DNA from: an uncultured Lachnospiraceae bacterium | GTDB taxonomy: Bacteria > Bacillota > Clostridia > Lachnospirales > Lachnospiraceae | NCBI GenBank assembly: GCA_947385425.1 | Contig: CANDKY010000017.1 | Location: 1-45,402, forward strand | Reading direction: 5' to 3' | DNA: 45,402 nt | Shown: positions 1 to 45,402 of the stretch, piece after piece | How the letters are laid out: each line of letters opens with the position of its first letter | Numbering within the stretch: position 1 is the stretch's first letter | Notes under the pieces: model-generated | Database searches by the model: none | Told to the model about the DNA's origin: nothing | The model's input: only the letters and a program-made list of their open reading frames with translations | Position numbers and translations under genes: made by a program

Positions 1-23
1 CCGCTATGCGCCCTTCATTTGGC

Positions 24-39
24 AAAGCATATATGCTTT
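24..39. repeat. 16-bp perfect palindrome after operon 1
   Basis: AAAGCATATATGCTTT is a perfect palindrome about 115 bases beyond the last gene of operon 1. It could end that transcript, but the minus-strand copy is not followed by a T-run, so a terminator role is unproven. Nothing else is evident in 1-154 except the repeat at 73-93. Confidence 0.3.
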
Positions 40-72
40 TAATCTCCCACAAATTATGACGCACATCTGCCG

Positions 73-93
73 GAAAGCATTTTTCAAACACGC
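73..93 (+). repeat. dispersed 21-bp repeat, copy 1
   Basis: The 21 bases beginning GAAAGCATTTTTC and ending AAACACGC recur exactly at 31143-31163. A 16-base part (AGAGCGTGTTTGAAAA when read on the opposite strand) recurs at 42331-42346. All copies sit at or just past gene ends, which suggests a genome-wide intergenic repeat. Confidence 0.55.
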
Positions 94-154
94 TCTAGTA
101 CTCCATCCGGTCAGAAATTATATTTCCGCTCTAACTATTCCGCACCATTACCGC

Positions 155-1537
155 CTAATAATTAATTATTAATGTCTGCATTACCTCTGCTTCCCCCTCT
201 ATCCTTGCCTCAATCTTGCATACCCCATGTTCGTCAACCGTTAAGGAAAACTCTTTATCCCCCTTAAAATCCTGTATAACCAGCGGCTCCATACCCCCCC
301 CCGGTTCCTCCGAAGCCTGGGTCAGTGTTATCCTGTATTCTATCCCTTCTTCCTTGTTGGAAGCTACATGAAAAGTACGGATCCCTTCGGAATCCCTGTA
401 ATATAATCCATAAACGGAGGGCGGCGTATTCCGCCGCTTCTCTTCATAAGAAGTATAAAAAAGCTTTTCACTTTCTGGCACTCTTTCTGAGACAACCATA
501 CTGAAAAAAGCAGTAAACATATCCGCCCCCTTATTATTCAGATGCCCTGCATCCATAAAATACTCTCCATGCTGTATATCCAAATACTCTTCCTTAATCA
601 AATTAAAATCATAAAACTCCACCCCGTATTCTCCGGCAATTTCCCTGACCTGGTCAACATAATAATCATAATGTTCTGTGCTGATAAGCTGTAATTCATC
701 TATAGGGGATACAAACAAAGTAATCGGAATCCCCCTTTCCTGGCAATAACATATTATTTTACGAAGATACCTTTCACTTTTCTCCCCCATCGGGTCTTTG
801 TCAAGAACTCTGTTTTGATTATACAGCCTCTGCCCATCTGGAAATTCCCTTGTACTGCAATAATAGCCTTGTTGTTTATATTCTTCATATCCGTTCCCAT
901 CATCATATTCAAAATAAAATTCAAAATCGGAATATTCATCTGTTCCTTTGGCTTCCATCGTCCGAATTATATAATCCCAATTACCGAGCTTTGTACGATA
1001 TCTGATGAAAGGGAAAAAAATATCCGCATACTTTTCTGTTCCCGCCAGCGACAGCATATAACTGCATTTATTGTATGAGTTTTTCATATAATCCGTATTT
1101 TTCCAATTAGCGCTTGCCCCCACATCTATCATGTCAATACCAGGGCTATAATTTACACTGCACCAATAATATAACTCTAAATATACATGAGAAAGATTAT
1201 TGTTCTTATCCGCCTCTCTCAAAAGATAATAAGAACCATTCAATGTTTGTCCGCTGGATGATAAATTGAAATTATACCGTCCATTTATATCATCCAACTG
1301 CCTGGGGTTTAAATCACAATATACATGTGATGAACCCAGATAAATATTCTCAATTTTTCCATCATCCTTATAGAAATTATGCCAGAGAATACGTTCCCAT
1401 ATATAATCAGAGGCATATATGTAATTCATCACACCTGTTATCATACAGAAAATAATTACCGCTCCTGCAATCCCTGCCGCCCTTTTCACATATCTGACAC
1501 CTTTTCCATAAAATTTCAAATCCATTTTTACAATCAC
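155..1537 (-). CDS. SGNH/DltD-like acyl-transfer partner of MBOAT
   Basis: 460 aa. One N-terminal membrane segment (about residues 22-42) is followed by an extracytoplasmic domain. A GSSH motif at 68-71 and DAGH at 329-332 match the serine block and Asp-x-x-His block of SGNH-fold esterases/transferases such as DltD and AlgX/AlgJ. These proteins work with MBOAT acyltransferases to O-acylate polysaccharides outside the membrane. It lies directly downstream of the MBOAT gene, which supports that pairing, and it is the last gene of operon 1. The start is GTG (1537) with AAGGA upstream; an ATG at 1525 is possible. The C-terminal 90 residues look like a beta-rich appendage of unknown role. The family is inferred from motif and context. 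No counterpart occurs in operon 2. Confidence 0.75.
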   Translation of the reverse strand: MIVKMDLKFYGKGVRYVKRAAGIAGAVIIFCMITGVMNYIYASDYIWERILWHNFYKDDGKIENIYLGSSHVYCDLNPRQLDDINGRYNFNLSSSGQTLNGSYYLLREADKNNNLSHVYLELYYWCSVNYSPGIDMIDVGASANWKNTDYMKNSYNKCSYMLSLAGTEKYADIFFPFIRYRTKLGNWDYIIRTMEAKGTDEYSDFEFYFEYDDGNGYEEYKQQGYYCSTREFPDGQRLYNQNRVLDKDPMGEKSERYLRKIICYCQERGIPITLFVSPIDELQLISTEHYDYYVDQVREIAGEYGVEFYDFNLIKEEYLDIQHGEYFMDAGHLNNKGADMFTAFFSMVVSERVPESEKLFYTSYEEKRRNTPPSVYGLYYRDSEGIRTFHVASNKEEGIEYRITLTQASEEPGGGMEPLVIQDFKGDKEFSLTVDEHGVCKIEARIEGEAEVMQTLIINY

Positions 1538-1640
1538 GTCCCATCCTTTTCTCCTTTATTATTTAATCCAATTAATCATATGCCCGCCGATATACTCTCT
1601 CCGACAAACATAAAGGTATCCCGGATATATATAAAAAACA

Positions 1641-3206
1641 TCAGAACTGAAAATAAATAAACTGCTGCACGTCATATAATTCCCCATAACAGCCATACAA
1701 TAAGATGGAAAACAGCAGCATCATAATTACCATGACACGGAACCACCATCCCTGCCCCAGGAACAATGCCGACACATCTTTCCCTTTGTATTTCTGGTAA
1801 TCGACAATAAACAATACCAATATGGAGAAAAGCAAAACATTCATATAGTTTCTCTCCACACCCAGGCCGTATAAAGAACCGTCAAAGAGAATCGTCCAGT
1901 TGTTGGCGCTGAACATATTCTTCAATATTTCAAATGATTTCCTCAATGTTCCGGCACGGAAAAACAGCCAGCTGCATGTTACCAGAAAAAAAGTTGACAA
2001 TGTCCTGAACAAACGCCTGCTGAAACGATCCACTGCCCCCGCAGTAATGCATATTCCTTCTGAAAACCTTCCCCTAAAAACTTTGCATGCAAACTTTACA
2101 GCAAAACGTCTGGCTCCCATGGCAGCATCCGACGCAACCTGATATGCCCCATTTAGGAATCCCCATACTACATAAGACAGTGCCGCACCATGCCACAATC
2201 CGCTCACGCCGAATACCGAAAGAAGATTGCATGCTTTCCGTACCTGCCCTTTCCTATTGCCGCCAAGGGGGATATACATATAATCCCGGAACCAGCCGGA
2301 AAGAGAAATGTGCCATCTGCGCCAGAATTCTTTTACACTCCCGGCATAGTAAGGAGCATTAAAATTGTCCATAAGCCGGATGCCCATAAGCAGTGCCGAC
2401 CCCCTCGCAATTGTAGAATAGCCATAAAAATCACAGTATATCTGGATGGCAAAAAAGCACGTCGCAGCGGCAACATAAAATCCCGGATAAGCCGCACTGT
2501 CCTTATACACTGTATCAACAATAATTGCAGCCCTGTCCGCAACCACCATTTTTAAGAACATCCCGTACAGAATAATGAGAAACCCTCTCCTAAAATTCTC
2601 ATATTCAAACGAATGCGGCTCATACAATTGTATAAGGAGATTTTTTGAACGTTCAATCGGCCCTGCGACAAGCTGCGGAAAGAAAGATACGAAAAGTGCA
2701 TACCGTAAAAAATTTCTTTCCGCACGCATTTCACCGCGGTACACATCAATCAGATATCCCAATGCCTGCAGGATATAAAACGAAATACCTACCGGCAGTA
2801 TAACATCATGCCCCCATTTTATTTCGCTTAAATGTACATTCCGAAGTATACTGTTTAAATGATAAAGTATAAAATTAAAATACTTAAAATAACCAAGCAC
2901 ACACAAATTTAATAAAATGCAGGAAGCAAGACACAGCCTCTTTCTTCTCCTGATCCCCGGCAGCACAGCTTCATTACCGCCCATACATTCTTCTTCTGCT
3001 TTCCGCAGCCGGCCGATAGCCCTCCCTGTGATATAAGTAAGAAGTGTACATGAAAAAAGCAGGATAACATACTGTGAATTCCACTGCATATAGAAATAAT
3101 AGCTTACGGCAAATAACCATATGTAACGTACTTTTTTGGGCAATAAATAATATACCAGGACTACAAAAAATAAAAATAAAATATATTGTACAGTATTAAA
3201 CAACAT
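1641..3206 (-). CDS. MBOAT O-acyltransferase (AlgI/DltB-like)
   Basis: 521 aa polytopic membrane protein from the ATG at 3206 (GGAAG eight bases upstream; a TTG five codons earlier is less likely). It has the family landmarks: RRWHISLSGWFRDY with a His at about 299, and SGLWHGA with the invariant catalytic His at about 339. Length and topology match AlgI/DltB-type MBOAT proteins, which pass an acyl group, usually acetyl, across the membrane to a surface glycan. The SGNH protein downstream is the expected partner. It is specific to operon 1, so the two polymers probably differ in acylation. The acyl donor and the acceptor sugar cannot be read from sequence. Confidence 0.9.
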   Translation of the reverse strand: MLFNTVQYILFLFFVVLVYYLLPKKVRYIWLFAVSYYFYMQWNSQYVILLFSCTLLTYITGRAIGRLRKAEEECMGGNEAVLPGIRRRKRLCLASCILLNLCVLGYFKYFNFILYHLNSILRNVHLSEIKWGHDVILPVGISFYILQALGYLIDVYRGEMRAERNFLRYALFVSFFPQLVAGPIERSKNLLIQLYEPHSFEYENFRRGFLIILYGMFLKMVVADRAAIIVDTVYKDSAAYPGFYVAAATCFFAIQIYCDFYGYSTIARGSALLMGIRLMDNFNAPYYAGSVKEFWRRWHISLSGWFRDYMYIPLGGNRKGQVRKACNLLSVFGVSGLWHGAALSYVVWGFLNGAYQVASDAAMGARRFAVKFACKVFRGRFSEGICITAGAVDRFSRRLFRTLSTFFLVTCSWLFFRAGTLRKSFEILKNMFSANNWTILFDGSLYGLGVERNYMNVLLFSILVLFIVDYQKYKGKDVSALFLGQGWWFRVMVIMMLLFSILLYGCYGELYDVQQFIYFQF

Positions 3207-3244
3207 AGCTTTCACTTCCAAAATAATATAAGTATTTTTTCATC

Positions 3245-4156
3245 TTAATCCCGAAGGATTTCATCAAGCAGACTATTTCCTCTTTCTGTCCTTTGGGAAA
3301 ATATAGGCCCTAGGGCGAATTGCGACTGAACAATTCCCGGACAGTCTGAATTATACTCTATACATCGGATATTCTCATTAACATCCAATGTAAAATCCCA
3401 TCCTATCATCTTGTGATGAGGATACTTTATATGCTCTTTCTGGGCAAATTCCTTCATTTTCATATAGTGCAAAATTCTGCCCTCTATCCTTTTCCCTCTC
3501 ACATCATCATATACAAACCCGTTGTCACAATCAATTGCCCGGCTTCCAAGCCATCCGTTTTCATCGATAGGAATAATAAGAGGATACTGCCCGCCCTGAG
3601 ATGTATGATCGCAAAAACCTCCCGATACTCCAACCCTCAAAATCCCTCCCATAATATAAACCTTCCCTTTCCAAAGCAGAGATGTTATTCTGATAATATT
3701 TACGGAAGAAGCATTATAATATGCAAGGCTTTCATGCTGCTTCATTACTTCCTGGATAATATAATCCCTGCGCAAGAAAGCCATATGGCTGATGTAATTC
3801 CCTCTATTTACCACCTGTACATTCTTTCCATGCCCGGCTCCCAATGACCCTTTGAATACCAGTCTGGGATATAAACCGCATAATGATATTGCTTCATCCT
3901 CAGATATATGAGTGAAATGCTTATCATAAAACTCTCCTTCTACATTGCGCATAATAATATTAGGGAACACATCATACCGGACGAAAATATCCTGGTAATT
4001 TTTATCCGTAAATATAGTATCCGTATGAAACATTCCTGAATCCGTATAATTCACGGCATTCAGCCTGGGTAATATCTGCGTCTGATAAGATGCAAGTTCT
4101 ATTCGGCGTTTTAGTTTTCTTGCCCCTTTTATACAATATTTTATCTGCCGTTTCAT
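3245..4156 (-). CDS. sugar-transfer-associated ATP-grasp protein
   Basis: About 303 aa. It resembles the 'sugar-transfer associated ATP-grasp' family: a basic N-terminal helix, a central LVFKGSLGAGHGKNVQVV strand-loop that resembles the ATP-grasp nucleotide loop, and a C-terminal GWDFTLDVN...CIEYNSDCPG block carrying acidic metal-binding residues. Such proteins occur in capsule and exopolysaccharide clusters and are thought to ligate an amino acid or other carboxylate to a sugar; no substrate is firmly known. I prefer the ATG at 4156, with AAAGGGA five bases upstream, over a GTG at 4171 that would overlap the flippase stop. It is co-transcribed with the flippase and absent from operon 2. Confidence 0.7.
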   Translation of the reverse strand: MKRQIKYCIKGARKLKRRIELASYQTQILPRLNAVNYTDSGMFHTDTIFTDKNYQDIFVRYDVFPNIIMRNVEGEFYDKHFTHISEDEAISLCGLYPRLVFKGSLGAGHGKNVQVVNRGNYISHMAFLRRDYIIQEVMKQHESLAYYNASSVNIIRITSLLWKGKVYIMGGILRVGVSGGFCDHTSQGGQYPLIIPIDENGWLGSRAIDCDNGFVYDDVRGKRIEGRILHYMKMKEFAQKEHIKYPHHKMIGWDFTLDVNENIRCIEYNSDCPGIVQSQFALGPIFSQRTERGNSLLDEILRD

Positions 4157-4167
4157 TTTTATCCCTT

Positions 4168-5694
4168 TCACCTTTCCAATATTTTTCTTACATTTCCTAT
4201 GCTTTGATTATATATTTTTGACTTTCTATAGATTAGCACATAACCTATATTTGGAAGAAATATACACAAAACCATCCGTAGCAAAAAACTCCCTAATATA
4301 TGACAATCCGGAAGCATTAAGCAGAGACTATATGTTACAGCACATAAAAACAATGTAACAAGGAAATATTTTAAATGATAATAATAATATTCCTTCAATC
4401 TCGTCAATTGAAAATAGTGTTTAAAGGTTATTCTTATTCCCCAAATAAAATTGCACATGAATATTGTTATAATTGTTGCAATAATAATTCCGTATATACC
4501 CAGAAACTTCCCAAGTACAAAATTCAAGACAAGATTAATCGTTATCTCCAGCATAGAAACATACCTTCTATACCACCATAAACCGTTAGCGCTCGAATAA
4601 ATAGTTATCATATCGCCAGTCATCAATAAATAGAAATATATGCAGAAGAGAGCTATAACTGGCATGGGGAACATCATCCCCTCCCCCATCCACAATTCCA
4701 TAAACGGCTGATACAAACAGAAAAGACAAATTGTACACCATCCCGCTATCCACATATAAATGAAGTTCAGCATCTTGAGTTCTGTAAAATTTTCTTCGAC
4801 ACTTTTCGTAACAACATGATTTCCCACACCTCCGGAAAAGGAAGATGAAATAACCGAAAGCATTGTACAGACAGCCTGCATAATATAATAATAATTATTA
4901 TACACGGCCGTCACCGTAAGCCCTAAAAACATAGAGACAAATATACTGTCAAACGCATTCCTGGATACCATGCATACTTTGCTTAAAAAAGCTCCGCCGA
5001 TGCGCTTTTTAATATCATTAACCAAGTTTACAGACAGGATCCCTTCAGCCCGGTACTGCGGGAACATTTTCCTTACCATATATGCAATACGCAGATTATT
5101 GGCAATAGTAAAAACAGGCATCATCAGGGTAAACAAATAATAATCCTGAAAAACATACAGCATTACAATCTGTGAGCCATTCAGCAGCAAAGTAATCATC
5201 ATATTTGTGCTGCTGTTAATATCCTCACGCTGGTATACAACAAGCAATGACGACATATAGGCATACATAAAGTAGCTGACAGAAGTATTAAAAAGATAAA
5301 TCAAATATAAGAGAATAAGGTTCAGCCCTTCCGGATATGTCCCGCTAATCAGATACGACAAAAAAGGCAGTAATGCCATACCGACTACAAGAATAACAAT
5401 CCCAATGCCGCGGTACACCCTTTTATAAAAATTTAATAATGCACATACAGTCCCTGTGTCATTCTCTGCAACAGGCCGGTACATATGATAAACAACTGCC
5501 GTTCCAACCCCAAGCTCTGAAAGGCTCAATATTGAAATAATAGAAGCAAACAGACTGTTTAACCCTAAATATTCCGCGCCCAACACAGCCTGTATAATAG
5601 TCCTGGTCGCAAAAGGACAGAGTATATGCACCAATTTATTCACAACGCCAAATATAATATTCCTTTTGGCATTTTTCATTACATCCAAATTCAT
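4168..5694 (-). CDS. Wzx-like oligosaccharide flippase, operon 1
   Basis: 508 aa, with 12-14 predicted hydrophobic segments throughout and the general pattern of polysaccharide-biosynthesis (MATE/MVF superfamily) transporters. It would move the undecaprenyl-linked repeat unit to the outer face of the membrane. It is a close paralogue of the protein at 19754-21280: both begin MNLDVMKNAKRNII and stay alignable to the end. The gene here is visibly more AT-rich than its paralogue. It starts 17 bases after the TupA-like gene ends, with only a weak ribosome-binding site, so it is probably translated by coupling. Confidence 0.88.
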   Translation of the reverse strand: MNLDVMKNAKRNIIFGVVNKLVHILCPFATRTIIQAVLGAEYLGLNSLFASIISILSLSELGVGTAVVYHMYRPVAENDTGTVCALLNFYKRVYRGIGIVILVVGMALLPFLSYLISGTYPEGLNLILLYLIYLFNTSVSYFMYAYMSSLLVVYQREDINSSTNMMITLLLNGSQIVMLYVFQDYYLFTLMMPVFTIANNLRIAYMVRKMFPQYRAEGILSVNLVNDIKKRIGGAFLSKVCMVSRNAFDSIFVSMFLGLTVTAVYNNYYYIMQAVCTMLSVISSSFSGGVGNHVVTKSVEENFTELKMLNFIYMWIAGWCTICLFCLYQPFMELWMGEGMMFPMPVIALFCIYFYLLMTGDMITIYSSANGLWWYRRYVSMLEITINLVLNFVLGKFLGIYGIIIATIITIFMCNFIWGIRITFKHYFQLTRLKEYYYYHLKYFLVTLFLCAVTYSLCLMLPDCHILGSFLLRMVLCIFLPNIGYVLIYRKSKIYNQSIGNVRKILER

Positions 5695-5711
5695 ATGCCC
5701 GTACCAACCTA

Positions 5712-6698
5712 CTACATAAAATGCCGTTTCTTTTCAGATAAATTTATTTTACCCCCAAGCATCCAGTCCGTTCCCGGAGGACTCCAACTGTCCATCCCGG
5801 AAGCCGGGGTAAATGTCATCTCTCCAAATTTAATATCCCCATTATCCAACTCATATAAATCAACCCTCACATAAACAAAACCTTTGCTTAATATGCCTGC
5901 TATCCACAGCATCTCCTGAAGCTTATCCGGCTTCTTCCGCCCGTTCCCATAGCGCGGATATGTATAAGTAAATGGCTGTAATATCCACTCTGTATCATAA
6001 AATGCTTCCTGCGCACGATGTGTCTTTAAATCCCTGTCGCCAATCACCTGTATATACTCCGGCTTCCCGCCAAAACAATGGATCTTATAATCGTATAAGT
6101 TTCCGCCTTCATTCTCGATATACTGCTCCGCTATGATTTTAGGGCGGATATTCAAATACTGCATTTCGAACCCGCCCAAAAAAGCAAAATTTAAAGACAT
6201 CCAATAATTAAACTTTTCTTTTGTCTCCTTCCAGTCTGTCTCCTCCTTATCCTTCACTATAGCATTACACCCGCTCCCATGGTTTGTTTTCAGGACAAAT
6301 GATTCCGGAAGCTCCGAAATATCAATATCTTCAAAATTATTCCACACACCTAATAATGGTATCAAATATTGTTCTCCGATTTTTTCTTCTATCCACCTCC
6401 TCACAAGGTACTTATCCGCCAGTTCCGTTTTTATCGGAGTGGCATCATACAGCTTCAGCCATTGGATTTTTTCATTAAAAGTTACCGGATTATCCAAGTT
6501 TAATTTTCTGCCGGTTTTTAGTCCATAAATTTTAACAAGTTCTTCCCCATATTTTTCTGAATCCGTTTCTTTTGATTTTCTATATAGAAAGTCCCCGGCA
6601 TCCTTCTTCCCCAGTATTTTGTCCATAATTCTCAACCAGACAAAATACAATCCTCCATATGCATAGGAATAAAATAACTTAGAGATCCCCTTTTTCAT
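5712..6698 (-). CDS. TupA-like ATP-grasp protein
   Basis: 328 aa from the ATG at 6698, preceded by AAGGAGG; it overlaps the end of the polymerase gene by 20 bases. NPVTFNEKIQWLKLYD near residue 60, FVLKTNHGSG (the glycine-rich ATP loop) and a C-terminal FGEMTFTPASG block are typical of the TupA-like ATP-grasp family. TupA was named from teichuronopeptide synthesis in an alkaliphilic Bacillus, so amide or peptide decoration of a glycan is a reasonable guess. Many homologues are annotated only as putative glycosyltransferases. The gene is specific to operon 1, and the substrate is unknown. Confidence 0.8.
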   Translation of the reverse strand: MKKGISKLFYSYAYGGLYFVWLRIMDKILGKKDAGDFLYRKSKETDSEKYGEELVKIYGLKTGRKLNLDNPVTFNEKIQWLKLYDATPIKTELADKYLVRRWIEEKIGEQYLIPLLGVWNNFEDIDISELPESFVLKTNHGSGCNAIVKDKEETDWKETKEKFNYWMSLNFAFLGGFEMQYLNIRPKIIAEQYIENEGGNLYDYKIHCFGGKPEYIQVIGDRDLKTHRAQEAFYDTEWILQPFTYTYPRYGNGRKKPDKLQEMLWIAGILSKGFVYVRVDLYELDNGDIKFGEMTFTPASGMDSWSPPGTDWMLGGKINLSEKKRHFM

Positions 6699-7893
6699 AT
6701 ACAGCCCTCTCCTCCTTCTTATACAGCAAATCAGCAAAGGCAATCAGAAAAATATTATGCGCCAAAACAAATAAACCATTTTCCATAACTCCATACAGCG
6801 CATAAAGGAACAGAATAATTGCAAGGATATATTTCTTTCGTGCTGCGGCATATTTTATCATCCACAAATATGCCGCAGAAAAAAGGATAAAAACCAATAT
6901 CCCATATCTCAGCAAAATACAAAGATATGCATTATCAAGCCATAACCTCTCTGTAATTCCGGCCAATGCCCTTTCCTCTTCTGACACATACACCATTTGC
7001 CCAAAAAATGAAACTCCATGTATCTCCCATACTCTATGTCCTAATGAAAATCTTGCGGATGCCCACCGGTCTATCCCTGATAATGCAGAATATTTATGTA
7101 TATCAATATATGATAAAATAATGCTGAAAACATTCATGAACAGCGCGCCAATCCACAAAATTACCATATATATTTTCACCATAACCTGCTTATATTTTAT
7201 TATATATTTATAAATGCTTAATACCACTAACAGCATCAGCAAACATATACATGCCGTCTGGGAATTCGGCACTGTATAAACAAATATAATTGCAGCAATA
7301 ATAAATATATAATTCAGTATATTGTTTTTTTCTTTGTTAATATAGCAATAGCATACTGCCAATTGAAAAATACTCAGCCCTAATTGATTAGGATGCGAAA
7401 ATCCCATAGAAGAACGTTCCAGTCCCCGCATAACGACTACATTATCTTCCAACCATCCCATCATGTATGAAATACATACTAACGGAATAGCTATTATCAA
7501 TATTTTAAACACTGTCCGTACCATTCTGTCCATACTTTCATTTTTAGATGCTACAATGAACATCCATGCTGAAAGCATCGTTCTGTGCCCCGATAAAAGA
7601 GTAGCCACAGCAACAGGTATAGTAATGCATGTTATTATAATTAATTCTCTTTTTTCAAAGGATGGCAGCAGAAGCATGATTTGTACCATCAACAAGACAA
7701 AAACAGACAAACTTACCAGACTATTCAAAGTTCCCGCCGGGATTCCGAAAAAGGTTTTTAAGGTAGTATTAAATATGATATCTGTCAAATACCAGAAAAT
7801 AAATATATATAGATATAGATTTGGGAATCTTAAATTCATTTCTGAAATATATTTTCTTAAATATGCAATACATTTAAAAAGCTTTATTTTCAT
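6679..7893 (-). CDS. Wzy-like O-antigen polymerase, operon 1
   Basis: 404 aa with about ten hydrophobic segments and a large extracytoplasmic loop in the C-terminal half, as in Wzy/WaaL family proteins. A GFSHPNQLG motif before a transmembrane helix and PNSQTACICLL after it are shared with the paralogue at 21298 (GFAHPNTLG, PNSQTVCICLL). It would polymerise the flipped repeat units. The ATG at 7893 has AGGA six bases upstream; a GTG at 7911, abutting the GT2 stop, is the alternative. Polymerase and flippase in one operon indicate Wzx/Wzy-dependent assembly. Confidence 0.82.
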   Translation of the reverse strand: MKIKLFKCIAYLRKYISEMNLRFPNLYLYIFIFWYLTDIIFNTTLKTFFGIPAGTLNSLVSLSVFVLLMVQIMLLLPSFEKRELIIITCITIPVAVATLLSGHRTMLSAWMFIVASKNESMDRMVRTVFKILIIAIPLVCISYMMGWLEDNVVVMRGLERSSMGFSHPNQLGLSIFQLAVCYCYINKEKNNILNYIFIIAAIIFVYTVPNSQTACICLLMLLVVLSIYKYIIKYKQVMVKIYMVILWIGALFMNVFSIILSYIDIHKYSALSGIDRWASARFSLGHRVWEIHGVSFFGQMVYVSEEERALAGITERLWLDNAYLCILLRYGILVFILFSAAYLWMIKYAAARKKYILAIILFLYALYGVMENGLFVLAHNIFLIAFADLLYKKEERAVYEKGDL

Positions 7894-7911
7894 ATCGTAT
7901 CCTGCTTTCAC

Positions 7912-8796
7912 CTATCTCCATTTCCGTAAACTGATTCTCCCTGAACAATCCTTTTCCCATGTAATATTTAATATCAATAAAAGAGACTTAATAAGGACTT
8001 TTGTACTTTTACAGTATTTAAATGCCATATCTTGCATAGCTTTTCTAAGCTCTTTATCTCCTCCATCCAACTGTCTTACACTGCTGATTAATAAATCAGC
8101 TATTTCATATGCTGTTTTTCTACCTTCTTTTTTCAACTCCGGATGGATCTCCAATATAATTTCGCATGCCTGAAGCAGTTTTTCCGGAGATGCACTAATG
8201 GCGTCGTCACTGTCATAATAATCAACTAATACCTTATCCTCACAATATATTGTATATCTTTCATGTATCCTGTATAAAATTTCACAATCCTGAAGACGCG
8301 GCAAACGCTCATCAAATGAAATCTCCTTAAAAATAGACGATTTCCCGAATATAACCTGAGTCCCTATTTTTAACACACTTCCTTTTTCACTGACGAATCC
8401 TTCTTTCTGCCTCAAATAATCTTTGTATATTCCGCTTTTTTTAATAATATTCCTCTTACAGAAAACCACATCCGCATTGGTTATTTGAATTACTTTAAGC
8501 TGCTTTTCCAACTTATCCCTATGCCATATATCATCACTATCCTGAAATGCAATATACTCCCCTTTTGCTGATATAATACCGATATTTCTTGCTGCGCATG
8601 CACCTTTGTTCTCTGTATTCTTTATGTATCTTAATCTTTCATCCCGTATCCCTTGTACAATTTCACCCGTATTATCAGAAGAACCGTCATCAATAACAAT
8701 CACCTCTATGTCCGAGTAAGTTTGATTCAAGACACTGCCAATAGCCCTCTCAATGGTTGCAGCACGATTGTATGTTGGGAGAATGACTGAAATCAT
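7912..8796 (-). CDS. family 2 glycosyltransferase, operon 1
   Basis: 294 aa GT-A enzyme. It opens SVILPTYNRA and has the nucleotide-binding DDGSSDNT (36-43), GACAARN (66-71) and a metal-binding DSDD (86-89). It would add one sugar to the growing lipid-linked oligosaccharide at the cytosolic face. The ribosome-binding site AAAGGAG, nine bases before the ATG, overlaps the stop of the upstream GT4 gene, indicating translational coupling. The paralogue at 22508-23380 has lost the middle Asp of DSDD. The donor sugar is not predictable. Confidence 0.92.
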   Translation of the reverse strand: MISVILPTYNRAATIERAIGSVLNQTYSDIEVIVIDDGSSDNTGEIVQGIRDERLRYIKNTENKGACAARNIGIISAKGEYIAFQDSDDIWHRDKLEKQLKVIQITNADVVFCKRNIIKKSGIYKDYLRQKEGFVSEKGSVLKIGTQVIFGKSSIFKEISFDERLPRLQDCEILYRIHERYTIYCEDKVLVDYYDSDDAISASPEKLLQACEIILEIHPELKKEGRKTAYEIADLLISSVRQLDGGDKELRKAMQDMAFKYCKSTKVLIKSLLLILNITWEKDCSGRISLRKWR

Positions 8797-8802
8797 ATTA
8801 CT

Positions 8803-10026
8803 TTACTCCTTTCCAATATTCTTATCACATTTTTTCATTATTTCTAAATATTCCTTATATATAAATCCCGCATCCAATTTTACTGAAAAATGTGATTCTG
8901 CATAGTTCCTTGCTTTTTCTCCCATTTGCCCTAATAGTTCTGGATTATCTAACATAAAAACGATTTTACGTTTTAAATCCCGGATATCATTCCATTGATA
9001 CAATACCCCGTTCTCTTTTTCCATGACAATTTCCGGATTTGCTCCTGTATTTGATGCTATCACAGGCAGCCCTGCCATCATATACTCTGCCGTGACCCTG
9101 CCGAATGCTTCTGATTTTGAACACATAAAGCCACAGTCATAACGGCTTAAGCTACTTCCCATATCATTTCTGTAACCAAGAAGGTGTATGACTGATTCCA
9201 ACTTTAATTCTTTTATCATTCTATTCAACTTTCCGGTGTACGCCCTCGTCCCCCCGCCGATAATATCTATTGATAGTTTTGCCCTTTCCCTTTTTGTCAT
9301 CAATCTGCACGCCTGAATCACCTGGTACTGTCCCTTTGTTTCGCGCAGAGCGCCAAGCATAACAAATTTTATTTTTTTATCCCTTGCGTATTCCACTTTT
9401 TTCTTTGTATTTGTAACAACGCCATCATAAACCCTGCTAAACTTCCCTGCGTTTAGCCCCTTTTTTATCCAATGTCTCTGAACAATATCCGAGACTGCAA
9501 TAAATTTCCACGCCGATTCATTCATCAATTCTATATAGTTTCTTCTAAAGCTAAAACACTTGAAATCCTTGTCTCCAAATTCCCTTATATGCCATATCAA
9601 CGGCTTATTATATTTCAATGCCAGCATAGCCCCAAAATCTTCTCTCGAAGAATTTGAATGGATAATATCAATAGCCCCCATATCCATTTTCCTGCTTAAG
9701 CAAAATATCCCAAAACATCTTCCCAATAAATATTCCGTCCCTCTGATTATAAACTTAAAAGGCATTTTCCATTTTTCTTCCATAATACTTTGATAAAACG
9801 GTTCATACATTATCCGGTAAGTATGGCATCCCAACTGCCGGTAATAATCCGCCGCTTTAACTCTGGCAGGCAGTACAACACTGATCTCAACACCCTCACA
9901 ATATTCCAATAACCCGCTGATTAACTGCTTCATGGACTGTGATGCCCCATACTTACCATCCCCGTCAGAAATAAAAAGTATATGTATTTTCTGCTTTCTA
10001 CATTTTTTTCCAATATATCTTTTCAT
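8803..10026 (-). CDS. family 4 glycosyltransferase, operon 1
   Basis: 407 aa GT-B retaining glycosyltransferase. The N-terminal domain begins HILFISDGDGKYGASQSMK, whose GGAS-like loop is typical of GT4. The C-terminal domain has EAFGRVTAEYMMAGLPVIAS, the E-x7-E nucleotide-sugar motif. The gene overlaps the HAD gene by one base (TAATG), so the two are translationally coupled. It is closely paralogous to 23465-24637. It probably extends the lipid-linked repeat unit made by the phosphoglycosyl transferase at 11543. Confidence 0.92.
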   Translation of the reverse strand: MKRYIGKKCRKQKIHILFISDGDGKYGASQSMKQLISGLLEYCEGVEISVVLPARVKAADYYRQLGCHTYRIMYEPFYQSIMEEKWKMPFKFIIRGTEYLLGRCFGIFCLSRKMDMGAIDIIHSNSSREDFGAMLALKYNKPLIWHIREFGDKDFKCFSFRRNYIELMNESAWKFIAVSDIVQRHWIKKGLNAGKFSRVYDGVVTNTKKKVEYARDKKIKFVMLGALRETKGQYQVIQACRLMTKRERAKLSIDIIGGGTRAYTGKLNRMIKELKLESVIHLLGYRNDMGSSLSRYDCGFMCSKSEAFGRVTAEYMMAGLPVIASNTGANPEIVMEKENGVLYQWNDIRDLKRKIVFMLDNPELLGQMGEKARNYAESHFSVKLDAGFIYKEYLEIMKKCDKNIGKE

Positions 10027-10733
10027 TACCCCTGCTCCCCGCTAATCAGCAGTGCATAAATCCCCTTAAGCCGCGGAACTATATAATCACTTTTCACATT
10101 GTCGCCAATATGTAATATTCTTCCCTCAAAAAACAGATAATCTTTCCTGATTGCCTCATATAAATATCCGGTGGATTTACGCATATTACAGGAAGAAGAA
10201 AGATACAATTTCTCAAAATTTCTATATCCGCATCTATATAAAATCTGTTTTATTATCTTCTCATCCAGATACATATCAGAGGTAATTATAATCCTCTTCC
10301 CTCTCTTTAACGCCCTTTCATAAACCTCTTTCATCCGCGGGCTCGGACAGCAGACTGATAATTCCGCCTTTTCTTCTAATTCCAATAGTATTTTTTTATT
10401 ATTTTCCGAGACTCCGTCCATACAACGGAAAATATCCTTAAGGGTAATTTCACCGCTGCCTTTTCTTTTTCCTGCCTCCCTCTCTGCCTTTACCCTCTTT
10501 TCTTTATATCCGCATATATCAATTTCCGTCTGTCTAAGAAATTCCCGGTAAACCAGCCCGTGAATATCTTCCGGATTTTTCACCTTCCGCTTTACCAAAG
10601 TATCAAATATATCAAATGAAATAATTTCCGCCCGGCCGATTTCCCTTTCTATTTTATCTGTCTTAACTCCAAATATTTTCCCCAAAATGCATCTTATCTG
10701 CCTTTTTATCTTAACCCATGTCAGAACCTGCAT
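10026..10733 (-). CDS. HAD-family phosphatase, operon 1
   Basis: 235 aa. HAD motifs are visible: I at 41-45 (DIFDT, nucleophile and acid/base Asp), II at 151-152 (TS) and IV at 209-216 (IGDNVKSD). The helical cap lies between motifs I and II. It resembles the HAD proteins of polysaccharide clusters (COG5610-like). The gene overlaps the phosphoribosyltransferase gene by 23 bases and the same pair recurs in operon 2. That stable pairing suggests it removes the 5-phosphate left after phosphoribosyl transfer, as the phosphatase domain of Klebsiella ribofuranosyltransferases does. The specific substrate is inference. Confidence 0.82.
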   Translation of the reverse strand: MQVLTWVKIKRQIRCILGKIFGVKTDKIEREIGRAEIISFDIFDTLVKRKVKNPEDIHGLVYREFLRQTEIDICGYKEKRVKAEREAGKRKGSGEITLKDIFRCMDGVSENNKKILLELEEKAELSVCCPSPRMKEVYERALKRGKRIIITSDMYLDEKIIKQILYRCGYRNFEKLYLSSSCNMRKSTGYLYEAIRKDYLFFEGRILHIGDNVKSDYIVPRLKGIYALLISGEQG

Positions 10734-11391
10734 CTTTATTTTCCCTGCACTGCTTCCTTTCCTTTTGACCTATCCAAATCTCGTACTGCTTTAAAAACAT
10801 ATCATATTGAGGTGACTTCCGTGAAGTTGCCGTCAAAACAAGCATATTCCTATATCTGTAATAATCAACACTCACCCTCTTACGGCTATAGTCAATAACC
10901 GCATAACTGGCTGTCCTGACTACCGCGCTGGGAAAGTTTTTCCTGACAATTTTATATACACATTGCAATGTCAACCCGGTATCTACAGAATCATCAACAA
11001 TCAGTATTTTCTCATGCGGATTTCTGTTTTCTTCTTTATACCTTGCAGAAAGTTCCACATTCCGTTCCTCTTTTTTTTCATTAAACTTATACATCAAAGG
11101 CATTTTCAAAATTTTCATTACAACCTTCTCCGGTATAATCCCAATAACCGTTTTAAGCTTATCCTTTATCTCACTGGCAGGACGGCTCACAAGAATATCC
11201 GCCATTTCACAGCCAAAATATTCAGCTATCGGTTTCGCAAACAGGAACCCGCTTTTTGCTATAAAAACAACCAGATCCGGCTGATATGTCTTTTCAATTT
11301 CCACAGCCCAACTTTTGCAATCACTGATTATACTGTCCATAGACCGTCTGCTTGTCTCTATGTGTATGGCATTTTCCCCTGCTGTTTTCAT
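10711..11391 (-). CDS. phosphoribosyltransferase-domain protein, operon 1
   Basis: 226 aa type I phosphoribosyltransferase fold. The PRPP-binding loop is ILIVDDSVDTGLTL at 129-142, with two adjacent acidic residues and the DTGLT phosphate loop, and VVFIAKSGFLFA at 41-52 matches the PPi-loop strand. It is not a close match to any purine or pyrimidine salvage enzyme I recognise. In an exopolysaccharide operon and overlapping a HAD phosphatase gene, it is best read as transferring 5-phosphoribose from PRPP to a glycan. AAGGTGA lies five bases before the ATG, and the same start context is kept in the paralogue at 25497. Confidence 0.8.
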   Translation of the reverse strand: MKTAGENAIHIETSRRSMDSIISDCKSWAVEIEKTYQPDLVVFIAKSGFLFAKPIAEYFGCEMADILVSRPASEIKDKLKTVIGIIPEKVVMKILKMPLMYKFNEKKEERNVELSARYKEENRNPHEKILIVDDSVDTGLTLQCVYKIVRKNFPSAVVRTASYAVIDYSRKRVSVDYYRYRNMLVLTATSRKSPQYDMFLKQYEIWIGQKERKQCRENKDAGSDMG

Positions 11392-11542
11392 TCTATCACC
11401 TTAAACTCTCATCTGTTTCCTTCTTACATTACCGTATATAAAACCGTTTCATGCTCCCGCTTGGTATGATGCCTGACATACAGCCTGTATTCCGGCACTA
11501 AGCTATGAATATACCGCGCTATCCGTATCAAAATTATCATAA

Positions 11543-12229
11543 CTAATACGCCCCATCCCCCTGAAAAACCACCGGGATTGTCTTAAGGATCATTTTAACA
11601 TCCGTCAGCATCCCCATATCCTCTATGTACTTCAGATCCAGCTCCACCCATTCTTCCCATTTGATATCCGCCCTGCCGCTTATCTGCCAGTAACAGGTAA
11701 GCCCGGGCTTCACGATCAGCCTCTGCCTCTCATACTCGTTGCACTCTTCCATCTGGAAGGTCAGTATCGGTCTGGGGCCTACGATACTCATATCCCCTTT
11801 TAATATATTAATAAGCTGGGGCAGTTCGTCTATGCTGTACTTCCTTATAAACTTCCCCACCCGGGTAATCCTCGGATCGTCCTTGATCTTAAAGGCATGT
11901 CCCGACTGCTCGTTCTTTTTCACCATCTCTGCAAACTTTTTATCTGCCCCCTTATACATGCTGCGGAACTTGTACATGTCAAAAGGCTGCATATCCCTGC
12001 CCGCCCTGGGCTGGACGAAGAACACCGGCCCCCCATCCTCCAGCAGGATGGCAATGGCCGTAACCAGAAAGACAGGCGACAGGACAGCCAGCGCAAAAGA
12101 CGACGCCACAATGTCAAACAGGCGTTTCGATGCTTTATAAAGCGCAGGCTTCTCCGCATATAAATCCCTGTAGCCCATAATACTGTTCTTACGGAATATC
12201 CGTTCCACATCCCTGGTCAATGAATCCAT
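11543..12229 (-). CDS. phosphoglycosyl transferase (initiating sugar transferase), operon 1
   Basis: 228 aa. One hydrophobic re-entrant or membrane segment (about 38-64) is followed by the bacterial sugar transferase domain: MYKFRSM, DELPQLINILKGDMSIVGPRP split over 133-153, and KPGLTCYWQISGR. This is the minimal monotopic class (as PglC or the WbaP C-terminus), which moves phospho-sugar from a UDP-sugar to undecaprenyl phosphate and so starts repeat-unit synthesis. A good AAGGAG lies before the ATG. Unlike the five genes downstream it is GC-rich, whereas its paralogue at 26272 is AT-rich among GC-rich neighbours. Confidence 0.93.
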   Translation of the reverse strand: MDSLTRDVERIFRKNSIMGYRDLYAEKPALYKASKRLFDIVASSFALAVLSPVFLVTAIAILLEDGGPVFFVQPRAGRDMQPFDMYKFRSMYKGADKKFAEMVKKNEQSGHAFKIKDDPRITRVGKFIRKYSIDELPQLINILKGDMSIVGPRPILTFQMEECNEYERQRLIVKPGLTCYWQISGRADIKWEEWVELDLKYIEDMGMLTDVKMILKTIPVVFQGDGAY

Positions 12230-12647
12230 CTTTTCTTCTCCTTTTCCCCTCCGGGCGCATCCTTAAAATGTTTTCGCCATAACCTGTATTCTGCATCCCT
12301 CCGGAACCTGCAGGCCCTTTGCGGCCTTCCCAAATTATTATCTGAAACCCCGGCATTATCTGCTGCCTGCATTTCCGGATTCCCATATTTTCAACATTTT
12401 TCGCTTTTTCATCTTTACTTTTTCATTCTTCTTTATATCTTCCTGCCGCCCGCTTTTATGGTTCCCCATACTTTACGGGTTCCCCGTTCCCGGACGCACA
12501 GTCCCGGGATTTCTCCCGGCATTGCCGCCTGCCCGCCAGAGTTTTGGCGGTGCTTCCTTATCACGGAGCTCCCTCCGTTTCTGCCGCCTGCCGGGGTTTC
12601 AGGGACATAACCGGTTTTGTCCGCAGGCTTCTGTAATTTTAACCATT
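12230..12647. other. 418-base spacer, no gene seen
   Basis: I see no convincing coding region here; the open frames are proline- or arginine-rich and have no ribosome-binding sites. It is not obviously alignable to the equivalent spacer of operon 2 (26959-27253). It separates element A from the sugar transferase, and an internal promoter cannot be excluded. Confidence 0.4.
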
Positions 12648-12758
12648 TATGATTATTTGCGTTCTGCCGCCCCACGTTTCCACGGGGCGGCAGAACAACC
12701 ACATGTTGGGAATCAATATTAACGGGTTAACCCGCCGGTTCATCATGCATGATTAAAT
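12648..12758 (-). ncRNA. conserved structured element A, copy 1
   Basis: Begins about 36 bases after the SPKTG gene stop. Read in the operon direction it has a 12-bp palindrome ATCATGCATGAT (12742-12753), a second palindrome CGGGTTAACCCG (12723-12734), then a 36-base hairpin (12661-12696). The hairpin stem starts GTTCTGCCGCCCC and is capped by a GAAA tetraloop. A nearly identical element occurs at 27254-27370, where one base pair is lost and the loop is GTAA, still a GNRA loop. No T-run follows, so it is not a simple terminator. Its position inside an exopolysaccharide operon before the glycan genes recalls antitermination elements such as EAR; that role is inference. Confidence 0.6.
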
Positions 12759-12793
12759 ATTCTTTTCCAATATGACTTCCTTATCCCCCTCGG

Positions 12794-13861
12794 TTATTCC
12801 CCGGTCTTAGGGGAAACTGCAGGGTTCGAAGGCGCTGCCGGCACGCCTGTAACGGTAGGCGCTGCCCCTGTTTTGGCAAGGCTTGCAGACGCTGCTGCTT
12901 TCGCGGCGTCTTCCGCTTCCGCGGCTTCCTTATCCAGCAGACCGTAATCCGTCGATTTATCATAGTCATCGCTGCCGCCGTTGTCTTCCTGTACAGGTGT
13001 CTCCACTGCCGCCTTCTCCGCCTTAACGACAAATACCGGTGAGAAGGAATCGAACGTTGCTACAACAATGCCATCCGCAGTAACCTGCGCCGGGAGTGTC
13101 TCCCATCCCCTTGTTGAATGGTAATGGAGCACATAATATACATACCTGGAAGGATCCGGCTTTTCCGTTGCCATAGGTATCGTTACCTGTACGCTGCCGC
13201 CTGCCGCGTCAAGCTCTTCCTGCGGTATGCTGATATCCATGGACGCCGCGAACTCAATGTTTGCCTCTGTTTTCCCATCGGTTGTCTCTGTTGTCTTTAT
13301 GTTCAGCCCCAATGTGCCTGCCATTGCTTCCGCTGCCGCTTTTGCTACGGACTGGGCCGCCGCCGCTACCGGGGTAACCGTTATCGTCACATTTTTGTCA
13401 GCCTTTATTTCTTCCTTTTTCACGGCTTCAAACTGGGCCTGGGAATCCTTCCGGAGTTCTGCCTTCGTTTCCTCTGTTGCGGTTTCCTCAAATTTCTCTG
13501 CATCGACCTTTACTTCTTCTTTTACAGAGTCATCCAGCGTAACCTTTCCTGCAAGCGCCTTGTCCAGGACAGCCTGCTCCGCTTCGTTCTCCGCTTTCAC
13601 TGCGTTATTTTTGATATCCTCGATCGCGCTTGCGCCGATCTCGCCGTCAGCCGTTACCTCCGTATAAACTACATTCCCCGCTTCGTCAGTCCCCGTTTTG
13701 ATATCCTGGCCATCCTCCGTTTTTCCCTCTTCGATCGGCCCTACAACCGGGAAATCAGCAGATCCCGCACCGGGAGATGGGGCTGCGCTGACAGGTACAC
13801 CGGCCATAAGGGTTATTGCCATTCCAAGCGCCAGTGCACTATAAAGCTTTTTTCTTTTCAT
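12794..13861 (-). CDS. secreted SPKTG-ending surface protein, operon 1
   Basis: 355 aa with a clear Sec signal (MKRKKLYSALALG..., cleavage near VSA-A, about 26). The middle is Ala/Glu/Lys-rich; about residues 240-285 form a compact domain including YVLHYHSTRGWETLPA, shared with the paralogue at 27408. The last 60 residues (KSTDYGLLDKEAAEA... to the end) are the best conserved part and finish SPKTG-E at 350-355. SPKTG fits the (S/P)PxTG motif known for Clostridioides difficile sortase B, but no hydrophobic helix or basic tail follows. The sortase and LCP genes lie just upstream. AAGGAG precedes the ATG. Its function is not known; it may be the protein acceptor or carrier of the polymer. Confidence 0.8.
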   Translation of the reverse strand: MKRKKLYSALALGMAITLMAGVPVSAAPSPGAGSADFPVVGPIEEGKTEDGQDIKTGTDEAGNVVYTEVTADGEIGASAIEDIKNNAVKAENEAEQAVLDKALAGKVTLDDSVKEEVKVDAEKFEETATEETKAELRKDSQAQFEAVKKEEIKADKNVTITVTPVAAAAQSVAKAAAEAMAGTLGLNIKTTETTDGKTEANIEFAASMDISIPQEELDAAGGSVQVTIPMATEKPDPSRYVYYVLHYHSTRGWETLPAQVTADGIVVATFDSFSPVFVVKAEKAAVETPVQEDNGGSDDYDKSTDYGLLDKEAAEAEDAAKAAASASLAKTGAAPTVTGVPAAPSNPAVSPKTGE

Positions 13862-13886
13862 TTTCTTTCTCCTTTCCCCAAAATTT

Positions 13887-13922
13887 CATGTGGTTATATC
13901 AAGCCTTTCGGCCTAATACCTG
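13887..13922 (-). promoter_or_regulatory. conserved 36-base element B, copy 1
   Basis: The 36 bases are identical to 28673-28708 although the flanking spacer differs. Read in the operon direction it contains TTAGGCCGAAAGGCTTGA, a short stem with a GAAA loop, then ATAACCACATG. It lies between the LCP stop and the ribosome-binding site of the SPKTG gene, so it is in the mRNA just ahead of that gene. It may control translation or stability. Confidence 0.55.
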
Positions 13923-13979
13923 CTCCATACCGCCTGCCTTCCCAGGCCTTCTCTTTCTGTGCGTACCGCCCTGGCACGG

Positions 13980-15056
13980 TCACTCCTCCGCTTCCTCATA
14001 AAACACATCCAGTATCAGTTCATAAAGGGCGGTTTCATTTACGTAAAATTCTTCATAAACCTCCCCCTGGACAGTCTCGCCTTCCAGTGAATACATATTC
14101 CCCTCATCAAAACGGTATCCCGATATCTGGGCTGCCAGGTAGCCTGCTTCATCTATCGAAATGTCCGTCACCATATACCGGCTTAACGTATTGTATAATG
14201 TCACAGGAAGCGTAATATCTTCTTTCAGGGCTTTTACAGCCGCAGCCGCATAGGCCGTCAGATATTGTTTCTGCCGTTCCAGCCGCGCGCCGGCACTGTT
14301 AAATTCCGCCGTATCCCTGTAATGCAGGTAATAATAGGCATCCATCCCTTCCAGGTGTACCGCTTCCCCCTTCTTTATATGAAAATTCCGGAAATCCATA
14401 TCCTCCAGCGCATCCACTTCCACCCCTCCCACAGCATCGTTAATGAGCGGGATTGCCCCCATATTAATGGAACAATAACCATGGATCGGCAGATTGTAAA
14501 ACAGTTTCGACACCGCATCCCGGCTGCGCTCACAACTCACGGCTGCCCCGTCCCCATAGCCATGCTGCAGGGTAATCTGCGCTGTGCCGGTGCCCTCGTA
14601 CTCCCCTTCTTTGCCGTACACCTCTATCTCAGCCATGGTATCCCTCGGGATGCCAATCACATTGATTTCCTTCGTATGCGGATCCAGCGCCAGGAGGAAT
14701 ATTGCATCCGACTGCCCGCCGTCCACGCCGTTTTTTGCCGGCGCCACTTCTGTCATTTTATCTATCCCCAGGAAAAGGAATGTCAGCATATCCTCATTGT
14801 ACTGGTAATGGATCCCCTGGTAACGGACATCTCCTTCCTTCCAGTCCCCGGGCTGTTCCATATCCTCCGCCGTTTCCGCCAGATCCGACTGGGACATAAT
14901 CATCTGACCGCCCCCGTACCCGCCGTAAAGCCGGTTCCTGCCCGATACCTGCACCGCCAGGAAAGTAACGGTACCAATGACGGCAAGTACCCCGAATACA
15001 ATAACCGCCCTTATTACAACACGTGCAATATGGTTTTTTCCCGGCCTAATTTTCAT
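13980..15056 (-). CDS. LytR-CpsA-Psr (LCP) glycan ligase, operon 1
   Basis: 358 aa. One N-terminal membrane helix (about 12-36) is followed by an extracytoplasmic LCP domain: FLFLGIDK, GGQSDAIFLL, IGIPRDT (with the conserved Arg), a QITLQHGYGDG segment and INMGAIPLINDAVGGV. LCP proteins transfer lipid-linked glycans to peptidoglycan, or in some Actinobacteria to proteins. The start overlaps the sortase stop by 11 bases, so the two are coupled. It would attach the polymer made by this operon; whether the acceptor is peptidoglycan or the SPKTG protein is open. Confidence 0.92.
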   Translation of the reverse strand: MKIRPGKNHIARVVIRAVIVFGVLAVIGTVTFLAVQVSGRNRLYGGYGGGQMIMSQSDLAETAEDMEQPGDWKEGDVRYQGIHYQYNEDMLTFLFLGIDKMTEVAPAKNGVDGGQSDAIFLLALDPHTKEINVIGIPRDTMAEIEVYGKEGEYEGTGTAQITLQHGYGDGAAVSCERSRDAVSKLFYNLPIHGYCSINMGAIPLINDAVGGVEVDALEDMDFRNFHIKKGEAVHLEGMDAYYYLHYRDTAEFNSAGARLERQKQYLTAYAAAAVKALKEDITLPVTLYNTLSRYMVTDISIDEAGYLAAQISGYRFDEGNMYSLEGETVQGEVYEEFYVNETALYELILDVFYEEAEE

Positions 15057-15921
15057 TCAGCAGCACCCCTTGTACCAGATAGCGCCTGTCCGGTTTATCC
15101 GCCATACATGTAGACAGGATCAGGATGTTATCATCCGTCGTCACTTCCACATCTTCCGCACGGTTGCAGTTCATGCCGCGCACGCCCGCCATTTTCTCCA
15201 AGATCCATCCAAACTCCTCTTCCCGCGTGTAATCCCGGCGGTACAGCAGGTGTTCATTGCCGTATTCCAGGGACGCAAAAACCCGGTATACCAAAAGCCT
15301 TTCCGGGGTGTAAACATATATGTACGGATGCCCGGCAAAATATTCGCTGTCCTCATACTTGTGCAGGCCCGCAAACATCGTCCCGTTCTTCATGTTATGC
15401 CCGTACATCACGGTAAGCGGATCCAGGAAATTCCTCCTGTTATAACTCTCCGTATAAATGCAGCCCGGATAACCGTAACTGCCGTCCAGGTTATGGTTCA
15501 GGTAATAATAATTATCAATGGGATGCTGGAGCACCGGGTAGTCAATCTTTGTGTCCGGGATATAAACCCATGCGTAAATATCGCCGTTCACATCCTCCTG
15601 CAGTTTTGCAAAATCCACTTCCTTTTCCGGTATCGGGACACCCATATCCGCAAGGGCCTGCAGTTCCTCCGGCAGCTCCGTCCCCGCCTCCTCCGGCTCT
15701 TCTTCCTCTTCCGTTTCCATGTCCGTGGCTTCCCCGCCGCCCCCGTCGCTGTCCTCCGCGGCAGCCTGCTGCTCCACGGCCTGCCTTTCCCCTTCCGCCG
15801 GCTGCCCTTCCCCTTTGCCGCCCCCGCATGCGGCCAGCCCTATAACTGCCGCCATCAAAAGCGCCGCCGCAGGAACCTTCCGCATCCAGCCGTCTATTTC
15901 CCCTGGGTTCCATCCCTTCAT
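15046..15921 (-). CDS. class B-like sortase with lipoprotein signal, operon 1
   Basis: 291 aa from the ATG at 15921, the start that aligns with the operon 2 copy. Residues 13-32 form a lipoprotein signal (RKVPAAALLMAAVIGLAAC) with LAAC lipobox and Cys32. An acidic linker (about 33-90) follows, then a sortase domain with His175 (GHNM), catalytic Cys272 (ILSTC) and Arg279/280. YAWVYIPDTKIDYPVLQ is typical of class B sortases. Most sortases are anchored by an uncleaved helix, so lipid anchoring is unusual; the second copy shares it. It is the first gene of operon 1. The likely substrate is the SPKTG protein two genes on. Confidence 0.88.
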   Translation of the reverse strand: MKGWNPGEIDGWMRKVPAAALLMAAVIGLAACGGGKGEGQPAEGERQAVEQQAAAEDSDGGGGEATDMETEEEEEPEEAGTELPEELQALADMGVPIPEKEVDFAKLQEDVNGDIYAWVYIPDTKIDYPVLQHPIDNYYYLNHNLDGSYGYPGCIYTESYNRRNFLDPLTVMYGHNMKNGTMFAGLHKYEDSEYFAGHPYIYVYTPERLLVYRVFASLEYGNEHLLYRRDYTREEEFGWILEKMAGVRGMNCNRAEDVEVTTDDNILILSTCMADKPDRRYLVQGVLLNEN

Positions 15922-15964
15922 ATATAAAACAACCTTCTTTCTGTCTTCTTCTATTCTCTCCTGC

Positions 15965-16054
15965 CGTTTTCCCATAATGCCCGGGAGCCGGATTTTCGTC
16001 TCGAACCGGTAAAAAGCCATTACATGCGTTTTCCCATAATGCCGGGAGCCGGAT
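15965..16054. repeat. pair of 28/29-base direct repeats in the sortase leader
   Basis: CGTTTTCCCATAATGCC followed by GGGAGCCGGAT occurs at 15965-15993 and, one base shorter, at 16027-16054. The pair lies between the left inverted repeat and the sortase start. It contributes to a leader of about 250 bases in operon 1, against about 50 bases in operon 2. Confidence 0.7.
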
Positions 16055-16175
16055 GTATACCCGGGCTGTAAGAAACTTATAAACAATTTCTTGCGCACTA
16101 TCCTTTTTGATGCAAAACCCCTCCCTTACAGCAAAACCGTTTATTTACAGCCTGTACGCAAGCCGACATTTTCCT

Positions 16176-16200
16176 TCGTAAAATATCCAATTCTACGAAA
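16176..16200 (+). repeat. left inverted repeat of invertible promoter 1
   Basis: 25 bases: TTCGTA, a 13-base core containing ATATCCAAT, then TACGAA. It matches the reverse complement of 16540-16564 at 23 of 25 positions. The site is itself nearly symmetric (arms of about 11 bases around TCC), as expected for a site-specific recombinase core. Confidence 0.85.
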
Positions 16201-16264
16201 ATTCGACATACGGATCCCGCAAAGCACCATAAATACGGCTTTCCCGGCATCCCGCGTCCGCCCC

Positions 16265-16374
16265 TGACGGCAATTTTGACGGCCTAAAATCCCGTTTCAC
16301 GAAAATAATCCGCCCGGAAAAGCAAGCTTTTGCACGCCTATGCAGGCCCCTTCCCCTGACGGTAATTTTGACGG
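16265..16374 (+). promoter_or_regulatory. two TGACGG direct-repeat pairs, segment 1
   Basis: TGACGG occurs at 16265 and 16277, and again at 16357 and 16369. Each pair has a 12-base period (about one helical turn) and is followed by CCTAAAA; the pairs are 92 bases apart. The same arrangement and distances recur in segment 2. Both pairs lie upstream of the -35 box, so an activator that binds direct repeats, such as an OmpR/PhoB-type regulator, is plausible. Confidence 0.6.
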
Positions 16375-16456
16375 CCTAAAACATAATTTCACACGAAAAC
16401 ATACCACATACTCTTGTAACCCGGTTCCGATACTCAAAAAAAGTGGAAAAATAGAG

Positions 16457-16485
16457 TTGATTTTTAGGAAAAACTGTGATAACAT
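16457..16485 (+). promoter_or_regulatory. promoter inside invertible segment 1
   Basis: TTGATT at 16457-16462, 17 bases, TAACAT at 16480-16485, with TG one base before the -10 (extended -10). The sequence around it is almost identical in segment 2. It points right, away from operon 1, in this assembly. Confidence 0.7.
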
Positions 16486-16539
16486 GAACAGGACATCGTA
16501 AATGAATGGTTTTTAACGGAAAAAATGTCAAATATTGGT

Positions 16540-16564
16540 TTCGTATAATTGGATATTCTACGAA
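16540..16564 (-). repeat. right inverted repeat of invertible promoter 1
   Basis: TTCGTA, a core containing ATTGGATAT, then TACGAA; the inverted partner of 16176-16200 with two mismatches. Confidence 0.85.
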
Positions 16565-16573
16565 AAAATAAAC

Positions 16574-16605
16574 GGCCCGCCAGCATATCTATTTGTTGTA
16601 CGGCC
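16574..16605 (+). terminator. hairpin just outside inverted repeat 1
   Basis: GGCC...CAGCA pairs with TGTTG...GGCC, followed by TGTTCTATTTCT. A counterpart with different bases but the same fold lies at 31095-31122 outside segment 2. It could stop transcripts from the promoter in its present orientation before they reach the Rpn gene. The T-run is weak. Confidence 0.35.
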
Positions 16606-16669
16606 TGTTCTATTTCTCGGAGTTCTATAAATTCCCCACCAGAAAATATATGAGTTTTTTTGAATCTTC

Positions 16670-16697
16670 TTGTATAATAGCCGATTAATGTTATAAT
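16670..16697 (+). promoter_or_regulatory. possible promoter of the Rpn gene
   Basis: TTGTAT at 16670-16675, 16 bases, then a perfect TATAAT at 16692-16697. A second TATAAT overlaps at 16673. The -35 match is weak. A small inverted repeat (TTCATT, 3-base loop, AATGAA) follows near 16732-16746. Confidence 0.45.
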
Positions 16698-16778
16698 GAA
16701 AATAACTGGTTACGGACTCATTGCCAATAGGTTCATTGCAAATGAATCCACAACCGACGGAAGGAGACAACACCAGGC

Positions 16779-17909
16779 ATGGCAGAAAAGAAAACTTACG
16801 AGGAACTGGAAAAACGCATCCGCGAACTCGAAGCCGCGCTGAAAGGGAAAGGGAACCGCGGATACAAATCACGGCTGTTCAGCTTCCTTTTCGGCAGGGA
16901 GGAAAACAAAAAATGGACGCTGTCCCTCTACAACGCCATCCACGGTACTTCCCACAACAATATTTCCGACATTACCATCAACACCCTGGAGGATGTCGTG
17001 TATATGGGCATGAAAAACGACCTTTCCATCCTCGTGTCGGAAACGGTAAGTCTCTACCGCTCCGTGGAACTGTACGAACAGCAGAGCTCCTTCAACCCCA
17101 ACATGCCCGTCCGGGAATTCATGTATGCCGGGAAGCTTTATGACAACTTCCTCTACTCGGGCAGGCTCAACCGCTACAGCACAGCCCTGCTTCCGCTCCC
17201 CATCCCGAAGTTCGTCGTCTTCTATAACGGCGGGGATCCAAAAGAGGAAGAAATTACCCTGCGCCTTTCCGACGCATTCAAAGAAGAGATCCGGCGCAGC
17301 CTGCTCCACAAATACTCTGCATGCAACGAAAAAATAGGGGACGGCATAATATCCGCTGAAACGGAAGAAATTTTCCGCAGGGCAGACCCGGATATCGAAG
17401 TAAAAGTCCGCATGATCAACATAAACTACGGGCATAACAGGAAAATCCTCACCGCATGCAGGCCCCTGGAGGAATACGCATGGTTCATAGACCGGGTCAG
17501 GAAAAACAATACCTACAGCAAAACAGACACACCGGGCGGCAGGGCCACGGTTGAGGATGCCATTGACAGGGCCATCAACGAGATGCCTGATACTTTTGAG
17601 ATCAAAAAATTCATACTTGCCAACAGGGCGGAGGTGAAAGATATGTGCCTTACGGAATACAATGAAACGGAAACCATGGAACTGCTGAAGCAGGAAAGTA
17701 AAGAAGAAGGACGACAGGAAGGGCTTCAGAAAGGACGGCAGGAAGGACTTCAGAAAGGACTTCAGAAAGGACGGCAGGAAACCATGCTGCTGTCTGTCCG
17801 GAACCTGATGGACAGCATAGGATGCCCGGCGGAAAAAGCCATGGATCTGCTCAGGATCCCTAACTCCCAGCGGGCTTCCCTTTTTACACTCCTGTCAGAA
17901 AATCAGTAA
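16779..17909 (+). CDS. Rpn-family PD-(D/E)XK nuclease / putative transposase
   Basis: 376 aa. A short coiled coil (about 5-22) is followed by a PD-(D/E)XK-like core with KND (D81) and VELYEQQSSFNPNMP, where E100-x-Q102 is the usual E-x-Q variant, then REFMYAGKLYDNFL. Residues about 315-340 are a QEGLQKGR repeat encoded by near-identical DNA repeats, followed by a helical tail (AEKAMDLLRIP), both typical of Rpn/PDDEXK_2 proteins. Family members promote recA-independent recombination in E. coli; no terminal inverted repeats mark this gene as a discrete transposon. AAGGAGA precedes the ATG. It is the only plus-strand gene between the two operons. Confidence 0.82.
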   Translation: MAEKKTYEELEKRIRELEAALKGKGNRGYKSRLFSFLFGREENKKWTLSLYNAIHGTSHNNISDITINTLEDVVYMGMKNDLSILVSETVSLYRSVELYEQQSSFNPNMPVREFMYAGKLYDNFLYSGRLNRYSTALLPLPIPKFVVFYNGGDPKEEEITLRLSDAFKEEIRRSLLHKYSACNEKIGDGIISAETEEIFRRADPDIEVKVRMININYGHNRKILTACRPLEEYAWFIDRVRKNNTYSKTDTPGGRATVEDAIDRAINEMPDTFEIKKFILANRAEVKDMCLTEYNETETMELLKQESKEEGRQEGLQKGRQEGLQKGLQKGRQETMLLSVRNLMDSIGCPAEKAMDLLRIPNSQRASLFTLLSENQ

Positions 17910-17915
17910 ATCTGC

Positions 17916-17968
17916 TGCTGGAATCAGTTCCGGGGTACCTTTTCTATCCCCAGGAACTGATTCCAGCA
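17916..17968. terminator. large hairpin between convergent Rpn and operon 2 ends
   Basis: 16-base perfect arms (TGCTGGAATCAGTTCC and its complement) enclose GGGG/CCCC, so up to 20 pairs form around an 11-12-base loop. It starts seven bases past the Rpn stop and ends four bases before the operon 2 stop codon on the other strand. It could end both transcripts, but neither side has a clear T-run. Confidence 0.5.
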
Positions 17969-17972
17969 TAGG

Positions 17973-19769
17973 TTATACCACCAGAAATGACCTTGGCTTC
18001 CTTTTCTCATTCCCGCCCCAATACAGGCAACGCCTGTTTTCCTCGTCCCGCGCCGGAGTCTTCCCAAAAACGGCTTCCTTCTTTTCCTGAACACCAGAAT
18101 AAACGGCTTGTCCCCTGCGACCATTAACCGTCACCAAATATACAGAACAGGTTTCCATATCAAATTTCCATTCCGCATATTCTGCGCCAACGCTTTCCTT
18201 TACCGCCTGCAGCCGACTGTCAATATCATTATAAGAATTATCAATATACAGTAAAAAGGAAGACGCCCCCACATCATCCAGCGCACTGCCGATATTTCCA
18301 ATTCCGCTTTCCTCTATTGGGTACACCTCCTGCCCGTTTAGAAAATAAAATGCCGTACAGCACGAAACATATCTCCTGTTGCCATACGTAAGTAAAATAA
18401 CCGGCAAATCGGAATAATAATCGGCAATTTCCAGCTTTTGCCCCGTCTCCTCATACAGGTATCCAACCCCAACCGTAAAATAACCATATACAGTCAAAGC
18501 AAGTATTACCGCCACACAGCCTGCCTTTATACCCTTCCCCCCGGATACCCATCTGCACAGGACATCCCCGGCCACTGCCAATTCCAAAACGGCAATTGCA
18601 TATATATTAAAAATATACCTGTCAGTCTGGTATGGCGCAATTTTCGCAATTACTGCGATATACAGCATCCCTGCCAATAAGATGAAAAACCATATCCAAA
18701 AGCGTGCATTGCCCGCCCTTCCGGAAACAGCAAAAGGAACCGCACGACTTTCGTCCGTCAAGTTTTTAACCCGGAATGCATGAATAAAAACGCCACGCAA
18801 AAATAATACTGCCATACCGGCTAAAATCAGTAATAACCCTCCCCCAAACATTTCTTTATCCAATATCCCGAGAAAACGCATTAAACTACCCGCATCAAAA
18901 CTTTTGCCCATATTCCCAAATGCTTCCACTCCTCGGTAATCCCTGAAAATCTGTCTGTATATAACCGGCCAGACAAAGATACAGGCCGACAGGCCGGACA
19001 CCATCACTGCCGTATACGCAATAACCGCACGCATCCTCTTTAATAACATAAGGAACAGCCACGTACAGCCAGCCAGGAAGAAAGCAAACACCAGGAAATA
19101 ATACTGCGTCAAAACACCGAATACCAGCGCCAGGAAAATCCCGGCCAATACCCGTTTCCTTACCTTCCCGTCCCGCATTCCGCCCTCGATAAACAGGGCG
19201 TGCCGATAAACAAACCAAAGCGTAAAGCAGGCCAACTGCATATACATACGGCCAAATACCGCCGTTGTAACAGCGCCCGCGCCAAACCCCCACAGCAGGC
19301 AGGGAAGCATCCGTGCTGGCCAGGTTTTCAGGAGCTTCCCACTTATTCTGTATAAAATAATGTATGACAGGATGAAAAAAACAATATTAAGTATAATTAC
19401 CGGCCACTTTGTAAAACTAGGGAAAAAGGAACATACAGCCATCAATAACATATAATATAACGGCGGGTGCACATCCTCCTTTATACTGCGGTAAACTCCA
19501 ATAAAACTAAAGCGCTCCTCCTCCGAAACCGTGAAATAATCCTTAAAATACCCGGATGAATGCCAGTTATTCAGATATTCTTTTTCCGGGCGATCCTCAT
19601 GAATGGACGGGTAATCCGTCTGGCAAATGAACTGGTAAGAATAAAGTTCATCCCCAAAATACCCTTCCTTACGGGAAGCCCAATACAGGATATTCGCTAT
19701 CTGGGCAAAAAGGACAAGAAAAAAGACAACCTTTTCCGCCTTCCATGCAATCCTTACTTCTTCAGCCAA
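17973..19769 (-). CDS. GT-C membrane glycosyltransferase (family 39-like), operon 2
   Basis: About 598 aa from a TTG at 19769, which has GGGAGG eight bases upstream; an upstream ATG would overlap the flippase gene by more than 150 bases and is unlikely. There are some 10-12 membrane segments. GYFGDELYSYQF after the first helix carries the acidic pair used as catalytic and metal site in GT-C enzymes, and DVHPPLYYMLL fits the next conserved loop of ArnT/PMT-like proteins. Such enzymes use polyprenyl-phosphate sugars outside the membrane. It is the last gene of operon 2 and has no counterpart in operon 1, so it may add a side sugar to polymer 2 only. Confidence 0.78.
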   Translation of the reverse strand: MAEEVRIAWKAEKVVFFLVLFAQIANILYWASRKEGYFGDELYSYQFICQTDYPSIHEDRPEKEYLNNWHSSGYFKDYFTVSEEERFSFIGVYRSIKEDVHPPLYYMLLMAVCSFFPSFTKWPVIILNIVFFILSYIILYRISGKLLKTWPARMLPCLLWGFGAGAVTTAVFGRMYMQLACFTLWFVYRHALFIEGGMRDGKVRKRVLAGIFLALVFGVLTQYYFLVFAFFLAGCTWLFLMLLKRMRAVIAYTAVMVSGLSACIFVWPVIYRQIFRDYRGVEAFGNMGKSFDAGSLMRFLGILDKEMFGGGLLLILAGMAVLFLRGVFIHAFRVKNLTDESRAVPFAVSGRAGNARFWIWFFILLAGMLYIAVIAKIAPYQTDRYIFNIYAIAVLELAVAGDVLCRWVSGGKGIKAGCVAVILALTVYGYFTVGVGYLYEETGQKLEIADYYSDLPVILLTYGNRRYVSCCTAFYFLNGQEVYPIEESGIGNIGSALDDVGASSFLLYIDNSYNDIDSRLQAVKESVGAEYAEWKFDMETCSVYLVTVNGRRGQAVYSGVQEKKEAVFGKTPARDEENRRCLYWGGNEKRKPRSFLVV

Positions 19770-21280
19770 TTCCCCATCCTCCCTACAGCCTGCCGAAATA
19801 TATCTGTTTTTCGGTAAACCACCACATACCCTGCATTCGGCAAAATCACACAGACAGCAAACCGCACCAACAATATGCCCAACACACTGCCGCACGGGAC
19901 CAGCAGGCAAATATTATATGCCAGCACGCATAAAAACAACGTAACCAAAGCATATTTTATGTGATACCGGTAATATTCCTTTAACCTTGACAATTGGAAA
20001 TAATATTTAAAAGTTATCCTTATCCCCCAGAAAAAATTACACATGAATATAGTAATATTGGTTGCAATAATAATCCCATATACGCCAAAAAATTTCCCTA
20101 ATATAAGGTTCAAGGCAAAATTGGCTGCCGTCTCCATTAACGATACATACCTCCTGTGCCACCACAGGCCATTGACGCCGGAATAAATAGATGCCATATC
20201 GCCGGTACACAGCAAATAAAAATACAGACATAAAAGACCCACTGCCGGCAGGGGAAACATCATCCTTTTCCCCATCCATAATTCCATAAACGGCTGCACT
20301 AAACAGAAAAGGCAGATCGTACACCAGCCGGATATCCACATATAGATAAAATTCAGCAAATTCAGTTCTTCAAAATTTTCTTCCACCGTCCTTTTCACTA
20401 CATGATTCCCCACGCCGCCGAAGAAAGAAGCCGTAATAACCGAAAGCATTACACTAATGGCATGCATAACATAATAATAGTTATTATAAACAGCCGTCAC
20501 TGCCAGCCCCGAAAACATGGAAATAAAGATACTGTCAAACGCATTCCTGGATACGGCACAGACCTTGCTTAAAAAAGCACCGCCGACACGCTGCCAGATA
20601 TCCTTTATCAGGCTTGCCGGCAGGATCCCCCTGCACCGGTACTGCGGGAACATCTTCCTTACCATATATGCGATACGCAAATTATTTACAATAGTAAATA
20701 CAGGCATCATCAGGGTAAACAGATAATAATCCCGGAATGCATAAAGCATCACAATCTGCGAGCTATTCAACAGCAAAGTAACCGTCATATTTATGCTGCT
20801 GTTAATATCCTCACGCTGGTATACAACAAGCAGCGACGACATATAGGCATACATAAAGTAACTGACGGAAGCGTTAAAAAGATAAATCAAGTATAAAAGA
20901 ACAAGATCCAGCCCCTCCGGATACGTCCCGCTAATCAGATGCGGCAGGAAAGGTATCAGCGCCAAACCGGCTACCAGGATAACTATCCCGATACAGCGGT
21001 ACACCTTTTTATAAAAATTCAGTAATGCACATACCGTCTCCGTGTCATTCTCCGCAACAGGCCGGTACATATGATAAACAACCGCCGTCCCAAACCCAAG
21101 TTCCGAAAGGCTTAATATGGAAATGACAGAAGAAAACAAACTGTCCAGGCCTAAATATTCCGCACCCAGAGTATACTGAATAATAGTCCGGGTTACAAAA
21201 GGGCAAAGTATAAGTGCCAGCTTATTAGCAATCCCGGCTATGATGTTCCTTTTGGCATTTTTCATTACGTCCAGATTCAT
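19754..21280 (-). CDS. Wzx-like oligosaccharide flippase, operon 2
   Basis: 508 aa multi-pass transporter, the same length as and closely similar to 4168-5694 (both start MNLDVMKNAKRNII). It exports the lipid-linked repeat unit of polymer 2. It is 17 bases downstream of the polymerase gene, as in operon 1 where TupA intervenes, and overlaps the GT-C gene start by 16 bases. It is GC-richer than its paralogue. Confidence 0.88.
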   Translation of the reverse strand: MNLDVMKNAKRNIIAGIANKLALILCPFVTRTIIQYTLGAEYLGLDSLFSSVISILSLSELGFGTAVVYHMYRPVAENDTETVCALLNFYKKVYRCIGIVILVAGLALIPFLPHLISGTYPEGLDLVLLYLIYLFNASVSYFMYAYMSSLLVVYQREDINSSINMTVTLLLNSSQIVMLYAFRDYYLFTLMMPVFTIVNNLRIAYMVRKMFPQYRCRGILPASLIKDIWQRVGGAFLSKVCAVSRNAFDSIFISMFSGLAVTAVYNNYYYVMHAISVMLSVITASFFGGVGNHVVKRTVEENFEELNLLNFIYMWISGWCTICLFCLVQPFMELWMGKRMMFPLPAVGLLCLYFYLLCTGDMASIYSGVNGLWWHRRYVSLMETAANFALNLILGKFFGVYGIIIATNITIFMCNFFWGIRITFKYYFQLSRLKEYYRYHIKYALVTLFLCVLAYNICLLVPCGSVLGILLVRFAVCVILPNAGYVVVYRKTDIFRQAVGRMGNWLKK

Positions 21281-21297
21281 ATATCCGCACCCATAAC

Positions 21298-22446
21298 TTA
21301 CTCAGGATTTCCCCTTTTCCTGTAAAGCAAATCTGCAAAAAAAATCAAAAATACATTCTGACCTAATGTATACATCCCTGCTTCCATAATTCCATATACC
21401 GAAAACAAAAACAAGATAAATAAAAGGACATACCTCTTTTGCACAGCCATATATTTCATCAGCCACAAATAGCCAACAGAAAAAATCAGGAATACAAGCA
21501 CACCCTGCCTTAACAAAATGCTCATATATGCATTATCAAGCCACAGCTTTTCTGCAATCCCTGCCAATTTCCTCTCTTCATCCGACACATATATTTTCCG
21601 CCCCAAAAAAGAAATCCCATACATCGTCAGGACTCTATGTCCACATGAAAATCTGCACGTCATCCACTGATCAATCTTTGCTAAAACAGAATTTGCCATG
21701 ACATCCATAAATGATAAAATGATACTGAATATATTTACGGCAAACGCTCCCGCCAACATACCTTTTGCATACAATACCATTCTGCCGGGACATAACCTTC
21801 CAATACATTTATAAAACAGCAATAAGGCCATGAATAATAGTAAGCAAATACACACTGTCTGGGAATTAGGAATTTTATATACAAAGACAACAGCCAGGAC
21901 AGCAAAAAGATAATCCCATGCCCTGATCTGTCTTCTATGCAAATAAAAACGGCATATTATTAACTGCAAAACCCTCACACCTAATGTGTTTGGATGGGCA
22001 AAACCTAATGAAAATCGCTGTATGTCCCTCATAAACAGTGTATTATCCTCAAGCAATCCGAAAAAGCGCATGGCTATTACTGCCGGAACCAATATCAGCA
22101 GAATTTTATATGCGATACCTATTATCCTGTCCGGATCCTCATTTTTAGCGGCTACAATAAACATCCACGCAGACAGCAACGGCCTGTTCCCGGATAAGAA
22201 AGCCGCCAAAGCAACCGGAACCGTAATCCCTGCTATAAGGAATATTTCCCGCCTGGTATATGACGGTAATAATGACAATGTCTGTATGATAAGCAACAGA
22301 AAAACCAGCCAGTTCAACAGGCTGTTTACTGTACCTACCGGTAAATCCAGGAATGATTTTAAAGTTGTGCTGAAAATTATTTCTGTACTGTACCACAAGA
22401 TAAAAATAAAACAGAAAAAATTTTTTGCAATATATTTCTTAACCAT
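21298..22446 (-). CDS. Wzy-like O-antigen polymerase, operon 2
   Basis: 382 aa from the ATG at 22446, which matches the start of the operon 1 protein; a GTG at 22482 is possible. It is a multi-pass protein with GFAHPNTLG and PNSQTVCICLL as in the paralogue, and a long extracytoplasmic loop ending WLDNAYMSILLRQG. It would polymerise repeat unit 2. Unlike in operon 1, no ATP-grasp gene lies between polymerase and flippase. Divergence between the two polymerases is greater than between the flippases, as expected if the repeat units differ. Confidence 0.82.
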   Translation of the reverse strand: MVKKYIAKNFFCFIFILWYSTEIIFSTTLKSFLDLPVGTVNSLLNWLVFLLLIIQTLSLLPSYTRREIFLIAGITVPVALAAFLSGNRPLLSAWMFIVAAKNEDPDRIIGIAYKILLILVPAVIAMRFFGLLEDNTLFMRDIQRFSLGFAHPNTLGVRVLQLIICRFYLHRRQIRAWDYLFAVLAVVFVYKIPNSQTVCICLLLFMALLLFYKCIGRLCPGRMVLYAKGMLAGAFAVNIFSIILSFMDVMANSVLAKIDQWMTCRFSCGHRVLTMYGISFLGRKIYVSDEERKLAGIAEKLWLDNAYMSILLRQGVLVFLIFSVGYLWLMKYMAVQKRYVLLFILFLFSVYGIMEAGMYTLGQNVFLIFFADLLYRKRGNPE

Positions 22447-22507
22447 ATTTATACCTGTACTTCCCTCTCCGGAGCCGCTCACAGCCCCCGCATCTTTCCA
22501 AAAATCT

Positions 22508-23380
22508 TCATTTCATTCTCTGCAGCACGACATATCCCTTTGCATTTTTTTCCCATCCCACATTAATCGAAAGCAAAAGAAACTTAACAACCACTTTTGC
22601 CCCGAAACTATATTTAAATGCAAGCCGGCATAATTCTTTCCGGATTTCTTTATTATTCTGCAGCCTGGCATCCTTCAGCAGCAGGTTTGCCAGATGATCG
22701 GACATTTTATGGTATTTCCCGGTGATATCCGGATGCATCTCCAATAAAAGCCTGCAGGCCTGTAACAGCTTTGCCGGCGATGTACTGATCCCACTGTCGC
22801 TGCAGGAATAATCAACCAATACTTCATCCAGATAATATATCGAATACTTTTCACGGATCCGGAATAAAATTTCAAAATCCTGTAATCTCGGTAATTTCTC
22901 ATTAAACTGCATTTCTTTAAAAACGGAAGCTTTGCCGGCTATAACCGGTGTCCCTATTCTAATTACATTTTTCTCTTTATTAATAAACCCTTTCCTGTAA
23001 GGCAATTTCTCCCCAGCCTCACAGCCTTGTTTCCGCATATTGCAAAAAGTAACATCCGCACCGGTATCTTCCATTATATTAAGCTGCTTCCTTAATTTCT
23101 CCCTATGCCATATATCACCGCAGTCCTGGAATGCTATATAACTGCCCTTCGACACCTTAATCCCGGTATTCCTGGCGGCACATGCCCCGCGGTTGGCAGT
23201 ATGCCTTATGTACTTTACCCTGCCGTCCGGAATCCGCCGTACAATTTCTTCCGTATTATCGGAAGAGCCGTCATCCACAACAATTACTTCTATGTCCGGA
23301 TAAGTCTGGCCCAAAACGCTGTCAACAGATTTCTGAATAGCTGACGCCCTGTTATATGTTGGGATAATAACTGAAACCAT
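22508..23380 (-). CDS. family 2 glycosyltransferase with altered DXD, operon 2
   Basis: 290 aa paralogue of 7912-8796. PTYNRAS, DDGSSDNT (36-43) and GACAARN are intact. At 86-89 the metal-binding DSDD of the operon 1 enzyme is DCGD, from a two-codon change. The middle Asp of DXD normally binds the catalytic metal, so this enzyme may be impaired, use Asp89 instead, or have changed specificity. The reading frame is otherwise intact, so it is not scored as a pseudogene. The ribosome-binding site is AGGAG with about nine bases of spacing. Confidence 0.88.
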   Translation of the reverse strand: MVSVIIPTYNRASAIQKSVDSVLGQTYPDIEVIVVDDGSSDNTEEIVRRIPDGRVKYIRHTANRGACAARNTGIKVSKGSYIAFQDCGDIWHREKLRKQLNIMEDTGADVTFCNMRKQGCEAGEKLPYRKGFINKEKNVIRIGTPVIAGKASVFKEMQFNEKLPRLQDFEILFRIREKYSIYYLDEVLVDYSCSDSGISTSPAKLLQACRLLLEMHPDITGKYHKMSDHLANLLLKDARLQNNKEIRKELCRLAFKYSFGAKVVVKFLLLSINVGWEKNAKGYVVLQRMK

Positions 23381-23464
23381 AATTCCTTTACTCCTCGCCT
23401 GGAATCCCCATGCCCCGCATACACGGTATCACTAATAATTGAAATAGGGGCAGGCAGGCTTCCC

Positions 23465-24637
23465 TTACAGCCCCTTGCCGCTGCGCCCCTTCATTATTTC
23501 CATATATTCCCTGTATATAAGTTCCGCATTTAATTTTACCGTATAGTGCGATAACGCATGCTCCCTCGCCTTTTTTCCCATCTGCTCCAGCAGATACGGA
23601 TGATCCAGCAGCCAGGCAATCTTTTCTTTTAAGTCCAAAACATTCCCGCACTGGTACAGTAACCCGTTTCCATTCCCAAAAACCAGTTCCCTGTTTGTCG
23701 GGATATCGGACGCTATGACCGGCAGCCCTGCCATCATGTATTCCGCGGTAACCCTCCCAAACCCCTCCGTCAGGGAACACATAATCCCACAGTCATACTT
23801 CCTTATATTCTTCCCAAAATCATTTTGGTACCCCAGGAAGCGTACCGATGGCGAAAGCCCGTATTCCTTAACCATCCTAGCTAATGTCTCCCTGTATGCC
23901 CCATTACACCCGCCGACAAAATCCATCCAGACTTTCTTTTTCTGTTCTTCCTTCAATAACCCCAGAGCCCGGATAACCTGATCCTGCCCTTTGGCCTGCG
24001 ATATCCGCCCAACCATCAGGAACCTGATTTTCCTGTCCGCATCCCTTAAGTATTTCTTTTTATGGCCTTCTTCCGCCACGCCGTCATAAATTTTATGTAT
24101 CCGCTTCCCATCCAGCCCCTTTCCCGCCCAATGGGATTTCACGGCGTCCGAAACCGCGATAAACTCTGCCGCCGCCCTGTTCATCAGTTTTATAGAACCC
24201 TTCCGGTAACTGTAACAGCCATCCCCCATTTCCCTTATATGCCATACCAGCGGCTTGTTATATTTCAATGCCAGCATGGCCCCCAAGTCTTCCCGCGAAG
24301 AATTGGAATGGATAATGTCTACCGTGCCCATGTCCATTTTCCTGCACAGACTGGGAACCCCGCAGCACCGCCCCACTAAATATTCCGTCCCCCTGATGAT
24401 AAACTTAAAGGGCATTTTCCACTTCTCTTCCATAATGCTCTGGCAGAACGGCTCATACATTACCCGGTAAGTGCGGCAGCCCAGTTCCCGGTAATAACCC
24501 GCTGTCCTGACCCTGGCGGGCAGCACGACGCTAATCTCTATATCCCCGCAATATTCCAGCAGCCCGCCGATTAACTGCTTCATGGACTGCGATGCCCCAT
24601 ATTTGCCGTCCCCGTCAGAAATAAATAATACATGCAT
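23465..24637 (-). CDS. family 4 glycosyltransferase, operon 2
   Basis: 390 aa from the ATG at 24637, preceded by GGGAGG, giving MHVLFISDGDGKYGASQS directly; the longer frame upstream has no homology to the operon 1 copy. The GT-B domains and the E-x7-E segment (TEGFGRVTAEYMMAGLPV) match the GT4 family. It is closely similar to 8803-10026. The gap of 153 bases to the HAD gene, absent in operon 1, holds nothing recognisable. Confidence 0.92.
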   Translation of the reverse strand: MHVLFISDGDGKYGASQSMKQLIGGLLEYCGDIEISVVLPARVRTAGYYRELGCRTYRVMYEPFCQSIMEEKWKMPFKFIIRGTEYLVGRCCGVPSLCRKMDMGTVDIIHSNSSREDLGAMLALKYNKPLVWHIREMGDGCYSYRKGSIKLMNRAAAEFIAVSDAVKSHWAGKGLDGKRIHKIYDGVAEEGHKKKYLRDADRKIRFLMVGRISQAKGQDQVIRALGLLKEEQKKKVWMDFVGGCNGAYRETLARMVKEYGLSPSVRFLGYQNDFGKNIRKYDCGIMCSLTEGFGRVTAEYMMAGLPVIASDIPTNRELVFGNGNGLLYQCGNVLDLKEKIAWLLDHPYLLEQMGKKAREHALSHYTVKLNAELIYREYMEIMKGRSGKGL

Positions 24638-24790
24638 TCTCCCGTCCCCTCCCGAATACGCTTCCCCGTTCCCCGCGACGCCTTCCCGCCAGGGTTCCCC
24701 TGCCCCGCATATGATATGCAGCACCACCTGCAGAAGGCTCCTTAACTGCCAGAATAAAACCACCATATGCGGCAAAGCCGGATGGATGGT

Positions 24791-25519
24791 TTATTCCACG
24801 GCAGCCCCTTTACCCTTGCCCCCTCCGCAGACCAACAATGCACGAATTCCCTTAACCCGGGGAATTATGTAATCACTTTTCACATTGTCGCCGATATGCA
24901 ATATCCTTCCCCCGAAACCCGGGTAAGCTTCCCTGATCGCCCCGTATAACTGCCCGGTGGATTTGCGCATGTTATACGCGGAAGAAAGGTACAGCCTTTC
25001 ATACCCCCCATATCCGCATTTATGCAAAATCTGTTTTATTATCCCCTCGTCCAGGTACATGTCGGAGGTAATGATAACCCTCTTCCCATCCTTTAAGGCT
25101 CTCCCATAAACCCTTTTCATCTGCGGATCCGGATAGCAGACCGATAATTCCGTCTTTTCTTCCAGTTCCCGCAGTATCTTTTTATCCTTCCCCGGTATCC
25201 CATGCATACAGCGGAATATATCCTTCAGCGTGATTTCCCCGGCGCCTTTCCTTTTGCGCGCCTCCCTCTCCGCTTCCGCCCTCTTTTCCTGATACCCGCT
25301 TACAGCAGTCCCTGTCCGCCCCAGGAATTCCTGGCAAACCAGCCTGTGGACATCTTCCGGTGCTTCCACCTTCCTCTTCACCAGGGTGTCAAATATGTCA
25401 AATGAAATAATTTCAGCCCGTCCGATTTCCCGCACCATCCTGCCCGCCTTAACCCCGAGCATTTCCCCCAGAGCATGCCTTGCCCGCCTTTTTACCTTAG
25501 CCAATGCCAGAGCCCGCAT
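24791..25519 (-). CDS. HAD-family phosphatase, operon 2
   Basis: 242 aa from the ATG at 25519 (GGGAGG upstream). Motifs DIFDT, TSDMY and IGDNVKSD are conserved with the copy at 10026. The start overlaps the phosphoribosyltransferase stop by 23 bases, exactly as in operon 1. It is predicted to dephosphorylate a phosphoribosylated glycan intermediate. The C-terminal tail is basic and slightly longer than in copy 1. Confidence 0.82.
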   Translation of the reverse strand: MRALALAKVKRRARHALGEMLGVKAGRMVREIGRAEIISFDIFDTLVKRKVEAPEDVHRLVCQEFLGRTGTAVSGYQEKRAEAEREARKRKGAGEITLKDIFRCMHGIPGKDKKILRELEEKTELSVCYPDPQMKRVYGRALKDGKRVIITSDMYLDEGIIKQILHKCGYGGYERLYLSSAYNMRKSTGQLYGAIREAYPGFGGRILHIGDNVKSDYIIPRVKGIRALLVCGGGKGKGAAVE

Positions 25520-26177
25520 CTTTATCCTCCCTGTGCTGTCCCCTTCCCTCCTGCGCCTTCCAAGCCTCATATTGCCTTAAAAATGCACCATACTGGGAAG
25601 ACTTCCGTGAAGTTGCCGTCAAAACAACCATATTCCTGTACCTGTAATAATCAACGCTTATCCGCTTGCGGCTATAGTCGATAACAGCATAGCCGGCTGT
25701 CCTGACTGCAGCGTCCGGGAAGTCTTCCCTGACAATTTTATGTACACACTGCAGCGTCAGCCCCGTATCCACGGAATCGTCAACAATCAGGATTTTCCCG
25801 TGCGGGCGCCTTCTTTCTTCTTTATACCTTACAGAAAGTTCCACGTCCCGCTTCCCTTTCTTTTCATTAAACTTATACATCAAAGGCATTTTCAGGATTT
25901 TCATCACGGCCTTCTCCGGCATAAGCCTGATAACCGTTTTCAGCCTGTCCTTTACCCTGCCGGCCGGGCGTCCCACAAGGATATCCGCCATTTCACAGCC
26001 AAAATATTCCGCTATCGGCTTCGCGAACAGGAACCCGCTTTTTGCTATAAAAACAACCAGATCCGGCTGGTACGTCTTCCCAATTTCCTCAGCCCATCTC
26101 CTGCAGTCGCTGGTTATACTGTCCATGGAACGTCTGCTTGTCCCTATATGTATGGCATTTCCCCCTGCTCTTCTCAT
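25497..26177 (-). CDS. phosphoribosyltransferase-domain protein, operon 2
   Basis: 226 aa from the ATG at 26177, which has the same AAGGTGG context as its paralogue. PRPP loop ILIVDDSVDTGLTL and the PPi-loop strand VVFIAKSGFLFA are unchanged. It is highly similar to 10711-11391 along its whole length but encoded with more GC-rich codons. With the overlapping HAD gene it forms the predicted two-step ribofuranose-transfer pair. Confidence 0.8.
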   Translation of the reverse strand: MRRAGGNAIHIGTSRRSMDSITSDCRRWAEEIGKTYQPDLVVFIAKSGFLFAKPIAEYFGCEMADILVGRPAGRVKDRLKTVIRLMPEKAVMKILKMPLMYKFNEKKGKRDVELSVRYKEERRRPHGKILIVDDSVDTGLTLQCVHKIVREDFPDAAVRTAGYAVIDYSRKRISVDYYRYRNMVVLTATSRKSSQYGAFLRQYEAWKAQEGRGQHREDKDAGSGIG

Positions 26178-26271
26178 CCTGTCCACCTTAAACGCCCATC
26201 CGTCCCCTTCCTGCACTGCCGCATATAAGGAACTGACCCATGCCCCGCCCGGCACATTCCCTTTGCCACAA

Positions 26272-26958
26272 CTAATACGCACCATCCCCATGAAACACTA
26301 CCGGGACAGTTTTAAGTATCATTTTGATATCCGTCAGCATCCCCATGTCTTCTATATATTTTAAATCCAGTTCCACCCATTCTTTCCACTTGATATCTGC
26401 CCTCCCACTTATCTGCCAATAACAGGTAAGTCCGGGCTTTACAATCAGCCGCTGCTTTTCATATTCATTACAGGCCTCCATCTGGAAAGTCAGTATAGGC
26501 CTGGGACCTACAATACTCATATCCCCTTTTAATATATTAATGAGCTGGGGCAGTTCATCTATACTATACTTCCTTATGAATCTCCCAACTTTCGTAATCC
26601 GCGGATCATCCTTTATTTTAAAAGCATGTCCCGACTGCTCATTTTTTTTCATCATCTCTTCAAATTTCCTGTCCGCACCCTTATACATACTACGAAATTT
26701 ATACATATCAAAAGGATTCATGTCTTTACCTGCCCTAGGCTGTACAAAAAATATCGGGCCTCCATCTTCCAAAAATATTGCAACGGCAGTAACCAGAAAA
26801 ACAGGCGAAAGTACCACCAAGGCAAAAGAAGATGCTACAATATCAAATAACCGTTTTAATGATTTGAAAACCAAGGATTTTTCTTCATACAATTCCCGAT
26901 ATCTCATGATATTGTTTCTGTAAAACAGCTTTTCTACATCCCTGGTTAAAGAATCCAT
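26272..26958 (-). CDS. phosphoglycosyl transferase, operon 2
   Basis: 228 aa, the same length as 11543-12229 and very close in sequence, including MYKFRSM, the DELPQL region, VGPRPILTF and KPGLTCYWQISGR. A good AAGGAG precedes the ATG. It would load the first phospho-sugar of repeat unit 2 on undecaprenyl phosphate. The near identity suggests both polymers begin with the same sugar. Its base composition is AT-rich against GC-rich neighbours, the opposite of operon 1. Confidence 0.93.
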   Translation of the reverse strand: MDSLTRDVEKLFYRNNIMRYRELYEEKSLVFKSLKRLFDIVASSFALVVLSPVFLVTAVAIFLEDGGPIFFVQPRAGKDMNPFDMYKFRSMYKGADRKFEEMMKKNEQSGHAFKIKDDPRITKVGRFIRKYSIDELPQLINILKGDMSIVGPRPILTFQMEACNEYEKQRLIVKPGLTCYWQISGRADIKWKEWVELDLKYIEDMGMLTDIKMILKTVPVVFHGDGAY

Positions 26959-27253
26959 AACTTCTCTCCTTTATTTTCATAAACGACAGACCATATACCC
27001 CCTGGCGCAGTTCTTTCTTCCATACCCTGTTGGATACGCTTCTCTGATTTGTAACAAAGTAAATATTTAACCTAACCCGGATAAACCGGGATCAAGATTT
27101 TGCCATTTTGCGCAAGAAATTGTTTAAGTACCTAATAATATAAAATATAGTCCCGGAACTCTGGCCACCCGCCATGAAATATCATCTATAAAAAATTTAG
27201 AGGACTTTTTATTTTGATTATGCAGTTACCGGAATCCCGGGAATATAATCAAG
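26959..27253. other. spacer before element A copy 2, no gene seen
   Basis: AT-rich spacer without a supported reading frame. It has a small hairpin CCCGG-ATAAA-CCGGG at 27076-27090. It is not clearly alignable to the operon 1 spacer until element A begins. Confidence 0.35.
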
Positions 27254-27370
27254 TATGATTATTAGCATTCTGCCGCCCACGTTACCACGGGGCGGCAGAA
27301 CAACCACATGTTGGGAATTAATTTTAACGGGTTAACCCGCCGGTTCATCATGCATGATTAATAAATATTT
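27254..27370 (-). ncRNA. conserved structured element A, copy 2
   Basis: Has the same three structural blocks as copy 1: ATCATGCATGAT (27347-27358), CGGGTTAACCCG (27328-27339) and the strong hairpin at 27267-27301, here with a GTAA loop. The stem is one pair shorter, yet the loop stays a GNRA tetraloop. The sequence TATGATTATT on the far side is also kept. Conservation against a diverged background argues for a functional RNA. Confidence 0.6.
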
Positions 27371-27407
27371 TTAATTAGGCAATATACTTCCCTTCACATC
27401 CCGGGAA

Positions 27408-28646
27408 TTATTCCCCGGTTTTAGGGGAAACTGCCGGGTTCGAAGGTGTTACGGTTGTACCTGTAACGGTAGGTGTTGTCCCTACTTTTGCAAGGCCCAC
27501 AGCCGCTGCTGCTTTAGCGGCATCCGCTGCTTCCGCTGCTTCCTTATCCAGCAGGCCATAATCCGTTGATTTGTCGTAATTATCCGACGGCGCTGCTGCC
27601 GGTGCCTTCTCCAATGCCGCTACTCTCGTGATAAAGAACGGGGAGCAGTTTGTTATCCGCACTACCAGCTTGCCGTCCACAAACTCAGCGGGGAGGGTTT
27701 CCCAGCCGTTTACTTCGTCATAATGCATTACAAAATAATCATATGCCCCGGTATCAACCCCGCTCAGCGGGATGGATACGCTGTCGCCGCCCTTGGTATC
27801 AAATTCCATATCTACCGCCGTCAGGATCTCAGGCTGTGCCGCCGGCTTCTTGAAATTATTTTTGCTTACAATGCTGTCCAGCACTTTCGTAACAGCCTTC
27901 TCTGCCGCTGCCAGATGTTTGGGCTCTACGGCTTTGATCTTTATTTCATCCACGCCGTTTGCGGACAAAATATTTTCCCAGTTCACCTTTTCATTATTAA
28001 GGTATCCTATGGATTTCGTCTCATAAGCTGCCGCGTCTTCCTCTGTCAGGTCGACTACCGCTTCCTGTATGCCGCCCGCCTGTACCCTCGTATCCTCCGG
28101 TGTTGAAACGGCGCTGGCTTCCAGTTTCTGCGTTATCGAGAGCAGGCTGTCACCCTTTTTCTCAACGGTCTTAATTGTAGTCTCATTCCCGTCCGCATCA
28201 TATACCTTAAAGCTTTCGGTAGTCTTTACAGAACCGTCCGCTTCCTTCACTTCCGTTGTTTCCGTAGCGCTGAGCGGGTTTCCGTATTTGCCTACTTCCG
28301 TTTCCTTCTTCGTAGTAGTGGAACCGTCCGCAGATGTAGTGGTTTCCGTGTTTTTCTTCACATTACCCTCTGCATCCTTCTCCACTGTCGTTGTCACCGT
28401 ACTCCCGTCTGCCTCCGTCTTCTTTTCTTCCACAACTGTGCCGATCAGGTTGCCGTCCGCGTCCGTGGTTGTACTGGTCTGGGTATAATTATCATCATCC
28501 CCTACTTTGTTTATCTCCGTCTTATTTCCGGTTTCCTCATCTGTTACAGTCGTATTTGTGCTTTCTGCCGCACTTACCGGAACTCCGACAACAAGCGATA
28601 CCGCCAGGCCAAGCGCCAGCATACTATAAAGTTTCTTCCTTTTCAT
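27408..28646 (-). CDS. secreted SPKTG-ending surface protein, operon 2
   Basis: 412 aa. Signal peptide (MKRKKLYSMLALGLAVSLV, cleavage near VSA-A) like copy 1. Residues about 30-150 are Thr/Glu/Asp-rich with repeated DADGN/EADGS units, and differ from the Ala/Glu-rich region of copy 1. The domain with YFVMHYDEVNGWETLPAEF and the C-terminal 60 residues are shared, again ending SPKTG-E (407-412) with no membrane tail. AAGGAG lies before the ATG. So the two proteins share the signal, a folded domain and the sorting end but have different exposed regions. Possibly the sortase substrate and glycan carrier of operon 2. Confidence 0.8.
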   Translation of the reverse strand: MKRKKLYSMLALGLAVSLVVGVPVSAAESTNTTVTDEETGNKTEINKVGDDDNYTQTSTTTDADGNLIGTVVEEKKTEADGSTVTTTVEKDAEGNVKKNTETTTSADGSTTTKKETEVGKYGNPLSATETTEVKEADGSVKTTESFKVYDADGNETTIKTVEKKGDSLLSITQKLEASAVSTPEDTRVQAGGIQEAVVDLTEEDAAAYETKSIGYLNNEKVNWENILSANGVDEIKIKAVEPKHLAAAEKAVTKVLDSIVSKNNFKKPAAQPEILTAVDMEFDTKGGDSVSIPLSGVDTGAYDYFVMHYDEVNGWETLPAEFVDGKLVVRITNCSPFFITRVAALEKAPAAAPSDNYDKSTDYGLLDKEAAEAADAAKAAAAVGLAKVGTTPTVTGTTVTPSNPAVSPKTGE

Positions 28647-28672
28647 TTCCTTTCTCCTTTCCCTTATAATTC

Positions 28673-28708
28673 CATGTGGTTATATCAAGCCTTTCGGCCT
28701 AATACCTG
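28673..28708 (-). promoter_or_regulatory. conserved 36-base element B, copy 2
   Basis: Identical over 36 bases to 13887-13922 and in the same place, between the LCP stop and the SPKTG gene ribosome-binding site. It forms the short GAAA-capped stem followed by AACCACATG in the transcript. Confidence 0.55.
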
Positions 28709-28720
28709 GTTCACTGCGGC

Positions 28721-29791
28721 CTAATCTGTTACCTCTTCATAAAACACTTTTAAAACCAATTCATAAAGCGCCGCCTCATCTATGTAAAACTCCTCGAACC
28801 TGTCCCCCATAACGGTTTCCCCTTCCAATGAATATAAATTTCCGCTGTCAAAATGGTATCCCAGTATCTGCGATGCCAGATAACCGGCCTCATCCGCCGA
28901 AATATCCGTCACCATATACCTGCTCAGCGTCCTGTACAATGTAACCGGGAGCGTGATATCCGTTTTCATGGCCTCCACCGCCTTCGCCGCATATGCCCCC
29001 AGGTACTGTTTCTGGCGTTCCAGGCGCTGCCCCGCACTGTTGAAGCTCGTTACGTCCCTGTAATGTAAATAATGGTAAGAACCCATCCCTTCCAGATGTA
29101 CGGCTTCCCCTTCTTCTGTACGGAAGCCTTTGAAACGGATGCTTTCCAGAGCCTCCACATCCACGCCGCCAACCGCGTCATTGATCAGCGGGATCGCCCC
29201 CATATTAATGGCACAGTACCCATGGATCGGCAGGTTATAAAACAGCCTCGACACCGCTTCCCTGCTGCGTTCACAGCTTAACTCCGCCCCGTCCCCGTAA
29301 CCATGCTGCAAAGTAATCTGCCTTACGCTCCTCTCCTTAAATTCACCATCCTTCGTATAGACATCCACCTCAGCCATCGTATCCCTCGGGATGCCAATCA
29401 CATGGATTTCCTTCCCGTGCGGGTCCAGCACGAGGAGGAAAATTGCATCCGACTGCCCGCCGTCTATGCCGTTTTTTACCGGCGCCACTTCCTGCATCTT
29501 GTCAATCCCAAGGAAGAGGAACGTCAGGATATCTTCATTGTACCGGTAGTACTTTCCCCGGAAAAAAATGTCCCCCTCCTGCCAGCCGGACGGCCGTCCG
29601 TCCGGCCCTTCTTCCTCTTCCGAATGCCCCGACATAGCCTCAACCATCTGCCCGCCGTCCGCCTGTCCGTACAGCTTTTTCCTTCCCGATTCCCGCACCC
29701 CGGCAAAAACCCCGACGGCGGCCAGTGTAAATATTGTCAGCACAACCAAAGCAATCCCCACTGCACGGAGGATACGCACCCTAATCTTCAT
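28721..29791 (-). CDS. LytR-CpsA-Psr (LCP) glycan ligase, operon 2
   Basis: 356 aa with an N-terminal helix (about 9-30) and an LCP domain with FLFLGIDK, GGQSDAIFLLVLD, IGIPRDT and INMGAIPLINDAVGGV. It aligns end to end with 13980-15056. It overlaps the sortase stop by 11 bases. It is predicted to transfer polymer 2 from its lipid carrier to the envelope acceptor. Confidence 0.92.
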   Translation of the reverse strand: MKIRVRILRAVGIALVVLTIFTLAAVGVFAGVRESGRKKLYGQADGGQMVEAMSGHSEEEEGPDGRPSGWQEGDIFFRGKYYRYNEDILTFLFLGIDKMQEVAPVKNGIDGGQSDAIFLLVLDPHGKEIHVIGIPRDTMAEVDVYTKDGEFKERSVRQITLQHGYGDGAELSCERSREAVSRLFYNLPIHGYCAINMGAIPLINDAVGGVDVEALESIRFKGFRTEEGEAVHLEGMGSYHYLHYRDVTSFNSAGQRLERQKQYLGAYAAKAVEAMKTDITLPVTLYRTLSRYMVTDISADEAGYLASQILGYHFDSGNLYSLEGETVMGDRFEEFYIDEAALYELVLKVFYEEVTD

Positions 29792-30638
29792 TCAGCAATA
29801 CTCCCTGTACCAGATAACGGTTATCCGGTTTATTCGCCATGCATGTGGACAGCACCAGGATATGGTCGGCAGTCGTAAGCTCCACATCCTCCGCCCGGTT
29901 GCAGTTCATATTCCGGTAATTCAGCACGCCGTCTATGTATTCCTTAAACTCAGCCGGTGCAAAATAATCATGCCCGTAGAGCAGGTGCTCATTGGTATAC
30001 TCGTAAGCCGCAAATATCCTGTAAACAAGCAGCCCCTCCGGCGTATAAATATACACATACGGGTTTTCCTCAAAATATTCCGCGTCTTCATAATTATGGA
30101 GATCCGCAAACATCGTCCCGTTTTTCATGTTATGCCCGTAAATCACCGTCACCGGGTCCTCAAAATCCTTCCTGTTATATTTCTCCGAATAAATACATCC
30201 GGGATACCCGCGGCTGCCGTCCAGGTTATAATTCAGATAATAATAATTGTCCGCCGGGTGCTGAAGCACCGGGTAATCCACACGGGTGTCCGGGATGTAG
30301 ACCCAGGCGTAAATATCTTCATTTACATTTTCCTGCAGGTCCTCAAAATCAACTTCCTTCTCCGGTATCGGGACGCCCATATCCATAAGCCCCTGCAGCC
30401 CTCCGGGCAGCTCCGGTTCTTCCTCTTCCTCCTGCGCCGGTTCCGGCACTTCCCCGCCTTCCTCCGTCCCGGACACTTCTTCCGCAATAACCTCCTGCCC
30501 CGCTGCCTGTCCGCCGCCGTCCTCCGGCTGCTTATCCTTATCCCCGCATGCCGCCAGGCTGAAAACCGCCGCCGCCAAAAGCACGGCCAATATTTTCCGC
30601 ATCCGGCTGCCCTTTTTCTTTGAAACCTGTTCTTTCAT
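29781..30638 (-). CDS. class B-like sortase with lipoprotein signal, operon 2
   Basis: 285 aa from the ATG at 30638; a TTG at 30677 would lie in the leader. The basic start (MKEQVSKKKGSRMRK) and hydrophobic stretch end in the lipobox SLAAC (Cys31). An acidic linker leads to the sortase domain with His169 (GHNM), Cys266 (VLSTC) and Arg274. YAWVYIPDTRVDYPVLQ marks class B. It is the first gene of operon 2, 54 bases from the left inverted repeat of segment 2. The likely substrate is the SPKTG protein at 27408. Confidence 0.88.
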   Translation of the reverse strand: MKEQVSKKKGSRMRKILAVLLAAAVFSLAACGDKDKQPEDGGGQAAGQEVIAEEVSGTEEGGEVPEPAQEEEEEPELPGGLQGLMDMGVPIPEKEVDFEDLQENVNEDIYAWVYIPDTRVDYPVLQHPADNYYYLNYNLDGSRGYPGCIYSEKYNRKDFEDPVTVIYGHNMKNGTMFADLHNYEDAEYFEENPYVYIYTPEGLLVYRIFAAYEYTNEHLLYGHDYFAPAEFKEYIDGVLNYRNMNCNRAEDVELTTADHILVLSTCMANKPDNRYLVQGVLLNED

Positions 30639-30692
30639 CCTATAAAATAACCCTCTTTCTTCGATATATTCCTGCAATTCCCGGCATTTTCT

Positions 30693-30717
30693 TTCGTAAA
30701 ATACCCTATTATACGAA
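30693..30717 (+). repeat. left inverted repeat of invertible promoter 2
   Basis: TTCGTA, a core containing ATACCCTAT, then TACGAA. It matches the reverse complement of 31060-31084 at 24 of 25 positions. The outer arms equal those of segment 1, but the centre differs (CCC instead of TCC). Confidence 0.85.
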
Positions 30718-30782
30718 AATTCGACATACAGCTTCCGGGAAGTGCCGTAAATACGGCATTCCCGGTACTTCCCGCACGGCTT

Positions 30783-30892
30783 TGACGGTCAAATTGACGG
30801 CCTAAAATCAGGTTTCCCTAAAAAATACCGACCGCAAAAGCACGCATTCCCATGGCCTGGCAGGCATCCCCTTCTGACGGTCATTTTGACGG
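30783..30892 (+). promoter_or_regulatory. two TGACGG direct-repeat pairs, segment 2
   Basis: TGACGG starts at 30783 and 30795, then at 30875 and 30887: 12-base periods and 92 bases between pairs, identical spacing to segment 1. Each pair is followed by CCTAAAAT. Confidence 0.6.
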
Positions 30893-30974
30893 CCTAAAAT
30901 ATAATTCCATAGGAAAACGCACCACATCTCCCTGTAATCCGGTTCGAAAATTCATAAAAAAGGGGAAAATAGAG

Positions 30975-31003
30975 TTGATTTTTAGGAAAAACTGTGATAG
31001 CAT
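30975..31003 (+). promoter_or_regulatory. promoter inside invertible segment 2
   Basis: TTGATT at 30975-30980, 17 bases identical to segment 1 (TTTAGGAAAAACTGTGA), then TAGCAT at 30998-31003, with TG for an extended -10. It points right. Confidence 0.7.
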
Positions 31004-31059
31004 AAACAAGACGTCGTAAATAAATGGTTTTTAACGGAAAAAAAACGTCAGATATAGTT

Positions 31060-31084
31060 TTCGTATAATAGGGTATTCTACGAA
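31060..31084 (-). repeat. right inverted repeat of invertible promoter 2
   Basis: TTCGTA, a core containing ATAGGGTAT, then TACGAA; the inverted partner of 30693-30717 with one mismatch. Confidence 0.85.
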
Positions 31085-31094
31085 AAATACAGTT

Positions 31095-31122
31095 CCCGCC
31101 AGCATCTTCATTTGCTGCAGGG
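31095..31122 (+). terminator. hairpin just outside inverted repeat 2
   Basis: CCCGCCAGCA pairs with TGCTGCAGGG (eight pairs with a 2x2 internal loop), followed by AGTTTCTT. Same place and fold as 16574-16605. A candidate stop for transcripts leaving segment 2 in the present orientation. Confidence 0.35.
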
Positions 31123-31142
31123 AGTTTCTTATGCCAGAGCGT

Positions 31143-31163
31143 GAAAGCATTTTTCAAACACGC
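31143..31163 (+). repeat. dispersed 21-bp repeat, copy 2
   Basis: Exact copy of the 21 bases at 73-93 (GAAAGCATTTTTC then AAACACGC). Confidence 0.55.
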
Positions 31164-31260
31164 CCCAGGGGGTTGTAAGGGGCGCCAAACCTGTATTTAA
31201 GCTTTCAGCACATAACCTGAATCAGCTATCTATGAACTTTTCCCAGACCTGATAATTGAA

Positions 31261-31289
31261 TAGACTTTACACTTTTGATGTGCTATACT
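31261..31289 (+). promoter_or_regulatory. likely promoter of the DtxR-type gene
   Basis: TAGACT, 17 bases, TATACT. An ATGATG...CATCAT inverted repeat follows at about 31303-31328 and could be an operator. The 15-base repeat AGGAACTGTGAAAAA lies at 31335-31349 in the leader. Bases 31164-31260 show nothing else. Confidence 0.5.
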
Positions 31290-31425
31290 GCATATAAAAT
31301 CAATGATGAATTGGAATCACTCCATCATAAAGTAAGGAACTGTGAAAAATAAATGTTCACGCAAGAAAAGGGAATGATATCCATGCCGGCAATACCTCCA
31401 GGAAAGGACAGGTTAAGAAAAGAAA

Positions 31426-31791
31426 ATGATTATCAATGAATCAGCAGAAAACTATCTGGAAACCATTCTGATTTTAAGCAGATCACACCCGGTAGTCCGT
31501 TCCGTAGACATCGCGGAAAAACTGGGTTATAAGAAATCCAGCGTCAGCGTAGCCATGAAGAACCTCCGGATGAAAGAACATATCACTGTTACGAAAGAAG
31601 GATTTATCTACCTGACAGAATCGGGAAAAGCCATTGCGGATATGATTTACGAAAGGCATGAACTGCTCACAGAATGGCTGGTACGCCTGGGCGTCGCCCC
31701 CGAAACCGCCGCCGAGGATGCCTGCCGTATGGAGCATGTCATCAGCAAAGAAAGCTTTGAAGCTATCAAAAAACATGTATCCGTAAAATAA
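31426..31791 (+). CDS. DtxR-family metal-dependent regulator
   Basis: 121 aa: N-terminal winged helix (about 5-65: SAENYLETIL, SVDIAEKLGYKKSSVSVAMKNL) and a helical dimerisation/metal domain. C100-x-x-E103-H104 with H78 matches the Cys-Glu-His metal set of DtxR rather than the Glu-x-x-Glu-His of MntR, so an iron-type sensor is favoured. There is no C-terminal SH3-like domain, as in short Clostridia members. No metal transporter is adjacent. It reads towards the spermidine-synthase-like gene and ends in its own terminator. Confidence 0.88.
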   Translation: MIINESAENYLETILILSRSHPVVRSVDIAEKLGYKKSSVSVAMKNLRMKEHITVTKEGFIYLTESGKAIADMIYERHELLTEWLVRLGVAPETAAEDACRMEHVISKESFEAIKKHVSVK

Positions 31792-31792
31792 G

Positions 31793-31819
31793 GCTGTCCG
31801 CACCGCAGACAGCTTTTTT
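31793..31819 (+). terminator. terminator of the DtxR-type gene
   Basis: GCTGTC and GACAGC arms with inner GC pairs, then TTTTTT at 31814-31819, two bases after the stop. The T-run overlaps the stop codon of the opposing gene, so it may serve both strands. Confidence 0.8.
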
Positions 31820-33455
31820 ACATAGCATTCAAAAGCCCTTCTATCCCTTCTTCCCTGAAAATCCCCTTATAATATCCGATCTCATTCTGAATCAGGCTGT
31901 CTATTACACTCATTCCAAGCAGTTCCACCGGGGCCTTATCATCCGTCAGAAGATATTCCCCTTTCTCATAAGGGACCAGCGCTCCTCCCACCCTCTCCAT
32001 CATGGCGGCGAGTTCACCGTCCTCCAGCTTCCCGGCATTTTCCGCAAAAGCAGCGAGCACATCCCCGTTCTGCGTGGCAAACAATTCCCGGTTGGTAGTC
32101 CCCCGCACCTTGGCAGTGTACACATAATCAAACACACTGGCAATCGTATCGGAAAGATAATCATTGATATTCCCTTCCTCCTCCGAATGCATATTCATGT
32201 TGACTACCATAACGCCCCCGTCCTTCAGATGTTCACGTACCATCGTAAAAAATTCAACGGAAGACATCTGGAAAGGGATCGTAATATCCTGGTACGCATC
32301 CACCATAATGACATCATATTTGGTATCCACCGCCTGCAAATAAGCGCGCCCGTCATAGGTAGTCACCTTAACCGTATCCGGCAGATTAAAATATTCCCCC
32401 GCCAAATCCGTGATTTTCCGGTCGATTTCCACCCCTTCTATCTCCATATTCCGAAAATACCTCATGCACTGTCCGGCATAAGTCCCGGTCCCCATCCCCA
32501 GGACAAGGAGCTTTGCATCCTCCTTCTCCCCTGCCCCTGCCATCAAAGGGGCAGCCAGGGCATAATCGTAATACATCCCTGTCAGCGAATCATCCTTCAT
32601 CATAATGGACTGCACGCCAAACAATACATTTGTAGACAAAATCACGCTCTCCTCCGACTCCTTCACCTGCAGATAATTATAAATGGACTCCCCCTCGTAC
32701 AAAAGATCCGTTTCCCAAAATGCAAAACTCCCGGAATGCCCGAAAATGCCAAACAGGATAAACAGCGCCGCCGCCAGGGCGCAAGCCCTCTTTTTCCCCT
32801 TCCTGCCGATAAAATAAACCACACCCAGCACCAGCAGAATCCCTGAAAAAATCAAAAACGTAATGGAAGTCCCCACTGCCGGTATGGTCACAAAAGTAGG
32901 CAGGAACGTCCCGATAATACTTCCGATCGTATTAAAAGCCCCCAATGTACCTACCGTTTTCCCGCTGTCATCCAGACTGTCCACCGTATACTTCACCAAA
33001 GACGGAGTCACCGTCCCAAGCAAAAAAAGCGGAAACACAAAAATAACCATACAGGCCACAAAACCCGCCAGAATCAGGAAATTATTATTTACCGTCAGCA
33101 CAAGTACCGCCGATATCCCCAAAATAATATATTTCCCCGCCAAAGGAATCGCCGCTATCCAAAGCGCCGCTATGATCAGCCGCATATACAGCCTGTCCGG
33201 ATCCGGGTCCTTATCCGCGCTCCTGCCGCCCCATATATTCCCCAATGCCATGGCAATCATAATCGTCCCGATAATAATCGTCCAGACAATCTGCGAAGAA
33301 CTGAAATAAGGCGCCAACAGCCTGCTTGCCCCCAGCTCCACCGCCATGACCGACATCCCGGCAAAAAACTCCGTAGCATATAAATAGTACTTATTTTTCC
33401 CTATGTTTCCCATACTTCCACCTGCATCCGCTTTTAAGCCTGTTAAAAAAATCAT
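31818..33455 (-). CDS. membrane-bound spermidine-synthase-like protein
   Basis: 545 aa. The N-terminal half has about seven membrane helices in a fused-MFS/spermidine-synthase pattern (FFAGMSVMAVELGASRLLAPYF, LLGTVTPSLVKYTVDS). The C-terminal half is a class I methyltransferase-like fold with LLVLGMGTGTYAG, EGVEID and VIMVDAYQ. Aminopropyltransferase activity is uncertain for such fusions, so I do not call it speE. The frame starts at an ATG overlapping the upstream stop by four bases; an ATG at 33413 with AGGTGG close upstream is an equally good start. It is co-transcribed with the zinc-ribbon gene. Confidence 0.82.
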   Translation of the reverse strand: MIFLTGLKADAGGSMGNIGKNKYYLYATEFFAGMSVMAVELGASRLLAPYFSSSQIVWTIIIGTIMIAMALGNIWGGRSADKDPDPDRLYMRLIIAALWIAAIPLAGKYIILGISAVLVLTVNNNFLILAGFVACMVIFVFPLFLLGTVTPSLVKYTVDSLDDSGKTVGTLGAFNTIGSIIGTFLPTFVTIPAVGTSITFLIFSGILLVLGVVYFIGRKGKKRACALAAALFILFGIFGHSGSFAFWETDLLYEGESIYNYLQVKESEESVILSTNVLFGVQSIMMKDDSLTGMYYDYALAAPLMAGAGEKEDAKLLVLGMGTGTYAGQCMRYFRNMEIEGVEIDRKITDLAGEYFNLPDTVKVTTYDGRAYLQAVDTKYDVIMVDAYQDITIPFQMSSVEFFTMVREHLKDGGVMVVNMNMHSEEEGNINDYLSDTIASVFDYVYTAKVRGTTNRELFATQNGDVLAAFAENAGKLEDGELAAMMERVGGALVPYEKGEYLLTDDKAPVELLGMSVIDSLIQNEIGYYKGIFREEGIEGLLNAM

Positions 33456-34468
33456 TGCCTGTTATAATAATCAATCCCCGCATCCGGGTAAAAATATGTA
33501 CGGATATACCCATCCGTAGACACTATGACAAACTCATTGGTACTCTCGATATAATACACATCATCGCCGTCTTCCGCCTCCGTCTTATGCAATGCCTCCG
33601 CATTGCCAACTACTGCCGCCGCGGCCGCCTGATATTCCTCCGCCGATGAAAACCCCATCTCGATACCATGCTTCTGATAATGCTCCTCCAGATTTTTACT
33701 GTTGCGGAACGTCAGCCCGGAAGTATCATAAGAAACCGCCGTGCTTTCCGCCGGGACACTGTTATCTACCATTCCCGGGACTGTCCGGCCGGCAAGCAGC
33801 ATTACCAACACTGCGGCGGCCGAAATCAGTTTCACCTTAAAACCGGACTTCCTGCCTGCAGGCTCTTTTCCCTGTACCGCATCCCCTCTCCCCGGTTCCT
33901 GCGCCGATACCCTATTCCCTGCTGCCCCCATATCCGGCTTTTGCCCCGATACACCCTTTCCTCCGATCCCCTTTTCCGCATCCTGTTCCGGGACGTCCCA
34001 TCCCGCTTTTCCTCTTTCCGCACTCTGCTGCGGCACAGCCGATTCCGTTTTCCCTCTTCCCCCATTCCGCAGCATTGCATCCGATTCCGCTTTCCCGCTT
34101 CCTCCATTCCGCGGCATTGCATCCGATTCCGCTTTTCCTGTTCCCTCTTTCCGCGGCAGCACATCCGACTCTGCTCTCCCGCTTCTCCCACTCCACGGTA
34201 TTGCATCCGATTCCGCTTTCTTCCCTCCGTCTTTCCGCGAAGACACGTCCTGTTCCATGTCCCCTTTTCCCGGCTTCCGCCCCGCCCCGGCTTCCGCCGT
34301 TTCCTTCCACGGCCCATCCATCTCACCGCTGCCCGCCTTCTGCCGCTTATTCGATTCCCTGCATTCTTTGCACCTCTTTGGCAACTGAAGATTCTTCTCC
34401 TTATAAAAGCTGACTTCCGACTGGGCAATATAAAATTCCCTGCCGCACTGCTTACACGTTCTTTTCAT
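33452..34468 (-). CDS. zinc-ribbon membrane protein with tandem repeats
   Basis: 338 aa. Residues 1-40 carry a treble-clef-like zinc ribbon (CKQC and CKEC pairs). Residues about 60-190 are a low-complexity region of degenerate units of about 17 residues such as GKAESDAMPRNGG, encoded by repeated DNA. One membrane helix follows (about 215-232, KLISAAAVLVMLLAG), then a small C-terminal domain with SSAEEYQAAAAAVVGNAEAL and a Tyr-rich end. The ribosome-binding site is GAGAGGG. The function is unknown; the zinc ribbon is predicted to be cytosolic and the last domain extracytoplasmic. Confidence 0.72.
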   Translation of the reverse strand: MKRTCKQCGREFYIAQSEVSFYKEKNLQLPKRCKECRESNKRQKAGSGEMDGPWKETAEAGAGRKPGKGDMEQDVSSRKDGGKKAESDAIPWSGRSGRAESDVLPRKEGTGKAESDAMPRNGGSGKAESDAMLRNGGRGKTESAVPQQSAERGKAGWDVPEQDAEKGIGGKGVSGQKPDMGAAGNRVSAQEPGRGDAVQGKEPAGRKSGFKVKLISAAAVLVMLLAGRTVPGMVDNSVPAESTAVSYDTSGLTFRNSKNLEEHYQKHGIEMGFSSAEEYQAAAAAVVGNAEALHKTEAEDGDDVYYIESTNEFVIVSTDGYIRTYFYPDAGIDYYNRQ

Positions 34469-34490
34469 AAAATTATTCCCTCTCTGAAAA

Positions 34491-34532
34491 AAGAGTGCAG
34501 AACACTCTTACAAGTTTTCGCTGCAAACTTGT
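34491..34532 (-). promoter_or_regulatory. two-hairpin leader with possible attenuator
   Basis: In the transcript of the zinc-ribbon gene, an 8-bp hairpin (ACAAGTTT...AAACTTGT, 34510-34532) is followed directly by a 7-bp hairpin (AAGAGTG...CACTCTT, 34491-34509) and a T-run, then the ribosome-binding site. The second hairpin plus T-run resembles a weak intrinsic terminator placed before the start codon. Confidence 0.45.
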
Positions 34533-34621
34533 GAATACATAATCTATTATACACCATTTCTACCAAACTTTTCCACTCCCCAAAACAAAAACGCGGCATA
34601 TAGAAATCAAATCCGGTTATT

Positions 34622-34650
34622 ATCATACCATAATCCCTCCCATTTGTACA
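34622..34650 (-). promoter_or_regulatory. promoter of the zinc-ribbon gene
   Basis: On the minus strand TGTACA (34650-34645), 17 bases, TATGAT (34627-34622). It leads to the two-hairpin leader and the start at 34468. Confidence 0.5.
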
Positions 34651-34660
34651 GATATAAGCG

Positions 34661-34674
34661 CGAACTTTTGTTCG
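34661..34674. promoter_or_regulatory. LexA-type (SOS) box candidate
   Basis: CGAACTTTTGTTCG is a perfect match to the Gram-positive LexA/DinR core CGAAC-N4-GTTCG. It lies ten bases upstream of the -35 of the minus-strand promoter. Followed by TTTTTT on the plus strand, it could alternatively be a short terminator hairpin. Confidence 0.45.
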
Positions 34675-34684
34675 TTTTTTGTGT

Positions 34685-34736
34685 GTTCTGGTCGAGTAGA
34701 CTTGTCTCGCAAGAGGCAAGTCTACTCGACCAGAAC
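34685..34736. repeat. 20-bp perfect inverted repeat with GCAA loop
   Basis: Perfect 20-base arms starting GTTCTGGTCGAGTAGACTTG enclose 12 bases that themselves pair (CTC/GAG) around GCAA. The plus-strand RNA would be a stem of about 24 pairs capped by a GNRA tetraloop. No T-run follows on either strand. It lies between divergent genes. Confidence 0.6.
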
Positions 34737-34770
34737 GATTCCCAATCATAAAAAGAAAAGCTTCCTCCAC

Positions 34771-34799
34771 TTGCGCAGTCCCTTCAAATATTATATGAT
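34771..34799 (+). promoter_or_regulatory. possible malic enzyme promoter
   Basis: TTGCGC, 17 bases, TATGAT. The -35 is poor. Downstream, CACAGTTCCT occurs twice (about 34904 and 34920), the first within a 15-base repeat also found at 31335-31349 in the other orientation. Confidence 0.35.
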
Positions 34800-34972
34800 A
34801 AGGAAGGGAACAGGAAAAATTTACACTGTGCTGCTTAGGAAATCCCCATACCCCACATATGCGGCATCACCAGTGACGAAAAAATGGAGCAGGAATACTT
34901 TTTCACAGTTCCTGACTGCACAGTTCCTAACCCCAAATAAAAGCAGCAAACAAACAAGGAGACAACAAAAAC

Positions 34973-36127
34973 ATGACTGCAAGTGAAAAAGCCTTAGAGC
35001 TACATAAACAATGGAACGGCAAACTGGAAACCATATCAAAAACACCGGTGAAAACAAGGGAAGACCTCTCCTACGCCTACACCCCCGGCGTAGCGGAGCC
35101 CTGCAGGGCCATCGCGCAAAATAAAGAAAATGCTTACACCTATACCATGAAAGCAAACACAGTCGCCGTCGTATCGGACGGCAGCGCTGTCCTCGGTCTC
35201 GGCAATATCGGCCCCTATGCGGCCATGCCCGTCATGGAAGGGAAAGCGGTCCTGTTCAAAGAATTCGGCGGCATCAATGCCGTACCGATCTGCCTTGACA
35301 CACAGGACACGGAAGAAATCATCAAAACGGTCACTTACCTGGCGCCGGGATTCGGCGGGATTAATTTGGAAGACATCAGCGCCCCCCGCTGTTTCGAAAT
35401 CGAGGAACGCCTGAAAAAAATACTTGATATCCCTGTTTTCCACGACGACCAGCACGGCACTGCCATCGTAGTGCTCGCCGGCATAATCAATGCCCTGAAA
35501 GTGACAGGCCGGAAAAAGGAAGAATGCAAAGTAGTGGTAAACGGAGCCGGGAGCGCAGGAGTCGCCATCACGAAACTGCTCCTCACCTACGGCTTCCCCA
35601 ATATCATAATGTGCGACAAGGCCGGAATCCTCTCCGCCCGGTCGGAAGGCTTAAACTGGATGCAGGAGAAAATGGTAAAGATCACAAACCCTCACCAGGA
35701 AACCGGAACCCTCGCCGATGCCATGAAAGGGGCCGATATCTTTATCGGCGTATCCGCGCCGGGCATTGTGACCAAAGAAATGGTAGCCTCCATGAATAAA
35801 GACGCCATCCTTTTTGCCATGGCAAACCCGGTGCCGGAGATTATGCCGGATCTTGCCAAAGAAGCCGGCGCAAAGGTAGTAGGCACAGGACGCAGCGACT
35901 TCCCGAACCAGGTCAACAACGTAGTCGCTTTCCCCGGTATTTTTAAAGGCGCCCTGGAAGGACGCGCCTCACAGATTACGGAAGAAATGAAATTAGCCGC
36001 CGCCCATGCCATCGCCAGCCTCGTGCCGGAAGCGGAACTGGATGAAAATAATATTATGCCGGAAGCCTTTAACCCAGAGGTTGCGGAGGCGGTCGCCGAT
36101 GCGGTCAAATCACATATTGTACGCTAA
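34973..36127 (+). CDS. NAD(P)-dependent malic enzyme
   Basis: 384 aa, the usual length of short bacterial malic enzymes without the phosphotransacetylase domain. YAYTPGVAEPC contains the catalytic Tyr; LGLGNIGPYAAMPVMEGKA, FGGINLEDI and FHDDQHGTA give the metal and malate site; VVNGAGSAGVAITK is the Rossmann nucleotide loop. It converts malate to pyruvate and CO2 while reducing NAD(P). AAGGAGA lies ten bases before the ATG. Located divergently from the zinc-ribbon gene, it is followed by a radical SAM gene on the same strand. Confidence 0.95.
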   Translation: MTASEKALELHKQWNGKLETISKTPVKTREDLSYAYTPGVAEPCRAIAQNKENAYTYTMKANTVAVVSDGSAVLGLGNIGPYAAMPVMEGKAVLFKEFGGINAVPICLDTQDTEEIIKTVTYLAPGFGGINLEDISAPRCFEIEERLKKILDIPVFHDDQHGTAIVVLAGIINALKVTGRKKEECKVVVNGAGSAGVAITKLLLTYGFPNIIMCDKAGILSARSEGLNWMQEKMVKITNPHQETGTLADAMKGADIFIGVSAPGIVTKEMVASMNKDAILFAMANPVPEIMPDLAKEAGAKVVGTGRSDFPNQVNNVVAFPGIFKGALEGRASQITEEMKLAAAHAIASLVPEAELDENNIMPEAFNPEVAEAVADAVKSHIVR

Positions 36128-36146
36128 AACAGGCGGCCGTTTCCCA

Positions 36147-37109
36147 ATGGAAAACGTTCCCACAAAAGACATGCGGCAAACTTCCATCCGGGAAAACATC
36201 GCCGGGAAATGGCACGGTAAGCGTTACTATTCCCTGGAAGCATTTTTAAAAAACAAGTACGGGCGAAGAATGAAAAAGATTCCCATAGACGCAGGCTTCA
36301 CCTGCCCCAACCGGGACGGGACACTGGACAGCAGGGGCTGTATCTTCTGCAGTGCGGGAGGGAGCGGCGAATTTGCCGTCCCCCCTGCCGCCCTGCCCTT
36401 TGCGGCGGCAGATACCGAACCGTTTATCGCCTATCTCCAGGCATACACCTGCACCTATGCCCCCGTTTCCCGCCTGGAACCGCTTTATCGCAGTCTGTTA
36501 GGGCATCCCCGTGCCGCCGGCCTCTCCATCGCCACCCGCCCGGACTGCCTGCCCGCGGAAACCCTGTCGCTGCTTGGCAGGCTGCAGGCAGACTATCCGG
36601 ACAAATTCCTGTGGATAGAACTGGGGCTTCAGACCATCCATGAGGAAACGGCCGCCTACATCCGGCGCGGTTATCCCCTCCCCTGCTTCTCCCGGGCAGT
36701 GGCAGCATTGCAGGAGTACTCCATCCCGGTCATTGCCCACGTAATCCTCGGCCTGCCCGGGGAGGATAAAAAGAAAATGCTGCAGACAGCAGAATACCTC
36801 TCAGGCATCCCCGTTTCCGGTGTCAAACTGCAGCTTCTCCATGTCCTGAAAGGCACCGATCTTGCCGCCGACTATGGAAAAAAGCTCTTTCAAACCCTCT
36901 CGATGGAAGAATATCTGGACATCCTGATAAGCTGCATCGAATTGCTCCCTCCGGATACCGTACTCCACCGTGTAACCGGCGACGGCGCAAAAAATATGCT
37001 CATCGCCCCGCTGTGGAGCGGCGACAAGAAAAGAGTATTGAACGCACTGCACCATAACATGAAACTCCGGGATTCTTATCAGGGAAAATATTGGAAAGGA
37101 AGGATATGA
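36147..37109 (+). CDS. TIGR01212-family radical SAM protein
   Basis: About 320 aa from the ATG at 36147, 19 bases after the malic enzyme stop; earlier starts would overlap that gene. The iron-sulfur motif is C53...C65-x-x-C68 (FTCPNRDGTLDSRGCIFC), with the long first spacing typical of the TIGR01212/YhcC-like family. WIELGLQT and HVILGLPGED follow. The family is linked to RNA or ribosome-associated processes but is not well defined, so I name it only by family. It ends one base before the DUF4364 start. Confidence 0.88.
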   Translation: MENVPTKDMRQTSIRENIAGKWHGKRYYSLEAFLKNKYGRRMKKIPIDAGFTCPNRDGTLDSRGCIFCSAGGSGEFAVPPAALPFAAADTEPFIAYLQAYTCTYAPVSRLEPLYRSLLGHPRAAGLSIATRPDCLPAETLSLLGRLQADYPDKFLWIELGLQTIHEETAAYIRRGYPLPCFSRAVAALQEYSIPVIAHVILGLPGEDKKKMLQTAEYLSGIPVSGVKLQLLHVLKGTDLAADYGKKLFQTLSMEEYLDILISCIELLPPDTVLHRVTGDGAKNMLIAPLWSGDKKRVLNALHHNMKLRDSYQGKYWKGRI

Positions 37110-37110
37110 C

Positions 37111-37626
37111 ATGTCACCGGATCCGCTTACTCTCTATAAATTAATCATCCTCTACATGCTGGACAAGGTAAATTTCCCCCTGACCAGCGCCCAGATCAGC
37201 GAATTTATCCTGGAAAAGGAATACACCAACTTCCTTACCCTGCAGCAGACCATCCATGAACTGAAAGAAGCCTCCCTCATTACCGCGCGCACGGTCGGCA
37301 ACCGTACCCTTCTGCGGCCCACGGCGGAAGGTTCCAAAACGCTGCATTTTTTCCAGGATCATATCAGCACCGCCATCAAAACAGAGATCCGTGACTTTTT
37401 CCGGAAAAATGAAATCGAGATGAGAAACGAATCCTCCGTCCTGGCTGATTATTACAAATCAACCTCCGGGGAATACGAAGCCCATCTCGTCGCCAAAGAA
37501 GGCCGGGTTACACTGGTAGATATCACGCTTTCCGTCCCCACGCAGGAAACCGCCGCCGCCATCTGTGAAAACTGGCAGCAGAAAAGTGAGACAATCTATC
37601 AATTCCTGGCCGAACAGTTGTTCTAA
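37111..37626 (+). CDS. DUF4364 family protein
   Basis: 171 aa with an N-terminal winged-helix-like half (KLIILYMLDKVNFPLTSAQISEFIL..., TLQQTIHELKEASLI) and a C-terminal alpha/beta half. It resembles the DUF4364 proteins of Clostridia, whose function is not known; a DNA-binding role is possible from the first half. It is tightly linked to the radical SAM gene. Its stop overlaps the stop of the convergent DUF5722 gene by four bases. Confidence 0.8.
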   Translation: MSPDPLTLYKLIILYMLDKVNFPLTSAQISEFILEKEYTNFLTLQQTIHELKEASLITARTVGNRTLLRPTAEGSKTLHFFQDHISTAIKTEIRDFFRKNEIEMRNESSVLADYYKSTSGEYEAHLVAKEGRVTLVDITLSVPTQETAAAICENWQQKSETIYQFLAEQLF

Positions 37627-39719
37627 TGCGGCCAGTCGGAAATGCCTATCATACTTTTTGCAAAATTTATATAATCCTCACTCTGCGCCGTGTCCATATA
37701 TTTATAAACACTGTAGGCATATTTATGGGAACCGTCCGCATGGTTAAGCCCCAACGCCAGCCCCTGCGCGATTTCCTCCACTGCATCCGTCTGCCGCGAA
37801 AACAGGATCGCATCAATATGCTCATTCGCTTCCGCCTTCTTATAAGCATATACGATAGCGGCCGCCTGCACATTTTCCCCCAGCGATGAGGTATACCCCA
37901 ATTCGCTTAAGGACACGGAGCGGACTTCCCCGTCCTCCGTCAGAAATTCCTCCCTCTCCAGATAATCCGTAACCACTTCGATATTTGCCATCGTTACCAT
38001 GGAAGTATCCGGCGAATTTTTCACATATTTGCTGGAATTCCACGTATAAGGCGTTGTCAGGGGCACATTATAGGGGTGCAGCGCCAACCCCCAGTCAATA
38101 TTCCCTTCCCGCTTAATCTGACGGTTAAATTCATCCAGTATATCCTTCGTATCATAATCCCTGTTCCCGCTGATATTCCTGTCCCACTGCTGATCGAGGG
38201 AAATATATACTCTGGCGGAGCTGTTGACGCTCTTTATCGCATTATAGAACATGCGGAATGCCCTGGCATACTCCTCCACGTAGGACTCCAGGCTCACATA
38301 CTCCATATAATTCCACTCTTTCCTCGCGTTTATCTCATTGCCTATCACCCAGTTCGACACCAGCCCCCGGCCCGATGATTTGCCGGAATACCGATCTGCC
38401 AAAAAAGAGCCGATAGCCGCCAGATACTCGCATCCTTCCTCATCCGAAGCATTGAAAGCATAATAAGGCGCGCTCCCGATACCGCCCCTGGAAAGGGGAT
38501 GGAGCAGCTCCGGGTAAGAATAGGACGCGTCATTTAAAATAATCGCCGTCACCTCTATCCCCTTTGCCGTGAGAATGCCAAACACCAGATCATATTCCGA
38601 CATCACCTGCCCGTTAAACGCATACGTTTTGCCATTATATTTATAATAAACCGTATCGTGGATGCCATCCGTGGAATGCCCCAATATCCTTGAAACCGGA
38701 ATATTATACGCCGCCTGTTTCACACCCAGGTCGTCCAGCTCCGAAGTACGCAGTTTATTCGGATCCACCAAAAGCCCCTTCTTGGAAATCCCGGCATCCC
38801 TTCCTGAGCGGTATTTCGCGTACGCCTCCTGGTTCGTCACATAATGGGGCGCGCTTACCGGCACATACTCCCCGTCCTTCTTAACGGCCACCACAAATTT
38901 ATGTAAAACACTGCTCTCCGTCCCCGCAAAATATCTTGGAATATGGAACACTACCTGCCCCGCTTTCCTCTGCCCCCTCATCGGTATCCCATTCTCCGGA
39001 AGTTTCTTTGCATAAGGCCCCATGGAAAAGAGATAATAAAACTTATCGTCACTGGCAGGAATCTCCTCCGAAACAGCCTGGATCATGATCTTCCCAAGCT
39101 GTGTGTCTATCCTGCAGGATTCAATGGTTACAAGATCCTCCGCATTTTCTTCGGTCAGTTCCACAAACGGCGGACGTCCCTGGATAGCCTCAAACACATT
39201 CCGCCCGGACTCCATACCGAAATCATACACCCGATCCCGTTCCTCCCTGGCCGCCCGCTCTGCTTCCGCCTCCGCATCCTCCTTTGCCCTGCGCCGGCCT
39301 TCCTCCGCCAGCCGGACGGCTTCCACGGCCTCCTGCCTGCGATCCGAAACAATTTTCGAAGCAACCGCCATACCGCCTGCAAACAATACCAACAGCACGG
39401 ACAGCGCCGCTATCATCCAGTCCAGCCTGCTTTTTTGCCTCTTTCCCTTTTCCGGATCCCGCTCTCCTGCCTCTGCAGGCCGCTTCTTCCTTCCCCGCTT
39501 TCTCCCCGACTCACCGTTCCCTGTCCGTAAGGCGCCGTTATCCTTTGGATGAGCAGTCCGTTCATTCAGGCTTCCTGCCCCTTCCTTCTGTTCCGTACCC
39601 TTTCCCTCCCCCGGCACCCCGGCATCCCCGCCCGGGCATTCCTTACACTCTTCCCTGCCATCCGGCCTCCCCTTCTTCTCCGCTTTCTCTCTCTTTCTTT
39701 CCTTCTTCCTTACTCCCAT
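37623..39719 (-). CDS. DUF5722 glycoside-hydrolase-like membrane protein
   Basis: 698 aa. About 100 residues of Lys/Glu/Arg-rich cytosolic sequence precede one membrane helix (about 104-124, MIAALSVLLVLFAGGMAV) and a short coiled coil. The large extracytoplasmic domain looks like a TIM barrel: VIGNEINARKEWNYM and SLSELGYTSS place two Glu residues as in clan A glycosidases. This suits DUF5722 and suggests envelope or dietary glycan cleavage; the substrate is unknown. Its start codon lies in a 38-bp tandem repeat shared with the end of rarA. Confidence 0.72.
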   Translation of the reverse strand: MGVRKKERKREKAEKKGRPDGREECKECPGGDAGVPGEGKGTEQKEGAGSLNERTAHPKDNGALRTGNGESGRKRGRKKRPAEAGERDPEKGKRQKSRLDWMIAALSVLLVLFAGGMAVASKIVSDRRQEAVEAVRLAEEGRRRAKEDAEAEAERAAREERDRVYDFGMESGRNVFEAIQGRPPFVELTEENAEDLVTIESCRIDTQLGKIMIQAVSEEIPASDDKFYYLFSMGPYAKKLPENGIPMRGQRKAGQVVFHIPRYFAGTESSVLHKFVVAVKKDGEYVPVSAPHYVTNQEAYAKYRSGRDAGISKKGLLVDPNKLRTSELDDLGVKQAAYNIPVSRILGHSTDGIHDTVYYKYNGKTYAFNGQVMSEYDLVFGILTAKGIEVTAIILNDASYSYPELLHPLSRGGIGSAPYYAFNASDEEGCEYLAAIGSFLADRYSGKSSGRGLVSNWVIGNEINARKEWNYMEYVSLESYVEEYARAFRMFYNAIKSVNSSARVYISLDQQWDRNISGNRDYDTKDILDEFNRQIKREGNIDWGLALHPYNVPLTTPYTWNSSKYVKNSPDTSMVTMANIEVVTDYLEREEFLTEDGEVRSVSLSELGYTSSLGENVQAAAIVYAYKKAEANEHIDAILFSRQTDAVEEIAQGLALGLNHADGSHKYAYSVYKYMDTAQSEDYINFAKSMIGISDWPH

Positions 39720-39780
39720 CCACTCCGGCCTTTCTTTTTATTCTTCCTTACTTACATCCGCTCCGGCTTCTCTTTTTATT
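39705..39780. repeat. 38-bp tandem duplication at the rarA end / DUF5722 start
   Basis: 39705-39742 and 39743-39780 are adjacent copies, differing at few positions. One copy encodes the C-terminus of RarA; the other supplies the ribosome-binding site (GGAG) and ATG of the DUF5722 gene. Confidence 0.75.
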
Positions 39781-41084
39781 CTTGCCATATGTTCCCTTAT
39801 CTTCACCTCATACCCGTTGCCCGAGGGCCTGTAAAATTCCCTGCCGCTTAGCTCATAAGGCAGATACTGCTGCTCCACATAATGGTTGGGATAGTCATGG
39901 GCATATTTATAGCCTGTCCCATGCCCCAGCTTCGCCGCCCCTTTATAATGGGCATCCTGCAAATGGACAGGGATTGCCAGATTCCCCGTTTCTTCCACGG
40001 CTTCCATAGCCTTCCCAATCGCTTCCACCGCTGCGTTGCTTTTCGGTGCGCTGGCGATATAAGACACGGCCTGCGCCAGGATAATCTGCGCCTCGGGCAT
40101 CCCGACCCGCTCCACGGCCTGCGCCGCCGCAGCCGCCACCTGCAAAGCCTGGGGATCCGCATTGCCCACATCCTCCGACGCGCATATCATAATCCTGCGC
40201 GCGATAAAAGTAACGCTCTCCCCCGCATACAGCATCCGGGCCAGATAGTAAACCGCCGCATCCGGATCGGAACCTCTCATGCTTTTGATAAAAGCGGATA
40301 CCGTATCGTAATGGTTGTCACCGGTCTTATCGTAACGCATCACCCTCTTCTGGATACACTCCTGCGCCACTTCCACAGTAATATGGATTTTCCCGTCCCC
40401 GCCCCGTTCCGTCGTCATGACTCCCAGTTCCACCGCGTTCAGCGCATGCCTTGCATCGCCGCCTGACAGCTCTGCCAGGAATTCCACGGCATCTTCCTCG
40501 ATTTCCGCCTCATAAGCGCCCATTCCCCTGTCGCTGTCATATACCGCCCGCCGGATCAAAACCTTAATATCCTCCTTCGACAGCGGTTTTAATTCAAACA
40601 CAACAGACCGGGAAATCAACGCACCGTTTACCTCGAAATAAGGATTTTCCGTCGTCGCCCCGATCAGAACCACCGTCCCGTCCTCCACAAAGGGCAGCAA
40701 ATAATCCTGCTGCCCTTTATTAAAACGGTGGATTTCATCAATAAAAAGAATCGTCTTCTTCCCGAACATGCCCTGCGCGTCTTTCGCCTTCGCCACCACT
40801 TCTTCCATATCCTTTTTACCGGCTACCGTGGCATTAATCTGGGTAAATTCCGCACTGGTCGTATTGGCAATGACTTTCGCCAAAGTAGTCTTCCCGGTCC
40901 CCGGAGGGCCATAGAAAAGGATGGAACTGAGCTTATCCGCCTTAATTGCACGGTAAAGCAATTTATCCTTCCCGATAATATGCTGCTGCCCCACCACTTC
41001 CTCCAATGTCCTTGGACGCAGCCTCGCCGCCAGGGGAGACTCCTTTTCCATCTTCGTGCTTCTCATATATTCAAACAAATCCAT
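39738..41084 (-). CDS. rarA: replication-associated recombination protein RarA
   Basis: 448 aa from the ATG at 41084 (MDLFEYMRST), preceded by GGGGG; a start nine codons earlier is weaker. It is an AAA+ ATPase with Walker A GPPGTGKTT, Walker B ILFIDEIHRFNK, sensor 1 GATTENPYFEVN and arginine-finger region ISRSVVFEL. The C-terminal part (YDKTGDNHYDTVSAFIKSMRGSDPDAAVYYLARML) is the tetramerisation domain of RarA/MgsA/WRNIP1. It acts at stalled replication forks. Length is normal for the family. Confidence 0.95.
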   Translation of the reverse strand: MDLFEYMRSTKMEKESPLAARLRPRTLEEVVGQQHIIGKDKLLYRAIKADKLSSILFYGPPGTGKTTLAKVIANTTSAEFTQINATVAGKKDMEEVVAKAKDAQGMFGKKTILFIDEIHRFNKGQQDYLLPFVEDGTVVLIGATTENPYFEVNGALISRSVVFELKPLSKEDIKVLIRRAVYDSDRGMGAYEAEIEEDAVEFLAELSGGDARHALNAVELGVMTTERGGDGKIHITVEVAQECIQKRVMRYDKTGDNHYDTVSAFIKSMRGSDPDAAVYYLARMLYAGESVTFIARRIMICASEDVGNADPQALQVAAAAAQAVERVGMPEAQIILAQAVSYIASAPKSNAAVEAIGKAMEAVEETGNLAIPVHLQDAHYKGAAKLGHGTGYKYAHDYPNHYVEQQYLPYELSGREFYRPSGNGYEVKIREHMARIKREAGADVSKEE

Positions 41085-41141
41085 CCCTATACCCCCGCAT
41101 ACCGCAAACAATACCTGCGGTACTGCACCAATACCTGAGTT

Positions 41142-42269
41142 CTACAACAAGCGTGAAAACTCCGCCATCGCCTCAGACACTTTAATTTGCTGCGGGCACA
41201 CCGCCTCACAGCTCTTGCATCCCACACAGGCTGAGGGCTGTTTCTCCTTCGGAACCGCTAAGAGCGCCATCGGTGCTATAAAACCGCCTTCCGTAAACGA
41301 ATGCTCATTATACAGTTCTATAAGGGAAGGGATATCCAACCCTTTCGGGCAATGGCTCACGCAATAACGGCAGGCCGTACAGGGAAGCGTTTTTTTGCCG
41401 AGCATCGACTCCGCAATGGAGAGCAAAACCTTCTTTTCCGCTTCATCCAGCGGTTTATCGGCTTCAAAGATACGGATATTTTCCTGAAGCTGCCCAAAAT
41501 CAGACATACCGGACAGCACCACAGCCACACTCGGGATACTCTGCAGGAAACGGAATGCCCATCCGGGAATACTCTCTTCCGGCCGTACTGCATGCAGCTT
41601 TTCTGTATTTTCCTGGGAAAGGGCAGCCAGCTTGCCGCCTCTTAACGGTTCCATAACCCACACCGGAATGTTGTATTCCTGCAATAAGTCCACTTTCCCT
41701 TTGGCATCCTGGAACGTCCAGTCCAGCCAGTTTAGCTGTATCTGCCCAAACTCCATATGCTTGCCGTATGCATCCAGAAAACGCTTCATCACCTCATAGC
41801 TCCCGTGGGCGGAAAATCCCAGATGGCGGATCCGTCCGTTCTCCTTCTGTTTTACTAAATAATCCAAAATCCCGTATTTCCCATCCAGATAAGCGTCAAT
41901 ATTCATCTCGCAGACATTGTGGAACAGATAAAAATCAAAATACCCCACTTTGCATTTCTCCAACTGCTTTTCAAATATCTCTTCCACCTTGCCCATATTA
42001 GAAAGATCATACCCCGGGAACTTGGACGCCAGATAAAAGCTTTCCCTCGGGTAACGGCTCAAAATTTCTCCCAACACCAGTTCCGAATTCCCGCTATGAT
42101 ACCCCCATGCCGTATCATAATAATTTATGCCATGCTCCATAGCATAAGCCACCATTTCCGCCGTCTTCTCCTTGTCAATCTTCGCGTCGTCCCCGTCCAC
42201 AACAGGCAGACGCATCGCCCCCATACCAAGCGCTGATAATTTTAAATCCTGAAAATCCCTGTAAACCAT
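41142..42269 (-). CDS. aldo/keto reductase with C-terminal 4Fe-4S domain
   Basis: 375 aa. The AKR barrel starts MVYRDFQDLKLSALGMGAMR with YYDTAWGYHSGNSE (catalytic Asp and Tyr) and GFSAHGS. Residues about 295-375 add two ferredoxin-type cysteine sets, CTACRYCVSHCP and CVGCKSCEAVCP, predicted to bind two 4Fe-4S clusters. Fusions of this kind are common in Clostridia and may couple the reductase to ferredoxin; substrate unknown. AGGAGG lies before the ATG. It is downstream of the histidine kinase on the same strand, 59 bases away. Confidence 0.9.
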   Translation of the reverse strand: MVYRDFQDLKLSALGMGAMRLPVVDGDDAKIDKEKTAEMVAYAMEHGINYYDTAWGYHSGNSELVLGEILSRYPRESFYLASKFPGYDLSNMGKVEEIFEKQLEKCKVGYFDFYLFHNVCEMNIDAYLDGKYGILDYLVKQKENGRIRHLGFSAHGSYEVMKRFLDAYGKHMEFGQIQLNWLDWTFQDAKGKVDLLQEYNIPVWVMEPLRGGKLAALSQENTEKLHAVRPEESIPGWAFRFLQSIPSVAVVLSGMSDFGQLQENIRIFEADKPLDEAEKKVLLSIAESMLGKKTLPCTACRYCVSHCPKGLDIPSLIELYNEHSFTEGGFIAPMALLAVPKEKQPSACVGCKSCEAVCPQQIKVSEAMAEFSRLL

Positions 42270-42328
42270 ATTTTCCTCCTGTTCTCTGCTTCTAAGAAAC
42301 CGTGCATAGGTTATTTACATGCAGTTCC

Positions 42329-45235
42329 TTAGAGCGTGTTTGAAAATTCCTTACGCGACTCCGCAATAAGTCCATTCAAAGTTTTCCACAACTTCTCCGC
42401 CATCACCGGTTTCGCCATATGTACATTCATCCCCGCATGCGCAGTCCGCGCCACATCCTCGGCCAGCGTATTTGCCGTCAGCGCTGCAATCGGGACTGCC
42501 GCCGCGTCAGGCCGCCCCATCTTACGGATCGCCTCCGCCGCGCCGCATCCATCCAGGACAGGCATCTGCATATCAAACAACAGCGCATCATAATATCCCA
42601 CTGCCGAATCGCGGAACAGATCCACGGCTTCCTGCCCGTTAACCGCACAATCCACCTCTGCGCCCGCCATCTGCAAAAGCTCCACGGCAATCTCCATATT
42701 CAAAGGGTTATCTTCCGCGACAAGGATACGGCAGCCGGCCAATTCGTCCCCTTCTTCCTCCCCGGCTTCCGCTGCATCCTCCTCCCCGTTTTCACGCCCT
42801 TTCTCCACGGCGTCCCCCGGCGTCCCATCCCCTGACGCTGCCTCCGCCGCCGAATCACCGCCGGTTCCGGCGCCGGAAACCGCAGACCCGGCAGCTTCCG
42901 TTTCGGAATCCCTGTCCGCCAAACCTGCGCCGGCAGTTTCTTTTTCCCCTGATTCCGCTTCCGTTACATCCAATCCCCCAATTTTTTCCCCTGCATTTTC
43001 CGGATCCTTCCACCCGGCAATTCCTGTCCCGGATTCTTTTTCCGCATCTGCCGTTTCCGGCTTTCCCCTCCCGGCAGTTACCGTAACGGCTCTCTCTTTA
43101 ACATCCGCTGTTTCCGGCTCTTTCCTCCCGGCGACTCCCGTCCCGGATTCTCCTCCGGCATCCGTTACAAGAAAAGGTATCGTCACAAGAAAGCTGCTTC
43201 CTTTCCCCAGTTTGCTTTCCGCATGGACCACACCGCCCATCTGCATGACCAGATTCCTGACGATAGCCAGCCCCAATCCTCTTCCGCTCTTCTGTTTCCC
43301 AAACCGCTTCACAGCCGCATAAGGCGCGAACAGTTTCGGAAGGAAATCTTCCGCCATCCCTATCCCGGTGTCCTCCACGGTAAAACTGTAACGCTGGTTC
43401 CCCCGTTCCCCGGTCTGGCCCACCTTCACACAGATCCGATCACCGGTATGAGTGAATTTAACGGCATTGGAAAGAAGCTGATCCAGGACCTGCACCAAAT
43501 ATGACCGGTTCCCGGACACCATCCGGTTTACTATATCCATCTCAACCGAAAGCTCCTTCCCCTCCTGCCCCGCCTGCACACTGTAATCCCCGATACTTTC
43601 CAGCACGGCTTCCCTCAGGTCAAAATCCTGCCATTCCCTCTCCTTGAACCCTTGTTCAACCCTGGAATTTTCCAAAATATCATTAATAAAATCCGAAAGC
43701 TGCCTGGCAGAATCCTTTATTTTCTTAAGGCACGCCATTGCCTTCTCCGACCCGGTGGATGGGTTCTGCACCATATCCGCCATCCCGATAATGATATTCA
43801 GCGGCGTCTTCATCTCATGGCTCATACTGGCAAAAAACTGCTTCTGGGATCTCTCGCTCCTCTCTTCCGCCGCCAAAGCATCCTCCAACAGTTTCTGGTA
43901 CTCCCTTTGATGCTGCTTTTCCTCATGGATTTTCCGGAAACACAGCACCCCTTCCTCCCTGCCAAGACCCTCATCCACCAGCAGGCTTACATTGATCCAG
44001 CGGTATTCCTTCCCGAAACGCCTCAGGAAATCACCGCCGAACCCTTCCGTCTTTTGCTTAATCAGCTCACCGATTTTTTCCCGCGAAAAGCTTTCAAGGA
44101 ACTCCTGCCTGCTCTCCGCATCCATAATACCCGCTACCATACGGATCAAATCCATATATTCCCCATTCACCGGCAGCTTGGCATTGATATACTCCGAACC
44201 CTTCACAATTTCATACGTATTGCGCTCCGCATTCACACGGTAAAAGGCATAATAGGAATTACCCAAAGACCGGGCGATTTCCTTTTCCTTCCTCATCGCC
44301 GCAGACAACTGCCGGTTCCTGTAGTACATCAAAGAGGCAGTCAGCAAAAACAGGGCAAAGACGGCGATATACCAGCCAAAAAGGCTTCTCATGCCTTTTA
44401 GCAGAGCCGCATAAGGCATTGTCATCGCACAGAACCAGCCGTCATGCAGATAGGAAAAATAAACCCCCCGCTTCTCGCCGTTGATACCTAAAATATCATT
44501 ATCCTGCTCCGTCACTTCCCCCTTATCCGCCTTTGTGTATAAATCCAGCGCAAAAGCCTCCAACTGCTCTTCCGTCATCGGAAAATGCGTATTGCCGTAC
44601 AGAAGCTGCCCCCTCGCATCGCACAGATAATAGGCGCCATACTCCGGCAGGCTCTGGTTTTCATGGAATACATGAAAACTATCCTTCCACAAATCAAGGA
44701 TAATCCCGTCACCGCTTTCCAAATCAACAGCCGCCACAGACACTACCCAGTCATCCCTGTTCTCTCCTACATAGGCATCCGTGAAGATAACTCCCCCGCC
44801 CGCCCCTGCCGCCTTCTGATACCATTCGCTCCGGGTATAATCATACTCCTCCATGCCGTCCCACGGCCTTTCCGCTATCAGCCTTCCATTCAAAATCGCA
44901 TAGGCTTCCACCTCCGCTTCGGGCAGTGCTTCCTTCATTTTATAAAAATAATCCCGAACCCACTCCTCTCTTTCCTCTTCCCCAACGCCCATCTCATGCA
45001 TTTCTTCCAGATAAGCCATTCCCAGGCTGACCTCGTTCCGAAACCTGGAAATATTGAGTTCCTCATCCTGCGCAAAGCTATGTACCAAATCCCGCCCCAA
45101 AACGCGGGCACTCTCCAGCAAAGTAGAATACATCCCGCATATACCGATCACTGCCATAACCACAAACAACAGTGCAGCCCCTGCCATAATACGGTTTTTC
45201 CTGCCAAGCTGCCTCATCCAGCCTTTCTTTTCCAT
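42329..45235 (-). CDS. hybrid sensor histidine kinase / response regulator
   Basis: 968 aa. One N-terminal helix (about 17-37), an extracytoplasmic Cache-like sensor, a second helix near 287-307, a PAS-like region, HisKA with FFASMSHEMKTPLN (His near 473) and HATPase with NAVKFTHTG, DTGIGM and GRGLGLAI. A repeat-rich linker of about 120 residues follows, then a receiver domain with VAEDNPLNME and FDMQMPVLDG (Asp near 887). No Hpt or output gene is in the window, so its partner is elsewhere. The last codons (EFSNTL-stop) are within the dispersed repeat. The signal is unknown. Confidence 0.92.
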   Translation of the reverse strand: MEKKGWMRQLGRKNRIMAGAALLFVVMAVIGICGMYSTLLESARVLGRDLVHSFAQDEELNISRFRNEVSLGMAYLEEMHEMGVGEEEREEWVRDYFYKMKEALPEAEVEAYAILNGRLIAERPWDGMEEYDYTRSEWYQKAAGAGGGVIFTDAYVGENRDDWVVSVAAVDLESGDGIILDLWKDSFHVFHENQSLPEYGAYYLCDARGQLLYGNTHFPMTEEQLEAFALDLYTKADKGEVTEQDNDILGINGEKRGVYFSYLHDGWFCAMTMPYAALLKGMRSLFGWYIAVFALFLLTASLMYYRNRQLSAAMRKEKEIARSLGNSYYAFYRVNAERNTYEIVKGSEYINAKLPVNGEYMDLIRMVAGIMDAESRQEFLESFSREKIGELIKQKTEGFGGDFLRRFGKEYRWINVSLLVDEGLGREEGVLCFRKIHEEKQHQREYQKLLEDALAAEERSERSQKQFFASMSHEMKTPLNIIIGMADMVQNPSTGSEKAMACLKKIKDSARQLSDFINDILENSRVEQGFKEREWQDFDLREAVLESIGDYSVQAGQEGKELSVEMDIVNRMVSGNRSYLVQVLDQLLSNAVKFTHTGDRICVKVGQTGERGNQRYSFTVEDTGIGMAEDFLPKLFAPYAAVKRFGKQKSGRGLGLAIVRNLVMQMGGVVHAESKLGKGSSFLVTIPFLVTDAGGESGTGVAGRKEPETADVKERAVTVTAGRGKPETADAEKESGTGIAGWKDPENAGEKIGGLDVTEAESGEKETAGAGLADRDSETEAAGSAVSGAGTGGDSAAEAASGDGTPGDAVEKGRENGEEDAAEAGEEEGDELAGCRILVAEDNPLNMEIAVELLQMAGAEVDCAVNGQEAVDLFRDSAVGYYDALLFDMQMPVLDGCGAAEAIRKMGRPDAAAVPIAALTANTLAEDVARTAHAGMNVHMAKPVMAEKLWKTLNGLIAESRKEFSNTL
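42331..42346 (-). repeat. dispersed repeat, partial copy 3
   Basis: AGAGCGTGTTTGAAAA, the reverse complement of part of 73-97. It includes the stop codon of the histidine kinase gene. Confidence 0.5.
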
Positions 45236-45309
45236 TCCAACGCCCCCGGGAAATTCCTAAAGATAAAATAAAAAAGAGTATAGCGATCTGTCACACAACA
45301 ACTATCAGC

Positions 45310-45338
45310 AGTATACCATTTTTACGCAAATATGTCCA
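45310..45338 (-). promoter_or_regulatory. promoter of the histidine kinase gene
   Basis: On the minus strand TGGACA (45338-45333), 17 bases, TATACT (45315-45310), about 75 bases before the start at 45235. Nothing further is recognised to the window end. Confidence 0.6.
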
Positions 45339-45402
45339 TCCTTACTTTCCAGACATAGATCACGGCCAGTGTCGTTAACTTAAGCTTCCCGTGGTGCCGC
45401 AA

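Follow-up and report, generated by a model that had tools for sequence, protein, structure and literature searches.

The window, that is the whole stretch of 45,402 nucleotides analysed here, carries two operons that run leftward on the minus strand, each preceded by a short segment between inverted repeats. Operon 1 begins with a class B-like sortase gene (15046-15921, minus strand; PF04203 over its cut-off, the class B model just under its own). It is followed by the genes of a LytR-CpsA-Psr (LCP) glycopolymer transferase identified by the family scan (13980-15056, minus strand) and of a secreted-looking protein with an SPKTGE end and no family match (12794-13861, minus strand), and then by glycan genes (155-12229, minus strand), the operon extending to the contig start. 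The family scan of this last block reports a sugar transferase, a phosphoribosyltransferase, a HAD protein, glycosyltransferases, a TupA-like ATP-grasp protein and an MBOAT acyltransferase, next to membrane proteins without family match, and the gene content suggests that the product is a cell-wall-linked glycan or a capsule. Operon 2 (17973-30677, minus strand) comprises sortase, LCP, SPKTGE protein, sugar transferase and glycan genes recognized by eye and is, by this similarity, a paralogue of operon 1; its family scan covered positions 17973-19910 and returned no match there. Among named contigs, the nearest sortases are found on those of Lachnospiraceae bacterium UBA11962 and uncultured Acetatifactor. 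The two secreted-looking proteins (12794-13861 and 27408-28646, minus strand) both end exactly in SNPAVSPKTGE followed by the stop codon, a sortase-like motif that closes the protein with no membrane segment or charged tail after it, and similarly placed short proteins in genomes G001, G002, G003 and G015 have different ends. Between the secreted-protein gene and the sugar transferase gene, both operons share a block (12229-12797 and 26958-27410) with a strong hairpin and no T run (GCCGCCCCGTGG...ACGTGGGGCGGC in operon 1), possibly a processing or attenuation site.

The region ahead of operon 1, here called switch 1, is a gene-less segment framed by inverted recombination sites. The core of a tyrosine recombinase site is expected to consist of inverted half-sites around an asymmetric centre. 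The left, operon-side site (TTCGTAAAATATCCAATTCTACGAA; 16175-16199, plus strand), found by inverted-repeat pairing and by the site-pattern scan, comprises two inverted 10-bp half-sites flanking the 5-bp asymmetric centre ATCCA. Inverted-repeat pairing identifies the right, distal site (16540-16564, minus strand) as an inverted copy with the same centre, differing at 2 out of 25 positions, both beyond the centre; the best pairing has 23/25 matches, or 26 nt at 92% complementarity. The enclosed 340 bp (16200-16539) hold no credible gene, the only ORF of at least 60 codons wholly within them being one of 62 codons. Switch 2, which precedes operon 2, has an operon-side site with the centre ACCCT (30693-30717, plus strand; inverted-repeat pairing and site-pattern scan) and a distal site (31060-31084, minus strand; inverted-repeat pairing), and its segment shares 79% DNA identity with that of switch 1. 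Among inverted pairs 100-1000 bp apart in the 45-kb window, only two reach a score of at least 17, the switch 1 pair (20) and the pair at 30692-31085, i.e. switch 2 (25). Since 200 Markov shuffles yield 2 pairs in total at or above 17 and none at or above 20, the inverted repeats of switch 1 are confirmed not to be due to chance. For the site pattern TTCGTANAATNNNNNATTNTACGAA, 0.02 matches would be expected in the window and 4 are found, and across the 4.42-Mb genome the two window pairs are its only 4 perfect places, the imperfect ones being one with 1 mismatch (C26:29040) and three with 3 mismatches. The centres are identical within each pair and different between the switches. Because the left sites of both switches point in the same direction, operon 2 would be lost if they recombined with each other, an event that the unlike centres would be predicted to hinder.

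Each segment also contains a promoter and two pairs of 12-bp-spaced direct repeats. The switch 1 promoter, TTGATT-17-TAACAT with the extended -10 TGA (16457-16485, plus strand), and its switch 2 counterpart, TTGATT-17-TAGCAT, also with an extended -10 (30975-31003, plus strand), were identified by pattern scan and cross-genome alignment; a generic promoter scan omitted the former because its 8/12 matches fell below the threshold of 9. Both are aimed at the distal site. With promoters on the plus strand and operons to their left on the minus strand, both switches therefore look OFF in the assembled orientation, in which the switch 1 promoter faces an Rpn/PD-(D/E)XK-like gene (16779-17909, plus strand; family matches below the curated cut-off). 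By its coordinates, a flip of segment 1 would bring the -10 to about 16254, ~330 bp ahead of the sortase start. A repeated GTTTTCCCATAATGCC(C)GGGAGCCGGAT element (about 15969-15993 and 16030-16053) lies between switch 1 and the sortase gene and would fall in the leader of the ON transcript. The direct repeats of switch 1, TGACGG-N6-TGACGGC, form a proposed arm-type pair on the operon side (16265-16283, plus strand), 66 bp from the site, and another in the same orientation on the promoter side (16357-16375, plus strand), 165 bp from the distal site, both retrieved by motif scan and association; motif scan and spacing place the corresponding pairs of switch 2 at 30783-30801 and 30875-30893 (plus strand). 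The genome contains 5 exact matches to this motif, the four in the window segments and one inside a coding frame; only these were used, the 281 matches at up to 2 mismatches being fewer than the 384 of the reversed control. The original prediction, which had described 25-bp inverted sites with 23/25 matches around an extended -10 promoter and no gene, thus holds in these points, apart from a left site placed one base off. It had overlooked that the promoter faces away from operon 1, that a second copy lies at 30693-31084, and that the segments hold 12-bp-spaced direct repeats.

The site pattern was then scanned at up to 2 mismatches in 116 genomes. It matches in 29 of them, and a reversed control pattern in 24, so that single matches mean little, and the analysis continued with site pairs and with matches next to genes that look EPS-like by eye. 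Five of the other 15 genomes in the genus have homologous segments ahead of EPS-like operons, and in each of the five at least one such segment includes a tyrosine recombinase gene. In G001 and G002, a site pair ~1.6 kb apart encloses the gene of a 373-residue tyrosine recombinase; the short contigs G003:C144 and G013:C41 display a recombinase and one site; G003:C3 holds a 475-bp segment without recombinase, and G015 a recombinase with a more diverged site. In G044, which belongs to another genus, sites 320 bp apart without recombinase lie ahead of a large surface-protein-like gene, and the arm-like pairs of this miniature, TGACCCC, resemble those of G044's own recombinase cassette. Regarding the relatives of the window sortase, 9 out of 12 loci were inspected: L065, on the G013:C41 contig, has the two expected arm pairs upstream, at L068, L070 and L072 the motif matches are isolated and no inverted pair of the site type accompanies them, and the other five have none, L066 offering only ~170 bp of upstream sequence. 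With full arm pairs at one of nine inspected loci, not every such operon is therefore seen to be switchable.

The genome returns 9 matches for PF00589 and 25 for PF00239, none of either on C17, the contig of the window. At an E-value of 1e-50, its only member of the cassette family is G000:C29:20666-21778, an open frame with PF00589 and PF14659 over cut-off. Residues R205, H313, R316, H339 and Y349, which we take to be the catalytic R-H-R-H-Y residues, are invariant among 15 aligned recombinases, and the C29 protein and its relatives share core-binding and catalytic domains with this signature, preceded by an N-terminal domain of three strands and one helix. The core-binding and catalytic domains find their best match in the Tn1549 Int by sequence profile and Foldseek, tied with XerA in VIA-align. 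The N-terminal domain resembles that of the Tn916 Int in structure, the sequence-profile comparison reporting no link to Tn916. In the tree, the C29 recombinase is sister to the G015 cassette enzyme (99/96) within a clade of seven same-genus rows (100/99), to which the recombinases inside the G001, G002, G003:C144 and G013:C41 segments belong, making it, on phylogeny only, the best candidate enzyme for the window switches. The sites around its homologues are inverted, which predicts inversion and not excision. As neither inverted repeat nor sites were found around the C29 gene, action in trans is proposed; one degenerate arm pair upstream of the gene, returned by the wider motif described below and not by the narrower one, is at most suggestive of a remnant.

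The leading alternative is that the promoters are flipped by a different recombinase of this genome, tyrosine or serine, and that the C29 protein is unrelated to flipping. The genome has other recombinases to offer, four of the PF00239 matches lying in open frames of 206-217 residues, an invertase size, and the C29 gene stands on a separate contig. For a serine enzyme, such as the invertase of the Bacteroides Mpi-type capsule promoters, there are the 25 PF00239 matches, none of them tied to the sites; the genes within the homologous segments are tyrosine recombinases. Against a different enzyme, those within four of these segments belong to the C29 clade. In addition, the window arm pairs are closest to C29-clade segments, which occupy four of the top five places out of 34, although one cassette from outside the clade, L152, shares the tied first place. 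We therefore regard a different enzyme as rather unlikely.

Evidence for both orientations comes from G015, one scaffold of which contains a 1501-bp segment twice, inverted and 100% identical (L128, 5839-7339 and 7540-9040). The copies are split by exactly 200 N, and the gap starts and stops at the inverted repeat. In the copy adjoining an LCP-sortase operon, a TTGATT-17-TACTCT promoter is aimed into the operon, and in the other it is aimed away. The simplest reading is that a single segment has been assembled in both of its orientations, a genuine inverted duplication being the less simple one. Weaker but independent support may come from the viral contigs L251 and L260, whose related cassettes are opposite relative to a common HTH-gene flank, with homology starting inside the core site of L260; in L251, only one flank is common next to the cassette and a second site was not found. 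The original prediction had suggested comparing other strains for a flipped allele. The 338-bp segment itself occurs in the genus as the window's two copies only (1/16 genomes), each in one orientation and with no further copy in the assembly, and it is the homologous G015 segment that displays both. The idea of an invertible promoter ahead of the operon is supported by the recurrence of sites and promoter, by the recombinase in the homologues and by G015.

It could still be argued that the window segments are frozen relics, once inverted and now fixed with the promoter facing away, the operons being silent or served by other promoters. They lack a recombinase gene, and when the distal ends of six segments (both window segments, G001, G002, G003:C3 and G013:C41) are aligned by eye, the promoter points outward in 6/6. 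This conservation is evidence that the promoter would be functional, and at the same time an orientation bias that needs explanation: together with the G044 miniature, it may reflect a bias towards OFF, selection acting in the sources that were sampled, or a function that has been lost. An extended -10-like TGGTATGTT on the operon strand at 16406, present in segment 1 only and without matching -35, could serve operon 1 unflipped. However, the gaps between switch and sortase gene (15900-16174 and 30630-30692) contain neither a TTG/TANNNT nor an extended -10 pattern on the operon strand. Both copies have kept centres that are identical within each site pair, near-perfect half-sites, arm pairs and promoter, an open recombinase gene with catalytic residues persists, and G015 exhibits both orientations. 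Altogether, a relic is unlikely.

The TGACGG pairs are proposed to be integrase arm-type sites. It was predicted before any count that such pairs would accompany recombinases with the N-terminal domain and be missing from those without it. The motif, at first TGAC-N8-TGAC, was widened to GAC-N9-GAC after inspection of G015, and the HMM used to score the domain was itself derived from 13 of the proteins being counted. The sample comprises 55 recombinase loci, 29 from a first set and 26 fetched after the motif was fixed; it leaves out L104 (the second G015 copy), L142, L150, L158 and L163 (already in the first set), two first-set matches, and second-set matches beyond its 30 loci. A pair in the predicted orientation is found in the 5' or 3' flank of 34/43 recombinases with the domain vs 0/12 without it, with a Fisher p of 6.7e-7 that is not that of independent trials, since the loci are related sequences. 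Without four truncated loci the counts are 33/41 vs 0/10; they are 13/17 vs 0/9 in the 26 later loci and 21/26 vs 0/3 in the first 29. Upstream of the domain-bearing recombinases, 32/43 flanks have a pair against 0.56 expected from shuffles, with none in the opposite orientation; downstream there are 16 against 0.71, with one in the opposite orientation. The upstream signal is confined to a spacing of 12 (32 flanks, every other spacing from 6 to 20 giving at most 2) and the downstream one is less sharp (16 for period 12, others up to 4). Inverted pairs with a score of at least 14 flank 29/43 recombinases with the domain and 7/12 without. No arm motif is seen at 9/43 domain-bearing loci, including L081 of the C29 clade. 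The distance from core site to 5'-side pair has a median of 168 bp (n=25, range 76-258), as compared with 165 and 167 in the window, and that to the other-side pair a median of 45.5 bp (n=12, range 38-146), as compared with 66 and 66.

These pairs might instead bind a regulator or act as a recombinational enhancer. In the part of PMC3798978 consulted, Hin-type inversion uses an accessory enhancer, and the cassette pairs lie near the start of the recombinase gene. Yet they are present at either end, also where the segment has no gene, with fixed orientation and spacing, and are missing from all 12 recombinases without the N-terminal domain. Of the domain-less recombinases in the tree (computed without L104, without L148, which starts in contig-end sequence, and without L164, whose frame is broken), 5/10 constitute one clade and others are placed with varying support among domain-bearing ones, such as L157 by L090 (100/88), L153 by L146 (97/61) and L101 by L156 (88/60). 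Arm sequence and N-terminal domain sequence are also weakly correlated (Mantel rho 0.175, n 32, 14 out of 2000 permutations as high). Taken together, these data make a regulator or enhancer site quite improbable. Finally, that the repeats are chance or terminator-like palindromes without recombination has next to no likelihood: every site is itself a near-palindrome and a similar one stands alone at C26:29040, but two pairs in one window, against no shuffled pair of score 20, with centres matched within pairs and with pairs recurring in other genomes, argue otherwise.

Phase-variable polysaccharide promoters are already known. The capsule loci of Bacteroides (Mpi and Tsr systems) contain several invertible promoters per genome, which are OFF when facing away. 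As in the window, a short promoter segment between inverted repeats stands before a surface-polysaccharide operon; unlike in these systems, the window genome is probably one of Lachnospiraceae, a gut-associated family, the likely enzyme is a tyrosine recombinase that resembles integrases and has an N-terminal domain, and the segment has sites within it. RecV of Clostridioides difficile works in trans at several switches and is not known to carry an arm-binding domain. According to the opening lines of the abstracts consulted, it is, similarly to what is proposed here, one recombinase responsible for reversible inversion upstream of surface-related genes (flagella, CwpV); these lines do not mention arm-type pairs, which the window segments are proposed to contain. 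In the part of PMC11892184 consulted, clostridial invertons of group 139 go together with invertase group 35; nearly all of them are reported to have a tyrosine-type recombinase nearby, and two to switch orientation over culture passages. There the enzyme is linked by proximity, whereas in the window it is proposed to act in trans from a distant locus, and the main text of PMC11892184 contains no word starting with "arm", in contrast to the arm-type sites proposed here. In the part of PMC8138268 consulted, tyrosine recombinases are split into simple and arm-binding-domain ones, the latter domain strongly predicting mobility as a phage or ICE, and the shufflon recombinase Rci is devoid of it. 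Elements with IntTn916-type integrases (Tn916, Tn1549) have paired repeats inside them, as do the window segments; unlike in those elements, the window sites are inverted and the expected outcome is inversion rather than excision. No arm sites inside an invertible promoter are described in the literature searched, judged by titles and the starts of abstracts, and as far as these searches show, the integrase-type, arm-site, in-trans form would be new.

We thus consider it likely that the two window segments are invertible promoters with arm sites, flipped in trans by the C29 integrase-like recombinase. Under this proposal, 16175-16564 and 30693-31084 would be two phase-variation switches, each with inverted tyrosine-recombinase core sites and two arm pairs. 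The recombinase would contact the core sites through its core-binding and catalytic domains, its N-terminal domain would hold the 12-bp repeats, and strand exchange between the two sites would invert the promoter. As assembled, the promoter would read out through the distal site and leave the operon unserved (OFF); flipped, it would drive the sortase, LCP and glycan genes (ON). G000:C29:20666-21778 would act in trans on both switches, and the different centres, ATCCA and ACCCT, would let each of them flip on its own and protect operon 2 from being deleted by cross-recombination. The ancestral form may have been a self-inverting cassette with the order core site, arm pair, recombinase gene, arm pair, promoter, core site, of which the window switches would be deletion derivatives, the recombinase-bearing cassette still being present in other genomes of the genus. 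We infer inversion in the window genome, the identity of the enzyme, operon expression and the independence of the switches.

The broader proposal, to which we give an even chance, is that of a widespread clostridial class of integrase-derived switches, in which recombinase-less deletion copies are flipped in trans and asymmetric arms bias the state. The same proposed class would occur in Lachnospiraceae-like genomes, in other families of the order and in some viral contigs. With about 165 bp on the side of the promoter and about 45-66 bp opposite, the arms could allow the enzyme, or a partner of it, to favour one state, which would explain why most assembled copies are OFF. If these proposals are correct, the surface glycans of a little-studied lineage would be phase-variable through two independently set switches, and the arm-binding domain would also mark genes that flip promoters in place; as the domain is taken as a predictor of mobile elements, such genes may therefore in many cases carry a wrong annotation as integrases of phages or ICEs. 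With the arm-site rule, switches, including recombinase-less ones, could be found from sequence only and assigned to a distant enzyme.

Several minor observations were made along the way. A lone site-like palindrome, TTCGTAGAATTTAACTTTCTACGAA, lies at G000:C26:29040-29064 (L007), adjoining the gene of a secreted-looking protein, and neither a partner site nor an arm motif was seen around it. Host Xer action at this place was considered and a housekeeping Xer/dif role dropped, owing to the skew pattern (the GC skew of C26 is negative in every 2-kb window except the first, at 0.004) and to the lack of recurrence, by eye, as a conserved single site in relatives. On the same contig, at L050 (4603-4875), the two 75-bp arms of a perfect inverted repeat stand 123 bp apart; this may be the end of a mobile element or a non-coding element that was duplicated. 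Among IMG/VR contigs classed as viral, L169, L170, L173 and L175 have cassettes in which the recombinase comes with an inverted site pair plus one or more arm-like pairs, and L171 and L172 a site pair but no arm motif. L055 (G110:C41, 8566-9867) is a cassette with perfect sites and a recombinase lacking the N-terminal domain, located before genes that by eye are PqqD-like and radical-SAM-like, possibly a phase-variable peptide-modification cluster. Lastly, a recurrent target is seen in three genera, where the cassettes L133, L136 and L060 (G004, G119 and G028) precede similar genes, encoding VHQY...YPGYT.QNEMT proteins.
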